From Neolewinella agarilytica (lineage in GTDB: Bacteria; Bacteroidota; Bacteroidia; Chitinophagales; Saprospiraceae), in assembly GCF_900110645.1 (NCBI RefSeq), contig NZ_FOFB01000005.1, positions 186,001 through 250,000 of the forward strand: a DNA stretch of 64,000 nt. Direction: 5' to 3'. This document shows, one piece after another, positions 1 to 64,000 of the stretch. The notes beneath the pieces were generated by a model. The model was given only the letters and a program-made list of their open reading frames with translations, did no database searches and was not told where the DNA came from. The position numbers and the translations under genes were made by a program. Numbering within the stretch: the first letter of the stretch is position 1; every line of letters starts with the position of its first letter.

Positions 1-295
1 GGTCTTCAGAGAACTGATTCTTAACGACCCATGGCCGTATTGATGGCCGTGCAAGTTTCCGGTTCGCCAGTTCAATAAATATGCCAATCAGTATTGCGGC
101 GGTCACTATTCCCGTACTGGCAACACTTATTCCTCGTCCGGCGATTGCGTCAGATAGCAAGGTAAAAACTGCTAACGATAGCGAAGCCGCGGAGAGTAGT
201 TGACCGATGTTTGCAATGGTGTAATAGGCTGGTAAGTGTCCACCGTGTTCGTTATAAAATGCCCGGTGTTTGGGCGTAGTCTGAATTTTACGCAT
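1..295 (-). CDS. Membrane protein, cut by window edge
   Basis: An open frame starts with ATG at 295 (MRKIQTTPKHRAFYNEHGG) and runs uninterrupted off the left edge, giving about 98 residues of an unknown total. After a hydrophilic N-terminus of about 25 residues there are two hydrophobic stretches, roughly residues 28-55 and 60-82, each long enough to span the membrane, followed by a basic segment (NRKLARPSIRPW). I recognise no family. It lies downstream of the recombinase gene on the same strand, so it is probably cargo of the same integrated element. The rest of the gene lies outside the window. Confidence 0.6.
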   Translation of the reverse strand, partial: MRKIQTTPKHRAFYNEHGGHLPAYYTIANIGQLLSAASLSLAVFTLLSDAIAGRGISVASTGIVTAAILIGIFIELANRKLARPSIRPWVVKNQFSED

Positions 296-377
296 TTTTG
301 TAAAAGTTTACTGTTAGTAAATAGCCCCGTTCCCGTGATCGTCTGCCAGGACAATTTGCACGGGTTCGGGGCGTTTT

Positions 378-1655
378 TTATGCTGGCTGCCAGTTCGCCA
401 GGTTTAGCGCAGGGCTGTGAATTGTTTTTACCGTTTCGGCTTTCTTTAGCTCTATATACTTCTGAAAAACAGATTCCGTCTTGTGTCCGGTGATCTGCAT
501 AATTGGATAAGCAACTCCGGTTGCCTCATACATATTAGAGGCAAAAGATTTGCGCCCTGAATGGCTACTAACATAGTCCGCTTTCAAGGCAGTCTCTTTT
601 ACCGTATTACCTCCTTCAGAATAAACACGCGTGAAGGTGGCCTCTGGTATTGCTTCTCGACATACTTCTTTTATCAGTCGGTTGAAGTACGCAGGTGCGA
701 TCCGGGGCAACTTGTAGTTATATTTCTCGAAGATGTTTTCCACCTGGGGCACTACCGGGATAACTACTGCCGTCATCGTCTTACTCGTGACCAGTTGCAA
801 AGTAGTTTGCCCGTCTTTCTCGTGAAAGTTTGCACGGGTAATGCCGTACCAGTCGCTAATACGCAGACCTGTCCAGGCTGCAAAGATCATCAGGTCGCGG
901 GCTTTATCCATTCCGGGCCGGTCTGATAAATCAAGATGCTCGATAGCATAAAGTTCGGGAACTGTAAGTCTTACTTTGCAGTTGGTAGACTGTCTACGAA
1001 TAATAAATTCTCTGTCCTCTTGAATAGTATTCATATGAATTTTTTTACGGTAAGCGTCTCGCATTACCTGTCTTAGTGCAGCCATTAGTTTGGCGGCGTT
1101 GTTGTTAGCAAAATTGCGGGGGGGGGCATACATCCATGCCGTAAAGTCATCTTTAAACTGATAGTCAAATTTGCTCCAGTCAAGCTCTTGCTTAGTGTCT
1201 TTCTCAAACTCTTTCAGGTGACGTTGCAGGGCCTCAAATTTGCCCCAACTGGTACGGGTCTTACCTGGTGTGTCTTTTCTGAGGGCAATGAAGGCAGACA
1301 AGTATCCGTGGAAGTCTTTTGGCATTTCGCCGGGCCGGTCTTCAGCTCCGACACGGTAAAGAACTTCTTGTTTAAAACCTTCATTCGTCAGCGTCTCGCC
1401 TACTTCGCGGAATAGCTGGTGAACAACATCTTCCCACTTTTGTAAGGAACTTATAATGCGCTCCACATCATTCCGGCCTCTTAGCGATCTTTTAGGGCTT
1501 TGCTTCCTATTATCCCACTCCGAAGGCTTTATGTACATTTGCAGCGATATTGATACACGTTTGCCTCGATAGCTAAACCGAACGTTAATAATCCCTCCTT
1601 CAGTGATATAAAAATTGGGGGTAGGTGGCCTCCGGCCTGGATTGCGTTTTTTCAT
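378..1655 (-). CDS. Tyrosine recombinase / integrase
   Basis: A 425-residue site-specific recombinase of the phage integrase family, which cuts and rejoins DNA at attachment sites through a 3'-phosphotyrosine link. The N-terminus (residues 1-60) looks like an arm-type DNA-binding domain, residues 110-215 like the SAM-like core-binding domain, and residues 230-410 are catalytic. The full catalytic set is visible: R265 in TGLRISDW, K292, H365 and R368 in HSGRKSF, H391 in TGHKTE, and nucleophile Y400 in FQKYI. This domain order is typical of integrases from Bacteroidota conjugative elements and genomic islands. It looks intact. Its position beside a tRNA-like 3' end (1828-1845) suggests it marks the right end of an integrated element extending left. 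Confidence 0.93.
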   Translation of the reverse strand: MKKRNPGRRPPTPNFYITEGGIINVRFSYRGKRVSISLQMYIKPSEWDNRKQSPKRSLRGRNDVERIISSLQKWEDVVHQLFREVGETLTNEGFKQEVLYRVGAEDRPGEMPKDFHGYLSAFIALRKDTPGKTRTSWGKFEALQRHLKEFEKDTKQELDWSKFDYQFKDDFTAWMYAPPRNFANNNAAKLMAALRQVMRDAYRKKIHMNTIQEDREFIIRRQSTNCKVRLTVPELYAIEHLDLSDRPGMDKARDLMIFAAWTGLRISDWYGITRANFHEKDGQTTLQLVTSKTMTAVVIPVVPQVENIFEKYNYKLPRIAPAYFNRLIKEVCREAIPEATFTRVYSEGGNTVKETALKADYVSSHSGRKSFASNMYEATGVAYPIMQITGHKTESVFQKYIELKKAETVKTIHSPALNLANWQPA

Positions 1656-1827
1656 GCTGTAAAGGTATTGTTGTGCCTTTCATATATGCAATAGTCGGCA
1701 CTATTCAACTACCTGTATAACAGTCATTTAGGCAAAAGCAATATATTCATTAAAAAAACACATATACATAATGCGCTGACAAGACAACTTTTTATACATA
1801 ACGGCTTTAACACAATCAAGGGCGGCT

Positions 1828-1845
1828 ATTCCTGTCCCCGCTACA
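1828..1845 (+). other. Candidate attachment site (tRNA 3'-end-like)
   Basis: The string ATTCCTGTCCCCGCTACA resembles the 3' end of a bacterial tRNA (second half of the T loop and stem, then the acceptor strand and discriminator base). No complete tRNA lies here, because the bases to the left do not form a T stem or cloverleaf. A strong terminator follows 3 bases later, as behind a host tRNA. Integrases of this type often recombine in tRNA 3' ends and leave such a fragment at one end of the element. This is inference from memory of tRNA ends. Confidence 0.35.
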
Positions 1846-1848
1846 TTT

Positions 1849-1886
1849 AAAGCCGTCTTTGACCTGTGGTCATTGACGGCTTTTTT
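1849..1886 (+). terminator. Rho-independent terminator
   Basis: A two-part stem: outer arms AAAGCCGTC and GACGGCTTT, inner arms TGACC and GGTCA with a 3-base loop, followed by a run of T to 1886. It points along the + strand. No protein gene on that strand ends just before it, which fits an origin as the terminator of a tRNA whose 3' end remains at 1828-1845. Confidence 0.75.
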
Positions 1887-1922
1887 GTTTGTTTTTAGAG
1901 TTTACTTCCCTTAAATTGTGTT

Positions 1923-2345
1923 ATGGACACTAAGCTGAAGGGAGATATCGCAGAACATGCAACAATACTTTATGCACTTACTCAGGGCTGGGGAGTGTTA
2001 ACACCAGTTGGAGATAGACTTCCTTATGATTTGGTATTAGATATTAAGTCAAGACTGATCAAAATTCAGGTGAAAAGTGCTTGGTTTGACCAAGCAAAGC
2101 AAAACTGGGTAGTTGACAATAGGAGAACAAAAACCAACAGAAGGGCAATGGTTAGATCGCCATACGATGAAAAAGATTTTGATTTTGCTATTCTCTACAT
2201 CAGCAAGCTTAAGGTCTTTTATATCATGCCATCTATTGTCTTTAACTCCTACGGATCTGAAATTCATTTAGTTGAGGATAGTAAACGACAGCGAAAACCA
2301 AAATCTGCTCAATTCAGAAATGCTTGGTCTTTACTTCTCCAATAG
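1923..2345 (+). CDS. PD-(D/E)XK endonuclease-like protein
   Basis: A 140-residue protein resembling the PD-(D/E)XK endonuclease family that includes the group I intron homing enzyme I-Ssp6803I. The fold signature is visible: E11 in KGDIAEHA, D36 in the PYDLVLD strand, then Q49 and K51 in IKIQVKSAW. Glutamine sits where most PD-(D/E)XK enzymes have Asp/Glu, as I recall for this subfamily. The C-terminus is basic. Members also occur as stand-alone chromosomal genes with no intron, and no intron is visible here. It lies just outside the candidate attachment site, so it is either host sequence or the edge of an older insertion. Biological role unknown; nuclease fold fairly sure. Confidence 0.7.
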   Translation: MDTKLKGDIAEHATILYALTQGWGVLTPVGDRLPYDLVLDIKSRLIKIQVKSAWFDQAKQNWVVDNRRTKTNRRAMVRSPYDEKDFDFAILYISKLKVFYIMPSIVFNSYGSEIHLVEDSKRQRKPKSAQFRNAWSLLLQ

Positions 2346-2411
2346 TATAAGTACCTCAACTAAATAGGCCCTCCAAGCATTAGCATACCAACTTCAATTT
2401 TTACCAAATAC

Positions 2412-2753
2412 ATGGCTACAGTTAAGTTCACCTTCGAAGATAAAAGCATCGCCCCCAAGACGGTGGAGAACGTTCCTACGGATATCAGCATTCTTGAAGT
2501 AACCGAAGAGAATGACATTCACCTGAATCACAACTGCGGCGAAGTTTGCGCCTGCAGCACCTGTCACGTTTACGTGCACAAGGGGGAAGACGCATTAGAA
2601 GAAATCAGTGATAAAGAGGAAGACTTCATTGATCGGGCCATTAATCCCCGTATCGAGAGTCGCCTTGGCTGCCAGGCTATCATCTTAGATGAAGATGCAG
2701 TCATCGAAGTAGAGATTCCGGATCAAAAGCAGATCATCGGGCACGAACATTGA
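2412..2753 (+). CDS. fdx: 2Fe-2S ferredoxin, adrenodoxin type
   Basis: A 113-residue soluble electron carrier. The cluster ligands are C42, C48 and C51 (NCGEVCACSTCHVYV) and C87 (SRLGCQ), matching the C-x5-C-x2-C...C pattern of adrenodoxin/ISC-type ferredoxins. Acidic residues around 58-72 (GEDALEEISDKEED) form the usual partner-binding face. The next gene, 170 bases downstream on the same strand, is iscX, so it probably supplies electrons for iron-sulfur cluster assembly. The rest of an isc operon (iscS, iscU, hscAB) is not in the window. ATG at 2412 is the only sensible start. Confidence 0.9.
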   Translation: MATVKFTFEDKSIAPKTVENVPTDISILEVTEENDIHLNHNCGEVCACSTCHVYVHKGEDALEEISDKEEDFIDRAINPRIESRLGCQAIILDEDAVIEVEIPDQKQIIGHEH

Positions 2754-2763
2754 TTAGTCTGTT

Positions 2764-2903
2764 GGTTCGTTGGTCTTTTGGGCTACCGCATTTTGTAGGC
2801 GGCAAAAACCCCCTACTTCAGTGCGATTCTCCCTCTAACCAGCTAACTAAGTTAAACTGCTGTAACTCCTTCAATGTGCGGCAGCCCAAAAGACCAACTG
2901 ACC
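2764..2903. repeat. Long inverted repeat between fdx and iscX
   Basis: The arms 2764-2790 and 2877-2903 are reverse complements at about 24 of 27 positions (core TTGGTCTTTTGGGCT), separated by 86 bases. A transcript running from fdx to iscX would fold into a long stem. It is not a standard terminator, since no T run follows the right arm. It may be an intergenic palindromic repeat or an mRNA-stabilising structure. Confidence 0.75.
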
Positions 2904-2922
2904 AAACAACCAAAATACCAAC

Positions 2923-3168
2923 ATGAGTTTTAAAGATTTCGACGACTTTCCCTTCGGCTGGGCCGACCACGAAGACATTGCCATGGCGCTCTATGATCGC
3001 TTCGGTGACGAGATGGACCAGGGAAAAATCTACCGCATCCGTTTCACGGACCTTCTGGAATGGATTCTGGAGATCCCCAATTTTACCGGAACCAAAGAAG
3101 GCTCCACCGAGGAACACCTTGAGCAGATTCAGGCTAAATGGGTGTATGAGTGGCGGGAGAATCAATAA
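2923..3168 (+). CDS. iscX: Fe-S cluster assembly protein IscX
   Basis: An 81-residue acidic protein that matches IscX (YfhJ), the small adaptor that binds the cysteine desulfurase IscS and modulates Fe-S cluster assembly, perhaps as an iron sensor or donor. Family marks: FGWADHEDIAMALYD near the N-terminus, IRFTDLLEWILEI in the middle, and LEQIQAKWVYEW at the C-terminus. The length is slightly above the usual 66-76. It follows a ferredoxin gene, the usual partner in isc operons. IscX is less common in Bacteroidota than in Proteobacteria. Start ATG at 2923. Confidence 0.85.
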   Translation: MSFKDFDDFPFGWADHEDIAMALYDRFGDEMDQGKIYRIRFTDLLEWILEIPNFTGTKEGSTEEHLEQIQAKWVYEWRENQ

Positions 3169-3300
3169 GGTTGCAAGTTCCAAGTTACAAGTTGCAGGGT
3201 GCTGGTTGTAACCTGCAACTCACAACCTGCAACTTGGAACTTGTAACCTGCAACTTGTAACCTGCAACTCACAACCTGCAACTCACAACCTGCAACCTGA
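3169..3300. repeat. Tandem and inverted repeat, 15-base units
   Basis: About 130 bases built from variants of AACCTGCAACTTGT and AACCTGCAACTCAC. The first 30 bases carry the same words in reverse orientation (AAGTTCCAAGTTACAAGTTG), so the array can fold back on itself. It fills the whole gap between the iscX stop and the ATG of the next gene at 3301. Unit length varies and there are no spacers, so it is not a CRISPR. Confidence 0.85.
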
Positions 3301-3840
3301 ATGAACGAACTAGAGAAATTCGCTGACATCAACACCTTCATCTTTGACGTAGATGGAGTGCTGACCAATTCCCAGCTCATCGTGATGGAAGATGGTAAGC
3401 TACTGCGGCAGATGAACGTTCGCGATGGTTATGCCATCAAACGAGCCATTGATATGGGCTATCGGGTAGCCATTATCACCGGAGGAAAAAGTGAGGGGGT
3501 AGTTTCTCGCTTGCAGGGGCTGGGTGTAGTCGATATTTATTACGGCATCAGAGATAAAGTGGAGGCTTATCGGGAGTTTATGTATCTCTACGATGATGAA
3601 ATATCGGATGAGAATGTTCTCTATATGGGGGACGATGTGCCTGATTACGAAGTAATGCGCCTGGTGGGTATCCCCGCCTGCCCCAATGATGCCTGTTCGG
3701 AGATTCTCTCCATCTCTACTTACGTCAGTCAGGCAAAGGGTGGGGAAGGAGCCGTGCGCGAGGTCATCGAGCGCACTTTGCGCCTGAAGGGAAATTGGTT
3801 GCCTCATGACGAAGAAGATGAGCTGCCGACCAGTGTTTAA
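3301..3840 (+). CDS. kdsC: KDO-8-phosphate phosphatase (HAD family)
   Basis: A 179-residue HAD-family phosphatase of the KdsC type, which removes phosphate from 3-deoxy-D-manno-octulosonate 8-phosphate to give KDO for lipopolysaccharide. Motif I is FDVDGVLT (nucleophile D16, general acid D18), motif II is AIITGGKS, and motif IV is MGDDVPD. The length and lack of a cap domain fit KdsC, which acts as a tetramer in the cytoplasm. The ATG directly abuts the tandem repeat at 3169-3300, so any leader consists of repeat sequence. The C-terminal 15 residues are acidic and probably unstructured. KdsA and KdsB are not in the window. Confidence 0.88.
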   Translation: MNELEKFADINTFIFDVDGVLTNSQLIVMEDGKLLRQMNVRDGYAIKRAIDMGYRVAIITGGKSEGVVSRLQGLGVVDIYYGIRDKVEAYREFMYLYDDEISDENVLYMGDDVPDYEVMRLVGIPACPNDACSEILSISTYVSQAKGGEGAVREVIERTLRLKGNWLPHDEEDELPTSV

Positions 3841-3899
3841 CAGCTGGCACACGCCATAAATCCTGCAGACGGCATCTGATAGGTGGCCACACCTATTGT

Positions 3900-5066
3900 A
3901 TGAAACACCTGACGCTGCCGGCGGTGCTGATGCTACTGCTTATCTCTTGTTCAAAGTCCGATAGTATTGAATCTTCGCCTCCCGATCAATGGATTGTGGT
4001 GGGTAACGATCGTGGTTTGCGCAATGAATTCATCGACATGGCAAACCTTATTGACGTTGAAGAGAGTAACTTAAGGGTTCGCTCATCGGTCATCCCGAAT
4101 ATGGAGTTAAACTATCCGATTCGCGATAGCCTGGTGATTGGGTCGGAAGAAGAGCAGTGGCGATTAAGCCGGCGTGGCCGGGATACGCTGGTGTTATTCG
4201 ATTCGGTTAAGAATAATCATTATTATCTGGAGCGTCTTCGGGTAGTAAACTTAGACTCTTCCTGGATGGATTATGCCACCCAAAAGGTGTTTTTGGACAA
4301 TGGTGGATTCATGGATGTATCGTTCTTGTTCGAAGAAAAAGGAGACCAAGATCAGGGGTGCTACATGACCCGGGCTACCCGATTTATTGGCAATCAACGG
4401 ATATGGTACGATCAGGCAGATGGTTTTTGGCGTGCAGAGGATCGATTTAACCAGCCGATATTGTCCTATACGCTTGGAGGGAGTAGAGATGTTACGATCC
4501 TGATTGATTCCATCAAGGCTGGAGAAGGACTATATGGTCGAAGGATTGACAACAACAATATGAACGGTATCCGGAGAGGAAAGCTACTCAGAGAATCAGC
4601 AAACAGGAGTAGTGAAAATCCGGAAGAATTACTTTCGCACCTTGACTTTTCTAAAACTAAAGTCACCCTGATGGCGGATTCCCTCAAAAACCGACACACC
4701 CGTTTTACTAATAGCGGTAGCTTACCGAAAAACATCATCTCTCTGGCGGAGCACGACCTGGAAGGTTTTTGGCTTTTACTGGATGAGGCAGGTTTTGCCA
4801 TAAAGGTCGGCGAGAAAAATATTCGCCAGGGGAGCTTTTCTTTTCATCCCCGGGCCAACTATATTTTACTGGACGGTGGTTGTCTTAACGTACATTACCT
4901 GCCCTATGAAGTGCTTAAGGATGGCCTGGTAGTGAATCTTCCCATTACCTTGATTCGCCCCGGGCTGGAGCCCAGAGGGATAGCCAAAGGAAAGATGTTT
5001 ACAGGTGTGGCCTACTTTATGACAGAGTTGGAAATTGAAATACCGTTTATGGAAGGGAAGCGGTAA
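3900..5066 (+). CDS. Lipoprotein of unknown function
   Basis: A 388-residue predicted lipoprotein. The signal peptide MKHLTLPAVLMLLLISC ends in a lipobox with the acylated Cys at 17. I recognise no domain. The mature part is charged, with alternating hydrophobic residues, and seems to hold two similar halves beginning around residues 25 and 260. It could therefore be a beta-rich envelope protein. It stands alone between kdsC (60 bases upstream) and a convergent gene, so context gives no role. Confidence 0.8.
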   Translation: MKHLTLPAVLMLLLISCSKSDSIESSPPDQWIVVGNDRGLRNEFIDMANLIDVEESNLRVRSSVIPNMELNYPIRDSLVIGSEEEQWRLSRRGRDTLVLFDSVKNNHYYLERLRVVNLDSSWMDYATQKVFLDNGGFMDVSFLFEEKGDQDQGCYMTRATRFIGNQRIWYDQADGFWRAEDRFNQPILSYTLGGSRDVTILIDSIKAGEGLYGRRIDNNNMNGIRRGKLLRESANRSSENPEELLSHLDFSKTKVTLMADSLKNRHTRFTNSGSLPKNIISLAEHDLEGFWLLLDEAGFAIKVGEKNIRQGSFSFHPRANYILLDGGCLNVHYLPYEVLKDGLVVNLPITLIRPGLEPRGIAKGKMFTGVAYFMTELEIEIPFMEGKR

Positions 5067-5101
5067 ACGTGCACTGAGTATGTGGTGGCCGAATTAGCGA
5101 C

Positions 5102-5968
5102 TTAGTAGGTCTTTGTCATCATTTCGGGCACTGCAATAATGAAGTGAGCTTTATTCTTATGCTCAGGCAGGAGTTCTTCGACTTGTTCCTGTTCTACGGT
5201 TGAAATGGTCATCACTTTCAAATCCGGAGCGTATTTATTGAGGTACCAGCCGATGCCCTCGAAATCGTCCGAGTGATAGCTACCGTTCAGATGCAGGAAG
5301 GGAACACCCTTCTTTTTATTAGCAATAATGAAGTGGGCCATTGTAGCGTCTTTGATGGCTTGTGCCATCGGGAAAGTCTCGCCGCCATGCCCTCCGGGCA
5401 TCATCTCGAGCATTCGTACATAGCCCGGGAGGTTCTTGTCGTAGGGAATGGGCAGGGGAGGGAGGAGCTTCTTTTCCTCAGGGCTCAGCTCATCCAAAGA
5501 GGCAAAACCGCCCCGAAATACCTGCCGGGCAATGGGTCTGGGGACATTGGTGGCAATCACCGGGATTCCGACCTCGCTGGCGAACTCAACTACGGGCTGG
5601 TAATCAGTCTTGTAGTTTGACCAAAGCCCCTGGCCTACGGAGTCCAGCGCTTCCAGCGTAATCATCCCCTGGAGGTATTTATCCAGCGCCTGCTGTTGAT
5701 CTGTTTCGAACATCTCCATACCAATACTGAGCTTCCCTTTTGAGGAAAGATCCCGTGTCAGGGTGTGCTGCAGCCAGTGGGAAATAGCGTTGTTATGTAT
5801 TTCTCCAAAAAGGATTATGTCAGCGGATTCAGCGGATTTCAACAGTTTGCCGTATTTGGCTTTTTTGCCTTTGGGGCTAAAGAGCGCGAAGGGAACCGGA
5901 TTTTTTTGTGCTGACATATTTTGGGGGATAAACAGCAAGGATAGTGCTAGAAGCAGGAAAAATTTCAT
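5102..5968 (-). CDS. ChaN-like haem-binding protein
   Basis: A 288-residue exported protein of the ChaN/haem-binding uptake family (Pfam Cofac_haem_bdg). The signal peptide is MKFFLLLALSLLFIPQNMSAQ. Family marks are ILFGEIHNNAISHWLQ, SIGMEMFETDQQ with the following LDKYLQG, PVIATNVPRPIAR, and the late FLHLNGSYHSDDFEG. ChaN of Campylobacter binds cofacial haems and is implicated in iron uptake; distant relatives are TIKI-type proteases. No iron genes flank it. A TACCTTGG box lies about 20 bases before the start, resembling the Bacteroidota -7 element. Confidence 0.8.
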   Translation of the reverse strand: MKFFLLLALSLLFIPQNMSAQKNPVPFALFSPKGKKAKYGKLLKSAESADIILFGEIHNNAISHWLQHTLTRDLSSKGKLSIGMEMFETDQQQALDKYLQGMITLEALDSVGQGLWSNYKTDYQPVVEFASEVGIPVIATNVPRPIARQVFRGGFASLDELSPEEKKLLPPLPIPYDKNLPGYVRMLEMMPGGHGGETFPMAQAIKDATMAHFIIANKKKGVPFLHLNGSYHSDDFEGIGWYLNKYAPDLKVMTISTVEQEQVEELLPEHKNKAHFIIAVPEMMTKTY

Positions 5969-6026
5969 GTTTGATCGTTAAGGCAGGGCCAAGGTAAGCA
6001 ATGCCTGCTCTTTTAATAGTCTCTCC

Positions 6027-6046
6027 TTGCACCTGCGGACGCGCCC
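6027..6046 (-). repeat. GC-rich interspersed repeat copy
   Basis: The string TTGCACCTGCGGACGCGCCC is a reverse-orientation copy of the family GGCGCGGCCGCAGGTGCAAAG found at 14632, 22097, 46321, 52713 and elsewhere. It lies in the short gap between two divergent genes. Confidence 0.6.
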
Positions 6047-6080
6047 AAATTCTTAAATTGCGGCCCATTAATAAAATCTC

Positions 6081-6611
6081 ATGAGTGATACTACAACATT
6101 AGGCGTTGGTAGCCGCGTGCGTCACCCCGCATTTGGTGACGGCGTCATCATCAAATTATACAAGGCTGCCTACGATGTTACCTTCATGATCCACGGCATT
6201 AAATCCGTTGGGCGTGACTACGATAAATGGGAAGTTCTGGAGGCCATTGAAGCCGAAGAAGTAGCTTCTTTCAATGAGGCTGAAAAAGCCCTGGTTCGGA
6301 TCCTACGCACTTACAATGGCATTCAGGAAACCACCCAACTGGGCGATCGCTGGGTCGACGGACAGCTCATCCTGAAGCCCGGAGAAGATGGTCTGGCCAC
6401 CAAGGAAATGCCCATCGATACTTTCTTTCACAAAATCGTCATGGTACGGGACCGCCTGCGGGTAATGGAGCAGCGCATTAACTCCAGCAGTATGACTGAC
6501 GAAGAGAAGGTCAACCTGCAGCAGTATATCACCCGGATTTATGGCTCCCTGACTTCTTTCAACGTACTGTTTCGACGGAAGGAGGATCATTTTTCTGGGC
6601 AAAAAAGTTAG
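6081..6611 (+). CDS. Conserved protein with UvrD-tail-like domain
   Basis: A 176-residue cytoplasmic protein. Residues 7-52 (GVGSRVRHPAFGDGVIIKLY onward) closely resemble the Tudor-like C-terminal module of UvrD/PcrA helicases; compare the last 60 residues of the helicase at 14826-17141. In the helicases that module contacts RNA polymerase. The remainder (residues 55-176) is largely helical and charged, with no family I know. A role at RNA polymerase or on nucleic acid is possible but unproven. It ends 12 bases before the convergent stop of the dynamin-like gene. Confidence 0.7.
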   Translation: MSDTTTLGVGSRVRHPAFGDGVIIKLYKAAYDVTFMIHGIKSVGRDYDKWEVLEAIEAEEVASFNEAEKALVRILRTYNGIQETTQLGDRWVDGQLILKPGEDGLATKEMPIDTFFHKIVMVRDRLRVMEQRINSSSMTDEEKVNLQQYITRIYGSLTSFNVLFRRKEDHFSGQKS

Positions 6612-6623
6612 CGCTTTGCGCGT

Positions 6624-8342
6624 CTAACCATCGCTCAGCGACATCTCCTCCAGCTCCGCCTCTATTTCTTTATGCGACCCTTCCAGGATGGCGAGATTCT
6701 TCTCCTCCCGGCCAAGCATCTCATCGAAACGGGTGAAGTTGCTCTCAATGCGTGTACGCAGCGTTGAGATGTAGGATTTTAGTTTTTCTTCCAGGTCGGT
6801 GGCGAGGCGATCGCGACCAACGGCGATTTCGGCTTCGAAACCATCAACAATCCGCTTACGCTTTCCCCGGGTGCTGAAGCCGGCGAAAAGAACGCCTACG
6901 GTGGTAAGTATTCCTCCGGTAACGTCCAGGACGGGCAGGGTAGAGAGGGCCATCAGTACCACCCCAAGGGCAGCGATGCCGCCGCCGGCGGCGAGGTTGG
7001 GGGTCAGATTTTCGCGGTCGGCGAAAAGCTCGTCGTCCGTAAAGCTTTCTGTCTTGGAAACAAAGCGGTTGAATTGGTCTTGCAGGTCCCGGAGCACATT
7101 TTCCCGGCGTTCGGCAATGTCACTGAAAAGTTCGTGATCGTTTTTAAGAATCGTTTCGCTGGAGCGGATTTTCAAGTCAATAACCTTCACCATCTGCTGA
7201 ATGCTTTCGGCCAGATCGATGACGTTGTCGTTGAGCCGGGCTTTAAGTTTGGTGTTCAGGTCGTCCTCAAGCTCGCTGGCGAGGCCTCCCAGCCAGGTTT
7301 TAGCGTCCGGAGTACTGCCAAAGGTGGAACTGAGGCTTCTTTTTAATAAGCCGAACATGCTCATGCCGCTGCGAAGTTCTTCCAGCTTTTCACGGGTGAT
7401 GTTATCGTAGGTGTGCAGCAGGTTCTCGACCATGAGGTCTACCTGCTTATTGCTCTGGCCGGTTTGCTCGCTCAGGGTTTCCTGAATGTCGGAGCGGAAT
7501 CGGGTGTCGGCATCAAACTGGTCGCGACGCAGCTCTAATCCGCCGGCAATCCGCTCATTAATGGTCTGCGCCGTAATGATGCTGTTGTTCAGCTTCAGGC
7601 GGGGCGCCTGGCCACCGGTGATGTTTTCGGTAATGTATTGACGTAAGGTCCCGAAACCACTGTCCGGAATGTCCTCCTGCTCCCGTTTGGCACTGACGGC
7701 GAATACATTAGGGTTTTCTACTCCTTCCTGTATGGCTTTGTTGCGGACTCCCTCTATGTTGGTCTCCAGTTCATTGTCGGTTGCGAGATCTTTTTGTTGA
7801 AGTACGAAAATGGTCTTCTTTTTCCAGTCTCCATGAATGTACTTGAAAAAGTCCCAGGCCGATTGCCGGTAGGGGTTCTTCGCTTCGAACACAAAGACGA
7901 TCAGGTCGCTGGCGGGGATGAATTGCTCCGTAATTTCCTGGTGGTGCTCAACGATGGTATTGGTGCCTGGCGTGTCAACGATGGCAATTTCTTTGAGGAT
8001 CTCTACCGGGAGGAATATCTTCTTCAGGTAGGGGTTGATCTCTACTTCCCGCTGCTCCTCTCCATAAATTATTTGCTGAATGGTGTCCGTCATCGGTTGC
8101 GGAGCAGCCTTGGCAATTTCCTGGCCGGTGGCCAGGAGCGCATTGACGAAGCTGGACTTGCCAGCCTTCACTTCCCCAACGATGACGAACATGAAGGGCT
8201 CAAAAATACGGTTGCGAAGCTCGCTCACGGTCTGGGCCATTTCGTCATGGCCGATGCGAAGCGTCAGTTCGTGAAGATTCTTGATGATCTCTTCAAGGCG
8301 TGCACGGGTAGCCTGAAGTTGAGCATCTATAAGTTGTGCCAT
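6624..8342 (-). CDS. Dynamin-like GTPase
   Basis: A 572-residue bacterial dynamin-family GTPase. G1/P-loop is GEVKAGKSSFVNALL near residues 57-70, the switch I threonine lies in PMTDTIQQ, G3 is DTPGTN near 123, and a degenerate G4 is LQQKDL. A long helical stalk follows (about 260-430), then a hydrophobic hairpin near residues 450-490 (IAALGVVLMALSTL to TVGVLFAGF) suited to membrane insertion like the dynamin paddle, then a C-terminal coiled coil. Such proteins remodel or protect the inner membrane. The neighbours give no specific role. Start ATG at 8342. Confidence 0.85.
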   Translation of the reverse strand: MAQLIDAQLQATRARLEEIIKNLHELTLRIGHDEMAQTVSELRNRIFEPFMFVIVGEVKAGKSSFVNALLATGQEIAKAAPQPMTDTIQQIIYGEEQREVEINPYLKKIFLPVEILKEIAIVDTPGTNTIVEHHQEITEQFIPASDLIVFVFEAKNPYRQSAWDFFKYIHGDWKKKTIFVLQQKDLATDNELETNIEGVRNKAIQEGVENPNVFAVSAKREQEDIPDSGFGTLRQYITENITGGQAPRLKLNNSIITAQTINERIAGGLELRRDQFDADTRFRSDIQETLSEQTGQSNKQVDLMVENLLHTYDNITREKLEELRSGMSMFGLLKRSLSSTFGSTPDAKTWLGGLASELEDDLNTKLKARLNDNVIDLAESIQQMVKVIDLKIRSSETILKNDHELFSDIAERRENVLRDLQDQFNRFVSKTESFTDDELFADRENLTPNLAAGGGIAALGVVLMALSTLPVLDVTGGILTTVGVLFAGFSTRGKRKRIVDGFEAEIAVGRDRLATDLEEKLKSYISTLRTRIESNFTRFDEMLGREEKNLAILEGSHKEIEAELEEMSLSDG

Positions 8343-8424
8343 GTTTTCTTTAATTCTACTGCTGCTTTAGACGCAAGAGGAGGCGACAAGTTACTACATG
8401 GCCGGTAGAGTTAAGGGGCTATTT

Positions 8425-8573
8425 GGCGCAACCGCGGGTGCAAAGAGATGTTTTTGGAGCTTGGTTTGTCTTTTGGTGTGCGCTGGGCGCACCTTGCCCC
8501 GGATTATGTCTTCATCCGGGGATAAGGGTGTTTGACTCCTACGGAGTCTTTATTGGCACCTGCGGTAGCGCCC
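8425..8573. repeat. Composite palindromic intergenic repeat
   Basis: The ends are opposite copies of the GC-rich repeat: GGCGCAACCGCGGGTGCAAA at 8425-8444 and GGCACCTGCGGTAGCGCCC at 8555-8573. Between them are two perfect hairpins: CCCCGGAT/ATCCGGGG with a 9-base loop (about 8497-8521) and GACTCC-TAC-GGAGTC (about 8533-8547). It lies between divergent genes, so neither hairpin terminates an obvious transcript. Confidence 0.75.
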
Positions 8574-8591
8574 GCTGATTATCTTGTGGTC

Positions 8592-9545
8592 ATGAAATTT
8601 TGTTATACCGCATTTCTATTAATATTTCTATTTAGCTGTAGCCCCAAAGACACTTTTGTAGCTCCTGCCATACCAGCTCCTGAAGGAGTATCCATCGTGG
8701 TGCTCGGTAACGTACAGGACGCAGGCTCGCCACACATTGGATGCAAAAAGGATTGCTGTCGCGATCTGTTTGACCATCCTGATGCCACCAGAATGGTCAC
8801 TTGTCTGGGACTCGTGGATGCGTCTACCAATCAGAAGTTCTTATTTGAGGCTTCTCCGGATATCTCCCGTCAGCTCAAAAAGCTGAAGGCCTATTCCCAA
8901 ACCGAGGAAGAAATGGCCGACGGAATTTTCCTGACACACGCGCATATCGGGCATTACACGGGCTTGATGTACCTGGGCAAAGAAGCTACTAATGCTGACC
9001 AGGTGCCAGTATATGCTATGCCCCGAATGCGGGATTATCTTTCTGAAAATGGCCCATGGAGCCAGCTGGTGAGCACTAAAAACATAAAGATGCTTCCACT
9101 TACGGCTGATAGCACCTTTCAGTTAACCGCTTCCATTCGGATTACGCCATTCAGAGTTCCCCACCGGGATGAATATTCGGAGACCGTCGGTTACCGAATT
9201 GACGGCCCCAATAAGTCAGCCCTCTTTATACCTGACATTGATAAGTGGGAACGATGGGGCAGAAGCATTGAGGAAGAAATTCGGTCAGTTGACTACGCTT
9301 TCCTGGATGCCACTTTTTATGATGCGGCTGAGTTGAACACCCGGGATATTTCTCTGATTCCACACCCTTTCGTCAGTGAAAGCATGGAACGGTTCAGCAA
9401 GTTGCCCGGGGAGGAAAGGGCTAAGATCCAGTTTATACATTTCAATCATACTAACCAACTCCTTAAAAAGGAGAGTGCCGGGTACCTAAGCGTAGAAAAG
9501 GAAGGATACGGAATTGCGGATTTTGGAGAAATATTTGATTTGTAG
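8592..9545 (+). CDS. PqqB-like metallo-beta-lactamase-fold lipoprotein
   Basis: A 317-residue MBL-fold hydrolase resembling PqqB. The metal-binding motif is LTHAHIGHYTG, a variant of HxHxDH with isoleucine in place of aspartate, as in PqqB-like proteins. Other marks are VVLGNVQDAGSPHIGC near the mature N-terminus, PDIDKWERW and FIHFNHTN. The start at 8592 (MKFCYTAFLLIFLFSC) gives a clean lipoprotein signal with Cys 16; the frame is open upstream but that part encodes repeat sequence. A TATCTTGT box ends 4 bases before this ATG. No pqq genes are near, so PQQ synthesis is unlikely. Confidence 0.82.
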   Translation: MKFCYTAFLLIFLFSCSPKDTFVAPAIPAPEGVSIVVLGNVQDAGSPHIGCKKDCCRDLFDHPDATRMVTCLGLVDASTNQKFLFEASPDISRQLKKLKAYSQTEEEMADGIFLTHAHIGHYTGLMYLGKEATNADQVPVYAMPRMRDYLSENGPWSQLVSTKNIKMLPLTADSTFQLTASIRITPFRVPHRDEYSETVGYRIDGPNKSALFIPDIDKWERWGRSIEEEIRSVDYAFLDATFYDAAELNTRDISLIPHPFVSESMERFSKLPGEERAKIQFIHFNHTNQLLKKESAGYLSVEKEGYGIADFGEIFDL

Positions 9546-9547
9546 TT

Positions 9548-10159
9548 TTACTCATCCAATAAGTTCTCAAAATTAATTTTGGCCTGTGGACCCAAGCAAA
9601 ACAAGCTGTCCAAAACCGACAGGCCTGGCGTGAAGCCAAAACGATCCGAAAACACCTGAGGGTAGGGGAGCAGGCTGGTGGGTAAGTTTTTCGGGCGATG
9701 GTAGCCTTCGTCATCGGGAAACACAAAGTCGCCGGTCGAAACTGGCGGCACCCTGAGTTGAAGTAGCTGACTAAGCTTGTTGATCAATGCCTCGTTTAAT
9801 TCCCAGATCGTGGCGGGACGCTGACGAGCGATGGAAAACAGTTCTTCCGCGTAAAACTCATAATAGGGGGAACGGCCGTAGGCCGTCCGGATAGATTGTT
9901 CATGCTCCCGCCACCAGTCATTCCGATAACTGATGGTGACTTCCTGAACGGGCTTTTTCTGGTGTTTGCCTTTTTCAAGCGGTACACTCAGGTCCAGTAT
10001 TCCGTTTGGCCCGATGATCCGGCAGCGGTTTCTCCAACCTCCCTTTTGATAATTTTCGTGAGCTTCTATACGCCAGTCGCCCAGTTGATGGGCCGCTGCA
10101 AACCAGTGTGCGGGCGGGAAATAAGCCGTAGAAGTGAGCAGAGGTAAAACTTTTTTCAT
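9548..10159 (-). CDS. WbqC-like family protein
   Basis: A 203-residue cytoplasmic protein of the WbqC-like family. Marks are the N-terminal STAYFPPAHWFAAA, a central RCRIIGPNGILDLSVPL, and WWREHEQSIRTAYGRSPYYE. Family members occur in polysaccharide (O-antigen) clusters and as isolated genes in many Bacteroidota; their activity is unsettled, with roles in modified-sugar formation proposed. It is convergent with the MBL gene, 2 bases between stops. A good TACTTTTG box lies 30 bases before its ATG. Confidence 0.82.
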   Translation of the reverse strand: MKKVLPLLTSTAYFPPAHWFAAAHQLGDWRIEAHENYQKGGWRNRCRIIGPNGILDLSVPLEKGKHQKKPVQEVTISYRNDWWREHEQSIRTAYGRSPYYEFYAEELFSIARQRPATIWELNEALINKLSQLLQLRVPPVSTGDFVFPDDEGYHRPKNLPTSLLPYPQVFSDRFGFTPGLSVLDSLFCLGPQAKINFENLLDE

Positions 10160-10189
10160 AACAATAAGCGGCTGACCGCGTTAGGTGTG

Positions 10190-10197
10190 CAAAAGTA
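10190..10197 (-). promoter_or_regulatory. -7 promoter box TACTTTTG
   Basis: Exact match on the minus strand to the Bacteroidota -7 consensus TAnnTTTG, 30 bases before the ATG of the WbqC-like gene. No clear TTG-type -33 box was found at the expected distance. Confidence 0.45.
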
Positions 10198-10204
10198 GCT
10201 CGCT

Positions 10205-10657
10205 ATGGACGACACCTCCATCTTTGAAAAAAAAATAGATCCACTCTATCAGGCAGGTGGTGCACTTGTAGCTGTCCTGCTATTCGATATTGTCGGCTCA
10301 GCAGTCTCCGCCGGGGCCGATGATCTGGTTTCCAATCGCTGGCCATGGCTGACTGCGGCCAGTTTCTTACTCTTCTTCGCCCTCTTCAATGCCATCATGA
10401 GTGCCACCTCCCAAAACCTGATGAAGTACTGGGGGAGAAGCATCTATTCCTTCATGGGCCTGGCAGCTGGCTCTGGCCTCTTAGCCTGGGCCTTCAGTGG
10501 AGTTCCCATTGGTGATGCGGGATCCTACAAATGGATTTTCTTTGTCATCACCTTCGGCTACCTTGTTTTCTTGTCCATGATTGCCTTTATGAAGAAGATC
10601 GTGGAGTTCGCGCAGAAAGAGGAGTGGACTAAGCCGCGGTTGAAAAACAGGAAGTAG
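10205..10657 (+). CDS. Small integral membrane protein
   Basis: A 150-residue protein with four hydrophobic segments, at about residues 17-35, 46-65, 78-98 and 108-128, and a basic C-terminal tail (KPRLKNRK). This suggests a four-helix inner-membrane protein with a cytoplasmic tail. I recognise no family. It is divergent from the WbqC-like gene (46 bases between starts) and convergent with yqgE, so it is a single-gene unit. Confidence 0.72.
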   Translation: MDDTSIFEKKIDPLYQAGGALVAVLLFDIVGSAVSAGADDLVSNRWPWLTAASFLLFFALFNAIMSATSQNLMKYWGRSIYSFMGLAAGSGLLAWAFSGVPIGDAGSYKWIFFVITFGYLVFLSMIAFMKKIVEFAQKEEWTKPRLKNRK

Positions 10658-10682
10658 TCTGGTAGCTCAACGAACCAAAATA

Positions 10683-11237
10683 CTAATTATAACTCGCCTC
10701 TTCCGCCATATCCGCAATCACCGAAAAGGCATTGCCCTTATTGTTCATGACCTGGCTCCAGAGTTGAGCGGGCTCACTTTTAAAGAGATAGTTGGCGAAC
10801 ATGGGAGCAGTGACCCAGCTGCCATGCTCTATTTCTTCGTCCAGCTGGTTCTGGCTCCAGCCGCTGTAACCCACGAAAAAGCGGATATCATTGGGCTTGA
10901 TTAAGTCTTGCCGGATGAGAAATTTAAGCTTCTCGAAATCACCTCCCCAGAAAACGCTGTGAGACACTTCGTCGCTTCCCTCCAGGATGTCTCCCTTGCA
11001 GTGCAAAAAGTGAATAGTATCTCTGCCAACCGGTCCGCCGAAGTAGACGGGCGCATCGAACTCCGGGAAGTCGTCGATCAATTCATCGATTCGGGTCTCG
11101 GTTTTGCGGTTGAGGATAAAGCCAATGCCTCCTTCCTCGCCGTGGTCAACGAGCAACACGGCAGCTCTCTTGAAGTTGGGGTCCATCATGAAGGGCTCCG
11201 CCAGCAGAATGGTACCACCTTTGATTGATTGTTTCAT
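10683..11237 (-). CDS. YqgE/AlgH family protein
   Basis: A 184-residue soluble protein of the YqgE/AlgH (DUF179) family. Marks are GTILLAEPFMMDPNFKRAAVLL at the N-terminus, EGGIGFILNRKTE, VYFGGPVGRDTIHFLH, and RFFVGYSGWSQNQLDEEIEHGSW, which cover the whole family domain. AlgH was first described as an alginate regulator in Pseudomonas, but most bacteria keep the protein for an unknown, possibly redox-related, role. It stands alone here. Confidence 0.9.
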   Translation of the reverse strand: MKQSIKGGTILLAEPFMMDPNFKRAAVLLVDHGEEGGIGFILNRKTETRIDELIDDFPEFDAPVYFGGPVGRDTIHFLHCKGDILEGSDEVSHSVFWGGDFEKLKFLIRQDLIKPNDIRFFVGYSGWSQNQLDEEIEHGSWVTAPMFANYLFKSEPAQLWSQVMNNKGNAFSVIADMAEEASYN

Positions 11238-11383
11238 GGGAGTAATGACTTTGATTACTGGCCTAACGTTCTGTACGGCCGGAAAGTTACTTCTTTTTGG
11301 AAGACCTTAACACCGCATGTCGGCCGAATGATATAGCTCCTGATCGCAGCTGCGTCCAATTCCAGCTGCGAAAAGAGTTATAG

Positions 11384-11391
11384 TATCTTTG
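11384..11391 (+). promoter_or_regulatory. -7 promoter box TATCTTTG
   Basis: Exact match to TAnnTTTG, 47 bases before the ATG of the PAP2 phosphatase gene, the first gene of a three-gene operon. No good -33 TTTG was seen at 19-20 bases upstream. Confidence 0.45.
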
Positions 11392-11438
11392 CGGCGTTAT
11401 TAAAGAGTGATACCCCACCATACTTAAACTGTTCCCGC

Positions 11439-12803
11439 ATGAAAAATCTAAGTCGATGGCTAATGTTATTGCCCGTTTTACTCCTGATTGCAGGATGTGG
11501 AGAGGACATTAACCCCAACTATCCGGAAGAGGTTGCACAACCTGAGTTCTATCACCGGTCGGTAAAGAAGCTGACGGACGTAATCGTACACGACATCTTC
11601 AGCCCACCACAAGCCGGCCGTATTTACGCTTATTCCAGCATCGCGGGATACGAGGCGCTGGCTGCAGGCAATGCAGACCTTCCGTCCTTTGCCGGTGGAA
11701 TTGATCACATGAAAGAGGTTCCTGCTCCGCCGCAGGGGCGAGAGATCTCTCACCACATTGCCGCCGTTGCCGCCCAGCTCAAAACCGGGAAAAGCCTGAT
11801 CTTTAGTGAAGAAAAAATTGAGGCCTTTGAAGAGGAAATCTTCAGAGAAATCGGGGAAATTGGCGTGCCGGAGGACGTGCTCACCGCATCCATCGCCTAC
11901 GGTCGTCAGGTGGCAGACCATGTGATTGCCTGGTATGATGGAGACATGTATAAGCAGACCCGCACTTTCCCTAAATACTCCATCACCGATGACCCCAGCA
12001 AGTGGCAGCCCACACCTCCGGATTATATGGATGGTATTGAGCCCAGTTGGTCTAAAATCCGGCCCTTTGCTCTGGACCGTGCGGACCAGTTCAAGCCGCT
12101 CCCCCCAACGGAATACAGCGAAGAAAAAGGTAGTGAGTGGTGGAAAGGCGTAGAAGAAGTCTATGGCGCGTTGAAGGTGGAAGATGAGGCAGAGTTGGCT
12201 GAGCGTATTGCAATTGCCCAATTCTGGGACTGCAACCCTTACGTAAGCACCCACAAGGGGCATATGATGTTTGCCACCAAGAAAATTTCTCCCGGAGGTC
12301 ACTGGGTAAACATTACTGCTATCGCATCCCGGAAGGCCAAAGCCGACTTTACACAAACGGCAGAAGCTTACGCCTTGGTGAGTATGGCCATGCACGACGC
12401 CTTCATCAGTTGTTGGGACGAAAAGTACCGCTCCAGCCTCGTTCGTCCGGAGACCTTCATTAACCGGCACCTGGACGAAGAGTGGTTACCGCTGCTGCAA
12501 ACGCCTCCCTTCCCTGAGCACACTTCCGGCCACTCCGTTGTAAGCCGGGCCTGCGCGATCGTGCTAACGGATCTCTACGGAGACAACTTTGCTTTCGTAG
12601 ATGACTCTGAAGTCGAATATGATCTTCCGGAGCGGAGCTACACAAGCTTCCTTGCCGCTAGCGAAGAGGCGGCCGTCAGCCGTTTATACGGCGGCATTCA
12701 CTATCGTCCGGCCATTGACTACGGCGTAACTCAGGGGGAAGCCGTTGGGCGGCATCTTCTTTCCAAGCTTCACCCTGGTGGAGCCATCAGCAAAAAGAAA
12801 TGA
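11439..12803 (+). CDS. PAP2/vanadium haloperoxidase-fold lipoprotein
   Basis: A 454-residue lipoprotein (Cys 20 in LLPVLLLIAGC) of the PAP2/vanadium-dependent haloperoxidase superfamily. All three phosphatase signature motifs are in the C-terminal third: KYRSSLVRP (K-x6-RP), TSGHS in PEHTSGHSVV (the PSGH motif with T for P), and SRLYGGIHY (SR-x5-H). It should sit in the periplasm facing lipid or soluble phosphate esters; a true haloperoxidase is possible but cannot be told apart by eye. Its stop overlaps the next start (ATGA), followed by a DgkA-type kinase, which favours a lipid-phosphate substrate. Confidence 0.85.
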   Translation: MKNLSRWLMLLPVLLLIAGCGEDINPNYPEEVAQPEFYHRSVKKLTDVIVHDIFSPPQAGRIYAYSSIAGYEALAAGNADLPSFAGGIDHMKEVPAPPQGREISHHIAAVAAQLKTGKSLIFSEEKIEAFEEEIFREIGEIGVPEDVLTASIAYGRQVADHVIAWYDGDMYKQTRTFPKYSITDDPSKWQPTPPDYMDGIEPSWSKIRPFALDRADQFKPLPPTEYSEEKGSEWWKGVEEVYGALKVEDEAELAERIAIAQFWDCNPYVSTHKGHMMFATKKISPGGHWVNITAIASRKAKADFTQTAEAYALVSMAMHDAFISCWDEKYRSSLVRPETFINRHLDEEWLPLLQTPPFPEHTSGHSVVSRACAIVLTDLYGDNFAFVDDSEVEYDLPERSYTSFLAASEEAAVSRLYGGIHYRPAIDYGVTQGEAVGRHLLSKLHPGGAISKKK

Positions 12804-13066
12804 TCAACTTCTTACTCATGCTGCTGGGGCAGATCATCGTGTATATGCTGATCATGCTGGGAGACGAATACGCTGGTTTTTTGCTTGCCGTCATCATCGG
12901 AGCTATCTGTTTTGGCATCTGGGCCATCAGTCATATTGTGGAGTGGATCGAACCCAGTCGCGTGAACAAGAATTATTACCGATACATGCTGGCCGGGTGG
13001 GTCGGGCCTGCGATCGCAGTACTGGGCTTCATCTTGCTGCGGGGTGAAATAAGTTGGCTAACATGA
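12800..13066 (+). CDS. Small membrane protein in PAP2-dgkA operon
   Basis: An 88-residue protein with three hydrophobic segments (about residues 2-20, 24-45 and 63-82). It overlaps the PAP2 gene by 4 bases at its start (ATGA) and the dgkA gene by 4 bases at its end, so the three genes are almost certainly translated together. No family recognised. It may be an assembly partner of the phosphatase or kinase. Confidence 0.75.
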   Translation: MINFLLMLLGQIIVYMLIMLGDEYAGFLLAVIIGAICFGIWAISHIVEWIEPSRVNKNYYRYMLAGWVGPAIAVLGFILLRGEISWLT

Positions 13067-13446
13067 ACGAGTTTACCGAATTCTGCCGGAAACGTTACTA
13101 CGCCTTTGGCTATGCCTTCAAAGGTGCCTGGGATTTGCTTCGCAATCATGCTCCGTCCAGGGTCCATATGCTCGCCCTCCTGGGGATGGTAGCGATCAGC
13201 TGGTGGCTGGAGTTTCCCATGTGGAAATGGATTCTCGTCGTTATCTGCTCGGGAATGGTTTTGGCCGCAGAGGCACTGAATACTGCCATTGAGTACGTCG
13301 TGGACCTGGTTTCCCCGGAGTACAATGAGTTAGCCGGTAAAGCTAAGGACGTCGCTGCGGCAGCTGTCTTGTTTACAGCATTGTCTTCAGCCATCATTGC
13401 AGTGATGCTGATTTGGGACGCCTTATTCGGAGTCAACGTACCCTGA
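13063..13446 (+). CDS. dgkA: Diacylglycerol/undecaprenol kinase family protein
   Basis: A 127-residue inner-membrane kinase of the DgkA family. The active-site helix is visible as EALNTAIEYVVDLVSPEY, followed by AKDVAAAAVLFTAL, both hallmark stretches. Three transmembrane helices are expected. Family members in E. coli phosphorylate diacylglycerol; Gram-positive homologues phosphorylate undecaprenol, and the exact lipid here is not knowable from sequence. I chose ATG at 13063, which overlaps the upstream stop as ATGA, over a TTG 9 bases earlier. Co-transcription with a PAP2-type phosphatase suggests a lipid phosphate cycle. Confidence 0.88.
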   Translation: MNEFTEFCRKRYYAFGYAFKGAWDLLRNHAPSRVHMLALLGMVAISWWLEFPMWKWILVVICSGMVLAAEALNTAIEYVVDLVSPEYNELAGKAKDVAAAAVLFTALSSAIIAVMLIWDALFGVNVP

Positions 13447-13461
13447 TTGGAAGATTAACAG

Positions 13462-14538
13462 TTATAACTGAATCTGTAGTTTAACCCGCAATACCAGGTC
13501 GTCACAAGTGACGTACAAAACGGATTCGTCTTCATTAAAGGTACAATTAGAGGTTTTCTTGTCGGTCTTAATCGAGCCCAGGTGTTTCCCCTCTGGTGAA
13601 AAGACCAGAACGCCATCAGGGCCGGTCATAAAGATGATGCCATCCTGATTAATGGCCATCCCGTCGGGACGCTGCTTTGCGATACTTTTTTCCCAGAGTG
13701 AGGTAGCATCGAAGATCACGCGTTCATTTGTAGCGGATCCGTCTTCTTGTAAATCCAGGGCGATGAGTTTAGACGGAACGGAATTGGCGACGTAGAGTGT
13801 TTTTCCATCCGGTGAAATACCAATTCCGTTAGGCGTTGGCCATGATTTCGTGATCAGGGTTACTTCCCCTTTTGGATTAACCCTGAACACGCCTTCATAA
13901 TCCATCTCTTTGGCGTCAGGATCGTCTTTGTCAAGACCATAATTCGGGTCCGTGAAGTAAATGTTTCCTTTTTTGTCGACGACCACATCATTGGGACTAT
14001 TAAATTTTTCCCCTTCATACTGGTCAGCGATCGTTTCAAAAAACGGCGCAGGAAGGTCAGCGCTTGTGGCGAGCCGGGAGATCACCCGGTCGCCACTTTG
14101 ACAAAGAATCAGGTTGCCTTCATTATCCATAGCAAGCCCATTTGAGCCCTTGCCCCCTCCACGCGGTTTTTCGCCGGTATAGCCACTGGGATTGAGGTAT
14201 TCTTCCTCTCCTTTGGCCTCCGTCCACTTGTAGGCAATGTTCCTGGGTACATCGGAAAATACCAGGCATTTCTCGTAAGAAATCCAGACGGGGCCTTCCG
14301 TCCACGTATGGCCGCTGGCAATGACTTCGATCTTTGTCTCGGGTGAAACGATTTCATTGAACAATGGATCAAGAGCGACTAAATAACCCAGAGTAGGGTA
14401 GGATGGTGAACTATTTAAGGTTTCTGCAGGGGTGTCGCTTTCTTTCTCTGGCGATGTATTACCACAATGAAGGAAAGCCAGGGTGAGCAAGAGGGCAAAG
14501 CAAGAGCGAAGCAGAGAGAAGCGCAATGGAGTGGTCAT
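13462..14538 (-). CDS. SMP-30/gluconolactonase-like lipoprotein
   Basis: A 358-residue six-bladed beta-propeller of the SMP-30/gluconolactonase/LRE family. The N-terminus is a lipoprotein signal (LLLTLAFLHC). Propeller marks include the metal ligand Glu in HTWTEGPVW, FNSPNDVVVDKKGNIYFTDP, SWPTPNGIGISPDGKTLYV and RPDGMAINQDGIIFM. Relatives hydrolyse sugar lactones with a divalent metal. It could act on aldonolactones in the periplasm, but no sugar acid genes flank it. It is convergent with dgkA. Confidence 0.87.
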   Translation of the reverse strand: MTTPLRFSLLRSCFALLLTLAFLHCGNTSPEKESDTPAETLNSSPSYPTLGYLVALDPLFNEIVSPETKIEVIASGHTWTEGPVWISYEKCLVFSDVPRNIAYKWTEAKGEEEYLNPSGYTGEKPRGGGKGSNGLAMDNEGNLILCQSGDRVISRLATSADLPAPFFETIADQYEGEKFNSPNDVVVDKKGNIYFTDPNYGLDKDDPDAKEMDYEGVFRVNPKGEVTLITKSWPTPNGIGISPDGKTLYVANSVPSKLIALDLQEDGSATNERVIFDATSLWEKSIAKQRPDGMAINQDGIIFMTGPDGVLVFSPEGKHLGSIKTDKKTSNCTFNEDESVLYVTCDDLVLRVKLQIQL

Positions 14539-14631
14539 GTCTTATGTAAGTATAGACAAGTATACGATCTCTTCAGGTCCTGTAGGGCAGCTTACCGCTT
14601 TGTGGTAGGAACAGAAACATTTAAACATTGA

Positions 14632-14710
14632 GGCGCGGCCGCAGGTGCAAAGGGGAGCCTGGGAGAGCCATGCTGTTTTGAGCCTCTCCTTGCACCTGCG
14701 CGCCGCGCCC
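14632..14710. repeat. Head-to-head GC-rich repeat pair (hairpin)
   Basis: The left copy GGCGCGGCCGCAGGTGCAAA (from 14632) and the right copy TTGCACCTGCGCGCCGCGCC (to about 14709) are inverted, about 30 bases apart, and extend through AGGGGAG and CTCTCCT. The DNA can form a very GC-rich hairpin. It lies between divergent genes in a gap of about 290 bases, with a smaller GTTTAAT/ATTAAAC palindrome at 14733-14757 in the same gap. Confidence 0.85.
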
Positions 14711-14825
14711 CGAAAAGTCGTTATCAGCAAAAGTTTAATAATTTACGATCATTAAACAAATTGCAGCTAAAATACTTGGTAGCCCCTTTCTGCACTCCGT
14801 ATATTCGCCCCGAGAAAACAGCCCC

Positions 14826-17141
14826 ATGTCCGACACAGCCGTAAAGCCCCCCCATTATCTTGATGAACTGAACGAGATTCAGCGACAGGCGGCGATGGCC
14901 ATCAAAGGACCCGTGCTTGTGGTGGCCGGGCCGGGGTCGGGCAAAACGAGAGTACTGACTTACCGGATTGCACATATCATCGAGCAGGGCGCTGCTCCCT
15001 GGGAAGTGCTGGCCCTGACCTTTACCAACAAGGCCGCCCGGGAGATGAAGGAGCGGATCGAAAAGGTAGTCGGCAAACGAGCCGGCAACATATGGGCGGG
15101 TACCTTTCACTCGCTCTTTGCGCGTATTCTTCGCGTCGAAGCGCCGCATATCGGCTACCCGAGCAATTTCACGATCTACGATTCTGACGACACCAAGAGC
15201 CTCATCGGACAGATCATCCGGGAGATGAACCTCGACAAGACGGTGTATCAGGCCAATGCCATCAAGAATCGGATTAGTTCGGCTAAATCCAGTCTCATCA
15301 CGCCTAAGCTATACGAACGCAACGAAAGTCTGCTGGCGGAAGACAAGGGCGCCAAGATGCCCCTGGTCAGTAAGATCTATGCCAAATATGTTTCCCGCTG
15401 CAAGAAAGCCGGAGCGATGGACTTTGATGACCTCCTCTTCCGGCTTTTTGAGCTTTTCCAAAACCATCCGGAGGTGGTGAAGAAGTACCGACAGAAGTTC
15501 AAGTACGTCCTGGTGGATGAGTTTCAGGATACGAACACGCTGCAGTATGCCATCGTGAAGAAGCTGGTGATGTACCCCAACAGCCCGCGTAACATCTGTG
15601 TGGTGGGAGACGATGCACAGTCCATTTACGCTTTCCGCGGGGCGACGATTCAAAACATCCTGGACTACGAGAAAGACTTTGCCGACTTCGGCATTCAGAC
15701 CTTTAAGCTGGAGCAAAACTACCGTAGTACGGAGAACATCGTGGCGGCGGCTAATGCTGTCATCAGTCATAACCGGCGTCAGATTCAGAAAAAAATCTGG
15801 AGTGACAAAGGGGAGGGAGAAAAAATCCGCATCATTCACGAAATGGATGATACCCAGGAAGGGAAACGCGTGGCGGACACTATCCTTGAGCTCAAGAGCC
15901 GCCATCACCTTAAGAATGAAGACATTGCCATCCTTTACCGGACGAATGCGCAGTCGCGTATTTTCGAGGAATATCTCCGGCGGTTCAACCTGGCTTACCG
16001 GGTGTACGGAGGCCTGAGCTTTTACCAGCGAAAGGAAGTTAAAGACTTGATTGCTTACCTCCGTCTGGTGGTCAACCCGAACGATGAAGAAGCTTTCCGC
16101 CGCGTGATTAACTACCCAAAGCGCGGAATTGGTGCCACCTCAGTAGGTAAGGTGATTGCCCTGGCGGGGCAACAGGGAATACCCTTGTTCGAAGCGCTGA
16201 AACACGTTGCTTTCCCTAATCGGACCCGGCACGCAGCAGACGGCTTTATTGATATCATCGAACAAGCCCGGGCGAAGATGGACAAAGCTGACGCCTACGA
16301 GTTGGCGGATACCATTGCCAAGCGCTCCGGGCTGCTGGACTTTCTGCGCAAGGACACCTCCATCGAAGGCATGGGCCGGCTGGAGAACTTCCAGGCGTTG
16401 CTGGATGGCATCAAGTCATTCGTAGAGGAGGACACGGTGATCGATACTGAAACACTGCCGGACAAAAGCCTCGCCACCTACCTGCAAAACATCGCGCTGC
16501 TGACGGACTTTGACTCTAACGAGGCGAAGAATGATACGGATGTGATTACGCTTATGTCCGTCCACGCCGCAAAGGGGCTTGAGTTCCAGGCGGTATTCGT
16601 CGTTGGGCTGGAAGAAAAGCTTTTCCCCAGTTGGATGAGTATGGATACGATGGAAGGAATGGACGAAGAGCGTCGACTCTTCTACGTTGCCATCACCCGG
16701 GCGGAGCGATTCCTGACGCTCAGCTACGCCAATACTCGTTACCGCTACGGTAAGATGACGATGAATGAACCCAGCCGCTTCCTGTCGGAGGTGCCCGCTG
16801 AATCCATTGAGAGCACCAGCCACAGCCGCCGCTCAGCCGGACACGAATACGACCGGGTGGAACGACAGCGGGCGAAGGTCAGTGGCATCACGCCGAGACA
16901 ACGGAGCAGGGGGACTGCTCGTTTTGCCGCCCCTAAAGTTGATCCGTCTACCTTTAAGCCAAGCCCCATTGACATGATCGAGGTCGGCGTTCGCGTTATG
17001 CATCTGAAGTTCGGAGAGGGCCGGGTGACCAAGCTAGATGGCGGATCGGATAACCGGATTGCCTCCATTCACTTTAGTGACCTGGCGCAACCCGATAAAC
17101 GGATCATGCTGCGCTTTGCTAAGTTGCAGGTGCTGGAGTAG
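14826..17141 (+). CDS. pcrA: UvrD/PcrA-type DNA helicase
   Basis: A 771-residue superfamily 1A DNA helicase that unwinds DNA 3' to 5' using ATP, for repair and removal of recombinase. Motifs in order: Q-motif LNEIQRQAA (about 15), Walker A AGPGSGKTR (34-42), Ia LTFTNKAAREMKERI, II VDEFQDTN, III GDDAQSIYAFRGA, IV LEQNYRST, V TLMSVHAAKGLEF, VI EERRLFYVAITRA. The tail after about residue 715 is the Tudor-like module (VMHLKFGEGRVTKLDGG) that binds RNA polymerase. Full length. Start ATG at 14826 gives the expected N-terminus. Confidence 0.95.
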   Translation: MSDTAVKPPHYLDELNEIQRQAAMAIKGPVLVVAGPGSGKTRVLTYRIAHIIEQGAAPWEVLALTFTNKAAREMKERIEKVVGKRAGNIWAGTFHSLFARILRVEAPHIGYPSNFTIYDSDDTKSLIGQIIREMNLDKTVYQANAIKNRISSAKSSLITPKLYERNESLLAEDKGAKMPLVSKIYAKYVSRCKKAGAMDFDDLLFRLFELFQNHPEVVKKYRQKFKYVLVDEFQDTNTLQYAIVKKLVMYPNSPRNICVVGDDAQSIYAFRGATIQNILDYEKDFADFGIQTFKLEQNYRSTENIVAAANAVISHNRRQIQKKIWSDKGEGEKIRIIHEMDDTQEGKRVADTILELKSRHHLKNEDIAILYRTNAQSRIFEEYLRRFNLAYRVYGGLSFYQRKEVKDLIAYLRLVVNPNDEEAFRRVINYPKRGIGATSVGKVIALAGQQGIPLFEALKHVAFPNRTRHAADGFIDIIEQARAKMDKADAYELADTIAKRSGLLDFLRKDTSIEGMGRLENFQALLDGIKSFVEEDTVIDTETLPDKSLATYLQNIALLTDFDSNEAKNDTDVITLMSVHAAKGLEFQAVFVVGLEEKLFPSWMSMDTMEGMDEERRLFYVAITRAERFLTLSYANTRYRYGKMTMNEPSRFLSEVPAESIESTSHSRRSAGHEYDRVERQRAKVSGITPRQRSRGTARFAAPKVDPSTFKPSPIDMIEVGVRVMHLKFGEGRVTKLDGGSDNRIASIHFSDLAQPDKRIMLRFAKLQVLE

Positions 17142-17364
17142 GGTAGCCTGGTGGTCTTGTAGTCTACCGCACGGCAAGGTGGAATATTTGCCGCTTTCTG
17201 AGTGTTGTTTACGCTGAAGGAGAGGCTGTGGCAGGTAATCATTGGTCTGAATAATCCAATGCATGAAGGAGATGAATCTGCTTATTCCAAAGACCTAAAT
17301 AGCATTCAGTTTACAAAAGGTCCGTTTAGCCCTTCGACTAGGCTTCGGATGGTCAGGTCAATAC

Positions 17365-17817
17365 TTACTCCACAACCGCCACCTTAGGTTCCTTCAACCT
17401 GGCTAAAATTTCTTCTCCTTCGGTAGCATTAATGGGCGTCAGCTGGCTGCGGGCAATGCCGAAGCCTAAACCAAAACTTTGCTCGAGGTAATAAGTCTCT
17501 CCCGCCAGTGGTGTGATGGTTACCCGCTTTCGATTTTCCGTTTTACTCATGATTTCGATAGCGTCTCCGGTTCCTGGCACTTCCCAGGAGAGATAGCTCC
17601 TGGGGCCGAGCTTGCCAATCGGTTTGTCGTCTTGATAGATGCCAGCTTTAACGGCGTAAGCAAATATGGTAGGCCTGAGGACATAGATAGTAGCAGTCCC
17701 TTCTTTGGGAGGTTTCTCGGCGAGATTAACAAACTGAGTGGTGGCACAGGCATTAAATAACAATCCAATGGAGAATAACAGAAGCAGGCGCAGCATAGTG
17801 AGGGATGATTTCGACAA
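17365..17817 (-). CDS. DUF2846 lipoprotein
   Basis: A 150-residue lipoprotein (FSIGLLFNAC, Cys at about 24) matching the DUF2846 family. Marks are GTATIYVLRPTIFAY, SYLSWEVPGTG and GETYYLEQSFGLG. An internal ATG a few codons downstream (MLRLLLLF) would also give a good signal peptide, so the start is uncertain by 7 codons. The family is a small beta-sandwich found in many Gram-negatives; its role is unknown. It stands alone, with a 220-base gap holding nothing recognisable on its C-terminal side. Confidence 0.82.
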   Translation of the reverse strand: MSKSSLTMLRLLLLFSIGLLFNACATTQFVNLAEKPPKEGTATIYVLRPTIFAYAVKAGIYQDDKPIGKLGPRSYLSWEVPGTGDAIEIMSKTENRKRVTITPLAGETYYLEQSFGLGFGIARSQLTPINATEGEEILARLKEPKVAVVE

Positions 17818-17865
17818 AAGATAAGGAAGACAGGGCTGTTGGGGGACGTCAGCTACTGGTCTTAT

Positions 17866-18030
17866 AGAACCCGTTTAAACTTTTCGTTCGCGACCTTATC
17901 CGAGCCCTGATTTCCCCTGGCTTCGTTGCAAAAATTGTCATGTAGCTATGGCTATACTCCAATTTCCGCGCCTTGCCAGGAAAAACCAGGACTTCGGAGC
18001 GGCCAGCTCAGAAGAGTTTAAACGGGTTCA
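17866..18030. repeat. MITE-like 165-base palindrome
   Basis: The ends GAACCCGTTTAAAC (17867-17880) and GTTTAAACGGGTTC (18016-18029) are perfect inverted repeats. The arms continue as imperfect inverted repeats through CCTGG/CCAGG words to a central palindrome TAGCTATGGCTA near 17944. The whole element could fold into one long hairpin. There is no coding frame of note. It occupies most of the 382-base gap between two divergent lipoprotein genes. Confidence 0.8.
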
Positions 18031-18199
18031 TTCTGATTAAACGGAATATTCAACCTTTGGATTGCAATTGTTAATACAGCCCAAGCGAAGTGATTAATGA
18101 CCTGAGACCACCTCTAATGGGCTTCTTATCCTGAAAAAGTGACTTTACTGTCGACCTTTCTGGATTTTAACTGTTATAGCGAAAAACAACCAACAAACG

Positions 18200-18865
18200 A
18201 TGAGACCATTTACCTTACTGATCGCACTTTTTGCACTCCTTTTTTCTGCCTGTGAAACGACCAGCAGCACAGCTGACTCCGTTACGGATGCCGTGACTGA
18301 AACGGCTACAGACGCTGCAAACACGGCTCAGAACGCCATTTCAGACGCAGCTGAAGCGGCTAGCGAGCTGATGAAAGGCGAGAACTACGAAGTCAAAGTT
18401 ATTGACGATAAGATTAAGAGCCCCCGCAAGGAGCTTACGGGAGAGATTGCCGGCGTTCCCGTTACGATCAATTACGGTAGTCCTGCCGTCAACGACCGGG
18501 TTATCTACGGCGACCTGGTTCCTTACGAAAAAGTATGGCGTACAGGGGCTAATGAGGCCACCCGTATTACTTTTGGTGAGGACGTAAAGGTCGGCACTGA
18601 AGGTACAGTACTGAAAGCCGGTACCTATTCTCTCTTTACGCTTCCGGCAAGCAAGGAGGAATGGACGATTATCTTCAACAAAGTAGCTGACCAGTGGGGA
18701 GCTTACGATTATGAAGATTCTTCTGACGCAGCCCGGGTTTCCGGCTCCTCTGCTGCCGCCAGCGCTAAAGCTGAAAGAATGGACTTTGTACTTGCCGGCA
18801 ATGAAATACGCTTCATGTGGGACGACCTGATGGTCTCCTTCCCCGTGGATGCTGCCAGCAAATAG
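18200..18865 (+). CDS. DUF2911 lipoprotein
   Basis: A 221-residue lipoprotein (LFALLFSAC, Cys 18) of the DUF2911 family, common in Bacteroidota. A low-complexity Ala/Thr/Asp-rich linker (about residues 20-60) precedes the domain. Domain marks are VTINYGSPAVNDRVIYG, VPYEKVWRTGANEATRITF and GTYSLFTLPASKEEWTIIFNK. No activity is known for the family. A strong terminator 78 bases downstream ends the unit. Confidence 0.88.
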   Translation: MRPFTLLIALFALLFSACETTSSTADSVTDAVTETATDAANTAQNAISDAAEAASELMKGENYEVKVIDDKIKSPRKELTGEIAGVPVTINYGSPAVNDRVIYGDLVPYEKVWRTGANEATRITFGEDVKVGTEGTVLKAGTYSLFTLPASKEEWTIIFNKVADQWGAYDYEDSSDAARVSGSSAAASAKAERMDFVLAGNEIRFMWDDLMVSFPVDAASK

Positions 18866-18942
18866 GGCGCAGACACAAACACGAGTCCCTCCTCTTTTTG
18901 TAGTAGAAGAAGGCGGATATCGTAAGCCAACAAAAGGCTTTT

Positions 18943-18985
18943 AGCGACCATTGTACAACATGCTGTACAATGGTCGCTTTTTTTT
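18943..18985 (+). terminator. Rho-independent terminator
   Basis: Perfect 15-base arms AGCGACCATTGTACA and TGTACAATGGTCGCT with a 6-base loop, followed by a T run at 18978-18985. It ends the DUF2911 transcript. It is a one-way signal, because the other strand has no T run after the stem. Confidence 0.92.
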
Positions 18986-18989
18986 AGTC

Positions 18990-19928
18990 CTACAAACCTC
19001 CTCCATCGGGTTTACCGATGATGTTCACTTTTTCAGCTTGCTTAGGTGTAGGGCGTGGAGCATCATCGTAAGTATGATTGTACAGTTTCTCTTCCTCGTG
19101 CCACCGGCCATCTTCTCTTAGTTCAAGCGCGTGGTAACTACCATCGGGCATGTATACGGGGCCTTCACCGCTTCCGCCGGGCATCAGAATGAGGTTCTCA
19201 TAAACGATGGTGCCGATAGCCTCTTCATAACGGAGCGCCACGCTTGCTTCTGCACCGTAGTTGAGAATGATCCGGGCACGGTCCTGCAGGAGCAGGCCTT
19301 CTCCGGAGTAGGTTACGAATATCGGCAGACCAAACTGAGCTTTGCCTTGCTCATCAAAGGTCAGAACATCCATGATTTTTTGCCGACGCCAGGTGCCGTA
19401 GCGGTCGTATCCAAAGAGGAAGTAGTAGGGTTTACCATCAAAAGTGCCACCTTTCACCAGATTATAGACAACGTAGCCTAACCAGTTATCTGCTCCCACA
19501 ATTATGTTCTCCGGGTTTTCGCGGTACTGATCTCCCCGGTCCAGGAGTGGTATCAGTTTCAGCTCACTATTGTTCAGCTGAATGGCGCCATAGTGCCGGT
19601 ATTGATCAGCCGTAACGTTGAGCTCCCAGCTGAAAATGCGAAAATTATTATCGGGAGAGGTCTTTACCACAACTCCTTCCAGTCCGGAAAAGTCAAAGTT
19701 GTAGCTATTGGGGACCTTAAGCGCCTCTACCAAGCCCTTGATGAGCTGCTTGCAGGCCTGGAAGCGATGCTCGTCCGTACTGTCCGTATGCATGATGTAA
19801 GACAGTTCAAGCAGGCGTGCCTGACGTGCCTCCAGCGTATCCAGATCTGCAGGCTTTATTTTTCCGGACTGAGCGTAAGCCAGAAAGGGAAACAAAAAAC
19901 AGGCCAAAAAAAGAAGGCGATAGTTCAT
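18990..19928 (-). CDS. Secreted protein of unknown function
   Basis: A 312-residue exported protein with a signal peptide ending near AYAQ (residue 20). No family recognised with confidence, though similar sequences with DNFRIFSWELN, GAIQLNN and YYFLFGYDRYGTW are, as I recall, common in Bacteroidota. Beta-rich, with aromatic-rich strands. It is convergent with the DUF2911 gene and divergent from the SDR gene. The C-terminus ends in a Gly-rich tail (KPDGGGL). Confidence 0.78.
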   Translation of the reverse strand: MNYRLLFLACFLFPFLAYAQSGKIKPADLDTLEARQARLLELSYIMHTDSTDEHRFQACKQLIKGLVEALKVPNSYNFDFSGLEGVVVKTSPDNNFRIFSWELNVTADQYRHYGAIQLNNSELKLIPLLDRGDQYRENPENIIVGADNWLGYVVYNLVKGGTFDGKPYYFLFGYDRYGTWRRQKIMDVLTFDEQGKAQFGLPIFVTYSGEGLLLQDRARIILNYGAEASVALRYEEAIGTIVYENLILMPGGSGEGPVYMPDGSYHALELREDGRWHEEEKLYNHTYDDAPRPTPKQAEKVNIIGKPDGGGL

Positions 19929-20021
19929 GGGGAAGATTCAGAGAAGGAAAAAATAATCCGGTGTTGACGGGTAACCGGACTTTATACGTTTTAGCACCCG
20001 AAAAAGTATACGTAAGACGAT

Positions 20022-20029
20022 TACATTTG
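20022..20029 (+). promoter_or_regulatory. -7 box TACATTTG next to start codon
   Basis: Exact TAnnTTTG match ending 4 bases before the ATG at 20034. If used, transcription would start at or within a few bases of the initiation codon, giving a leaderless or near-leaderless mRNA. No -33 box is evident. Confidence 0.45.
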
Positions 20030-20033
20030 CATA

Positions 20034-20801
20034 ATGGTAACAGTTGATTTCAGTAATAAGACGGTACTCGTAACCGGAAGTAGTAAAGGGGTAGGAGCTG
20101 CCACGGCTCGGATTTTCGCCAAAGCAGGTGCTCGCGTGTGCGTGCATTACCACGCCGATGTGGCGGGAGGAAAAGCCGTTCTAGCCAGCCTGGAAGGTGC
20201 AGGTCACACGCTTTTACAAGCCAATATCAGTGACCCACACGCCGCCAGAAGGCTGGTTGATAGCGCCGTCACGAAACTTGGCCGGCTGGATGTATTGGTG
20301 AATAATGCGGGCATCTTCCGCCCGCACCCCGTTGACGGCACAATGGACTTTGATCGCTGGCTGGAGACCTTTCATGCAACGATCAGTACGAACCTCATTG
20401 GTCCGGCAGCAGCAGCTTTTGCTGCCATTCAACACATGCGAAAGCAGGGTGGGGGAGCCATCGTGAATGTAGGCAGCCGGGGGGCATACCGCGGCGAAGC
20501 CGGGCAAGTTGGCTACGGAGCGGCTAAGGCGGGTTTGCATAGCTTATCCCAATCATTGGCCCAGGCCGTCGGGGGAGATAATATCACCGTTCATGCGGTG
20601 GCTCCCGGGTTTATTGAAACGGCGATGGCCCGCCCGCACCTGCAGGGCGAAGCCGGCGAAGCGGTGAAAGCCCAGAGCCCACTCAATCGGGTAGCGACCG
20701 TAGATGAAGTAGCCCGTGCTATCCTTTACCTCTCCAGCCCGGAGGCGAGATTTACCACAGGCTCTGTTTTAGACATCAACGGGGCTTCTTACCTTCATTA
20801 A
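20034..20801 (+). CDS. SDR-family oxidoreductase
   Basis: A 255-residue classical short-chain dehydrogenase/reductase. The cofactor motif is VTGSSKGVGAAT near residues 13-24, followed by the structural NNAG in VLVNNAGIF, the catalytic Ser in VNVGSRGAY, and YGAAKAG (Y-x3-K). It should bind NAD(P)(H) and act in the cytoplasm. The VAPGFIETAM segment and C-terminal VLDINGAS resemble FabG-like 3-oxoacyl reductases, but the substrate cannot be assigned. One base separates its stop from the next gene. Confidence 0.9.
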   Translation: MVTVDFSNKTVLVTGSSKGVGAATARIFAKAGARVCVHYHADVAGGKAVLASLEGAGHTLLQANISDPHAARRLVDSAVTKLGRLDVLVNNAGIFRPHPVDGTMDFDRWLETFHATISTNLIGPAAAAFAAIQHMRKQGGGAIVNVGSRGAYRGEAGQVGYGAAKAGLHSLSQSLAQAVGGDNITVHAVAPGFIETAMARPHLQGEAGEAVKAQSPLNRVATVDEVARAILYLSSPEARFTTGSVLDINGASYLH

Positions 20802-20802
20802 A

Positions 20803-21204
20803 ATGGCTGCCGGCAAGAATAATTTCAGCGAGCAACATCCAAACTTTCCCAGCGGAGACTGGGAGGGCTTTTACCTGTATGCTGCCGGACCAAGTGCTCA
20901 GCGACACCCGATGGCCTTTAAGCTTAACTTTAGCGACGGGATAGTCACTGGATCAGGGTCTGATGATGTCGGCACCTTTAGTTGGAACGGAGAGTATGAC
21001 ACAAGCTCCATGGTGGTTCGGATGGTGAAAAAGTACCCCAGCCATCCGGTTTTCTATGATGGGAGAGCGGACACTAACGGCATTTATGGTACCTGGTCAT
21101 TAGAGTTGTTTGGCCGTGGCGGATTTCACATCTGGCCGAAGAAAGGAGAAGAGACTGCAGAGGAAGTTGCCATTGAAGAGAAAAAGCTTTCCTTGAGTAA
21201 GTAG
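20803..21204 (+). CDS. Small conserved protein after SDR gene
   Basis: A 133-residue soluble protein with no signal peptide. The sequence is rich in aromatic and glycine residues, with short beta-type segments (GDWEGFYLYAAG, MAFKLNFSDGIVTGSGSDD, GIYGTWSLELF), suggesting a small beta-sandwich or barrel. I recognise no family. It starts one base after the SDR stop and is surely co-transcribed with it. Confidence 0.75.
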   Translation: MAAGKNNFSEQHPNFPSGDWEGFYLYAAGPSAQRHPMAFKLNFSDGIVTGSGSDDVGTFSWNGEYDTSSMVVRMVKKYPSHPVFYDGRADTNGIYGTWSLELFGRGGFHIWPKKGEETAEEVAIEEKKLSLSK

Positions 21205-21305
21205 GATTTTAAATGCCAGGCTGTGGTTTCAACCGTAGTAAGGGTAGAGTAATAGCTTATTCATAGGCTGACGATTCCTGAAAAATTACTCACCTTAGCA
21301 AGCCG

Positions 21306-21313
21306 TATCTTTC
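21306..21313 (+). promoter_or_regulatory. -7-like box TATCTTTC next to start codon
   Basis: Seven of eight positions match TAnnTTTG. The box ends 4 bases before the ATG at 21318, the same spacing as at 20022. Confidence 0.35.
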
Positions 21314-21317
21314 CACC

Positions 21318-22082
21318 ATGGCCAAGGACACTCCCATTGACGCTTTTGCGGTCCCTCAGGACTTTGCGGTCTACCAGCACTTCAACCGGCGTGAGGATAT
21401 GACTGAGATGATTTCCGTGTTGCGGGATCACCGGATTGCCGTGCGGGTGTCCGGCGAAGACGCCGGTGAATGGACGGAATCCGTCATCATGGGGGCGCCG
21501 TTAAAGCCGGAATTCTGGATTGAAATCCCGTCAGCAGATTTTGAGAAAGCGAACTTTATGCTGCTCGAATACGCCGAGGCTCATCTTACGGAAGAAGATA
21601 TTGATGCTCATCCTTTTTCTGAATATTCTCCGCAGGAACTCAAGCAGGTGTTGCTGGAAGATACTGGCTGGAGCTCGCTTGCTATCGCCGTGGCCCGGAA
21701 GCTTCTGCTAAGATCCGGAGAAGACATTGACCTTACCCAGCTCCGGCAGGAAGCTCGTAAGCGTATTCAGGCAGCATTTGAGCCCCAAAAAGGAAGTCTC
21801 TTATCGATTGGGTTGAGCTTACTGCTGGGTATTTTTTCAGGCCTGGTACTGTGGTTCATCGGCTATATGATTTCGTTGGGAGTACTCTTGTATTATGCAC
21901 TGGGCAGCCACCGCGACCCCGACGGCAATAAGCATTACGCCTACACGAAGACCACCAGAAACATCGGACGTACAAGCCTCCTGTTGATCTTTGCCGCAGC
22001 CGTTTTAGGGCTGCTCAATTTTCTTTATTTCCACGTGGCGGACTTTTCGAGACTGCAGCAATGGTTGTGGTTTTGGCCCTAG
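21318..22082 (+). CDS. Membrane protein with DUF2007-like domain
   Basis: A 254-residue protein. Residues 12-90 resemble the DUF2007 (putative signal-transducing) module: an N-terminal FAVYQHFNRREDMTEMISVL that would track position in a beta-alpha fold, then a FWIEIPSADFEKANFML strand-helix. A charged helical linker follows, and two or three hydrophobic segments (about residues 158-190 and 217-237) anchor it to the inner membrane. Role unknown. Monocistronic by spacing. Confidence 0.68.
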   Translation: MAKDTPIDAFAVPQDFAVYQHFNRREDMTEMISVLRDHRIAVRVSGEDAGEWTESVIMGAPLKPEFWIEIPSADFEKANFMLLEYAEAHLTEEDIDAHPFSEYSPQELKQVLLEDTGWSSLAIAVARKLLLRSGEDIDLTQLRQEARKRIQAAFEPQKGSLLSIGLSLLLGIFSGLVLWFIGYMISLGVLLYYALGSHRDPDGNKHYAYTKTTRNIGRTSLLLIFAAAVLGLLNFLYFHVADFSRLQQWLWFWP

Positions 22083-22096
22083 GAGCAGAATAATCA

Positions 22097-22120
22097 GGCG
22101 CAGCCGCAGGTGCAGTGAAA
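22097..22120 (+). repeat. GC-rich interspersed repeat copy
   Basis: GGCGCAGCCGCAGGTGCAGT at 22097-22116, followed by GAAA, is a forward copy of the repeat family; its variant tail (CAGTGAAAGTT) is shared with the copies at 23438-23467 and 63561-63587. Confidence 0.7.
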
Positions 22121-22153
22121 GTTTTTATAAAAGCAGGCGAAGAGGGGTAATTA

Positions 22154-22161
22154 CTACCTTT
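22154..22161 (+). promoter_or_regulatory. -7-like box TACCTTTA next to start codon
   Basis: Seven of eight positions match TAnnTTTG. The box ends 5 bases before the ATG at 22167, close to the spacing seen at 20022 and 21306. Confidence 0.3.
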
Positions 22162-22166
22162 AAACC

Positions 22167-23189
22167 ATGAAAGCGTTAAGAATCTTCGGCACCATTTTGG
22201 TATGCCTTCTGGTAGCCTGTCTGGTATACCTTTATTTGTGGTCCCTGGTTTTCGGCGCTCGCTTTGACGACCTGTCGGCTGCGGCAGAAGCACGGAGCCG
22301 ACAGCCTCATTACATCATCGACGCTGACACGGCCAACGAGGTAGACGATCTCTTTGCGATCGTGGGCGCACTGGCGCGGGACAACCGTTATCACTACGAT
22401 CGCCCATTATTGGTGGGGCTCACTGCCGCTCAGTTCCATACTTCTCCCTTAGCCGGATCAACTACAGCGCTGGAGAGCCAGCGCATCAACGAACAACTGC
22501 TGAAACTGATGTACGCCACGGTACCTTCTTTCCCGGGCAGTGACCAACCCTTACGCTCCGCTACCGAAGCGCAGCCTTCTCCCGCCAGCCAATTCATTGT
22601 GGCGGAAGCGCGCAAGGCCAGCCCCGAGCAAAAACTTACGGTCTTCATCCTCGGTTCCTGTACTAACCTGGCTTCGGCGATCCTGTCCGACAGCAGCATT
22701 GTGCCCAATGTCCACGCCCGCTACCTCGGCTTCTGGTATGACCCCGCTACTGGCGTCTACGACAAGAAAGAGTTTAACACTGGTAACGACCCTGCGGCCC
22801 TGAACTTACTCCTTAATACCAAAGGCCTGGAGTTTACCGTCATGACCGCTACCAGCAGCCAGGCCCTGCAAATGACCCGCGAACAACTGGACAATAAGTT
22901 GCCGGCTGATAGCCCCGTTACCCAATACCTGCAAAAACGCTGGGACACTTATGATCGCTGGTGGACCGAGGCCGACCCCGGCAAAAAACAGTGGACGATG
23001 TGGGATGTTGCCTCGCTGGAAGCCTGGTTCAATCCCCAATTTGCCACGCTGGAAAACCGCCCTGCTCCCGCTGAAAACCTTCCGAGAGACATCAACGTCT
23101 ATACTGCCATTGATTCCGGGCAAATGCTGGAGCAATGGTTTATGGTAGTTGACAGCTCGCTGCGGGCGACGGCGAAGGCGATACAGTAA
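22167..23189 (+). CDS. Nucleoside hydrolase-like protein, membrane-anchored
   Basis: A 340-residue protein with one N-terminal transmembrane helix (residues 7-29), then an inosine-uridine nucleoside hydrolase-type domain. The calcium-binding motif is IDADTANEVDDLFA, a form of the D-x-D-x4-DD signature. Later marks are ILGSCTNLASAI and FNTGNDPAALN, which carries the Asn/Asp that contact metal and ribose. Members cleave the N-glycosidic bond of ribonucleosides; the substrate is uncertain, and the anchor implies an extracytoplasmic site. No purine genes lie nearby. Confidence 0.8.
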   Translation: MKALRIFGTILVCLLVACLVYLYLWSLVFGARFDDLSAAAEARSRQPHYIIDADTANEVDDLFAIVGALARDNRYHYDRPLLVGLTAAQFHTSPLAGSTTALESQRINEQLLKLMYATVPSFPGSDQPLRSATEAQPSPASQFIVAEARKASPEQKLTVFILGSCTNLASAILSDSSIVPNVHARYLGFWYDPATGVYDKKEFNTGNDPAALNLLLNTKGLEFTVMTATSSQALQMTREQLDNKLPADSPVTQYLQKRWDTYDRWWTEADPGKKQWTMWDVASLEAWFNPQFATLENRPAPAENLPRDINVYTAIDSGQMLEQWFMVVDSSLRATAKAIQ

Positions 23190-23405
23190 TGAGGCGATAC
23201 TCAGAGGGAGGTGACTAATGGTCGGCAGCTATAGCTGCCAGGGGCGTCTCAGGTATTTGGCAATGAAAAGCTACTCAGGATAAACAGGGTAGGGGGTGAA
23301 CTTTCGATAAAGACATATATCCGGCTGATGGTTGGTATCTATTAAAACTCATTCAGACTGGATGACTGAGGTTTTAAGGTTCAAATATTGCTTCCTTAAA
23401 CCAAA

Positions 23406-23458
23406 ACTGCACCTGCGTTTGCGCCCAAAAAAGGTAGGGGGGCAAACACAAGTGCAGT
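23406..23458. repeat. Head-to-head GC-rich repeat pair (hairpin)
   Basis: The left arm 23406-23426 (ACTGCACCTGCGTTTGCGCC on) and the right arm 23438-23458 (GCAAACACAAGTGCAGT at its end) pair at 18 of 21 positions around an 11-base loop that contains GGTAGGG. It lies in the 370-base gap 23190-23559, which otherwise holds only the terminator of the SusCD operon. Confidence 0.8.
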
Positions 23459-23487
23459 GAAAGTTCAGAAATCAATCAGTAAATAAA

Positions 23488-23539
23488 TAAAGAAGCAACC
23501 CACTAAAAGTAGTAGTAGTAAATGCGGGAAGCTTCTTTA
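23488..23539 (-). terminator. Terminator of SusC/SusD operon
   Basis: Arms AAAGAAGC and GCTTCTTT, with additional pairing CCCGC/GTGGG inside, and on the minus strand a T-rich tail (TATTTATTTA) after the stem. It begins 21 bases after the susD stop at 23560. Confidence 0.7.
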
Positions 23540-23559
23540 TCAACTCAGGTTCACATCAA

Positions 23560-24897
23560 TTAGTAGCCATCATTCTGGTCGATTACACCAAAGCTGGCCA
23601 GTACTTCTGACACTGGGATGGGGAACAAGTAATATTGAGAATTTACGTTTTCTCCCATTTCAGCACTTACCGTACCTGTTCTTACCAAGTCGAACCAGCG
23701 CTGGCCTTCAAAGGCGAGCTCAAGGCGTCTTTCGTCCTGAATGGCTTGTCTTACTAAGTCCTGCGTATTAATCACGGTGTGATCCAGTGGTGCTAGTCCG
23801 GCTCTGCTGCGGATGCCATCGAGTTGATCCAGTACGCTTTCAGCAGAGGTTCCGTTTTCATTGGCTGCTTCAGCACGTAACAGAATTACATCGGCTAATC
23901 TCAGCTCGATCCAATCATGGTCAGGGCCACCCGTTTGTGGGTATTTAGCAGACGCGGTGTACAATCCGGTGGCTGAAGATCTGGAGGAAGTATCCACGAC
24001 CGTAGGGAATCTCAGGTCAGCGGTGTTCTCTCCTCCGAAAGCTGCTACCAAATCCTGATCGAGAGGCTCAAGTGATTTAGTGTCCAGGCCACCATACCAG
24101 GACCAAAACTCAGAGAATCCATATTCATCAACGATAGAACCAGAAACCTGAGTAGCGAAAATGACTTCTGAGTTCAGGTCATTGTCCACACCGAAAATGT
24201 TAGTATAATCTGACTGAAGGCTGATACCAGCAGCAGCAGCTCCGTTGATTACTGCAGCGAGAGGTGCTTCGGCACTACTGAAGTCGCCCTGCTGAACGTA
24301 TACTTTTCCAAGAAGTGCCTGAGCGGCAATTTGAGAAGCACGCCCGCTGGAGAGGCCGGAGTTGTCGAGAGCTGAAATGGCATCCTGCAGGTCAGCAATA
24401 ATGACGTTGTAAACATCAGACGCTGGCTGTCTTACCAGAATGTCGGGGTCAGTAGTACTTGGGGCTGCTTCCAGGTTGATGGGGACAGCGCCGAAGACAC
24501 GTACCAACTTGAAGTAAGATAGTGCCCGGAGAAACTTGGCTTCTCCGACGTCAGAAGCATCCGTAGAATTTTCAATAACGCTGTTAGCGCTAAGAATTGA
24601 CTTGTACATAGCCGTGTAGAAAGGACCGAAGAACTGGTCTTCCATCGCCGTCAGGTTAGGGCCAAATACATCGAATTCTGTATAGGGAGGCTCGAGCATG
24701 AGGGCATTGTCAGCTCTGAAATCACCCATGACGGCCATCGGCGTAACGGAGCCAAGCTGGTAGAAATAGGCAGCGTTGAGTACTCCGGTAAAGTCAGTTA
24801 AGGAGTTCGAGCTTTCGATGTTTGGCGGGAACTGCTCCAGGTCTTCACAGGCTGTCATAAACAGCAACGACCCCAATAATATATATACTAATTTCAT
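23560..24897 (-). CDS. SusD/RagB-type glycan-binding lipoprotein
   Basis: A 445-residue outer-membrane lipoprotein (Cys 17 in LLFMTACEDLEQFPPN) of the SusD/RagB family, which sits as a lid on the SusC pore and binds its ligand at the cell surface. Marks are the N-terminal TPR-like helices (KFLRALSYFKLVRVFGAVP is typical), the internal RASQIAAQALLGKVYVQQGD, and the C-terminal DERRLELAFEGQRWFDLVRTG followed by YYLFPIP. It is shorter than most SusD proteins. It is 56 bases downstream of the SusC gene and ends with a terminator. No glycosidase accompanies this pair, so its ligand is unknown. Confidence 0.95.
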   Translation of the reverse strand: MKLVYILLGSLLFMTACEDLEQFPPNIESSNSLTDFTGVLNAAYFYQLGSVTPMAVMGDFRADNALMLEPPYTEFDVFGPNLTAMEDQFFGPFYTAMYKSILSANSVIENSTDASDVGEAKFLRALSYFKLVRVFGAVPINLEAAPSTTDPDILVRQPASDVYNVIIADLQDAISALDNSGLSSGRASQIAAQALLGKVYVQQGDFSSAEAPLAAVINGAAAAGISLQSDYTNIFGVDNDLNSEVIFATQVSGSIVDEYGFSEFWSWYGGLDTKSLEPLDQDLVAAFGGENTADLRFPTVVDTSSRSSATGLYTASAKYPQTGGPDHDWIELRLADVILLRAEAANENGTSAESVLDQLDGIRSRAGLAPLDHTVINTQDLVRQAIQDERRLELAFEGQRWFDLVRTGTVSAEMGENVNSQYYLFPIPVSEVLASFGVIDQNDGY

Positions 24898-24953
24898 TGT
24901 TTCTTATTTAAGAATTAAGGTTACATCCGAGGATGTAAGCACGATTCGGTTGT

Positions 24954-27900
24954 TTAGAAGTTGACGTCAAGGCCAAAAGTGAAGCTTCTTACAACCGGGC
25001 TAGCACCAACCTGCACACCGTAGGTAGTTGGGCCGAGGTAACCACCGTTGGTGGTTTCTACACCTTCCGGGTTCAGGGAAGTGTAATCGTTAGCCATCAG
25101 GTACAGTAAGTTGGTAGAGGCAACATATGCTCTTACGCTACCGAGACCGACCTGGCTAACCAGATCAGGGCTAAGGGTGTAACCTAAGGTGATGTTCCGC
25201 AGAGCGAAGTAGGAGGCGTCCTGAATCTGTGCGTCAAGCTGGTTCCGTGACTGGGTGTAGAACTTACCGTTGTGGTCAGCAATACCGTCGTTTTCAGCGT
25301 CGAAGCTGGAGCGTAAGCGTCCACCGAATTCTGATCTCCAGTAGATTTCATCAATGTTGAATACGTCTCCGCCGGAAGCACCCTGAAACTGAAGTGACAG
25401 GTCAAAATCCTTGTAGCTCACTTGTGTGTTCAGGCCGTAGTAAAAGTCAGGGGTGTTTTGTCCGATCTTTACCAGGTCTCCACCTTCTTCTACTGTTCTG
25501 GTCCGATCAATTACACCGTCGTTGTTCTGGTCTACTACGTAGTACTCAGAGCTGCTGATGCCGATGGCGCGGGTAGGATCCACCATGAATTCTGTTTCAA
25601 CCATACCGTCGGTTTCCAGACCCCACATTTCACCGATTTCTCCGCCAATGTAGTTTCTGAAGACAGGGCCTCTGCCAGACTGTCCGTAAATCACCTGTGG
25701 CAATTCGTCAAGACCACCCAAGTCGGTGATTTCATTGTTAACGGTAGAAAGGTTGGCACTTACGTTCCAACGGACAGTACCGTTGTTAACCAGAGCTGCA
25801 CCCAATTCTAATTCAACACCGGAGCTTTTGACATCACCGGAGTTCAGAGCGATAGAAGTCGTTCCGAGTACTTCGGATACACTCTGGTTGATCAGAATGT
25901 CTTCGATGTTAGAGGTGTAGTAATCTACCCCAATCGTGAAGCGGCTACCCAGGAAACCAAGGTTTGCACCAATGTTCGTTTCTGTGTTGGTCTGCCACGT
26001 CAGGTCAGGGTTAGCAACGTCAGACGGAATCAGGAATCCGGTTCCAAAGACGGTAGCTGAAGGGTTCAGCAGGCTTAGGGAGTTGTAAGCACCCAGGAAG
26101 GAAGTTGTTCCCAAAGATCCGGTACTTGCCCGAAGCTTCACCTGAGTTAAGAACTCCGAGTTGTAGAATGCCTCATTGTGCATGTTCCAGCCTAAAGAAA
26201 TAGCCGGGAAGACCTCATAGCGGTTATTTGCGCCAAAGCGGGAGTCACCGTCTCTTCTGAGAGAGATAGAAGCCAGGTAGCGGTTGTCGTAGGCATAGTT
26301 GACACGTCCGAAGACACTGCGACGGGCAATGGTTTCGTCCCGTTCCGTAACGGCGATATCCTCAGGAGCCAGCAGTGCATAGTTTAGCGGCTGGCCAAAG
26401 GGTACGTTAGAGGCGTTCAGGTCAATGCCATTAATGTAGAAATTCTGGAATTCCAATCCTGCTACAGCAGAGACATCATGACGGCCAAGTACTTTGTTGT
26501 AGTTCAGCGTTGTCTCACTCAGAACGGAGGATCTCTTGACATCAGTCCGGTCAAGTGCCGTCTGGTTGGTACGTGCTCTGGAATCAAATTCCAGTGTTCT
26601 GGCGAAGAAGTCCCGTGTGTCTCTGATGTCAGCCCCTAAAACGGTTCTGATATTCAGGCCTTCCACGATGCTGTACTGCAGGTAAGAATTGACATTGCCG
26701 AAGAAGGTCTTCTGGAAACGCTCAGTATTGTCCAGTTTAGTTGCCGGACCAGAGTCACCAGACCCGCCGATGCCGTTACCACTTCTTCCGTAGTGCCAGT
26801 CTTGTGCAGTCATGCCTGGTTCGAGGGTGTAGATACTGTTATTGAAAGGAGCATCTCCGCCCCGGTAACCAGAATCAAAAGAAGCCAGACCCAGACCTTG
26901 TGCCTGACGGTCAAGATCCTGAACAAAAGCGATTGAAGCTTCGGTGTGGTAAATGGGGTGGATGCTGTATGCACGTAGTAAATCACGCATGTCATGTCCA
27001 ACAATGTCCCGGTCAGAGACGAAACCGTTGGCGCTAATTCCTGTTTTGAACTTGTCACCAATCTTAGCATCAACGTTTAGGCGAGCGTTGTAGCGCTCAA
27101 ATGCCTGCGTCTGTACTACGCCCGTAGCATCCAGGTAGCCAACAGAGGCAAAGTAGCTGACATCGTCAGACCCTCCACTCATATTAAAGTTGTGATTCAT
27201 GGTGTTTCCGTTCTGGAACAGCCAATCTTCTACTGCAACGACATCTGGCGCGTTTCTGTAGGCATTTAAGCGGTAAGCAGCCAGGTCAGGATCTACCTCA
27301 GAGATGTCATAAGTTCCATCAGCAATACCAGCATCGAGGATGTCGGCCCATTCTCCTGCAGTCTTGAGTTGATCAACGTCACCTACGTAACGGCTGGAGG
27401 TGCTGACGTAGGTGTTATAGCTGAAGCTTGCTTTGCCAGATTTACCTTTTTTGGTCGTTACCAAAATTACCCCGTTAGCGCCTCGTGAACCATAGATAGC
27501 AGAAGAAGCAGCATCTTTCAATACTTCGAGGCTTTCAATGTCATTCGGGTTGACGGTTGCCAGACTACCAGAGATAGGGTAGCCATCAACAACGATTAAT
27601 GGACTGGAAGTGCCAGAGATAGAAGAGGAAGCCCGGATCTGAATTTTTGGATCGGCACCTGGAGCACCGTCCTGATTTTGAATCAGAACGCCGGCCAGTT
27701 TTCCGGCTAGAGCCTCATCTACGCGAGTAGCCTGAATAGCGGCAACTTCAGAGCCTCCAACCTGAGCAATTGCACCGGTGTTATGTGACTTCTTCCGGTA
27801 ACCATAACCTACTACGACTACTTCATCTAATAGTTCGGCATCAGCGGCCATTACTACGTTTAGTACTGTTTGATCAGCAATAGTAATGGTCTGAGAAGCA

Positions 27901-28133
27901 TAACCAGTGTAAGAGAAGCGAAGAATGTCACCTCTTTTAACTTCCAGGTTGTAGTTTCCGTCAATGTCAGAAACGGTACCGGAGGTAGTTCCGGATTTTA
28001 CGATACTAACTCCAATCAGGGGGATATCGTCTGTATCCGTAATGGTGCCACTCAAGGCGTATCCATTTTGCGCGGATAGTGAAATACTGAGGAACAATAT
28101 TCCAACTGTAAAAAGCTTAGTTATTAAATTCAT
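24954..28133 (-). CDS. SusC/RagA-type TonB-dependent transporter
   Basis: A 1059-residue outer-membrane transporter. Signal peptide about residues 1-21, then a carboxypeptidase-D-like regulatory domain (SGTITDTDDIPLIGVSIVK), the TonB-box region with DEVVVVGYGYRKKS, a plug domain (residues about 115-230, including YGSRGANGVILVTTKKGK) and a 22-strand barrel to the C-terminus (FTFGLDVNF). With the SusD partner it imports oligosaccharides or peptides using TonB energy. A FadR-type regulator lies just upstream on the same strand (125 bases), suggesting control by a small acid or sugar acid. Confidence 0.96.
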   Translation of the reverse strand: MNLITKLFTVGILFLSISLSAQNGYALSGTITDTDDIPLIGVSIVKSGTTSGTVSDIDGNYNLEVKRGDILRFSYTGYASQTITIADQTVLNVVMAADAELLDEVVVVGYGYRKKSHNTGAIAQVGGSEVAAIQATRVDEALAGKLAGVLIQNQDGAPGADPKIQIRASSSISGTSSPLIVVDGYPISGSLATVNPNDIESLEVLKDAASSAIYGSRGANGVILVTTKKGKSGKASFSYNTYVSTSSRYVGDVDQLKTAGEWADILDAGIADGTYDISEVDPDLAAYRLNAYRNAPDVVAVEDWLFQNGNTMNHNFNMSGGSDDVSYFASVGYLDATGVVQTQAFERYNARLNVDAKIGDKFKTGISANGFVSDRDIVGHDMRDLLRAYSIHPIYHTEASIAFVQDLDRQAQGLGLASFDSGYRGGDAPFNNSIYTLEPGMTAQDWHYGRSGNGIGGSGDSGPATKLDNTERFQKTFFGNVNSYLQYSIVEGLNIRTVLGADIRDTRDFFARTLEFDSRARTNQTALDRTDVKRSSVLSETTLNYNKVLGRHDVSAVAGLEFQNFYINGIDLNASNVPFGQPLNYALLAPEDIAVTERDETIARRSVFGRVNYAYDNRYLASISLRRDGDSRFGANNRYEVFPAISLGWNMHNEAFYNSEFLTQVKLRASTGSLGTTSFLGAYNSLSLLNPSATVFGTGFLIPSDVANPDLTWQTNTETNIGANLGFLGSRFTIGVDYYTSNIEDILINQSVSEVLGTTSIALNSGDVKSSGVELELGAALVNNGTVRWNVSANLSTVNNEITDLGGLDELPQVIYGQSGRGPVFRNYIGGEIGEMWGLETDGMVETEFMVDPTRAIGISSSEYYVVDQNNDGVIDRTRTVEEGGDLVKIGQNTPDFYYGLNTQVSYKDFDLSLQFQGASGGDVFNIDEIYWRSEFGGRLRSSFDAENDGIADHNGKFYTQSRNQLDAQIQDASYFALRNITLGYTLSPDLVSQVGLGSVRAYVASTNLLYLMANDYTSLNPEGVETTNGGYLGPTTYGVQVGASPVVRSFTFGLDVNF

Positions 28134-28258
28134 TTGAATATGTATTTCATTGCTAGTGAATTGAAAGAATTTCTACCCAGTTAATCTGAGTGTGTTTGCC
28201 CGGTAGGGAGGGCGGTTAGTCTTTAAATAAGGTTTGGTGTGGAGGTATGGGACACTGT

Positions 28259-28978
28259 TCAGCTTCTGTAGTTTTCGGGTATAAAATCAAAGAGGCTGGA
28301 TAGATGATCTCGCATTGATTGCCTGGATTTTTCAACATCGCGAGCTTTAATGTGCTTTAGAATCAGGACGTGTTCGTTGAGCGCTTTGAGGTTACGGGCG
28401 TCGCGGCAAATGTCATATTCCCTTGTGTAGGTCATCATGTGAGAGACCATATAGGAGATCAGGTACTTGAGTACATTGTTTTTAGATGCTTCGGCGACCT
28501 GAATATGGAAGAGAAGATCTTCTTCCAGGCCGGCTTCTCCTTGGGACACTTTCTCTTCAAGTTGTTTGACCGCTCCCTCCAATGCTTGAATATCCTCAGC
28601 GGTGGCTCGTTCTGCAGCAAGCCCGGCAGACTCAATCTCCAGTACATTCCGGGTTTCCATTAGTGACTGGTAGTCCGGTTTTACCAGACTAAGACCATTC
28701 GCAATCATTGTCATGAAAGCTGAATCTTCACTGCTTACGACTACTCGTCCGCCATGAGGTGCCTTTTTCAGGACACCATAGAATTCCAATTGGGACAGGG
28801 CATCTCTAACAACAAATCTGCTGACTTTAAATTTTTCACTGAGTAGCCTTTCGGAAGGGATTTTGTCGCCCGCTTTCAGTTGACCAGAAGAAATGAGTTC
28901 ATTAACCTGATCGACAATTCGATCGGCAGGTACTTCAAGTACAATTTCCTTCAGGCTACTGATTAATTCCGAAGACAT
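28259..28978 (-). CDS. FadR-type GntR transcription regulator
   Basis: A 239-residue repressor of the GntR family, FadR subfamily. Residues 10-75 form the winged helix (DRIVDQVNELISSGQLKAGD, then PSERLLSEKFKVSRFVVRDAL), and residues 95-230 the all-helical FCD ligand domain, with the metal-ligand pattern seen in LLFHIQVAEAS and LNEHVLILKHI. FCD regulators bind small acids such as uronates or lactate. I chose ATG at 28978 because the frame above it to 29083 overlaps a promoter and two operator-like palindromes. The target is probably its own gene and perhaps the SusC/SusD pair downstream. Confidence 0.9.
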   Translation of the reverse strand: MSSELISSLKEIVLEVPADRIVDQVNELISSGQLKAGDKIPSERLLSEKFKVSRFVVRDALSQLEFYGVLKKAPHGGRVVVSSEDSAFMTMIANGLSLVKPDYQSLMETRNVLEIESAGLAAERATAEDIQALEGAVKQLEEKVSQGEAGLEEDLLFHIQVAEASKNNVLKYLISYMVSHMMTYTREYDICRDARNLKALNEHVLILKHIKARDVEKSRQSMRDHLSSLFDFIPENYRS

Positions 28979-28997
28979 GTGTGTTTTTTGCAAGATC

Positions 28998-29028
28998 TGG
29001 TTAACCATCAATTGGTCAACCAAAGCTA
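28998..29028 (-). promoter_or_regulatory. GntR autoregulatory promoter with two operators
   Basis: On the minus strand a -7 box TAGCTTTG (29021-29028) is overlapped by a palindrome TGGTNNACCA (29013-29022) and followed by a second, perfect palindrome TGGTTAACCA (28998-29007). TGGT-n-ACCA is close to the known FadR-family operator. Both sites would lie at or just after the transcription start of the regulator gene, the classic position for autorepression. Confidence 0.7.
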
Positions 29029-29182
29029 TGCAAAGTCTTTTGCAAAAAAAAGCGATTAGAACAAATTTGTCTGAAATATTCAATATTCGCCCTTTTTGCA
29101 GAAAAATATTTCTTTATTAGCCAAATGAAAGAATAAAGTTTTGCCATGGACTCTTAATGTAGATTTACTACGCTTGCTTTTT

Positions 29183-29192
29183 TGGTTAACCA
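29183..29192. promoter_or_regulatory. Distal GntR operator-like palindrome
   Basis: A third perfect copy of TGGTTAACCA, 161 bases upstream of the promoter-overlapping pair, possibly for DNA looping or for a divergent promoter in the noncoding region. Confidence 0.55.
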
Positions 29193-29442
29193 TGGTCTTT
29201 CTAGTGCTCGATTTATGCTAGTATTTGCTACTATTCAGCCTTAGGTACTGATAATCACAGTAGAGCTTCATCTAAGTTTTAGATTCTACCCACCAGGCCA
29301 TAACCCTGAAGGATGCTGAGCATTTTCCAGGAAAGTTCTTAGGTCTCGAAGACGTAAAGGGTAGGGGAAGAAAAAGAGAAGCAGGCAACTATAATGATGC
29401 CTCTTGGTGCTGCACAATTCTGTTTGTCATGAAGTGGTCGTT

Positions 29443-29934
29443 ATTATGTTAAGTAGGAAGTTGTGAAAAATAGCTTCCTTATATCTCGTAGGGTAGGGGG
29501 CACTGTGCACAAAAGCCAGATTGCCAGGGATCTTCTTTTATCTCTCTTACAATATGCAGAGATCGAATAGTTTTAAAGCCAAGGAAAGGATGGAGCTTAT
29601 CAGGTATATTTTTTCTTTCTGGAAGATTCAAAATTTATGCTGTACCGAGATAAGGGAATGTGGACAATAAAAACAGGAAACAGTTTTACCTATAATTTAT
29701 ATTATGTTAAGTAAAACTATTTGTTTCCCGGCCTCTTATGAGATGCTTAGCTCAGCGCATCTTCTTAGTCCGTTGAAAAATGACAGAGAAGTATAGCTGG
29801 TTAAAGGCTGCATCGCAGATTAGTACTCTGGAGATCGGCTACCTATTTATAGGATAGAAATTAGCTGTGTTCAAATCATCCCCTACCCTGCGGGAAAGGT
29901 TGGAAAGAAAATGCCGGCATCTACTTAACATAAT
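29443..29934. repeat. Inverted ATTATGTTAAGTAG ends, about 490 bases apart
   Basis: The 14-base word at 29443-29456 recurs as an exact inverted copy at 29921-29934. Each copy is followed inward by GGGTAGGGG after 32-34 bases. This may be a decayed mobile element or paired regulatory elements. A third, 13-base direct copy lies at 29701-29713. Confidence 0.5.
29676..29728. repeat. AT-rich hairpin in noncoding region
   Basis: Arms GGAAACA-GTTTTAC (29676-29689) and GTAAAAC-TAT-TTGTTTCC (29711-29728) pair almost fully around a 21-base AT loop that includes the ATTATGTTAA word. No gene ends next to it on either strand. Confidence 0.6.
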
Positions 29935-30152
29935 AGTGAGTCTTTGTAGGTACTGCTAAGAAGTATATGTCAATCACCTCCCCCACTCCTTGTTGTCTTT
30001 TCTTGCACTGATACATTCCCTCCGCATTCGAATTTACTTTTCAATCGAAGGAAGGAGGTGCTGCGAAATGAGCAAACCAGCACAGTACAGTACAGGACAC
30101 TAGCCTTATGCAGTTGTAATAAATTGCCTTTAAATAAAGGAATGCTCAAAAA

Positions 30153-33100
30153 ATGAGCTTCCACATAAAAGATTTGATCATGCATAGAACACAACAAAAA
30201 AACGGGAGAGAAAACTTTGTCAGGACTTGCAATTTGAACGGTACTACACTACTTATTTTATTGTTTTTCTGTTTGGCGAGTTTTTCTGTTTCCGGACAAG
30301 ACAGATTAGTTACTGGAAAGGTAATTGACACCGATGGCGTTGAACTGATTGGGGTAAATATCCTGCAAAAAGGAACCAACAACGGAACCGTTACCGATTT
30401 TGACGGTAATTACTCGATCAGCCTTATTGACGGAGAGGGAATGCTCACCTATTCCTATACGGGCTACCAATCAGTGACTGAAGAGGTCGGAGGCCGTAGT
30501 GAAATCAATATCACTTTAACCTCGGGAGCCACCCTTGACGAAGTTGTTGTTGTCGGTTATGGCCGGCAGAAAAAATCAGACTTAACGGGGGCAGTCGCCA
30601 GCGTAAAAGTGGAGGATTTAGAGGGAATTCCAACTTCAAGAGTAGACCAGATTCTACAGGGAAGATCCGCTGGTGTTCAGATTACGAACGTGAGCGGTGC
30701 ACCAGGTGCTGGGACGGTGATTCGCGTAAGAGGAGGAAATTCAATTGAAGGAAATAACGAGCCACTATGGGTAATTGATGGGATCATTGTCGGGCAAAAT
30801 TACAACCTGAACAACCTTAACCCTAATGATATAGCTTCAATTGAAGTGCTCAAGGACGCTTCCTCCGTAGCTATCTACGGTAGTAGAGGCGCCAACGGTG
30901 TCATATTGGTAACGACTAAGTTGGGAACTAAGGTAGCCGGTGGTAAGCCCGTCGTATCTGTGGGGCTTAGTTCTGGCATTCAATCGGCCTTAGGGCGTCC
31001 TGCTTTGTTGAATGGAGTCCAACATGCTGAGTACGCAAATGAAGACGCCAGGTTCAGAAATACTTCGGAGCCATTTCCAGATATTTCCAGCGTTACAAAT
31101 ACGGACTGGTTTGACATTATCATGCGGGATGCAGCCATGTACAGCGCGGATGTTTCGGTAGCCGGAAGTAGCGAAGATGGTGGTGTCAATTACTATGTTT
31201 CCGGCAACTACTTTAATCAGGATGGTATCGTGGAAACCACGGGGATTCAGAAGTTTATCCTCCGGTCTAATCTGGACATCAAATTATCGGAAAAAGTACG
31301 GGCCGGGGTCAGACTTAATTTTTCGCAATTCGATACCGATAACGGCGTGGTAGGCTATGGCAATGTTTTTAATCTGGGGGAAATACCTGCCCGGGATGCT
31401 GATGGTAATTTTACGCAGCAAGACCCGATCAGTGGTGGTCCTTACGTCAATGCGCTGGCCAATTCCCTGTTGAACATTAATGAGTCTCAAACGAATAATT
31501 TTTTAGGGACGGTGTTTTTAGAATACAGCCCGTTGGAAAACCTGATTATTCGTTCTACGTTCAACCCTGAAATAAATAATGTAAAACGAAACAGGTTCAA
31601 CTCCCCTCAACGGCCGGACTATCAGTTCGTCGGGAACTTCGGTGACGCCAGTGTTAATACAGTTAGTAGCCTGGGGTGGAACAACGAGAATACTATTCAA
31701 TACTCCCCTAACATTGGAGACAACCAATCACTGACCATATTAGGGGGTATGTCTGCCCAAAAATTCACCCTGGAATCCAGTTTTGCTCAAGCCTTTGGGA
31801 TAACAAGTGACGCTACAACGTTTAATAATTTGGCGCTTGGGTCTGATCCAACCAGAAACACAATTGGCTCTGGGTATGATGCTTTCCAGATAGTATCTTT
31901 CTTTGGCAGGGTCAACTACTCATTGCAGAACAAATACTTATTTACGCTCGTTGGACGGGCAGACGGATCATCTCGTTTCGCAGAGGGCAATAAGTACAAC
32001 TTCTTCCCCTCTGTTGCAGTCGCCTGGAAACTTTCTGAAGAGCAGTTTATTGCTGACATGGGGCTGTTTGATGAACTGAAGCTGAGGGCGAGTTATGGTC
32101 GGTCCGGAAGCCAGGCTATTGAATCTTTCAGAACTCTGGCGATCATTACAGATGCCTCGACGAGCTATAATGGTGTGCTGGCATCTGGTGCAACCTTAGG
32201 TAGACCTGCAAATGAGCAGTTGAAATGGGAGACCACAAATCAATTGGATATTGCACTGGAAGCTTCCTTTTTAAACGGTCGGATTTTTACCGAGCTCAAT
32301 TACTATAAAAAGAACACTTTTGATCTTTTGCTCAATGTCCGTCTGCCAAGACAGACTGGCTTTGAAAGCAGACTGCAAAACTTAGGTGAAGTTCAGAATA
32401 AAGGACTGGAATTACTGGTGAACACCGTAAACGTTTCTAAGCCATCCTTTAAATGGTCTTCTATGCTTACACTATCGGGTAACCGGAATAAGGTACTTGA
32501 CTTAGGTGGCGTTGATTTTATTAACATCGTTAGTCCTAATGCACAGTCCGGCCCCGGAGGGCGATTAATTGTTGGGCAGCCAGCTCCTGTTTTTGTTGGG
32601 GTTGATTATTTGGGAACTTGGAAGACTCAGGAGGAAATTGATGCATCCGGTCAGCAAAACCAGGACATCGGTGGCGCGCGTTTTGATGACCCTAATGGAG
32701 ACGGAATTATTACCGAAGATGACTTTTACGTCTTAGGCAGCCCGCAGCCTGATTTTATCTATGGGCTACAAAACACCTTTAAATTCAGAAACCTTGAATT
32801 CTCTTTCTTTATTCAGGGTACCCAGGGTAATGAAGTTTCCAATTCAAGAACGGTAACTCACTTTTTCGGAAGACCAGGCGCTCCTAAATATGAAGAAACG
32901 CTGAACAGGTGGACGCCTGAAAACCCCACCTCAGATATTCCCAGAGCAGGAGCAATGGAGGCATTGGGTGAAATACCTAATAATTCTGAATTCATTGAGG
33001 ATGGTTCTCACCTTCGCCTGAAGTCGGTAAGATTAGGATATGACTTGCCGGTGGATAAATGGGGCTTGGGCAATTTTAGAAGTCTAAATGTATACGTGGT

Positions 33101-33248
33101 AGGAAGCAACCTCTTATTACTGTCTGATTTCAGATTGCTAGACCCCGAAACAAGTCAGTTTGGAAACGGAAACGTAACCCAGGGCTTTGCAAGCGGACAG
33201 TTCCCAAATCCAAGAATAGTAACTTTTGGATTAAACGCATCTTTTTAA
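30153..33248 (+). CDS. SusC/RagA-type TonB-dependent transporter (rhamnose-glycan locus)
   Basis: A 1031-residue SusC-type outer-membrane importer. The signal helix is around residues 29-49 (LLILLFFCLASFSVSGQ), then a carboxypeptidase-D-like domain (GKVIDTDGVELIGVNILQK), a TonB-box-like DEVVVVGYGRQKKS, a plug (about 135-250, with YGSRGANGVILVTTK) and a barrel ending in FGLNASF. The long N-terminus suggests that the start may be the second ATG at 30180, which gives a shorter signal. It begins the forward-strand operon SusC-SusD-GH3 and most likely imports sulfated rhamnose oligosaccharides. Confidence 0.95.
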   Translation: MSFHIKDLIMHRTQQKNGRENFVRTCNLNGTTLLILLFFCLASFSVSGQDRLVTGKVIDTDGVELIGVNILQKGTNNGTVTDFDGNYSISLIDGEGMLTYSYTGYQSVTEEVGGRSEINITLTSGATLDEVVVVGYGRQKKSDLTGAVASVKVEDLEGIPTSRVDQILQGRSAGVQITNVSGAPGAGTVIRVRGGNSIEGNNEPLWVIDGIIVGQNYNLNNLNPNDIASIEVLKDASSVAIYGSRGANGVILVTTKLGTKVAGGKPVVSVGLSSGIQSALGRPALLNGVQHAEYANEDARFRNTSEPFPDISSVTNTDWFDIIMRDAAMYSADVSVAGSSEDGGVNYYVSGNYFNQDGIVETTGIQKFILRSNLDIKLSEKVRAGVRLNFSQFDTDNGVVGYGNVFNLGEIPARDADGNFTQQDPISGGPYVNALANSLLNINESQTNNFLGTVFLEYSPLENLIIRSTFNPEINNVKRNRFNSPQRPDYQFVGNFGDASVNTVSSLGWNNENTIQYSPNIGDNQSLTILGGMSAQKFTLESSFAQAFGITSDATTFNNLALGSDPTRNTIGSGYDAFQIVSFFGRVNYSLQNKYLFTLVGRADGSSRFAEGNKYNFFPSVAVAWKLSEEQFIADMGLFDELKLRASYGRSGSQAIESFRTLAIITDASTSYNGVLASGATLGRPANEQLKWETTNQLDIALEASFLNGRIFTELNYYKKNTFDLLLNVRLPRQTGFESRLQNLGEVQNKGLELLVNTVNVSKPSFKWSSMLTLSGNRNKVLDLGGVDFINIVSPNAQSGPGGRLIVGQPAPVFVGVDYLGTWKTQEEIDASGQQNQDIGGARFDDPNGDGIITEDDFYVLGSPQPDFIYGLQNTFKFRNLEFSFFIQGTQGNEVSNSRTVTHFFGRPGAPKYEETLNRWTPENPTSDIPRAGAMEALGEIPNNSEFIEDGSHLRLKSVRLGYDLPVDKWGLGNFRSLNVYVVGSNLLLLSDFRLLDPETSQFGNGNVTQGFASGQFPNPRIVTFGLNASF

Positions 33249-33290
33249 CGGGTAGTCCGTATATCCGTCTAATTGTAAAATAAAAGAACG

Positions 33291-34859
33291 ATGAAAAATA
33301 GTTTTTATCTAACAATACTGCTCTTGTTTGTAAGCTTTACAAGTTGTGAAAGCTTTCTTGAGGAGGACCCCAGAGATATCATTTCCCCAACGAATTTTTT
33401 CAATTCTGAGTCTGATGCCAGGGCTGCGGTTACGGGGATTTATGCAATTCTCAAGAATAATGCCATCTACGGCCAGGTTGGCCTTGATGCCTGGTATGAG
33501 AATGGTGCCGACGTCATAGGCCCTAACAGAGGTTGGGGAATTATTGCTTCCATTTGTAGTTATACAATGAATGAAGGTAATGCTGGAGATATTCAACAGC
33601 TAATGGGGATTGCACAGACCTGGAAGGATCTAAATAAAATAGTGCTCAACACTAACGTCATCTTAGATAATGTTGAGAACAACGAAAATATCCCCGCTGC
33701 GGCAAGGGGAGAAATTGTTGGTGAAGCTCTGTTTCTACGGTCCCTTGCTTTTTATCATTTGACCAATTTATGGGGAGACGTCCCCTACTATCGTGAGAAT
33801 CTCTCAATTGATGAAATTGGCAGTTTAGGCAGAACCGACAAAGATCTTATCCGAGACGAAATCTTGGTGGATTTACAGGAGGCACAAAACCTGATGTTGG
33901 ACGTTATTCCCGCCAATGAAAACGGCCGAGCCTCTAAATGGGTGGCTGCCATGGTTATGGCTAAAATCTATCTGATCCAGGAGAACTGGCAGGCAGCGAG
34001 AGATAAGAGCTTAGAGATTATCAATGACTCTCCTTATGAGATGCTGGCTGACTATGGAGAGGTGTTTAGCCCGTTTAATGAGTATAATTCAGAAATCATC
34101 TGGGAATTAGACTTTGCTAAAGATATTACCTCCGTTCTGGATGAGCCCTTCGCAGGGGCTGCTTTTGCCGGAAATGCCAACTGGCGGGCAAGTATCTTCA
34201 GCCCCCGAATTCGAGACGAACCTTTAAACAGTGGCGAAAGAGGAACGCTTCGCGACATTCTCGCCAGCCGTGGAGAAGCAATGAACGGGACAGGTCTTCA
34301 GATTCCACTCCCTGACCTGGTGAATAAGTTTCCGCTTAATGATTTGAGAAGGCCTCACAACATTATTACTAACTATCAGGGCGTAGAGTTGAAGTTCCCC
34401 TATATGCCCAAGCTCTGGAATCTTGATCTCGCTACCTCTCCACGCTTTAATCACAGTGATAACAGAATCGTATTCCGTTTATCTGATGTGTATCTGATGG
34501 CCGCTGAAGCGGAAAATGAATTGAATGGTCCCGAAAATGCTTATCAGTACATCAACGAAGTACGAAAAAGAGCATACGCCACCCAAGAAGAATGGGAATT
34601 AACCGGCCTGAGTCAGGTAGAATTCAGAAACGCTCTTCGGGATGAACGCAAATGGGAACTGGCTGGTGAAGGTCATCGCAGAATGGACTTAATCCGATGG
34701 GGAATCTTACTGGACGTGGTAAGGTCAACTGAATATCGGGTATATAACCCTGCTGAAAATATTCAGCCCTATCATGTTTTGTTACCGATTCCAACGGAGG
34801 AGTTGAACTTAAACCCGGCATTATTAACATCTGACCCAACAAATAATGGATACAGATAA
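33291..34859 (+). CDS. SusD/RagB-type glycan-binding lipoprotein (rhamnose-glycan locus)
   Basis: A 522-residue surface lipoprotein (Cys 19 in FVSFTSCESFLEEDP) of the SusD family. Marks are FLRSLAFYHLTNLWGDVPYY, the SKWVAAMVMAKIYLIQENW helices, and the C-terminal RDERKWELAGEGHRRMDLIRWG followed by HVLLPIPTEELNLNP. It lies 42 bases after the SusC gene and overlaps the next gene by 14 bases, so the three are translated together. Its ligand is predicted from the neighbouring rhamnosidases and sulfatases. Confidence 0.95.
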   Translation: MKNSFYLTILLLFVSFTSCESFLEEDPRDIISPTNFFNSESDARAAVTGIYAILKNNAIYGQVGLDAWYENGADVIGPNRGWGIIASICSYTMNEGNAGDIQQLMGIAQTWKDLNKIVLNTNVILDNVENNENIPAAARGEIVGEALFLRSLAFYHLTNLWGDVPYYRENLSIDEIGSLGRTDKDLIRDEILVDLQEAQNLMLDVIPANENGRASKWVAAMVMAKIYLIQENWQAARDKSLEIINDSPYEMLADYGEVFSPFNEYNSEIIWELDFAKDITSVLDEPFAGAAFAGNANWRASIFSPRIRDEPLNSGERGTLRDILASRGEAMNGTGLQIPLPDLVNKFPLNDLRRPHNIITNYQGVELKFPYMPKLWNLDLATSPRFNHSDNRIVFRLSDVYLMAAEAENELNGPENAYQYINEVRKRAYATQEEWELTGLSQVEFRNALRDERKWELAGEGHRRMDLIRWGILLDVVRSTEYRVYNPAENIQPYHVLLPIPTEELNLNPALLTSDPTNNGYR

Positions 34860-37032
34860 TTATCATCATCATTTCTTTTTTCGGTGGATCTTCGGCGGAC
34901 TTGCCTGTACGGTATTGGCAGGTTACCTGACGGCCTGCAAACCAGAAACGGCTAACGTCGAACAAACTGATGAATTCAGCGAGCAGGTAACTGACCTGCT
35001 CGCTAAAATGACTACGGCCGAAAAGATTGCTGAGCTAACCCAGGATGCACCAGCCAACGAGCGTTTAGGCATTCCTTTAATGCGCTACAGTGAGTGTCTT
35101 CACGGTCTTTGGATTGAAGGTGCCACGGTTTATCCTCAGGCGATTGCTCTGGGGGGCACCTGGGAGCCGGACCTCGTTCGCCAGATGACGGACATTATTG
35201 CCCGGGAGGCCCGGGCGGTCAACATCAGCCATTGCTATTCGCCGAACCTCGATGTCGTTTCGGGTGACGCCCGATACGGGCGGGTCGAAGAATCTTACGG
35301 CGAAGATCCATACCTCGTAAGCCGTATGGGAGTCGCCTTCATCGAAGGCTTACAGGGTACAGGAGAAGAGTTTCTGGACGAAAACCACCTGCTGGCCACA
35401 GCCAAGCACTTCGTCGGCTATCCCGAGAACCGAAGGGGCATCAATGGCGGATTCGTTGACATTTCTGAACGGCGCCTGAAAGAGATTTTCTTACCTCCCT
35501 TTGAAGCAGCCGTAAAGGAAGCCAGAGTAGGCAGCATTATGCCCGGCCATCAGGACATGAACGGAATTCCGCTGCATATGGACGGCGATCTGCTCAACGG
35601 CTTGTTGCGAGAAGAATGGGGCTTTAAGGGCTTTATTGTTTCTGATAACAATGATATCTCAAGACTGGAACTCATGCATCATATTGCCCGAAACAGGACC
35701 GAAGCTGCCGTGATGGGGCTGAAGGCCGGAGTTGATATGGACCTCGTTATTGGCAAAAGCCCTGAATTCTCCGCTTACATTGATCACGTGTTAGCCGATA
35801 CCCTGGCAGAAGATCCTTCTCTAATGAAGTATGTCGACCAGAGTGTGCGCCGAATTCTCACGGCCAAATATCAGCTGGGGCTCTTCGACGATGATAAGGT
35901 CTATGCCGATACTCTGGTAAGTACTCCCGAAGCACAAGAGATGGCTCTTCATCTTGCGCGTAAGGCCGTTACACTATTAAAAAACGAAGGTAATTTGCTG
36001 CCGCTCGATCCTGAAAAATTGAAGTCCGTCGCAGTAATTGGCCCTAATGCAGGTGAGGTACGTCTTGCCAACGGACGGTACACTCAGATGGGAGGATATT
36101 CCGGCATCCCACCCTACTATACATCTGTGCTTGAGGGCATCGAGGCTAAAGTGGGCAAAAAGCTGAAGGTAAACTATGCCCAGGGCTGCGATTTGAAGAG
36201 TAACTCTAAAGCTGGATTCCCGGAAGCAATAGCTGCTGCCAGACGTTCTGACGTAGTCATTCTGGCCATCGGCGGGTCTACCGTAACCTGTGGAGAAGGA
36301 AAAGATCGGGACGATCTGGACCTCTTCGGCGTTCAAAACGAATTGGTGGAGGCCATTCAACAGACCGGTAAGCCCGTTGTAGCTGTACTTCTCAATGGTC
36401 GCCCGCTCACGGTTAATTACCTGGCGGAGAATATCCCGGCGATCATCGAGGGCTGGTATCTGGGAATGCGAACCGGCGAAGCACTGGCTGACGTTATTTT
36501 TGGGGACTACAACCCTGGAGGTAAACTTACGGTATCCTTTCCCCGCTCCGTCGGGCAACTTCCCGTTACTTACCTTGAAAAACCCGATTTCGTGGGGTCC
36601 GGGAAGGGACAATACCGGTTTTCGGATAAGTCTCCGCTTTTTCCTTTTGGGTTTGGTCTTAGTTATACTACGTTCGAGTATGGGGCCCCTACCCTATCTG
36701 CTCCTACCATTCTAACGGGTGAAAGCAGCAGCGTTTCGGTTACCATAACCAACACCGGTGATCGGGCAGGAGAAGAAGTAGTACAGATGTACGTAAGGGA
36801 TGATCACGCCTCGGTAGGCCGTTACCTTAAGATGCTCAAAGGCTTTAAAAGGGTTTCCCTCGCTCAGGGAGAAACAAAAACCGTCACTTTCCCTCTTGGT
36901 TTTGAAGAACTTGCCCTGTATGATAAAGATATGGAGCGAGTGGTGGAACCCGGCACCTTCACTATTTACGTTGGCGCATCTTCACAGGCTGATGATCTTC
37001 AGGCCACCCAACTAACCGTGGCCAGGAAGTAA
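34846..37032 (+). CDS. GH3 beta-glycosidase lipoprotein
   Basis: A 728-residue glycoside hydrolase family 3 enzyme. The N-terminus ends in a lipobox (LAGYLTAC, Cys 31). Domain order: TIM barrel (about 45-370) with SECLHGLW, the form found in xylosidase-type members, KHFVGYPENRRG, and the nucleophile D267 in GFIVSDNND; an alpha/beta sandwich (about 385-600); and a fibronectin-III-like domain (about 630-720). Retaining mechanism by family. A beta-xylosidase or beta-glucosidase on the side chains of the glycan is likely; ulvan contains xylose. The start overlaps the SusD end by 14 bases. Confidence 0.92.
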   Translation: MDTDNYHHHFFFRWIFGGLACTVLAGYLTACKPETANVEQTDEFSEQVTDLLAKMTTAEKIAELTQDAPANERLGIPLMRYSECLHGLWIEGATVYPQAIALGGTWEPDLVRQMTDIIAREARAVNISHCYSPNLDVVSGDARYGRVEESYGEDPYLVSRMGVAFIEGLQGTGEEFLDENHLLATAKHFVGYPENRRGINGGFVDISERRLKEIFLPPFEAAVKEARVGSIMPGHQDMNGIPLHMDGDLLNGLLREEWGFKGFIVSDNNDISRLELMHHIARNRTEAAVMGLKAGVDMDLVIGKSPEFSAYIDHVLADTLAEDPSLMKYVDQSVRRILTAKYQLGLFDDDKVYADTLVSTPEAQEMALHLARKAVTLLKNEGNLLPLDPEKLKSVAVIGPNAGEVRLANGRYTQMGGYSGIPPYYTSVLEGIEAKVGKKLKVNYAQGCDLKSNSKAGFPEAIAAARRSDVVILAIGGSTVTCGEGKDRDDLDLFGVQNELVEAIQQTGKPVVAVLLNGRPLTVNYLAENIPAIIEGWYLGMRTGEALADVIFGDYNPGGKLTVSFPRSVGQLPVTYLEKPDFVGSGKGQYRFSDKSPLFPFGFGLSYTTFEYGAPTLSAPTILTGESSSVSVTITNTGDRAGEEVVQMYVRDDHASVGRYLKMLKGFKRVSLAQGETKTVTFPLGFEELALYDKDMERVVEPGTFTIYVGASSQADDLQATQLTVARK

Positions 37033-37249
37033 TATCCCATTTAATATTCCCAGCTGTTTAGCCAGGTAGTCTATCAGGGCTAATCAGATCAAAATAAGCC
37101 TTATAGAAGTTTTTTGTCACCAGACTGATCATCATAACCGCTGCGAACAGCTTGCCAAAGCAGTGATAATCAACGTGGACATGCCGATACGTAACATCTT
37201 ATCCCTCTGCTACCCTCAGTGATTAGGAGGACAACCTACATTTCATTTG

Positions 37250-38119
37250 ATGACAATAAAAAATTACTCCATGAATCATTTGCTCCTGACTTTCCTGGGA
37301 ATCATTGCCTGCACCACCACTGCGGTTTCTCAGGAAGTGAAGCCACCTGAGGGCCGTATAGCGATTGTAGCTGACGGCAATTCCCCCGATCCGGATGACC
37401 TGGGAGCTACAGCTGTCTCCCTCGCTCTATTGCGCGCTGCTGGTCTGGAAGACAGACTGGTGCACTATTCCCATAGCTGTGACCTGATACGCGGGGCGAG
37501 AATATCACAGAGAGCGGAGGTTGAACGACACGCACTTATGCAAGCAAGCTGTGACGTTACTGCAAGGCGCTGGGGAGGTTTCGATTCCCTTACCTTTTAT
37601 GATGCGAAATGGCAACTGGAAGCAACGATTAGTGATTTAACTGCAGCGATAAACGCATCTACTGCAAACGATCCGCTCTGGATAATAGAAGCTGGTGAAC
37701 CCGATATTATCGGTTTTGCCCTGAAGGCCTCTCAAAAGGAGAAACATCAGTTCGTAAAAGTAGTAACGCATCATCCTGCTAATGACGACGCCGGTGATTT
37801 TTACGAATGGAAACAAATACTGGATTTTGGCGTAGAGGAGGTTCGGATACCAGACCAGAACATTTTGCTAAAAGTAGATCTCAAGGAATGGGATTGGGCA
37901 AAAAATCATCGGGACCCGCGTATTCAACAGATTTGGATTCAGGGGAAAATTGCTGAAGTCGATGATGTGGTTACCTTTCAAAAAGGGAAATGGGATTGTT
38001 CCGATGCTGGAATGGTGCTGTATTGGTTAACGGGGGCGACCAATGGCGGGCTGGCACAGGGTACCGTTGAAGACGTGAAAGCATTACTGACTGGATATAT
38101 TGCTCTCCATCCTGAATAG
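37250..38119 (+). CDS. Nucleoside-hydrolase-like secreted protein
   Basis: A 289-residue exported protein; signal peptide about residues 1-28 with cleavage near TAVSQ. The first motif IVADGNSPDPDDLGA is a loosened version of the Asp-rich metal site of nucleoside hydrolases. Other parts (LVHYSHSCDL, LWIIEAGEPDIIGFAL) resemble uncharacterised members found in polysaccharide loci. Given its neighbours, a glycan-related hydrolase is more likely than nucleoside cleavage, but I cannot assign a reaction. I took ATG at 37250, which follows an AGGAGG at an unusually long distance. It is 217 bases after the GH3 gene. Confidence 0.65.
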   Translation: MTIKNYSMNHLLLTFLGIIACTTTAVSQEVKPPEGRIAIVADGNSPDPDDLGATAVSLALLRAAGLEDRLVHYSHSCDLIRGARISQRAEVERHALMQASCDVTARRWGGFDSLTFYDAKWQLEATISDLTAAINASTANDPLWIIEAGEPDIIGFALKASQKEKHQFVKVVTHHPANDDAGDFYEWKQILDFGVEEVRIPDQNILLKVDLKEWDWAKNHRDPRIQQIWIQGKIAEVDDVVTFQKGKWDCSDAGMVLYWLTGATNGGLAQGTVEDVKALLTGYIALHPE

Positions 38120-38191
38120 ACTTCCCAGCGGTCTGATCGTAGTGCCAATGCTCCCCTCCAGACATTGAGCAACGCCTATGTGCTCATCGCA

Positions 38192-41100
38192 CTACTTCAG
38201 CCTTCTTATTTTTGATGCCACAATTTTTACGGGGCCCAGTAAGCCTGAAGGCAAAAGTTCAGAATCTTTATTCCAGTGTTTGTAACCGGCAAAGGTTACC
38301 CGCCCGGTCGGACGGGCGGTACTGTTTAAAAGCCATTCGGGCCATTGTTTTACAAGCGGTCCATTAGCTTCAAAATCTTTAGGGAATTGCTCGTCGCCAA
38401 TTAGTCTGTTGGGCCAAAGATTGGTAATCTTCAGCTCCAGCTTATTGGCACCTTCAACTACGGCATGGTCAATATTTATCCTGAATGGTGCCTTCCATAT
38501 TATACCAAGGTTCTTTCCATTTAAAATGACCTCGACGATTTCCTTCACACTACCGAGGTCTAGCTCTAAAGAAGTGCTTGATTTGAGCAGACCTGCCGGA
38601 ACGGTAAACTGTTTCTTATAACTTGCTGTACCCGAAAAATAGCGGATGTGCTTGTCTGAAGAGTTGGTCCAGGAAGACAGTTCATTAAACACTCTGTTTT
38701 CAAAATTTCTATTGGTATCAATAAAACTCACCTCCCATGCTCCGGACATCCGAATTGGCTCTGGTACTGATTTCACCTTAAGAGTTTTGGTTTTCCCCCT
38801 GGAAGTACGGTAGGTGATTTTTCCGGCCAGAGGTGTTGTCCAACTTACTTTTCCACCTTGGCTGGTAAGTTTTGGTTCTGCGGTGGGTTGGGTTAAATTT
38901 AAGGTGCTTCCGTAAGGTACATATACCGTTTCCCGCTCACCATTGGTAGAATACACGAGACGTAGGACATTATTCTCATTCGCATCCTTTTCATCAGGAA
39001 GGAGGTTGCTGACCGGGATTTCGAATACTCCGGACGCAATCATGGATTTTACTTCCCTGGAAACATCATAGACAGGATTGTTAGGAGGTATACCATCCAT
39101 TCCTCTTTCAAATTTGCCAAATACTGCTTTAAGTATTTCCAGCTTCTCATCCTCAACACCGGTAACTTCAAGGAACTCTTTTTCCATGGCGCTTTTTTCC
39201 AAAACCAAGCCTCCGGTTTTGTATCTGATCCGCAATTCCTTTTTATAACCGGGAGCCGGGTCACTCGCACTAAGTTCCCGGTTAGCTGCTATTTTTAATT
39301 TGTTGCCCTGGACGCTACTGGCGACTGCTTCTGTAACGTCTACAAGTCCGTCTGGTAAAAATGTCCCGTATTCAGCCTTGATAACCTTTAAGTTCGGAAG
39401 TGGCTCTACTTTTGGATTTTGAAGCTCCATCTCAGCGCTTACAAGGTGTTTAGCTGAAGACACGTTTTGTCTGAAAATAACGAATACAGCCCCTTCCTGC
39501 TCAAACGGAATGGATACCGTTGTCGTACCATCCTCATTCTGCTGCCATATGGCGGCCATTGTTATTTCTCCGGTTTCGGCATTCCAGAGTTCCGGCTGTT
39601 TTCCCGCCACCCGGAAGCGACAGTTTAGCTCCCGACCTTCCCTGGCCGAGTTTACCACAAAGTAAATATCTGCACCATCCTTTTTTCGGTGTATATAATC
39701 GACGTGCTCATTACTTCCTTGTTCAACTGAGAAGTCGGGGGGTAATGATCCACTCTTCAGATAGTCAAGGATGGAACCTTCTTTTATTAAGTTGTCGCCC
39801 CATAACTCTTCTGCCAGCTGCCTGACTTCCTCGTCACACGCAGGGTAATTCTTCAGGCTTGGAGATTTTTGTGGCTTTGTTCCAAAAATGATGGCTCCAC
39901 CACCTGCCAGTTCTCTTATTTTCGTGAGTGTTTCCGGTGTAACCCAAGGGGTTGGGGGAAGTACCAGAGCCCGGTATCTTTCTCCGGTTGAGGTACAAAT
40001 CAAACCTTCATTCACAGATAGTGAGCTAATCTTATTTGAGCCGATCACGTCATAATCATATCCCAAAGCCTTTACCTCCGGCATTAACAGAGCATCATTA
40101 GGAGATGATTCACCAGTAAAGACCAATACGTCGGCTACAGACCTCCCTTGTTGCAGCAGAAATTGACCCCGGCCAATGTAATCAACGAAGGGTTTTCCTT
40201 GATCCCACCAGGTGTTCAAGCGATTAAAGTCAATTCCAAAACGTTGTAAGGTCAAGCCGGGGGCTACATTCCATGGCTGATGTACGTAACTATGAAATAC
40301 AAAACGATTAATACCCTGTGCCCAGGCTAAGTCTCCTATAGCTTTAAGCGAACCAGGATGCTGAATCCACCCGCCTTCAGCAGTAAAGGCTTCAGCTTCA
40401 GCAATTGAACTCCCGTTTAACTTAGCAATGGAAGCTACAAATTTTGGGGAGTCGAAAAACGCCAGGTGTCCACTCCAAAACTCCGACATCACAATGTCTG
40501 CCTTTTCGCCAACTTGCATGTTATCGAAAGGCCCCCAATATGGCTCTGCCGAAAAACTCATTCCATATTGATGACTAAGCTTAGCAATATGCCCGTAATA
40601 ATTTTTTGCGATTAAATCGCCAATTGTGCGTCGGAAGTCCCAAAGGAACCGCTCTGTTTCTTCTCCGCTTTCAACATAGTAACCTGCAAGGGCAGGCAGG
40701 TACGCTTGGCAATCGTAGGAACGAAGCTTCTTGAACTCATTGGCAAAGCCTGAAGTCCAGTTTGCTGTACCCACCTCGTAACTATCAACATGGCAACGGG
40801 TGACTACAGTACCGATTAGTGTATCCAGTCGGCTGATAATGGGATTAATGCTTGTTTCCCAGAATAAATCAACCGCATGAGCATTCATTTTGTCACATTC
40901 TAAGCCTTGTCCACCATCACTGGGAAACCGATTCGTTTCACCCGTTGGGGTATGCCCAATTCTTAATATGACCCACTCTCCTTCAGGGGCATCCCACTCT
41001 AAGAAACCGTCAGTAGTAAACTTCGCGGTCAAATTGATTATAGTTGATTTCCTGACTATTGCCAGATCACTAACTGGTTGGTCATCAGGAGCCAGATGAT

Positions 41101-41680
41101 TACGAACTTTACCGGAAAGGCTTTTTGCACTCAAATTATCAATGCGCTCTTCTCCTTTCGGCTTTGGGAAGGCAAGTACACTAATGTCTTTGTAGTAGCC
41201 GAGTTGCGTTTCTGGTTGCGCTAACCGGCCGTTAAATATTTTACCTCCCTGATGTATTGTTTCAGTATAAACCAGTTTTTGCATGCCATATTCAGGAGTA
41301 ATCCCAGGGCCACCGGATGAGGACCAACCAGCACCATTATGAAAGCCAAGTTCAAGCCCCAGGCGCTTAGCCTCCAAAGCTGTAAAGTTTAGCAGATCCA
41401 GCCATTCAGTACTTAAATAGGGCGCAACTCCTCCGGGGTGACCTAAACTGACATTAAAAAGGATGGCTCCTTGAATTCCAACCTTTTTCATCGCCTTGAG
41501 GTCCTCTGTGATACCCGATTTGGTTACATTTCCGTTTATCCAGAACCAAATGGTGCGGGCTTTTGCCGTTGATGGAGGATGCTGAAAACCCTGTTGAAGA
41601 GATATACTTTGGGCTGCTAATGTGGGTAAAAACAAAATCCCCAGCAAGGCTACTAAAATGGTTTTGCGGAATAGCGTCAT
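38192..41680 (-). CDS. GH106 alpha-L-rhamnosidase
   Basis: A 1162-residue exported enzyme of glycoside hydrolase family 106, which removes alpha-L-rhamnose with inversion. Family marks are ARTIWFWINGNVTKSGITED, then LKAMKKVGIQGAILFNVSLG, LELGFHNGAGWSSSGGPGI and RCHVDSYEVGTANWT. FSAEPYWGP and the acidic DSYE segment are candidate catalytic parts. The C-terminal third is beta-sandwich, including a sugar-binding-like domain (LELDLGSVKEIVEVILNGK). I chose ATG at 41680, which starts a clean signal peptide (MTLFRKTILVALLGILFL); the frame is open 24 codons upstream. GH106 enzymes act on sulfated and pectic rhamnans. Confidence 0.92.
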   Translation of the reverse strand: MTLFRKTILVALLGILFLPTLAAQSISLQQGFQHPPSTAKARTIWFWINGNVTKSGITEDLKAMKKVGIQGAILFNVSLGHPGGVAPYLSTEWLDLLNFTALEAKRLGLELGFHNGAGWSSSGGPGITPEYGMQKLVYTETIHQGGKIFNGRLAQPETQLGYYKDISVLAFPKPKGEERIDNLSAKSLSGKVRNHLAPDDQPVSDLAIVRKSTIINLTAKFTTDGFLEWDAPEGEWVILRIGHTPTGETNRFPSDGGQGLECDKMNAHAVDLFWETSINPIISRLDTLIGTVVTRCHVDSYEVGTANWTSGFANEFKKLRSYDCQAYLPALAGYYVESGEETERFLWDFRRTIGDLIAKNYYGHIAKLSHQYGMSFSAEPYWGPFDNMQVGEKADIVMSEFWSGHLAFFDSPKFVASIAKLNGSSIAEAEAFTAEGGWIQHPGSLKAIGDLAWAQGINRFVFHSYVHQPWNVAPGLTLQRFGIDFNRLNTWWDQGKPFVDYIGRGQFLLQQGRSVADVLVFTGESSPNDALLMPEVKALGYDYDVIGSNKISSLSVNEGLICTSTGERYRALVLPPTPWVTPETLTKIRELAGGGAIIFGTKPQKSPSLKNYPACDEEVRQLAEELWGDNLIKEGSILDYLKSGSLPPDFSVEQGSNEHVDYIHRKKDGADIYFVVNSAREGRELNCRFRVAGKQPELWNAETGEITMAAIWQQNEDGTTTVSIPFEQEGAVFVIFRQNVSSAKHLVSAEMELQNPKVEPLPNLKVIKAEYGTFLPDGLVDVTEAVASSVQGNKLKIAANRELSASDPAPGYKKELRIRYKTGGLVLEKSAMEKEFLEVTGVEDEKLEILKAVFGKFERGMDGIPPNNPVYDVSREVKSMIASGVFEIPVSNLLPDEKDANENNVLRLVYSTNGERETVYVPYGSTLNLTQPTAEPKLTSQGGKVSWTTPLAGKITYRTSRGKTKTLKVKSVPEPIRMSGAWEVSFIDTNRNFENRVFNELSSWTNSSDKHIRYFSGTASYKKQFTVPAGLLKSSTSLELDLGSVKEIVEVILNGKNLGIIWKAPFRINIDHAVVEGANKLELKITNLWPNRLIGDEQFPKDFEANGPLVKQWPEWLLNSTARPTGRVTFAGYKHWNKDSELLPSGLLGPVKIVASKIRRLK

Positions 41681-42013
41681 GAACAAGTATTTGTTGCAAT
41701 TATTTGAACGAGACCATTTGAACTTAGGAAGGATCCTTACGGTCTTCATCAATTATGTATCACTACCGATTCTTTCAGACAAGTAAGCAGGAACCATTCA
41801 TTTAGCTTCCTACCCATGGACTATGGACAAAAGACACACCACTGATCATTTGTTAGTACTATTGTCCACTGCCCGATTCAGTATACCGAACTAATTGGTG
41901 CAAACTTCCTGTCAGGAAACGTCAGTCTCTTCCCTACCCTCTTATATAAAGTACCTACTCGCTAACTTTAAAGCAGACAGAATTCGTTAAATCGAACACC
42001 CTGAATTCCGGCG
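41681..42013. other. Gap between GH106 and permease genes
   Basis: About 330 bases that should contain the promoter of the GH106 gene (minus strand). The only structure I see is a weak pair TGGACAA/TTGTCCA (41824-41830 and 41862-41868). No operator or terminator stands out. Confidence 0.4.
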
Positions 42014-43423
42014 CTAAGCTCGTTGTTGCCACTTCCTGCTGAAAACCAGAAACAGCACGCCACAAAGCAACCAGGCCGGCAGTGTTACGAAGCTGACAAA
42101 AACATCAAATTGCCACGAAAGGAAGTAAAACAGTCCAAAACTGATCGCCCACGCCCAGAAGACAGCCGGGTTAAATTGTATACCAGCGAGCTCAGCATAA
42201 TTTTTCCGGATTCCTGCCTTCTTATGGAAAAAGTGTTCGAACACAATAACGGCGCCAAATGGTGCAAGAATAAAGCCGTAAAAGCCAACAAACCCGAGTA
42301 ATTGCATGGCAAATGCGGGGAAAAGGCCAGCTACTGTGGCAAGTGCTCCGGCTACCAAAGTGCCCCACGCTGCAGGGCTTTTAGGTAACAGGGTCTGAAA
42401 AGCAAGACCTGCACGGTAAATTGTAGGGTTTGCTGTAGTCCATCCGGCCAGAACTACGGCAATAATGCCGAACCACCCAATCGCATTATAAGCCAGTGGC
42501 CCGGGTGCGACCTTAATGTCTCCGCTTGATAGCATATCAAGCCCAGCAGGAGTCTTAAGAAAGGCAGCGAAAAGGAGCGCTGCAGCAATCCAGGCCATGT
42601 AATGACCTACATACATACCCGCTGCAGTCGTCCAGCCAGAACTGGCTTTCTTGGCATATCGAAACACCGAAAGATCCGACATCCCAACGTGCATGGCCGC
42701 ATTGGCAAACCAACTCCAGAGAACTACGTGCCAGAAGGTAAACTTGATCTGTCCTCCCATCGGTTGGCCCCCTTCGCCCCAAATATCCCAAAACTGACTA
42801 AAACTGTTGACTCCGAGCTGATTAAGTGCGACTATGCCGCAAACGATAAATGCCAGAACAATGACGGGCGACATCCAGTTAGCTGCCTTTGAAACAGTGT
42901 CATAACCACTGGCGGCAATAAAGGTCGTAACTGCGCCAACGGTGAGTACAATCAAAATATAGGTAATGCCATTGGGGCCAACATCATCAAGTGCCGGCAT
43001 TTCCATCCCCAAAGGAATGCCAATGGCTGTAGCCGAAACAGTAAACATAGAACCCGCCAGGAAGCAGAAAAGCACCCCATTGGCAACGTTATAAAATTTC
43101 ACCAGGGTCGTTCCACTGATCTTCTCCAACTGGAAGTACAGCGTAAGACGGTTTTTAACTGCAATTTCTGCCGTCAAAAAACGCCAACAGAGGACGGCAA
43201 GAAAATTACCAAGCAGGAGCCCTACAATCAGGTCAAATGCACTAACACCCGCAGTAAGAAATAACGGACCAATCATGAATTCAGTACCCGCTGCATGCTC
43301 ACCTGCATACATGCCCAGGAAGCTCCCCCACCCTTTCCATTTGGATTGTGGAACTGGTTCGCGTTCAAATTCGCCCCCACCGGGGTTTTCAATAAGAGCT
43401 TCTTCGTTAGTCTTTTTTAGCAT
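42014..43423 (-). CDS. NCS1-like permease in the rhamnose operon
   Basis: A 469-residue inner-membrane transporter of the NCS1 (nucleobase/cation symporter) type, with about 12 hydrophobic segments. It resembles cytosine/purine permeases in overall plan (GSFLGMYAGEHAAGTEFMIG at the N-terminus, GYDTVSKAANWMSPVIVLAF, and WTTANPTIYRAGLAFQ). It lies 80 bases downstream of rhaB on the same strand, and no other sugar transporter is in the window, so it may carry L-rhamnose across the inner membrane in place of RhaT or an MFS carrier. The substrate is inferred from position alone. Confidence 0.82.
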   Translation of the reverse strand: MLKKTNEEALIENPGGGEFEREPVPQSKWKGWGSFLGMYAGEHAAGTEFMIGPLFLTAGVSAFDLIVGLLLGNFLAVLCWRFLTAEIAVKNRLTLYFQLEKISGTTLVKFYNVANGVLFCFLAGSMFTVSATAIGIPLGMEMPALDDVGPNGITYILIVLTVGAVTTFIAASGYDTVSKAANWMSPVIVLAFIVCGIVALNQLGVNSFSQFWDIWGEGGQPMGGQIKFTFWHVVLWSWFANAAMHVGMSDLSVFRYAKKASSGWTTAAGMYVGHYMAWIAAALLFAAFLKTPAGLDMLSSGDIKVAPGPLAYNAIGWFGIIAVVLAGWTTANPTIYRAGLAFQTLLPKSPAAWGTLVAGALATVAGLFPAFAMQLLGFVGFYGFILAPFGAVIVFEHFFHKKAGIRKNYAELAGIQFNPAVFWAWAISFGLFYFLSWQFDVFVSFVTLPAWLLCGVLFLVFSRKWQQRA

Positions 43424-43503
43424 GATCGATAGGTTAATAAAAGGAGAACAACTAATTAGTAATCAGATAAATGGGATGCACATCCGGCATTTGTATGTAA
43501 AAA

Positions 43504-44910
43504 TCAGGATGCCTGCTCGCTGTCAGTCGTAGCAGGTTCCAAAGAAAGAATAAACGGCCGATGCTTTTTCAAGCCGTAGTTCTTTTTCAAAAACTGTGCG
43601 TTGAGCTGCTTGTCGGAAATACAAATTGCAGCACCCAGGGCCGAGCCCAGGGAGGAATTTGTTGTCCGTATCTTGAATTCCCGGAAATGATGAGTTAATA
43701 GATTGATGTAAACATCGTTGTCGCTAAAGCCCCCATCAACGAAAATTTTCTTTAAAGCCTGTTTACCTGAAGCAGCACGAATATTATCGGCTTGCAGCCT
43801 GACGAGCTCCTCCAGCAGGTGATGGTACGCATACTCATAACTGGTACCAGGGGGAATCACAGTTTGCTCCGGACCTTCCGTTATTATTGCTTCAAGGTGG
43901 AACCATGGCCTGAAGTCTTCAAGAATATGCTGGTAGGTAGCAATGTTGAATTTCACCTTTTTATGCTCGCTTACTTCAACCCCAAAATGATCCGCTAGCC
44001 GTTGGGTCTGAATTTTATACTCTTCTCCCAGGAATAAGCGGGCAGCCTTTACCGGATTACCATCAATACGCATGTAGTTGATGCAATTGGCACGCTGGTC
44101 TTCAATAGATAAGGCTCCCTCAGCAAAAGGATTCAGGGAAACACTCCAGGTGCCCGTAGAGACCAGAATGAAGGGCTTACCCTGGCTTCTTATGTAGGGT
44201 AAAAGAGCTGCCGAACTGTCGTGAACACCAACCCCGATTTTGATTCGCTTGCCACTAAAGTTCATGTTAATGCTCGTCTCAGTGGAAACGATTGGTGGAA
44301 GTATCCGATGTAATTCTTCTTCGTAAACCCAGTCGTGGTAGTCTTTCTTCCGATAGTCCCATAGCGCAGTATGACACCCAATACTGGTATACTCACTTAT
44401 GGGGATGCCGGTAAAAACGTAACTGAGAAACTGCGGAAGGTGTAGCGAGTACCTGATCTGAGCAAATATTTCCGGTTTGCGATTCTTGAGCCAGTAGAGC
44501 TGCATTCCGGAATTGAGCATCCCTGCATTGTTGGAACCAGTATGGGTGGTAAAGTCTGATTCAGGGCCGAAACGATCGTAAAAACCCTCTACCAGGTCCT
44601 GAGGCAGCGGTTTATTGTAATTGTAAAGTGGTGTAAGCACATCACCATCCGCATTCAGGTGCACAAAACTGGCACCGTAGCTGGAAAAGTTGATCGCTTG
44701 CACATCAAAGGTTTCTGCTTCCAGAATCCGGTAAAAAACTTCCTGTAGCCAGGTCGTCAGAGCACTAATATCTTCCGTTGGAAAGCCGTCTTCATCCTCG
44801 ATCATCGGGAAGGAAACGTACTCCCGATGCACTTCACGTAAGTCCTCGTCGAAGAGGAAGAACTTCTTGTTGGTTCGGCCGATGTCAAATATGGCAGTTA
44901 CAGGAAGCAA
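43504..44910 (-). CDS. rhaB: FGGY-family kinase, likely L-rhamnulokinase
   Basis: A 468-residue carbohydrate kinase of the FGGY family. N-terminal phosphate loop AIFDIGRTNKKFF, hexokinase-type fold, GVGVHDSSAALLP, and adenosine motif VSTGTWSVSLNP, with IFVDGGFSDNDVYINLL near the C-terminus. It should phosphorylate L-rhamnulose at O1 with ATP. A fuculose or xylulose kinase is possible by sequence, but the flanking RhaI, RhaEW and RhaM fix the pathway. The frame has a stop five codons before the TTG at 44910 and no ATG before the conserved core, so TTG must be the start. Confidence 0.88.
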   Translation of the reverse strand: MLPVTAIFDIGRTNKKFFLFDEDLREVHREYVSFPMIEDEDGFPTEDISALTTWLQEVFYRILEAETFDVQAINFSSYGASFVHLNADGDVLTPLYNYNKPLPQDLVEGFYDRFGPESDFTTHTGSNNAGMLNSGMQLYWLKNRKPEIFAQIRYSLHLPQFLSYVFTGIPISEYTSIGCHTALWDYRKKDYHDWVYEEELHRILPPIVSTETSINMNFSGKRIKIGVGVHDSSAALLPYIRSQGKPFILVSTGTWSVSLNPFAEGALSIEDQRANCINYMRIDGNPVKAARLFLGEEYKIQTQRLADHFGVEVSEHKKVKFNIATYQHILEDFRPWFHLEAIITEGPEQTVIPPGTSYEYAYHHLLEELVRLQADNIRAASGKQALKKIFVDGGFSDNDVYINLLTHHFREFKIRTTNSSLGSALGAAICISDKQLNAQFLKKNYGLKKHRPFILSLEPATTDSEQAS

Positions 44911-44961
44911 TAGATATTGGATTTAGTGATATTGAATCAGTGTGAAGAAATCAAGTGTCAT

Positions 44962-46239
44962 TTAGAGCCCCGTAGCTACAGTATGCATACCTCTTTCTCT
45001 AATCAGATTTTCCCGGACCTTAAGGCTGCGGTAGGCTGCCAGAGGAGAAAGAGCTCCTCCCCTGCTGAGTCGGGCACGTTGTAGTAACGGACGGACATCG
45101 GTTCGATATGCTTCCTGGAGAATTTCCTGACATTTTACGACATCGTGATTCAATTGGGCTTCGCTGAGGGCAATCTGGTCTATCAATAGGGCTTTGGCAT
45201 AGGCTTCCTGGATGGCTTCAAGGCTCTGGATAAGATCCTCCAGGGGGTCTTTAATATTGTGGCTTGCGTCAATCATCCAAGCCAGGTTGGGGTTTTCGGG
45301 GTTATGGCGCATGCCGTAAACAAGTTCGTTGAAAATCAGGAACAGCGCATAGGGTTTAATACTACCCACGGTCAGGTCGTCGTCTCCATACTTGCTGTCA
45401 TTAAAGTGGAACCCACCGAGTTTTCCCTTTGCCATCAGAGTGGCAACTATCTGCTCAATATTAGTATTCGGAAGATGATGTCCCAGATCAACCAGAGTGT
45501 AAGCTCGGTCTCCGCAAGCGTTAGCGAGCATGAAACTGGTACCCCAATCCATGATCACTGTGCTGTAAAAGTTAGGTTCGTAGGGTTTATACTCAATCAG
45601 AAGACTCCAGTCTTCGGGCAGGGCAGTATAGATTTCCTGGCAACTCTTTTCCGTCTGAGCTAAAGCTTTCTGGAAGGAGCGCTGACCGGGGAAGCTGGTA
45701 CCATCAGCCAACCATATTGTAAGACTTTTAGAACCGAGCTTTTCACCAATCCGAACTACCTCCTGGTTGTGCTGGACTGCCTGTGCACGGATGGCCTCAT
45801 CTGTATTGGCCAAAGAGCCATGCTTGTAGCTGTACTTACTTCCTGGTTGGTCTTGAAAAGTATTGGAATTTATCGCGTCAAAAACGATGCCGTTGCGGTT
45901 CGCAATTTGCTTAACGGCAGCATAGTCCTGTGGAGTGTCCCAGGGTATGTGCAAGGAGACGGCGCCAGCGGTTTGCGTCAGGGCATGAAGAATGCCAACA
46001 TCATCCATTTTTTGCTCAAGATTTCCTGGTTCTCCGTGAAAGCTAAACCGGCCAAATCGGGTTCCGCCAGCTCCGAGAGCCCAGCTGGGTACAGCTACTT
46101 GAAAATCAGCAAGACTTTTCACCAATGACTCGACGTCTGTACCGGAACGGCTCAATTTATTGGCTAGGTAATTAAAGTCTGCCTCATGGTCGTTCAGATT
46201 GCCGTTTGCGGAAGCTATTTGGTCTTTGGTTAGTTGCAT
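44962..46239 (-). CDS. rhaI: L-rhamnose isomerase (RhaI type)
   Basis: A 425-residue cytoplasmic TIM-barrel isomerase that converts L-rhamnose to L-rhamnulose with two divalent metals. It is of the Pseudomonas stutzeri RhaI type, not E. coli RhaA. Metal-ligand regions are visible: SLLIEYKPYEPNFYS (Glu), YTLVDLGHH (Asp), GGFHFNDSKYGDDD (His and Asps) and WMIDASHN (Asp). The N-terminal FSFHGEPGNLEQKMDD and SLHIPWD are typical. RhaB follows after 51 bases; the fused aldolase gene lies upstream beyond a hairpin repeat. Confidence 0.94.
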   Translation of the reverse strand: MQLTKDQIASANGNLNDHEADFNYLANKLSRSGTDVESLVKSLADFQVAVPSWALGAGGTRFGRFSFHGEPGNLEQKMDDVGILHALTQTAGAVSLHIPWDTPQDYAAVKQIANRNGIVFDAINSNTFQDQPGSKYSYKHGSLANTDEAIRAQAVQHNQEVVRIGEKLGSKSLTIWLADGTSFPGQRSFQKALAQTEKSCQEIYTALPEDWSLLIEYKPYEPNFYSTVIMDWGTSFMLANACGDRAYTLVDLGHHLPNTNIEQIVATLMAKGKLGGFHFNDSKYGDDDLTVGSIKPYALFLIFNELVYGMRHNPENPNLAWMIDASHNIKDPLEDLIQSLEAIQEAYAKALLIDQIALSEAQLNHDVVKCQEILQEAYRTDVRPLLQRARLSRGGALSPLAAYRSLKVRENLIRERGMHTVATGL

Positions 46240-46320
46240 GATTGAATATTAGCTTATTGGATGAGTTTCGCGTCAGCTTAGCCCGTCCGATGGGTGGATT
46301 ATACAAATATCAAAATATTA

Positions 46321-46415
46321 GGCGAGGCCGCAGGTGCAAAGAAGGTTAAAACAGCAGGGGCAAAAGGAAAAAATGCCTGCTCCCGCTAACTTTTTTTGCA
46401 CCTGCGGCCCCGCCC
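46321..46415. repeat. Head-to-head GC-rich repeat pair in rha operon
   Basis: The left copy GGCGAGGCCGCAGGTGCAAA (from 46321) and the right copy TTGCACCTGCGGCCCCGCCC (to 46415) are inverted and match over about 28 bases, with a further GCAGG/CCTGC pair inside. It forms a 95-base hairpin between the rhaEW stop and rhaI start and would be transcribed within the operon. Confidence 0.88.
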
Positions 46416-46464
46416 TGAAAATCAGGAAACTGAGGATAAGTTTACTGGTTCCTTATGTCAGGTT

Positions 46465-48570
46465 TTATCTCACAAACGCAGTGGCCATTCCTCCGTCAAC
46501 GTTAATTATATTTCCGGTTGTTTTGCTCAATAAGCCTACGCAGGCATATACTCCGTCAGCAATGTCCTCGGGCCGGATGATTTCGTTTAGGAGGTTGCGC
46601 TTAGCATAGTGAGCGGGCAGTTCATCGACCGTGATGCCGTAGGCTTTTGCACGCCCTTCCGCCCATTTCCCTTCCCATATTTTAGAGCCAATAATCACTC
46701 CGTCAGGGTTTACGGTATTGACGCGAATATGGTCTTTTCCGAGTTCTGCTGCCAGTAAACGTGCCATGTGTTGTTGGGCCGCTTTGGCGGTGCCGTAGCC
46801 AACGTTATTGGGCCCGGAAACCAAACCATTTTTGCTGGCAATACTAACGAAATCACCGCCGGTGCCTTGGTCCCGCATAACGCGAACAGCCTCCTGAGCG
46901 AGCATGAACTGTCCTTTCACAAGGACATTTTGCAGAATGTCCCAATCTTTTTGAGTATGGTCTTCTAGCGGCTTAGAGATCGCCAGACCGGCAGAGTGAA
47001 CCACAATGTCCACACCGCCAAAATTCAAAGAGGCTTTATCGAAAGCCTTCTCGATAGAGCTGGCATCAGTTACATCACAAACGGCGAAGGTAGACTGATC
47101 GCGACCATAAGATTCATTGGCCTGCTTGAGTGCGTCTTCGTTGATGTCGGAGAGCACTACCACCGCACCTTCTGCAACCAGCTTGTCGGCAATGGCTTTA
47201 CCGATGCCACCGCCTGCACCGGTCACCAGGGCGACTTTACGGCTAAGGGGTTTCTCGGCGGGCATCCGCTGTAGTTTGGCTTCCTCCAGCAACCAGTATT
47301 CAATATCAAAAGCTTCCTGCCGCGGCAGCGCAGTGTACTCCGATATTGCTTCTGCACCGCGCATTACATTAATGGCGTTGATGTAGAATTCACTCGCTAC
47401 GCGGCTGGTCTGTTTGTTCTTCGCAAAGCTAAACAGACCTACACCGGGATAAAGAATAATCACCGGGTTGGGGTCACGCACCGCAGGGCTGTTGTCCCGC
47501 TTGTGGTCATCGTAATATTTCTGGTAGCCTTTGCGGTAATCAGCGAAGGCACCTTCCAGTTTTTCGAGGATAGCAGAGCGATCGCTCAGATCTTCGCTTG
47601 GGTCGAGATCGAGCACCAGGGGCTGGATTTTTGTCCGTAGGAAATGGTCCGGGCAGGAAGTTCCCATCGGAGCCAGGCGATCAATGTCGTGGCTGTTGAT
47701 GAATTGCATGACCACATCGGTGTCCTGAAAGGTTCCAACCTGGCGCGCCTGACTGCTCGTAAGGCCACGGAGCAATGGCATCAATTTACCAGCCTGTGCT
47801 TTACGGGCATTGGGGGCGAGACTCTTGACGCGCTGACCGCCGAATACATTGTCTCCCTGTGCTTTAACACGATCCTCAATATACTGGCTGGCCATCTCAA
47901 TAACCTCCAGACTGTTCATGTAACTTTCATAACTGGTGTTTCCCCAGGTGAAAAGTCCATGGCTGCCGAGGACAATACCGCGGATACCAGGATTGTCCGC
48001 CAGGCACTTTTCGAGTTGAAGGCCCAGGTCGAAACCCGGCCGCTGCCAGGGAACCCACCCCATGGTGTCTCCCCATATTTCTTTAGTTATTTTTTCACTG
48101 TCTTTTGCAGCGGCAACGGCGATGAGCGCGTCCGGGTGCAGGTGATCAATGTGTTTAAAGGGCAGGAGGCCATGAAGTGGCGTATCGATAGAAGGCGCTT
48201 TGGACTCAAGGTCGTAGATGCAATGATTGAACAGGCCCACCATTCGGTCTTCGTCATGCAAACCACCGTACACCTTTTTAAGATTGCGCAAGCGTTCAGT
48301 GTATAGCCCTGCAATACCTTTCCGGGTAAGGGTGCCGATATCTCCACCAGAACCTTTCACCCACATGATCTCTACTTCCTCACCAGTAAGCGGATCTTTT
48401 TCAATGGTTTTACAGCTGGTGTTTCCGCCGCCATAGTTGGTGATGCGCAGGTCAGCGCCTAAAATATTGGAACGGTAAAGGAACAGTGCCACCTGGTCAT
48501 CTCCCAGAGAGGCTGCATGGGCTTCGTCCCAAAGGTAATCTACGTGTTTGAAGGTGGTAGAAGTTGTCAT
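46465..48570 (-). CDS. rhaEW: Rhamnulose-1-P aldolase / lactaldehyde dehydrogenase fusion
   Basis: A 701-residue fusion. Residues 1 to about 420 form a class II aldolase/adducin-type domain with zinc histidines in KHIDHLHPDA and VLGSHGLFTWG, which splits L-rhamnulose 1-phosphate to dihydroxyacetone phosphate and L-lactaldehyde. Residues about 440-701 form an SDR domain (LVTGAGGGIGKAIAD, catalytic Ser in FVSIASKNG, YGTAKAAQ) that should oxidise lactaldehyde to L-lactate with NAD. The fusion is a known architecture (RhaEW) in several phyla. It is the first gene of the minus-strand rha group, divergent from the GntR regulator. Confidence 0.93.
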   Translation of the reverse strand: MTTSTTFKHVDYLWDEAHAASLGDDQVALFLYRSNILGADLRITNYGGGNTSCKTIEKDPLTGEEVEIMWVKGSGGDIGTLTRKGIAGLYTERLRNLKKVYGGLHDEDRMVGLFNHCIYDLESKAPSIDTPLHGLLPFKHIDHLHPDALIAVAAAKDSEKITKEIWGDTMGWVPWQRPGFDLGLQLEKCLADNPGIRGIVLGSHGLFTWGNTSYESYMNSLEVIEMASQYIEDRVKAQGDNVFGGQRVKSLAPNARKAQAGKLMPLLRGLTSSQARQVGTFQDTDVVMQFINSHDIDRLAPMGTSCPDHFLRTKIQPLVLDLDPSEDLSDRSAILEKLEGAFADYRKGYQKYYDDHKRDNSPAVRDPNPVIILYPGVGLFSFAKNKQTSRVASEFYINAINVMRGAEAISEYTALPRQEAFDIEYWLLEEAKLQRMPAEKPLSRKVALVTGAGGGIGKAIADKLVAEGAVVVLSDINEDALKQANESYGRDQSTFAVCDVTDASSIEKAFDKASLNFGGVDIVVHSAGLAISKPLEDHTQKDWDILQNVLVKGQFMLAQEAVRVMRDQGTGGDFVSIASKNGLVSGPNNVGYGTAKAAQQHMARLLAAELGKDHIRVNTVNPDGVIIGSKIWEGKWAEGRAKAYGITVDELPAHYAKRNLLNEIIRPEDIADGVYACVGLLSKTTGNIINVDGGMATAFVR

Positions 48571-48760
48571 TAGCGGAGGATGTTATATTTTTGCATAATT
48601 CTTAATTATCGCTAAGTTAAGAAGGGCTATAGGCAAGAGGTGTCCTGTACCATCCCGGAAGGTGAGGATGTTTTTTGGCTGCTCTTCTGAAGGTTGTTTG
48701 CTTTTCTTCATTCCTCGCGAAGAAATTTACCTGATCAACAATTATTTTAAGTTAAATTCT

Positions 48761-48780
48761 ACAGAATAGACATATTCTGT
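48761..48780. promoter_or_regulatory. Candidate operator of rhamnose regulator
   Basis: ACAGAATA-GACA-TATTCTGT is a perfect 8-base inverted repeat with a 4-base centre, 23 bases before the ATG of the GntR gene and in the divergent region shared with rhaEW. It is the only strong palindrome there, so it is the likely binding site of the regulator encoded next to it. Confidence 0.6.
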
Positions 48781-48803
48781 CACCGATTTTCTCAAATGCC
48801 AGT

Positions 48804-49850
48804 ATGGAAATATTGAAACACATTACCATTGATGAAGACTCAAGAACACCAAAATATCGTCAAATTGTAGACAGCATTATAGAAAATATTGGTACGGGTA
48901 AACTCAAGATAAATGAGAAAATCCCTTCCATAAATATGTTGAGCGAAGAGTTTTCCCTTTCGCGTGACACGGTGGAGAAAGCGTACAACATCCTGAAGGA
49001 ACGAAGGATAATCACTTCCGTAAAGGGAAAAGGTTTTTACGTCGTCAAAACACCACTGATCTCTAAGCTTAATGTCTTGTTCCTCATCAATAAGTTGAGC
49101 GCTTACAAGATGAGAATCTACAATTCCTTCATTGCTGCCATCGCCGAAGAAGCTCATACTGAGCTTAATATATACCATTGCGACGAGTCTTTATTTCTAA
49201 AACTCCTTAGCAAGGCAGAGAAGTCTTATGACTTTTATGTGATTATGCCTCATTTCAAGACCAATTCATTAAAGCACGCCAGTACAACAGACGAGGTTTC
49301 CAAAGCACTGAACGCAATTCCGGCACACAAACTTTTAATTCTGGACAACTACCTGCAGGGCCTCGAAAAGAAGTGTGCTCAATTGTACCAGGACTTCGAA
49401 AATGATATATACGAAGCCCTTATTCAGGGGCAAGACAAAATATCCCGCTATAAAAAACTGGTTATCGCCTATCCTTCTAACTCAGTTTACCCCTATCCTA
49501 AGCGTATTCTTCATGGGTTTCGAAAGTTTTGTGTTGAAGCTAAGATGCCCTTTGCCGTAATTGAAGAAATTGAAGAAGATATGCCACTTGAACCTGGCAG
49601 TCTCTACCTTACTATTCCGGAAACAGATCTTGTTAACGTTACTAAGGCTGCTCGTGACCAGGGCTTGATCTTGGGCAAAGACGTCGGAATTATGTCTTAT
49701 AATGAAACACCCCTTAAAGAGCTTTTGGGCATTACTACTATATCAACTGATTTTTCGGAAATGGGAAGAATGGCAGCTGAGATGATAATAAATAAGCGAC
49801 AGGAAGAGGTGAAAAATCCGTTTACGCTGCTTGACCGGGATTCGTTGTAA
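48804..49850 (+). CDS. GntR-type regulator with LacI-like sensor domain
   Basis: A 348-residue regulator. Residues 10-75 are a GntR winged helix (DSRTPKYRQIVDSIIENIG, then INEKIPSINMLSEEFSLSRD), and residues about 85-340 a periplasmic-binding/LacI-like sugar-sensing domain (KLNVLFLINKLSAYKM, DVGIMSYNETPLKELLGITT, FSEMGRMAAEMII). This architecture is typical of Bacteroidota sugar regulators, including those linked to rhamnose or arabinose use. It is divergent from rhaEW and likely binds L-rhamnose or a pathway intermediate and controls the rha genes and its own. Confidence 0.9.
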   Translation: MEILKHITIDEDSRTPKYRQIVDSIIENIGTGKLKINEKIPSINMLSEEFSLSRDTVEKAYNILKERRIITSVKGKGFYVVKTPLISKLNVLFLINKLSAYKMRIYNSFIAAIAEEAHTELNIYHCDESLFLKLLSKAEKSYDFYVIMPHFKTNSLKHASTTDEVSKALNAIPAHKLLILDNYLQGLEKKCAQLYQDFENDIYEALIQGQDKISRYKKLVIAYPSNSVYPYPKRILHGFRKFCVEAKMPFAVIEEIEEDMPLEPGSLYLTIPETDLVNVTKAARDQGLILGKDVGIMSYNETPLKELLGITTISTDFSEMGRMAAEMIINKRQEEVKNPFTLLDRDSL

Positions 49851-49904
49851 ACTGACCTGTAAGGTAGACTATCGAAAAATAGACCTGACCCATTTTTTTA
49901 TCGG

Positions 49905-52775
49905 CTACAGCTCAAACGAAACGGTGTAAACACCAGACCCGAGAGTTAAAGAATCCATTGGTGATGGAGCAAAAGTATCCTTTTTCCACTCCGTACCATT
50001 TACCTTAACAGTACCTGCTTTGGCTGCTGTGAGCGGTAATATCGCAGATGTATTAAACGGAATCGAAAGCTTCATAGAAAAAGAATCGCCTTCCTTTCTC
50101 CAATTATTTTTAATTAAACCGTAAGGTGATTGAATTTCCGCATCTGCATAGTTAATTGTTTTTGGTATTATAGGGTCGATGACAAACTGCTTGTATCCGG
50201 GATCGGCAATCATTGGCCTGATGCCTCCAAGCCGCTCATGAAAGTAAGCGGCAAATCCGCTGTGCATCGGGTGGTTAAGTGAGTTGCCGAATTCTATATT
50301 CTCTGACCAGTCCCACTGCCGCTCGGGCCAGGTAGTAAAACCGGTATGTAATACGAAAGCCTGACTGGGAAAGTCAGGGTGTGTTAATACACTGTATGCA
50401 AGATCAGCCATGCCGTGGTCACTAAGTACGGAATACAAGTACCGATTACCGTGAATACCAACGGTATGATGTCCGCTATTGACCACATCGATGTCATAAA
50501 CAAGGCCATTCACTACATTTTCTTCTTCCTCTTCGGGCACCAGGCCAAACTGAAGGGCCATCACTGTTGCCGTCTGGCTCCCATACCAGGAGTAATTGGT
50601 TCCTGCCACTTGCTCCAGATATACACGGTTAAAGGCTGTATGTAAAGATTCTATCTCGCTGTCCAGAAAACCAGCATATTCTTTTTCGCCCATTACCTCT
50701 GAAAACGCTCTCATAACCTTGAGAATATCATAGAAGTAGGCAGTAGCTGAAACTACGGGGTGACATTCCATAGCAGAAGGATTGGACTTGCGATCCCAGC
50801 GCGGCGGACACCAGTCCCCCATTCCGTTTTCGATAATTCCATCAGCGTTTCTGAAACTCAGGTAGTAAGCCGTGAGCTGTTTCATGTCAGCGTAATATTC
50901 CGAGACGATTTGCTCATTACCATAATGAAGATAATGATACCAGGGTAGGTAAATTGCGGCAATTCCCCAATCAAGCTTTGCGATAGTCGACGTACGCCGG
51001 CCGGGGGCGATCATCGTCGGAACGCTGAATTTGTTTTTATCGTTTCCTCCTTTTACTGACCTGAACTGCGTTCGGATATCGTTCATATATTTTTCATAAA
51101 AAGCCGCTACATCGTAGTTATAAAGAATGAACTCCGCAGTGGCGTGGGCATCTCCCAGCCATCCACATTTTTCACGCTGCGGGCAATCTTCCGGGATGCC
51201 GTGCAAATTGTCAATAACGGTCCATTTACTTACTTCAGCCATTCGGTTTACCAGGGAGTCAGAACATTGGAAAGAGCCAGTCTCCCGGACATCTGTACTC
51301 ACCAGAAAGGCCGTAAAGTCATCTTTTTCGGGTCGGCGGCTTATGCCGGTTATTTCTGCGTAGCGAAAGCCATGGTAGGTAAAACCTGGCTCCCATGTTT
51401 CTCGTTCATTGCTTCCACATACATAAATTAGTTGTTGAGACAGCCCACTGGCACCTCCCCCTGTAGAACCCAGATGGATTGCGTTCCCGCTTCTTTTCAG
51501 GGCTTCCGTGAGCTGAAGCTGAACTTTAGTACCCTCACTTTCTTTTACACTCATGCGAATCCAGCCGGCGATGTTTTGACCAAAGTCCAGAATCCAGTTA
51601 CCATTTTCACCCCTGAATATTTCCCGGGGCTTTAATGCTTTTATTTTTCTAATCGGCGGGATTACCTGAGGTACTATTGTTCCCACTACCGGTGTAGTAA
51701 TTTTCACCTTCTGATAAATGTTGTCATCGAAGTCGTTCTCATGCCAACCTTGCTGTTCAAAACGGGCATCATAAGTCTCGCCGCCGTAGATATTGTCGAA
51801 TACGATTGGCCCGGGTATAGATTTCCACTTCGAGTCCGTAACGATTGAGCCTGTTGTCCCATCTTCATAGATTAACTTAAGCGTCATCCGGACGGCCGGC
51901 GGTCCGTAAGCCAGGCTTTTAGCGGATTCCGGATCTCTCCTGAAAGCAAGATTTTGACCATAAAAGCCACTACCCAGCTTTATACCAAGTGTATTTTGGT
52001 TTACTAGTAACTCCTCTTTTGCGTCCAGAACAACGTAGTAAGAAGTTTTGTCGTAGTTAGACGGTGCCGGATCCAACACCTGGTCTCCAATTTTTTTTCC
52101 GTTCAGGTAAAGCTCGTAATATCCCAGGCCCACAATATAAGCCCTAGCACTAGCGATTTTCTTTTTTACCTCAAAGGTGCGCCTGAAATAACCGGCAGGA
52201 AAACTGCTCACCTGAACGGGCTCTTTCATAGCACCGGTTTGGAAAAACCGGAAGCGGTGCTCTGATGTCCTTTCATCTGTCGGTACGGTAATCCACTGTG
52301 CGTCATCCCAGTCGGCCTCTCCCCCTAATCCGGTAGTAAAGAATTGTACCGGCGACCAGGCTGAGGCCACATCAGCTTCATCCCATATTTTTACTTTCCA
52401 ATTGTATCGGCGCCCGGCAGCCAGTGCCGGGCCCTCAAATAAATTATGAGTGGTACTGGTTGATAATAATTTTCCGGAATCCCATACATCCCCCTCGTCT
52501 TTTGCTAATAATTCCGGACTGGAGGCCACCAATACCCGAAAGGCGGTTTGCTGCCGATTGTAGCCTGTTGCTTTCACTACCCATGAAAACTGCGGACGAT
52601 CTCCGGCAATAACCTGTGGGTTCTCCTCATAATTACACAGCAATCGCTCGAATACAATAGCTTCCTGAGCACTATAAGCCGCGGCCCAATGGCCTGTGTC
52701 AGCAATTTTTCCGGCGCGGCCGCAGGTGCAAAGGAGTAGTAGAAAGAGCAGGGGGAGGAATAAGTTCTTTGGCAT
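49905..52775 (-). CDS. GH78 alpha-L-rhamnosidase
   Basis: A 956-residue enzyme of glycoside hydrolase family 78. Beta-sandwich domains at about 40-150 and 190-500, then an (alpha/alpha)6 barrel (about 505-860) and a C-terminal beta domain. The catalytic motif GIPEDCPQREKCGWLGDAH places the general acid near E535; the usual DERxGW reads as REKCGW. It inverts alpha-L-rhamnoside bonds. The signal peptide is short and its lipobox-like end (LLCTCGRAG) is encoded by a copy of the GC-rich repeat, with Thr at -1, which is unusual. It is convergent with the GntR gene and divergent from a sulfatase. Confidence 0.94.
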   Translation of the reverse strand: MPKNLFLPLLFLLLLCTCGRAGKIADTGHWAAAYSAQEAIVFERLLCNYEENPQVIAGDRPQFSWVVKATGYNRQQTAFRVLVASSPELLAKDEGDVWDSGKLLSTSTTHNLFEGPALAAGRRYNWKVKIWDEADVASAWSPVQFFTTGLGGEADWDDAQWITVPTDERTSEHRFRFFQTGAMKEPVQVSSFPAGYFRRTFEVKKKIASARAYIVGLGYYELYLNGKKIGDQVLDPAPSNYDKTSYYVVLDAKEELLVNQNTLGIKLGSGFYGQNLAFRRDPESAKSLAYGPPAVRMTLKLIYEDGTTGSIVTDSKWKSIPGPIVFDNIYGGETYDARFEQQGWHENDFDDNIYQKVKITTPVVGTIVPQVIPPIRKIKALKPREIFRGENGNWILDFGQNIAGWIRMSVKESEGTKVQLQLTEALKRSGNAIHLGSTGGGASGLSQQLIYVCGSNERETWEPGFTYHGFRYAEITGISRRPEKDDFTAFLVSTDVRETGSFQCSDSLVNRMAEVSKWTVIDNLHGIPEDCPQREKCGWLGDAHATAEFILYNYDVAAFYEKYMNDIRTQFRSVKGGNDKNKFSVPTMIAPGRRTSTIAKLDWGIAAIYLPWYHYLHYGNEQIVSEYYADMKQLTAYYLSFRNADGIIENGMGDWCPPRWDRKSNPSAMECHPVVSATAYFYDILKVMRAFSEVMGEKEYAGFLDSEIESLHTAFNRVYLEQVAGTNYSWYGSQTATVMALQFGLVPEEEEENVVNGLVYDIDVVNSGHHTVGIHGNRYLYSVLSDHGMADLAYSVLTHPDFPSQAFVLHTGFTTWPERQWDWSENIEFGNSLNHPMHSGFAAYFHERLGGIRPMIADPGYKQFVIDPIIPKTINYADAEIQSPYGLIKNNWRKEGDSFSMKLSIPFNTSAILPLTAAKAGTVKVNGTEWKKDTFAPSPMDSLTLGSGVYTVSFEL
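52713..52735 (+). repeat. GC-rich repeat copy inside GH78 signal peptide
   Basis: GGCGCGGCCGCAGGTGCAAA at 52713-52732 is a near-perfect match to the consensus. On the minus strand it is translated as LLCTCGRAG, residues 14-22 of the GH78 enzyme. Confidence 0.85.
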
Positions 52776-52993
52776 TGATCGGACGATTTGCCGAAAACTA
52801 AGACCCTCTGAAAAAGAAAGTGTCCTGTTCTGTACTGGCGAGCGTCTATGACAAATAACCCCGGGATATCGTATAAAGGATACACACTTCGTTTCGTCCT
52901 ACCTCTGTTTTGCTTTGAATAACTATAAATTAGCATCTACGATTTTGCCTCCGTTGAACCTGGCAAAGTATTCAGATTATTAAAAATGACTCC

Positions 52994-54427
52994 ATGCTTC
53001 CAATACACCACTCCGTCTTGTTATTGACAATCTGCTTATTGGTCTCTACTTGTGCAAATAGCGATACCGTTTCCCGCCAGGAACGTCCCAATATAGTCCT
53101 CATTGTAGCTGATGACATGGGGTGGGCGGACCCCGCCTACATGGGGAATACCCTCTATCAAACCCCTCACCTGGATCGCCTGAGCAAGACCTGTGTAAAT
53201 TTCACCCAGGCCTACGCGGGCGCATCGAACTGTGCGCCTAGCCGTTCGGCGATGCTCAGTGGATTATGGTCACAACGAACGGGAGTCTATACCGTAAGCC
53301 CCTCTGCACGGGGCGACAAACGGCACCGAAGACTCGTGCCGATCGTGAATACCCCTTTTCCGCCCGATTCTCTGGAGTTACTGCCGCAGTTTCTGCAACG
53401 GCAAGGGTACAGGACGGGAAACTTCGGGAAATACCACATTGGGGAAGACCCCTTAGCCCGCGGGTTTGACCGCAATGTAGCGGGTAGCAAGTGGGGCTAC
53501 CCAAAGGGGGGCTACTTTAGCCCCTTTCCGATGCCGAACATAAAAGATGGTCCCGAGGGCCAATACCTGACTGACCGACTCGGAGATGAGGCCGTCCGCT
53601 TCATCCAGGAGGAGTCTGGCCAAGGATCTTTTTTCCTTTACCTTCCTTTCTATTCCGTCCACACCCCGATTCAGGCACCGGATTCTATGGTTCAGCGATA
53701 CATCGGTCGGCCGGGCATTACCGGTAAAGAACACGCAACCTACGCTGCTATGATGGAGGCGCTGGATCGAAATGTAGGTAAGGTCCTAGCTGAACTCGCC
53801 GCCCGAAGGCTGGAAGAAAACACCATAATCATCTTTACTTCTGACAACGGGGGCGTAGATAAAATTTCTGATCAATACCCACTGCGCGCTGGTAAAGGTG
53901 CTTATTATGAAGGCGGCACCCGCGTCCCGCTACTGATCGGTTGGCCGGGAACAATTTCCCCAAGAGTAGATGAAACTCCCGTTATTAACCTCGACTTCTA
54001 CCCTACTCTGGCCTCATTAACCGACCTGGAAGCTCCCGCTCAACCGCTGGACGGTACCAACCTGAGCGAGTTGCTGTTGAACCAAAAGCCCCTCGCCTCC
54101 CGCAACTTGTATTGGCATTTCCCCATCTACCTGGAGGCCTACCGAAAAAATGGTGCAGAAAGCCGCGATCCGCTATTCCGAACCCGCCCCGGCAGCAGTA
54201 TGCTTGCGGGAAAATGGAAACTTCACGAATACTTCGAAGATGGCGGTATTGAGCTTTACGACCTGTCCACAGATCGGGGTGAACAGAATGATTTATCTGA
54301 TGTCTTTCCTGGCGTACGCGACTCTTTGCGTGCAGCATTACAAAGCTGGCGGCAAACGACTGACGCGCCGGTGCCTACTGTGCTAAATCCTCATTTTGAT
54401 CCGGAACTCCCAGCTGCAGGGAGCTGA
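52994..54427 (+). CDS. Formylglycine-type sulfatase (S1 family)
   Basis: A 477-residue lipoprotein (Cys 20, LVSTC) of the S1 sulfatase family. The active-site Cys is C80 in SNCAPSRSAMLSG (C-x-P-S-R), to be converted to formylglycine. Metal residues lie in VLIVADDMGW and FTSDNGG, and GKYHIG is the usual Lys/His segment. It removes sulfate esters from sugars outside the cytoplasm. The anaerobic-type sulfatase-maturing enzyme or FGE it needs is not in the window. It is the only sulfatase on the plus strand and is convergent with the Tat lipoprotein gene. Confidence 0.93.
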   Translation: MLPIHHSVLLLTICLLVSTCANSDTVSRQERPNIVLIVADDMGWADPAYMGNTLYQTPHLDRLSKTCVNFTQAYAGASNCAPSRSAMLSGLWSQRTGVYTVSPSARGDKRHRRLVPIVNTPFPPDSLELLPQFLQRQGYRTGNFGKYHIGEDPLARGFDRNVAGSKWGYPKGGYFSPFPMPNIKDGPEGQYLTDRLGDEAVRFIQEESGQGSFFLYLPFYSVHTPIQAPDSMVQRYIGRPGITGKEHATYAAMMEALDRNVGKVLAELAARRLEENTIIIFTSDNGGVDKISDQYPLRAGKGAYYEGGTRVPLLIGWPGTISPRVDETPVINLDFYPTLASLTDLEAPAQPLDGTNLSELLLNQKPLASRNLYWHFPIYLEAYRKNGAESRDPLFRTRPGSSMLAGKWKLHEYFEDGGIELYDLSTDRGEQNDLSDVFPGVRDSLRAALQSWRQTTDAPVPTVLNPHFDPELPAAGS

Positions 54428-54465
54428 TTTGAGTTGAAGAAAGATATTTTCAGGCAATGAGACCA

Positions 54466-56382
54466 CTAGGTGGACACGACCGACACGCTAACGCGAGTTC
54501 CATTTTCACCAACCTCGGCGAATATTGGCAGCGCCTGGACCCCCGGCACCAAATTAAAGATTCGCTCGCGCTTGGTTATGTCAATCTGTAAAGGAACATT
54601 GGCCTCCAGTCTAACCATACCTGTCGGCTTAATGATATGAAGAGTACGCTCATCAATTCGTACTACTTCATCCGTGTTGGGTGATACTACGGGCAACACT
54701 AACCGGACTTCGTCTGCTGAGTCTCTGACTGGTGGTACCACTACCCTCATCTCCTCTTTGGAAATGTGATACTCTATTTGTTGTTGGATTGCGCCTTTAG
54801 AGGGAGGAAGTTGGTTCTCGTCAAGCAGTTGGACCGTTGCTATTGAGGTGATGGTTCCGCTGTCATCGGAAACCTTCGCTTTTGCTCCAAGATCATATAG
54901 GTTGGTGTACCACTTTCCATCAATGAACGTTTCGAGACGTGGTGTAAGGGCGTACTCTTCCTCGTCAGGATGTAGCTGTTGGTTGAATTTTTCAACCAGG
55001 ATGTATTTGGCCATACTTGCGGCAAAGAGTAACCCGACTTGCTCGTGCCACAGAATGTTCAATGCCCCACCAGTGCCCTGGAAACAATATTTCTTGTAGA
55101 TGAAGTCGTAGGTGGAAACGGTGGCTCGCCACGGCCCACGAGCGACCAGCCATACATCAACTTCCGGCTTGTGGCGCACGCCGTCAGCGATTTGCCGGGG
55201 CAAGCTGGCTGAAGCCTGCAAGGCGGTAAGTTTGGCGGGGCCGTCGAGCAGTGCGGTCAGTGGTTTAGCATGAGCAAAGGTATGATGGATACAGGGAGGT
55301 ATCCCGTGTTCGGCATAGTGGAGTCCGCCGTAAATGAGCCCGCTCTCCGCAGTACAGCGCTGTAAAAGTTCGGTAGTGCGGATGGCAGCGGTAGCGAAGG
55401 CCGGGTTGCGATCCGCCATCATGGAAAAGGCTGGTTGGCTGCCGTCGGTGGTTCGGCTACCCCAGTAACTCCATTTGGCCTGGCGGGTGCCCCAGCTGTT
55501 ATCCCAGCCACCATCCGGAAGCATGAATTCGAGGTGCCCTTCGAGAGACTTCGTCAGCAATCCCAGTAATTCCTCATCGCCAACGTGCAGAGCGTAGTGG
55601 ATGACGCCATTCAGAGATTCTTCGACGTTGTATCCTAAGTCGACGGAATGGAGGCCCTTGGGAGACAGTGCATCGCTTGGTTTACCTTCGCCAAACAGCA
55701 GAAAGTTAGGCCTGGTAAACCATTGCTTTGCATCCCTTCCCAGCACCTGCGCCCGCGCCGCATACTTTTCATCGCCGAGCACCTCGCCAATTAGTACGAA
55801 AGCGTGCAGGGCTGTGAAGCCATAATTTATGTTGGTAAAGGTGAGATTGAAATTAGCCAGCAGATATTCCCCTACTCTCGAAAGCCGTTCGGTCCATTTA
55901 GCGCGCAGTTTTTCAGGCAGAAAATCACCATGGTGATGAAGCGTCTCGGCCAGGGCAATAGCACCAAAAACTGAAATACCACGCCATGTTTTCGGGTTAG
56001 GCATTACCGTCCAGCTTCCGTCAGACTGAGACACATTATTCTCCGCCCACTCCATAACCCGAATGGCAGCCGTGAGGTACCTTTCCTCTCCGGTTTTCCT
56101 GGCCATGTGGACGAATGGATACACCGAGTCCATACAGCGTCCATGGATATGATCGCAGGCGGGGCAGCCCAGTGCACCGTGCACAGTCAGGTCATCAGGT
56201 TGATCAATCTGCATGGATAGCATACCATCGCACCATTTTTTGAGCAGGTTTTCCACCAAAGCCCGGAAAGCCGTTGGCGCTGCACTTTTGGCATCAGCTA
56301 TCGCTTCCTTGCAAGCAGCCACAGGAAGGCCTAATGCCGCAGCTGCCAGCAGAGAATGGAATAGAAAATTGCGACGTTTCAT
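54466..56382 (-). CDS. Tat-type lipoprotein, candidate lyase or glycosidase
   Basis: A 638-residue exported protein. The N-terminus has a twin-arginine motif (KRRNFLF) followed by a hydrophobic stretch and lipobox-like VAAC. Residues 40-400 look like an (alpha/alpha) toroid: repeated helices, ALGCPACDHIHGRCMD, GSWTVMPNPKTWRGISVF, NYGFTALHAFVL and DLGYNVEESLNGVIHYAL. Residues 420-638 are beta-sandwich. This plan occurs in several polysaccharide lyases and in GH88/GH105-like enzymes, but I cannot place it in a family. A new lyase family on uronate-rhamnan is a serious possibility. It is the last gene of the operon. Confidence 0.78.
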   Translation of the reverse strand: MKRRNFLFHSLLAAAALGLPVAACKEAIADAKSAAPTAFRALVENLLKKWCDGMLSMQIDQPDDLTVHGALGCPACDHIHGRCMDSVYPFVHMARKTGEERYLTAAIRVMEWAENNVSQSDGSWTVMPNPKTWRGISVFGAIALAETLHHHGDFLPEKLRAKWTERLSRVGEYLLANFNLTFTNINYGFTALHAFVLIGEVLGDEKYAARAQVLGRDAKQWFTRPNFLLFGEGKPSDALSPKGLHSVDLGYNVEESLNGVIHYALHVGDEELLGLLTKSLEGHLEFMLPDGGWDNSWGTRQAKWSYWGSRTTDGSQPAFSMMADRNPAFATAAIRTTELLQRCTAESGLIYGGLHYAEHGIPPCIHHTFAHAKPLTALLDGPAKLTALQASASLPRQIADGVRHKPEVDVWLVARGPWRATVSTYDFIYKKYCFQGTGGALNILWHEQVGLLFAASMAKYILVEKFNQQLHPDEEEYALTPRLETFIDGKWYTNLYDLGAKAKVSDDSGTITSIATVQLLDENQLPPSKGAIQQQIEYHISKEEMRVVVPPVRDSADEVRLVLPVVSPNTDEVVRIDERTLHIIKPTGMVRLEANVPLQIDITKRERIFNLVPGVQALPIFAEVGENGTRVSVSVVST

Positions 56383-56452
56383 AATGCTGGTTTTGTGGCT
56401 AATGGAGAGGTTAAATCAGTTAATGGACAGCCGGCAGCCGCGGTTAAGGCAA

Positions 56453-56767
56453 TTATGGCAAATAGAAAACTTCCCGAAGCGGAACCGAAACCGGAGAGTT
56501 ATCCGCATTCGTCTCCATAATATCAGCCATGAAAGCCCACCATTTCTGCACGATCGGGTGGTCGGATAAATCCTGAGAACCACCTTCACCGCTTACTTTC
56601 TGGAAGGCAAATAGCGTATCGGTTTCCTCATCAATAAAGATGGAGTATTCGCTCACACCCGCGTCTTTCAGGAGGCGCTGTAGTTCGGGCCAAAGGGCAT
56701 CATGTCTTTCCCGGTAAGTGGCTGTTTGGCCTGCTTTAAGGTACATTTTGAAGGCGAGTCTTTGCAT
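56453..56767 (-). CDS. rhaM: L-rhamnose mutarotase
   Basis: A 104-residue cytoplasmic enzyme of the RhaM family, which interconverts the alpha and beta anomers of L-rhamnose so that released sugar enters the isomerase quickly. Marks are the catalytic His in YRERHDALWPELQ, the SIFIDEETDTLFAF strand, and DHPIVQKWWAFMADIM. It sits between the Tat lipoprotein (71 bases downstream) and the sulfatase-lyase gene (47 bases upstream), all on the minus strand. It is the one cytoplasmic enzyme in this operon and directly ties it to rhamnose. Confidence 0.95.
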   Translation of the reverse strand: MQRLAFKMYLKAGQTATYRERHDALWPELQRLLKDAGVSEYSIFIDEETDTLFAFQKVSGEGGSQDLSDHPIVQKWWAFMADIMETNADNSPVSVPLREVFYLP

Positions 56768-56814
56768 GACGTTTTTATTCGTTGTTTGGATTTCTGGTTT
56801 TTCACCCCTCCTTT

Positions 56815-59502
56815 TTACTTAGCTGAACATTGAAAAAACAGCTGGGAGAGATCCGTAGCTGTTGTACTGCCGTCTTGCCTAAGGGCACAGAATTCCGGCA
56901 CTTCCAGCCTGGCTCCGGTTTGATAAAACAAGGCCCGGGCTTTATCCCAGTAGTGCTTCTGCTCACCGAGTTGGGGATACGGCCAGGGCTTCTTGTCAAA
57001 GGCGAAAGGTTTAAGGAATGCATAGGCCGCAGGAATGCTCCGGCCATCGTCAGTTTTGTATCCCCATAGGTCTACACCGAGTTGGCGGCCATGCCATGCC
57101 AATTGGGTCATGCCGTTCAGGTTCATCGTAGAGTAGCTGATGGACTTTGTTCTTTCCAGTTCATGAGGCTGGCTCCCGTCGGGTTCAAGCTGTGCGGCAA
57201 TAATTTTAGTCTTCGCAGTTTCCAGCACTTTACGTGCCGCATCCGGTCGGCCGAGATAGCGAAGCATACAAACCACCTGGACATCATACCAGGTTGCATG
57301 GTTATTGTGACGGAGGCCTTCTTCAATACCAAGCTCACTGGTTTGGAACCAGTGAAGCATAGCCGCAAGCCACTCGTGCATCCCCGTTTTAGTTGCTTCG
57401 GGAAGCATGCCGACGTGATCCAACATTTCCAGTGCATCAATCACGTCCTGAATAGCGATAAACTCGATGATGCCGAAGCAGCGCCCATCGTTTCGCCCGG
57501 GGATTCCCTGAGCGTAGTTGAAATTGGGGTTCATCTTCGTCGCCGGGTCAAGGAACCAGGTGTTGATGTGTTCCACGGCGCGTTGGCCGTACTGTTTGTT
57601 GCCGGAGATCCAGGCGGCTAAAGCCAGATCTTCAATCACTTTAAAAGTCTGACTTTTGGCCTTGTTATCCGTATTGGCATCTTTCGTCGCAGGGTTTACC
57701 TCACCGTCTTTACGGATCCATGGCAGGCCGTCTGCTTTTTCGGGGTCAGGCCACCAGTAAGGAGCCAAGCTCAGGTAGTCGTGCTTGTTTCCACTGGGTG
57801 GGGTGATTTTCTTTCGCATTACAGACAGCAGCGGTCTTTTCAGTAAGGTATTTGCCTCCAGCAACATTTTTTGATAAGCCTTCTGGTAGGGAGCATAACC
57901 GCTACGAATTTTGGCACGAAGAGCCGTCATGGTCTCTAAATCTCTATTCGTAAACCTTTCAACCGACCTTTCACCCTTCGTTTCCGTATTCGCCGGTGAA
58001 GTCCTTGCTTTTTGTTCCACGAAGTAGGGCTGAAAACTGTAGGAGGAGTGAGGGGCCCATTGGGCATTCTCTCCCGGTAACTGCTTCTTCAGTGAGGCTT
58101 TCTCTTTTTGATACCTGGGGTTGTCTGCCTGATTAGTAAATTCATGGGGGTCCTCCGTGTGATCATACAGTTCCTCTCCTCCATCTTCATATTGGATATA
58201 CCGAAAGCGTTCTGACCTGACCGTGTGATTATTCATCCCGAAGGTCGTTATGGCGAGTTGCTCATCTTTTCCCTCATCCCCCCGCATGAGGGAGACCAGG
58301 CTACGACCTTCATTTCTGTCGTAAGCCGGTAGTCCACACAACTCCGTCAGGGTTGGATAGATGGAGAGCATCTCCGCCGGCTGATCAATTACCAGCCCTT
58401 TCGGCAGGTCGGGGGCTATGAAAAGCAGGGGTGCCTTAGTGGCTGACTCCCAGAGCGCGTGTTTGGCAAAGGTCCCCTTTTCTCCCAGCCGGTAGCCATG
58501 GTCAGACCAAAGGACGATTACTGTATTGTCAGCGTGCTGACTGGCTTCCAGCTCGTCCAGCAGTCGACCGATTTCGTAGTCGACGAAGCTGACGCAAGCC
58601 AGGTAAGCCTGCAGAATCTTAGGCCACTCTCCATTTTCAATGGCCCAGTCTGTAGTGGGCATCATGGGCAAATCGTTGATCTGCAGGGCGACGGGAGGAA
58701 CATCTTTCAAGTCATCCGCCCGGTAGGGCATCGTCTTGATACTGTCTAAGGGATAAAGGTCGAACCATTTTTGCGGTACGTAGAGTGGTACGTGGACCCG
58801 CAGGAAGCCTACGCCCAGGAAGAAGGGCTGCTCGTATGTCCGGTTCAGGCGTTCGATGGCCCAGTTAACGGATTGGTGGTCGGGCATCAGGGAATCCACT
58901 TCAGGGAAAGCCCCCCAGTCGGTGCTGGTACGGCCGTATTTTTTTCGGTCGGAGGTGCCGAATCCATCCCAGACGAACCGCTCCGGAGGAAGTGGGCCAA
59001 AGCCTTTCACCCTGCCGCCCGATTCGTGAAAAGCACCAGCAGGTGCATGCTTATGGAAAAGCTTACCTATGCCCATGGTATGGTAGCCATGATCCCGAAA
59101 ATACTCTGGCAGCAGGATAATGTCTTTGGTTGCCTGATTGTCCCCGGACCTGATTTTGTCGTCAGGGATCATCCCGTAAATACCAGTCGTTGATGGTCGT
59201 AAGCCCGTCATGATGGATGCCCGGGAGGGGCCGCATAGCGGCGCCTGGCAATGGGCGTTGGAAAAGAGTACGCCTTTAGCGGCCAGGCGGTCCAGGTTGG
59301 GGGTTTTAACGCCGTAGTTTACCCCCTCCAGCCGGCCAATCAGATTGTTCAGATCATCAACGGCCAGGAAGAGAACATTGGGCGGATTAGCTTCATAGTT
59401 CGTTTCGCCACAGGTAGTAAGTACCATCAGGGAAAGTAGGAGAAAAACCGAACCAACGCACCTGAATACTTTCCTTCTTGGGTTGAAATGTGCTGCTTTC
59501 AT
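56815..59502 (-). CDS. Sulfatase fused to alginate-lyase-fold domain
   Basis: An 895-residue fusion lipoprotein (Cys 31, VLTTC). Residues 35 to about 500 are an S1 sulfatase of the iduronate-2-sulfatase-like group: FLAVDDLNNLIGRLEG, formylglycine site C90 in PLCGPSRASIMTG, VLWSDHGYRLGEKG. Residues about 530-895 match the Alginate_lyase superfamily: LSLAPYWWPDPEKADG, GRNDGRCFGIIEF, N733/N734/H735 in HNNHATWYD, and Y790 in SISYSTMNLNG, which are the N-H-Y catalytic set of that fold. It would desulfate and cut uronate chains in one protein. GH78 follows after 6 bases. Confidence 0.92.
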   Translation of the reverse strand: MKAAHFNPRRKVFRCVGSVFLLLSLMVLTTCGETNYEANPPNVLFLAVDDLNNLIGRLEGVNYGVKTPNLDRLAAKGVLFSNAHCQAPLCGPSRASIMTGLRPSTTGIYGMIPDDKIRSGDNQATKDIILLPEYFRDHGYHTMGIGKLFHKHAPAGAFHESGGRVKGFGPLPPERFVWDGFGTSDRKKYGRTSTDWGAFPEVDSLMPDHQSVNWAIERLNRTYEQPFFLGVGFLRVHVPLYVPQKWFDLYPLDSIKTMPYRADDLKDVPPVALQINDLPMMPTTDWAIENGEWPKILQAYLACVSFVDYEIGRLLDELEASQHADNTVIVLWSDHGYRLGEKGTFAKHALWESATKAPLLFIAPDLPKGLVIDQPAEMLSIYPTLTELCGLPAYDRNEGRSLVSLMRGDEGKDEQLAITTFGMNNHTVRSERFRYIQYEDGGEELYDHTEDPHEFTNQADNPRYQKEKASLKKQLPGENAQWAPHSSYSFQPYFVEQKARTSPANTETKGERSVERFTNRDLETMTALRAKIRSGYAPYQKAYQKMLLEANTLLKRPLLSVMRKKITPPSGNKHDYLSLAPYWWPDPEKADGLPWIRKDGEVNPATKDANTDNKAKSQTFKVIEDLALAAWISGNKQYGQRAVEHINTWFLDPATKMNPNFNYAQGIPGRNDGRCFGIIEFIAIQDVIDALEMLDHVGMLPEATKTGMHEWLAAMLHWFQTSELGIEEGLRHNNHATWYDVQVVCMLRYLGRPDAARKVLETAKTKIIAAQLEPDGSQPHELERTKSISYSTMNLNGMTQLAWHGRQLGVDLWGYKTDDGRSIPAAYAFLKPFAFDKKPWPYPQLGEQKHYWDKARALFYQTGARLEVPEFCALRQDGSTTATDLSQLFFQCSAK

Positions 59503-59508
59503 GTTGAT

Positions 59509-62220
59509 TTACTTGTTCAGAGTACTCGTAACTCTGTACTTACCAGACGTTAATCTCAGCTCTTCGTTAGAGTTTGTTGCTTCACCTGCTACCGTGCTTC
59601 CGTCATCAGCTATTTGAATTAGTTGGTAATCTGCCTTATAGCCCTTGGGTATCGTTATGAAGCCAGTACTGTTAGGAGGAACTATTATTTCCCAGTCCAG
59701 GTGGCCGTCGATGACGGTCCAGGCACTGCTGATGTGACCGTAGGGAGATTCGTGGGTCGCGGCAGCGGAGGTTAGTGGCGGATTAATGACCGGCGCAAAA
59801 CTAATTTCCCGGTAACCAGGGGCTCTGGGGGCAATTCCTGCCACTCGCTCGTACATCCACTGACCGATAGCCCCGTATGCATAGTGGTTAAAGGAGTTCA
59901 TACCTCCGGGGTTAAAGCCGTCTTTTAGGGTGTAGCTATTCCAGCGTTCCCACATAGTCGTGGCTCCCTGATTGATGGAATAGAACCAGCTGGGGTAGGT
60001 CTCGCGAAAAAGAAGCTTGTAGGCCAGTTCAGCATGGCCATAGCGATCCAATACGGGGGCGAGAAGAGGGGTGCCCAGAAAGCCGGTCCTGAGGTGACCA
60101 TCAGCAAGCTCGATCTCGTTGATGAGGTGATTGACGGCCAGTGGAGCCAACTTTTCCGGTAACAAGTCGAAGCCCAGGGCAAGCAGATAAGCTGTCTGCG
60201 TCGCCCGGTCCTGGGTAATGCGCCCGGCCTCATCGAAGTAGGCCTGGCGTAAAGCCGTTTTAATGGATTGATGCAAGCGATCGAGCTGCTTTGCTTCTTC
60301 TACCCTGCCCAGCACCCGCGCTGCGCGCCCGCATAATTCTGTACTACGGGCAAAATAGGCTGTGCAGATAAACTCCCGGGGAGTATCTCCCCTGTTGTTC
60401 CCGTTAGCGGGGTATGGCTGAAGCCAGTCCCCAAAACTCTGGAAGTCAACCAGGTGGTCTTTAGCCTTACTTTCGTAATAGCCGACCCACTGGCGCATCA
60501 TATCGTAATTTTCCCGTAAGACGGTAGTGTCTCCCGTACGAAAGTAGACCTCCCAGGGAATGATGGTCGCCGCATCTCCCCAGCCAGCACTGCTTCGTTT
60601 GACATTGATGTTGGGAATGATGAACGGAATGGCACCGTTGGGTAGCTGTTCTTCACGCATACTTTGCAGCCAGGAAGCCCAAAAGGCGTGGGTGCTGGTC
60701 AGGAACAAGGAGGTAGGGGCAAAAACCTGGGCGTCTCCGGTCCACCCAAGGCGTTCGTCTCGCTGCGGGCAGTCGGTAGGAATATCGAGAAAGTTACCCC
60801 GCAGCCCCCATTCGATGTTCTGCTGCAGTTGGTTCAGCTTAGAGTGAGAACTGGTGAAAGTACCTGCTGTGCTAAAATCAGAATACAGCACCTTGCCTTC
60901 CACCCAACCCTTAGCCGGAGTAGCCTGGGGCGAATAGCCCGATAATTCAACGTAGCGGAAGCCGTGAAAGGTGAAAGAGGGCGTCCAGTCGATCTTGCCG
61001 TCTTCGGCCGCTACGTAATAATCCGTCGAACGGGCAGATCGGTAATTCTTAGTAAAGATGTCCCCGTCCAAATCCAGCATTTCGGCAAAACGAACCCATA
61101 GGGTATCTCCTTTTTTTACGGGAACCCGTAGGTGTGGTACGCCCACCATGTTTTGGCCAAGGTCGAAAATGGTGGCTCCAGGCTTAACAGAAGTGATGTT
61201 TTGGGTAGGCAGAGTTTTACGAATCTTAACGGTAGCGTGCCGTTTAGGACGCAACATTACGGTAGGCTCCAGTGCTTCGGCGATCACGGGGACCGGGGGC
61301 TCGGTCGGTTGAAGCTCAGAATAGAACTCTCCGTCGTAGATACTGGAATAGGTAAGCGGCGTAGCTGGCTGGGTTTGCCAACTTTCGTCGGTGACGACCA
61401 GTACCTGACCGTCGGTTTCCAGTTGAGCGAGCAGACGAGGAGAATCGGTATTAGTCCACTGCGGAAGTGTGTAGCCAATCCGACCGGCATACCAACCTTC
61501 GGAAAGTGTAGCCGTAAGCTCATTTTCTCCAACTTGCAGGAGGTCCGTCACGTCATATGTCAACGTTTCGATGCGGTGCTGGTAGGGGGTGTATCCCGGA
61601 GTCATCTCATCGTTCCCGATGCGTTGGCCGTTGAGTTGAGCGCGAAAAACACCCTTGGCGGTGATGTATAAACGGGCTTGTTCCGGCAATCCGTCGATGG
61701 TAAAGTTCTTCCGCAGGGTCTGTGGACGGAAGAAAGGCAGATTAAACTCAGTGGTTTCCGCAGGCGTGGTCGCTCCAACCCATTTCCCCTGCCAGTCCTC
61801 ATTCGTCAGGAGGCCATATTCTACGGAAGCGGATTCGGACCATCCGGACAGCTCGCCCGACGGGTTTTCGTAACGCACCCGCCATTCCAGTTGCTGGCGT
61901 GACTGCAACTCGGGGCCGGCGTAAGGCACACCAACTGTAGCAGATGTGTTTACCCGACCCGACTGCCACACCGTGGCTCCATCGGCATCTGTAACCTCAA
62001 TCTCATAAGCGGCCTGCTCCCCCGCAGCGGGCAGCTTCCAGGAAAAGGTGGGAGAGGCGTCATAAAACCCCAGGGGGTCTTCGAAACCTTCACTGATGGT
62101 GAGTCCGTTGGGCGCCTCTGGCGCCGTGCCCGCGCAGGTAACCAACAAAAAAGAGCCTGCCAACAAGAGTACATTGATGCTCATCCGCTTCAGCGGAGCA
62201 AAGTGGTTGTGTCTTTTCAT
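59509..62220 (-). CDS. GH78 alpha-L-rhamnosidase
   Basis: A 903-residue enzyme of glycoside hydrolase family 78. Lipobox LLVTC (Cys 29), N-terminal beta domains (about 35-145 and 165-460), then the (alpha/alpha)6 barrel with the canonical active-site motif TDCPQRDERLGWTGDAQ and a C-terminal beta domain. This catalytic motif is closer to characterised GH78 enzymes than that of the other GH78 here. I chose ATG at 62220, which overlaps the upstream sulfatase stop as ATGA; ATG at 62229 is the alternative. The gap to the fusion gene is 6 bases. Confidence 0.95.
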   Translation of the reverse strand: MKRHNHFAPLKRMSINVLLLAGSFLLVTCAGTAPEAPNGLTISEGFEDPLGFYDASPTFSWKLPAAGEQAAYEIEVTDADGATVWQSGRVNTSATVGVPYAGPELQSRQQLEWRVRYENPSGELSGWSESASVEYGLLTNEDWQGKWVGATTPAETTEFNLPFFRPQTLRKNFTIDGLPEQARLYITAKGVFRAQLNGQRIGNDEMTPGYTPYQHRIETLTYDVTDLLQVGENELTATLSEGWYAGRIGYTLPQWTNTDSPRLLAQLETDGQVLVVTDESWQTQPATPLTYSSIYDGEFYSELQPTEPPVPVIAEALEPTVMLRPKRHATVKIRKTLPTQNITSVKPGATIFDLGQNMVGVPHLRVPVKKGDTLWVRFAEMLDLDGDIFTKNYRSARSTDYYVAAEDGKIDWTPSFTFHGFRYVELSGYSPQATPAKGWVEGKVLYSDFSTAGTFTSSHSKLNQLQQNIEWGLRGNFLDIPTDCPQRDERLGWTGDAQVFAPTSLFLTSTHAFWASWLQSMREEQLPNGAIPFIIPNINVKRSSAGWGDAATIIPWEVYFRTGDTTVLRENYDMMRQWVGYYESKAKDHLVDFQSFGDWLQPYPANGNNRGDTPREFICTAYFARSTELCGRAARVLGRVEEAKQLDRLHQSIKTALRQAYFDEAGRITQDRATQTAYLLALGFDLLPEKLAPLAVNHLINEIELADGHLRTGFLGTPLLAPVLDRYGHAELAYKLLFRETYPSWFYSINQGATTMWERWNSYTLKDGFNPGGMNSFNHYAYGAIGQWMYERVAGIAPRAPGYREISFAPVINPPLTSAAATHESPYGHISSAWTVIDGHLDWEIIVPPNSTGFITIPKGYKADYQLIQIADDGSTVAGEATNSNEELRLTSGKYRVTSTLNK

Positions 62221-63548
62221 TGATTCCATGACGCTTCAATTTTATTTATAAGTTGTTCAACGATTTCGGGCTTATCAGCCGCTAAGTCCTTTTGCTCGAA
62301 GGGGTCCTTTATGATATCATACAACTGTACCGTTTCATTGGGCTTGTTTGCCTTGTTCGGAACAATTATTTTATAAGGGCTGGTAATGGCCATTTGATAA
62401 AACAGGCTGTTGTCTACGGTCGTAAAGTCGTGGGCATAGATTTCTCCGTAGAGGGTCTCCCGCTTCTCTAAAGCAAGCTTATCCAGCACATTGATACCAT
62501 CTAAGCCCTCCGGCCGCTCCATACCGAGGAGACTTAGCACGGTTGGCACTATATCCAGGCTACTTGCCAGGGAACGGGAGTTGTAACCGGGTTCAATGTG
62601 CCCACTCCATTTATAGATGATTGGCGTTCTCATGCCGTAATCGTAGGGAGAACGTTTAGAGTTTTTGGTGTATCCCGCAGCATTCTCTTCTTGTACCCAA
62701 CCGTTATCACATACGTAGACGTACAGCGTATTTTCGTTTTGTCCTTTCTCGTCCAGGTAGTCAATCAACTCACCACAAGTATTGTCGAACCATTCACACA
62801 TAGCCCAGTATTTGGCCACATATTCACTTGGGGCCAGGGGCAGGTACTTCTGGAAGAGGCTGTCTGGCGGGTTATGGGGCCGGTGGGGCAAATAAGGTGC
62901 GTACCAGACGAAGAAGGGTTTTTCTTCCTCCAGGGCGTAGTCGATATAGTTAAACAGGGTGTCCATTCCATTTCGGCCAATCTCCAGTCCATAGTCTCCG
63001 TGTCGGCCTCCCCTTGCGGGATCCCCATGTGTCATCCCCCGGTCGAAGCCGCCGTTGGCGTAATTCCCAAGCCACCACTTACCGGTTTGAAAAGAGAGAT
63101 ACCCTTTATCCTTCAGCATTTCGGGCAGGGTGTTGAGCTGTTTGAAATGATCAATGACCGGCCGGTAGCGCTCAGCCCTTATTTTCCTTCTATCCGCTTT
63201 GTCTTTTGGCTTGTCGGTCGGTAGCATCCGGTCGTTACCCAACACCTGGTGCCGGCGTGGATAGACCCCGGTTACAATGGAGGCCAGGGAGGGGGCGCAG
63301 AGTGAGGTAGGCACGTAACTTTGCACGAAAGTGAGTCCTTCATTAGCCAGCTTATCGATGTTTGGGGTTTTGAGCTGCTTGTGCCCCATAAAGCCGTAGT
63401 CGGTCCAGGCCTGGTCATCAGAGATGATGAAGACGATGTTCGGTGTTTTTTGCTCAATGGTTTCTTCCGGGACATCGGCTGTCTCTCCGCAAAAAGCAAA
63501 GGCCATACTGGCAAAAATTAAGATCAGGATGTAATAATTACCTTTCAT
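62217..63548 (-). CDS. S1-type sulfatase with CxPSL motif
   Basis: A 443-residue lipoprotein (Cys 20, MAFAFC) of the S1 sulfatase family. Metal residues lie in FIISDDQAWTDYG. The formylglycine site is C84 in SLCAPSLASIVTG, so the fifth position is Leu where the consensus C-x-P-x-R has Arg. Other parts (TGKWWLGNYANGG, VWYAPYLPHRPHNPP, YVCDNGW) are well preserved, so the enzyme is probably active; I recall related glycan sulfatases with CxPSL. I chose ATG at 63548, since the 20 codons above it cover repeat sequence and give a poor N-terminus. ATGA overlap with GH78. Confidence 0.9.
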   Translation of the reverse strand: MKGNYYILILIFASMAFAFCGETADVPEETIEQKTPNIVFIISDDQAWTDYGFMGHKQLKTPNIDKLANEGLTFVQSYVPTSLCAPSLASIVTGVYPRRHQVLGNDRMLPTDKPKDKADRRKIRAERYRPVIDHFKQLNTLPEMLKDKGYLSFQTGKWWLGNYANGGFDRGMTHGDPARGGRHGDYGLEIGRNGMDTLFNYIDYALEEEKPFFVWYAPYLPHRPHNPPDSLFQKYLPLAPSEYVAKYWAMCEWFDNTCGELIDYLDEKGQNENTLYVYVCDNGWVQEENAAGYTKNSKRSPYDYGMRTPIIYKWSGHIEPGYNSRSLASSLDIVPTVLSLLGMERPEGLDGINVLDKLALEKRETLYGEIYAHDFTTVDNSLFYQMAITSPYKIIVPNKANKPNETVQLYDIIKDPFEQKDLAADKPEIVEQLINKIEASWNQ

Positions 63549-63560
63549 ATTGTTGTTTTT

Positions 63561-63587
63561 GCGCGGCCGCAGGATGCAGTGAAAAAT
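63561..63587 (+). repeat. GC-rich interspersed repeat copy
   Basis: GCGCGGCCGCAGGATGCAGT and the following GAAAAAT form a forward copy with one inserted base, in the 67-base gap between the sulfatase start and the gene upstream of it. Confidence 0.65.
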
Positions 63588-63615
63588 AAAAGAGCAAGGG
63601 AGAGACAAGTGCGAA

Positions 63616-64000
63616 CTAGTCAGGTTTAACGAGTTTCTCCGGTTCCCCCGAATAACTGAAGTACAGTGGCTCCGAAGTAGAGACTTTCTGTTGTGGGGAG
63701 CTTAGGTTGATAAAGGCCGACACACTTTCTTCACCCGCCGAACGGATGGTGTGTCGCCCGACTTTTATTTTTTCACCTTGGCCGAGGTAGACAGATTGCA
63801 GCTCTCCGGAAGCAGTCAGGGTTACCACTGCGTACCTCCCCCGGAAACTAATATCATAGTTAGGGTAATGGATCGTTTTGTCTGGGTCAGTTGGCAGCAA
63901 CACGAGTTGGGTAATTCCTCCGGTCCGCTCATTGCTCTTCACAAGAATTCCTTCGCACCTGCGTTCGCGCCGGATGGCCTCCACAGCAGCAATGCTGCTC
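63616..64000 (-). CDS. C-terminal part of a secreted protein, cut by window edge
   Basis: An open frame runs in from the right edge and stops at 63616; the visible 128 residues are a C-terminus, not a small gene. The sequence is beta-rich (LVLLPTDPDKTIHY, ISFRGRYAVVTLTASG, YLGQGEKIKVGRHTI) and looks like the C-terminal beta-sandwich of heparinase-type lyases, as far as I can judge. It is the first visible gene of the minus-strand operon and probably another glycan-degrading enzyme. Its interior carries a copy of the GC-rich repeat (63952-63973) translated as RRERRCEG. Family call is weak. Confidence 0.5.
   Translation of the reverse strand, partial: SSIAAVEAIRRERRCEGILVKSNERTGGITQLVLLPTDPDKTIHYPNYDISFRGRYAVVTLTASGELQSVYLGQGEKIKVGRHTIRSAGEESVSAFINLSSPQQKVSTSEPLYFSYSGEPEKLVKPD

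Follow-up and report, generated by a model that had tools for sequence, protein, structure and literature searches.

A comparative study of rhamnose regulons assigned L-rhamnose transport to RhaT and to carriers of the ABC and MFS types (PMC3870299), in agreement with the initial annotation of the DNA described here, which named RhaT, MFS and ABC systems as the known carriers. RhaT is an L-rhamnose:H+ symporter of the DMT superfamily (PF06379). The ABC systems RhaFGHJ and RhaSTPQ, and the MFS sugar porter RhaY, are proposed or shown L-rhamnose importers and none is NCS1-like (PMC3870299). Among NCS1 proteins, CodB is a cytosine:Na+ symporter with a LeuT-type fold (7qoa; PMC9379551) and Mhp1 is a hydantoin:Na+ symporter. 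According to a 2026 paper on a metformin carrier, the substrates of characterised bacterial NCS1 proteins are nitrogen heterocycles, plus metformin (PMC13390362). The metformin carrier, MetT, shows that substrates of NCS1 proteins can be other than heterocycles (PMC13390362). In the openly searchable literature, we found no NCS1-like protein reported to carry a sugar. Rhamnose is among the main sugars of ulvan, the polysaccharide found in the cell walls of green-tide algae. In marine ulvan degraders, rhamnose uptake across the inner membrane has been ascribed to unspecified MFS, TRAP or ABC carriers (PMC13050008).

We analysed a 64,000-nucleotide stretch of Neolewinella agarilytica DNA, referred to below as the window. 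With a probability of roughly 0.84, the product of a permease gene in this window imports L-rhamnose across the inner membrane, as part of a system for the use of rhamnose-containing glycans. The genes concerned are as follows.

30153..33248, plus strand: SusC-like TonB-dependent receptor.
33291..34859, plus strand: SusD-like glycan-binding protein.
34846..37032, plus strand: GH3 glycosidase.
38192..41752, minus strand: GH106 alpha-L-rhamnosidase, downstream of the permease gene on the same strand.
42014..43423, minus strand: NCS1-related permease of 469 amino acids, proposed L-rhamnose importer.
43504..44910, minus strand: rhaB, rhamnulokinase-like FGGY kinase (TIGR02627, 3e-14, below cut-off; PF00370, 2.5e-15).
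44962..46239, minus strand: rhaI, L-rhamnose isomerase (TIGR02629, 6e-146, below cut-off).
46465..48570, minus strand: rhaD/ADH, bifunctional rhamnulose-1-phosphate aldolase and lactaldehyde dehydrogenase (NF006191 and TIGR02632, over cut-off).
48804..49850, plus strand: GntR-type regulator with a periplasmic-binding-protein-like domain, divergent from the rha operon.
49905..52775, minus strand: GH78 alpha-L-rhamnosidase with a lipoprotein-like signal.

The permease gene is the fourth and last in the run rhaD/ADH-rhaI-rhaB-permease. The intergenic gaps are 225 nt (rhaD/ADH to rhaI), 51 nt (rhaI to rhaB) and 80 nt (rhaB to permease); the latter two bear out the initial annotation, which had the permease following rhaI and rhaB on the same strand with short spacing. 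Rhamnulokinase is the top NCBIfam match of the rhaB product. Public genomes contain 248 candidate stretches encoding relatives of the permease, and the best 80 of these are 72-86% identical to it over nearly the full length. Hence, the gene is not a chance reading frame. The block from SusC to a sulfatase spans 30153-54427. Besides the permease, it encodes SusC, SusD, GH3, a secreted protein of unknown family, GH106, the rha enzymes, the GntR regulator, GH78 and the sulfatase. There is no second inner-membrane transporter among these remaining genes, so the permease was correctly described as the only one in the block. The operon and its flanking genes are a rhamnose-glycan utilisation locus of a bacterium that nearest homologues assign to the Lewinellaceae.

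The secreted protein, of 290 amino acids (37247-38119, plus strand), is encoded between GH3 and GH106, ~4 kb from the permease gene. It has a nucleoside-hydrolase-like 'DGNSPDPDDLGA' stretch and no Pfam match. At one further locus (L120) a PF01156 nucleoside hydrolase gene is found near the permease gene.

The family libraries do not recognise the permease. Searches of Pfam and NCBIfam returned nothing at E<=1; the NCS1 model, PF02133, matched neither the permease nor any other protein of the genome, and the RhaT model PF06379 did not match the permease. Searching the PDB with the permease, directly by sequence or by profile, returned nothing, as did a search of PHROGs and single-sequence hhalign comparisons with AllW and PutP. 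Conversely, profile-profile comparison revealed a clear relationship. A profile of 34 permease homologues aligned by hhalign with 23 NCS1 proteins, taken from other genomes and E. coli, with a probability of 98.4% and an E of 1e-14 over 421 columns; the SSS control gave a probability of 1.6%. Against CodB alone the permease profile gave an E of 5e-5, centred on TM8. An AlphaFold2 model built from 29 homologues was of middling confidence (pLDDT 68, pTM 0.71). The top Foldseek match of this model was CodB (7qoa, E 8.4e-10, TM 0.60/0.69), with SSS, NSS and APC folds close behind and Mhp1 (2jln) at E 7e-6. Taken together, profile and model place the permease as a remote NCS1 relative with a predicted LeuT-type 5+5 helix fold. 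The label 'NCS1-like' given by the initial annotation thus fails at the level of the family libraries and is right at the deeper level of profile and fold.

The sodium ligands of CodB are the main-chain oxygens of Gly29, Phe32 and Asn275 and the hydroxyls of Thr278 and Thr279 (PMC9379551). On alignment, CodB Gly29, Thr278 and Thr279 correspond to permease residues G41, T329 and T330, and the threonines, which lie in TM8, are invariant in all 34 homologues. The cytosine-contacting residues Gln105, Trp108 and Phe204 of CodB are replaced by F119, L122 and N241, which are uniform within clades. This mapping was made at ~18% identity, so that the register may slip by a turn, mostly in TM3 and TM6. 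Retention of the Na2 site, which in sodium-coupled NCS1 members lies between TM1 and TM8, with loss of the base-stacking pocket fits a sodium symporter with an altered substrate. Hence, we propose coupling to Na+, and the permease is most likely a Na+-coupled symporter working by alternating access. The permease further differs from CodB in lying in sugar, not nucleobase, operons. Mhp1 and MetT share its fold class; their substrates are nitrogen compounds, whereas the permease family falls outside PF02133 and is tied to sugar genes.

We examined the neighbourhood of the permease gene in other genomes. Within 10 kb, at the best 80 of the 248 loci, we found RhaI in 77, RhaB in 76, RhaD/ADH in 74 and a GntR regulator in 62; the rha enzymes were on the permease strand every time. 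A count of neighbours made free of any hypothesis ranked the same rha families first, followed by the GntR regulator and an FMN-dependent dehydrogenase (PF01070) that is probably an L-lactate dehydrogenase of the lactate-oxidising type. Divergent homologues in other Bacteroidota families (45-51% identity) keep the rha link with a different gene order. In another family, where 61 of 118 genomes have homologues, rhaI, rhaB or rhaD/ADH was nearby at 14 of 20 sampled places. The link extends to a second phylum. Thus, in Pseudoalteromonas KG3 and Catenovulum adriaticum, genes named 'nucleoside transporter' directly follow rhaI and rhaD/ADH, and the ulvan plasmid of Alteromonas 76-1 carries one permease homologue together with rhaD/ADH (PMC6431674). 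Genomic linkage with rha genes, the absence of which had been named as evidence against rhamnose import, is therefore recurrent.

Several loci merit separate mention. On plasmids of Alteromonas, Pseudoalteromonas and Catenovulum (L230-L232) the RefSeq label 'nucleoside transporter' is probably wrong and conceals the connection with rhamnose. In two loci (L013 and L019) rhaI directly precedes the permease gene, a rhaB match is absent, and the several kb between rhaD/ADH and rhaI perhaps contain another kinase. The permease gene is distant from the rha genes in genomes G064, G162, G179 and some others. In G064 the rha operon has no carrier gene (L255, L256) and the lone permease copy is on another contig.

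Across 395 Bacteroidota genomes, we compared where the permease and RhaT occur. Permeases of clades 1 and 2 were present in 33 genomes, the aldolase fusion scored over cut-off in 69 and a strong RhaT was found in 43. RhaD/ADH accompanied the permease in 32 of its 33 genomes, in about two thirds of them within 5 kb. The 69 aldolase genomes divide into 30 with the permease only, 32 with RhaT only, two with both and five with neither; as the genomes are related, such counts overstate independence, and Fisher values computed from them disregard that relatedness and are not to be read literally. A hand count by genus gave 18 with the permease only, 18 with RhaT only and two with both, which shows that the exclusion is not confined to one lineage. 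The gene order is also similar. Operons of the RhaT type read GntR, rhaT, rhaD/ADH, rhaI, rhaB, lut or lldD; those of the permease type read GntR, rhaD/ADH, rhaI, rhaB, (lldD), permease. RhaT and the permease are unrelated in sequence and largely mutually exclusive across genomes, and they share an operon type and a proposed role. Hence, judged from gene content and order, the permease fills the place held by RhaT in other Bacteroidota.

The window's own genome encodes two divergent RhaT-family proteins. These score 71 and 91 bits, where intact strong RhaT matches reach about 175-258 bits. Both genes are within sugar-acid operons (MR/MLE enzymes, DgoK), and neither operon has an operator of the rha type. 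A separate observation concerns locus L251 (G182:C5:56000-75000), where a rha operon close to that of the window (RhaD/ADH 80%) has no permease gene, no rhaI match and a divergent RhaT-like gene nearby. This is possibly a recent swap of carriers.

The spacer between the GntR gene and rhaD/ADH contains a conserved ACGGTACAGTACAGGATA-like site. We built an operator matrix from a training set that excluded both the window and five test loci, in which the permease gene is 1.4 to 5.9 kb away from rhaB (L014, L033, L034, L040 and L065). In all five, a predicted operator was found 112-169 nt before the permease gene, with scores of 26.6-34.3. Over 1.59 Mb of real sequence, the matrix found 72 sites scoring at least 25; the reversed sequence gave none. 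The predicted operators in the window are as follows.

30080..30103, plus strand: predicted GntR operator before susC (score 25.8, the best in the window).
48637..48660, minus strand: predicted GntR operator before the rha operon (score 15.7, a weak copy).
52817..52840, minus strand: predicted GntR operator before the GH78 gene (score 16.8).

An operator directly before a separated permease gene means that the permease and the rhamnose enzymes share a predicted regulon as well as a neighbourhood. Similarly, the operators before susC and the GH78 gene indicate that the outer-membrane uptake genes and one rhamnosidase are apparently in the same regulon. The position of the sites suggests that the GntR protein binds them. 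In G064, where permease and rha genes are unlinked, no operator was found at either the rha operon or the permease gene; this case therefore lends no regulatory support. A scan for Bacteroidetes -33/-7 promoters gave one match, far from the permease locus and no more than expected by chance, and scans for sigma-70 promoters and terminators did not rise above shuffles.

The permease is locked in the rha operon of marine bacteria and there replaces the usual importer. Hence, it very probably carries L-rhamnose, and from these sequence features we infer both substrate and direction. Import of L-rhamnose, raised as a possibility in the initial annotation, is now strongly supported by the linkage in two phyla, a distribution complementary to that of RhaT and a rha operator before the permease gene.

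Other substrates have to be weighed. The permease might carry rhamnose-containing oligosaccharides or modified rhamnose (e.g. 3-sulfated or methylated) instead of, or besides, free L-rhamnose. The block encodes a sulfatase and several glycosidases, and rhamnose-3-sulfate is released on ulvan breakdown (PMC8511951). We consider this unlikely; the permease is tied to rhaI and rhaB, which act on the monosaccharide, it replaces the monosaccharide carrier RhaT, and the rhamnosidases are exported. Moreover, LeuT-fold symporters of this size usually carry small solutes. The same export signals imply a need for an importer of free sugar and so count against transport, in or out, of a downstream product such as L-lactate, L-lactaldehyde or 1,2-propanediol. 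The idea has some attraction because an LldD-like FMN-dependent dehydrogenase gene, or lutABC-like genes, accompany rhaB and the permease gene in many loci, either between the two or next to them, so that lactate is an intermediate there. However, operons of the RhaT type that lack the permease also contain lldD-like and lut-like genes, and it is against RhaT, a rhamnose carrier, that the permease is swapped, not against a lactate carrier. Since the lactate genes are common to both operon types they argue against a lactate carrier, and this explanation has lost weight to the point of seeming quite improbable.

An ordinary nucleobase or nucleoside importer, present in the operon by chance, would match the RefSeq name 'nucleoside transporter' given to the gammaproteobacterial members. 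It would also agree with the kinship to NCS1 proteins and with the secreted nucleoside-hydrolase-like gene 4 kb off. We nevertheless regard it as highly implausible. PF02133 matches are absent from the permease and from the whole genome, and the cytosine-binding residues of CodB are replaced. Furthermore, the genes that recur beside the permease gene are those for rhamnose rather than for nucleobases, and the operator is common to the permease and the rha operon.

With L-rhamnose as the preferred substrate, the locus can be read as a pathway. SusC and SusD would import fragments that contain rhamnose through the outer membrane, and the exported GH78 and GH106 rhamnosidases would release free L-rhamnose. 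The permease, its nucleobase pocket rebuilt for a deoxy-sugar, would then bring L-rhamnose into the cytoplasm. There, RhaI, RhaB and the RhaD/ADH fusion would convert it to dihydroxyacetone phosphate and L-lactate. The GntR-type regulator would govern the gene set via the GTACAGTACAGGATA-like operator.

The permease family has a third clade, of about 570 amino acids and 32-36% identity. The window's own genome encodes a paralogue of this clade (G000:C34:248956-250689; L113:8457-10190) with a mannitol dehydrogenase gene close after it. A mannitol dehydrogenase gene followed in all six cases seen, and a PfkB kinase gene was present in three of the six. The mannitol-linked paralogue has no Pfam match, PF02133 included, and such paralogues keep T329, T330 and most invariant residues. 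Because mannitol dehydrogenase and, in part, PfkB kinase genes adjoin, we read these proteins as probable polyol carriers, with mannitol the candidate substrate. In a phylogenetic tree two clades, one linked to mannitol and the other gammaproteobacterial and linked to rhamnose, split off with full or near-full support; the tree is unrooted and long branches meet. Specialisation of this NCS1-like branch for sugars and polyols looks the simplest reading. It is reasonably likely that the family forms an NCS1-related branch that has moved off nucleobases, with several L-rhamnose clades and one whose substrate is mannitol or a polyol like it, in Bacteroidota and marine Gammaproteobacteria, and that its members are now named 'nucleoside transporter' or 'hypothetical protein'. 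GapMind lists Echvi_1617 of Echinicola vietnamensis as an L-rhamnose transporter on mutant-fitness grounds. The main text of PMC9007349 does not mention Echvi_1617.

The permease is a named candidate, in many genomes, for the inner-membrane step of rhamnose uptake, and would close the gap left by unspecified carriers in ulvan degraders. If the assignment is true, misleading 'nucleoside transporter' names would be corrected, and sugars would be added to the known substrates of the NCS1 fold group.
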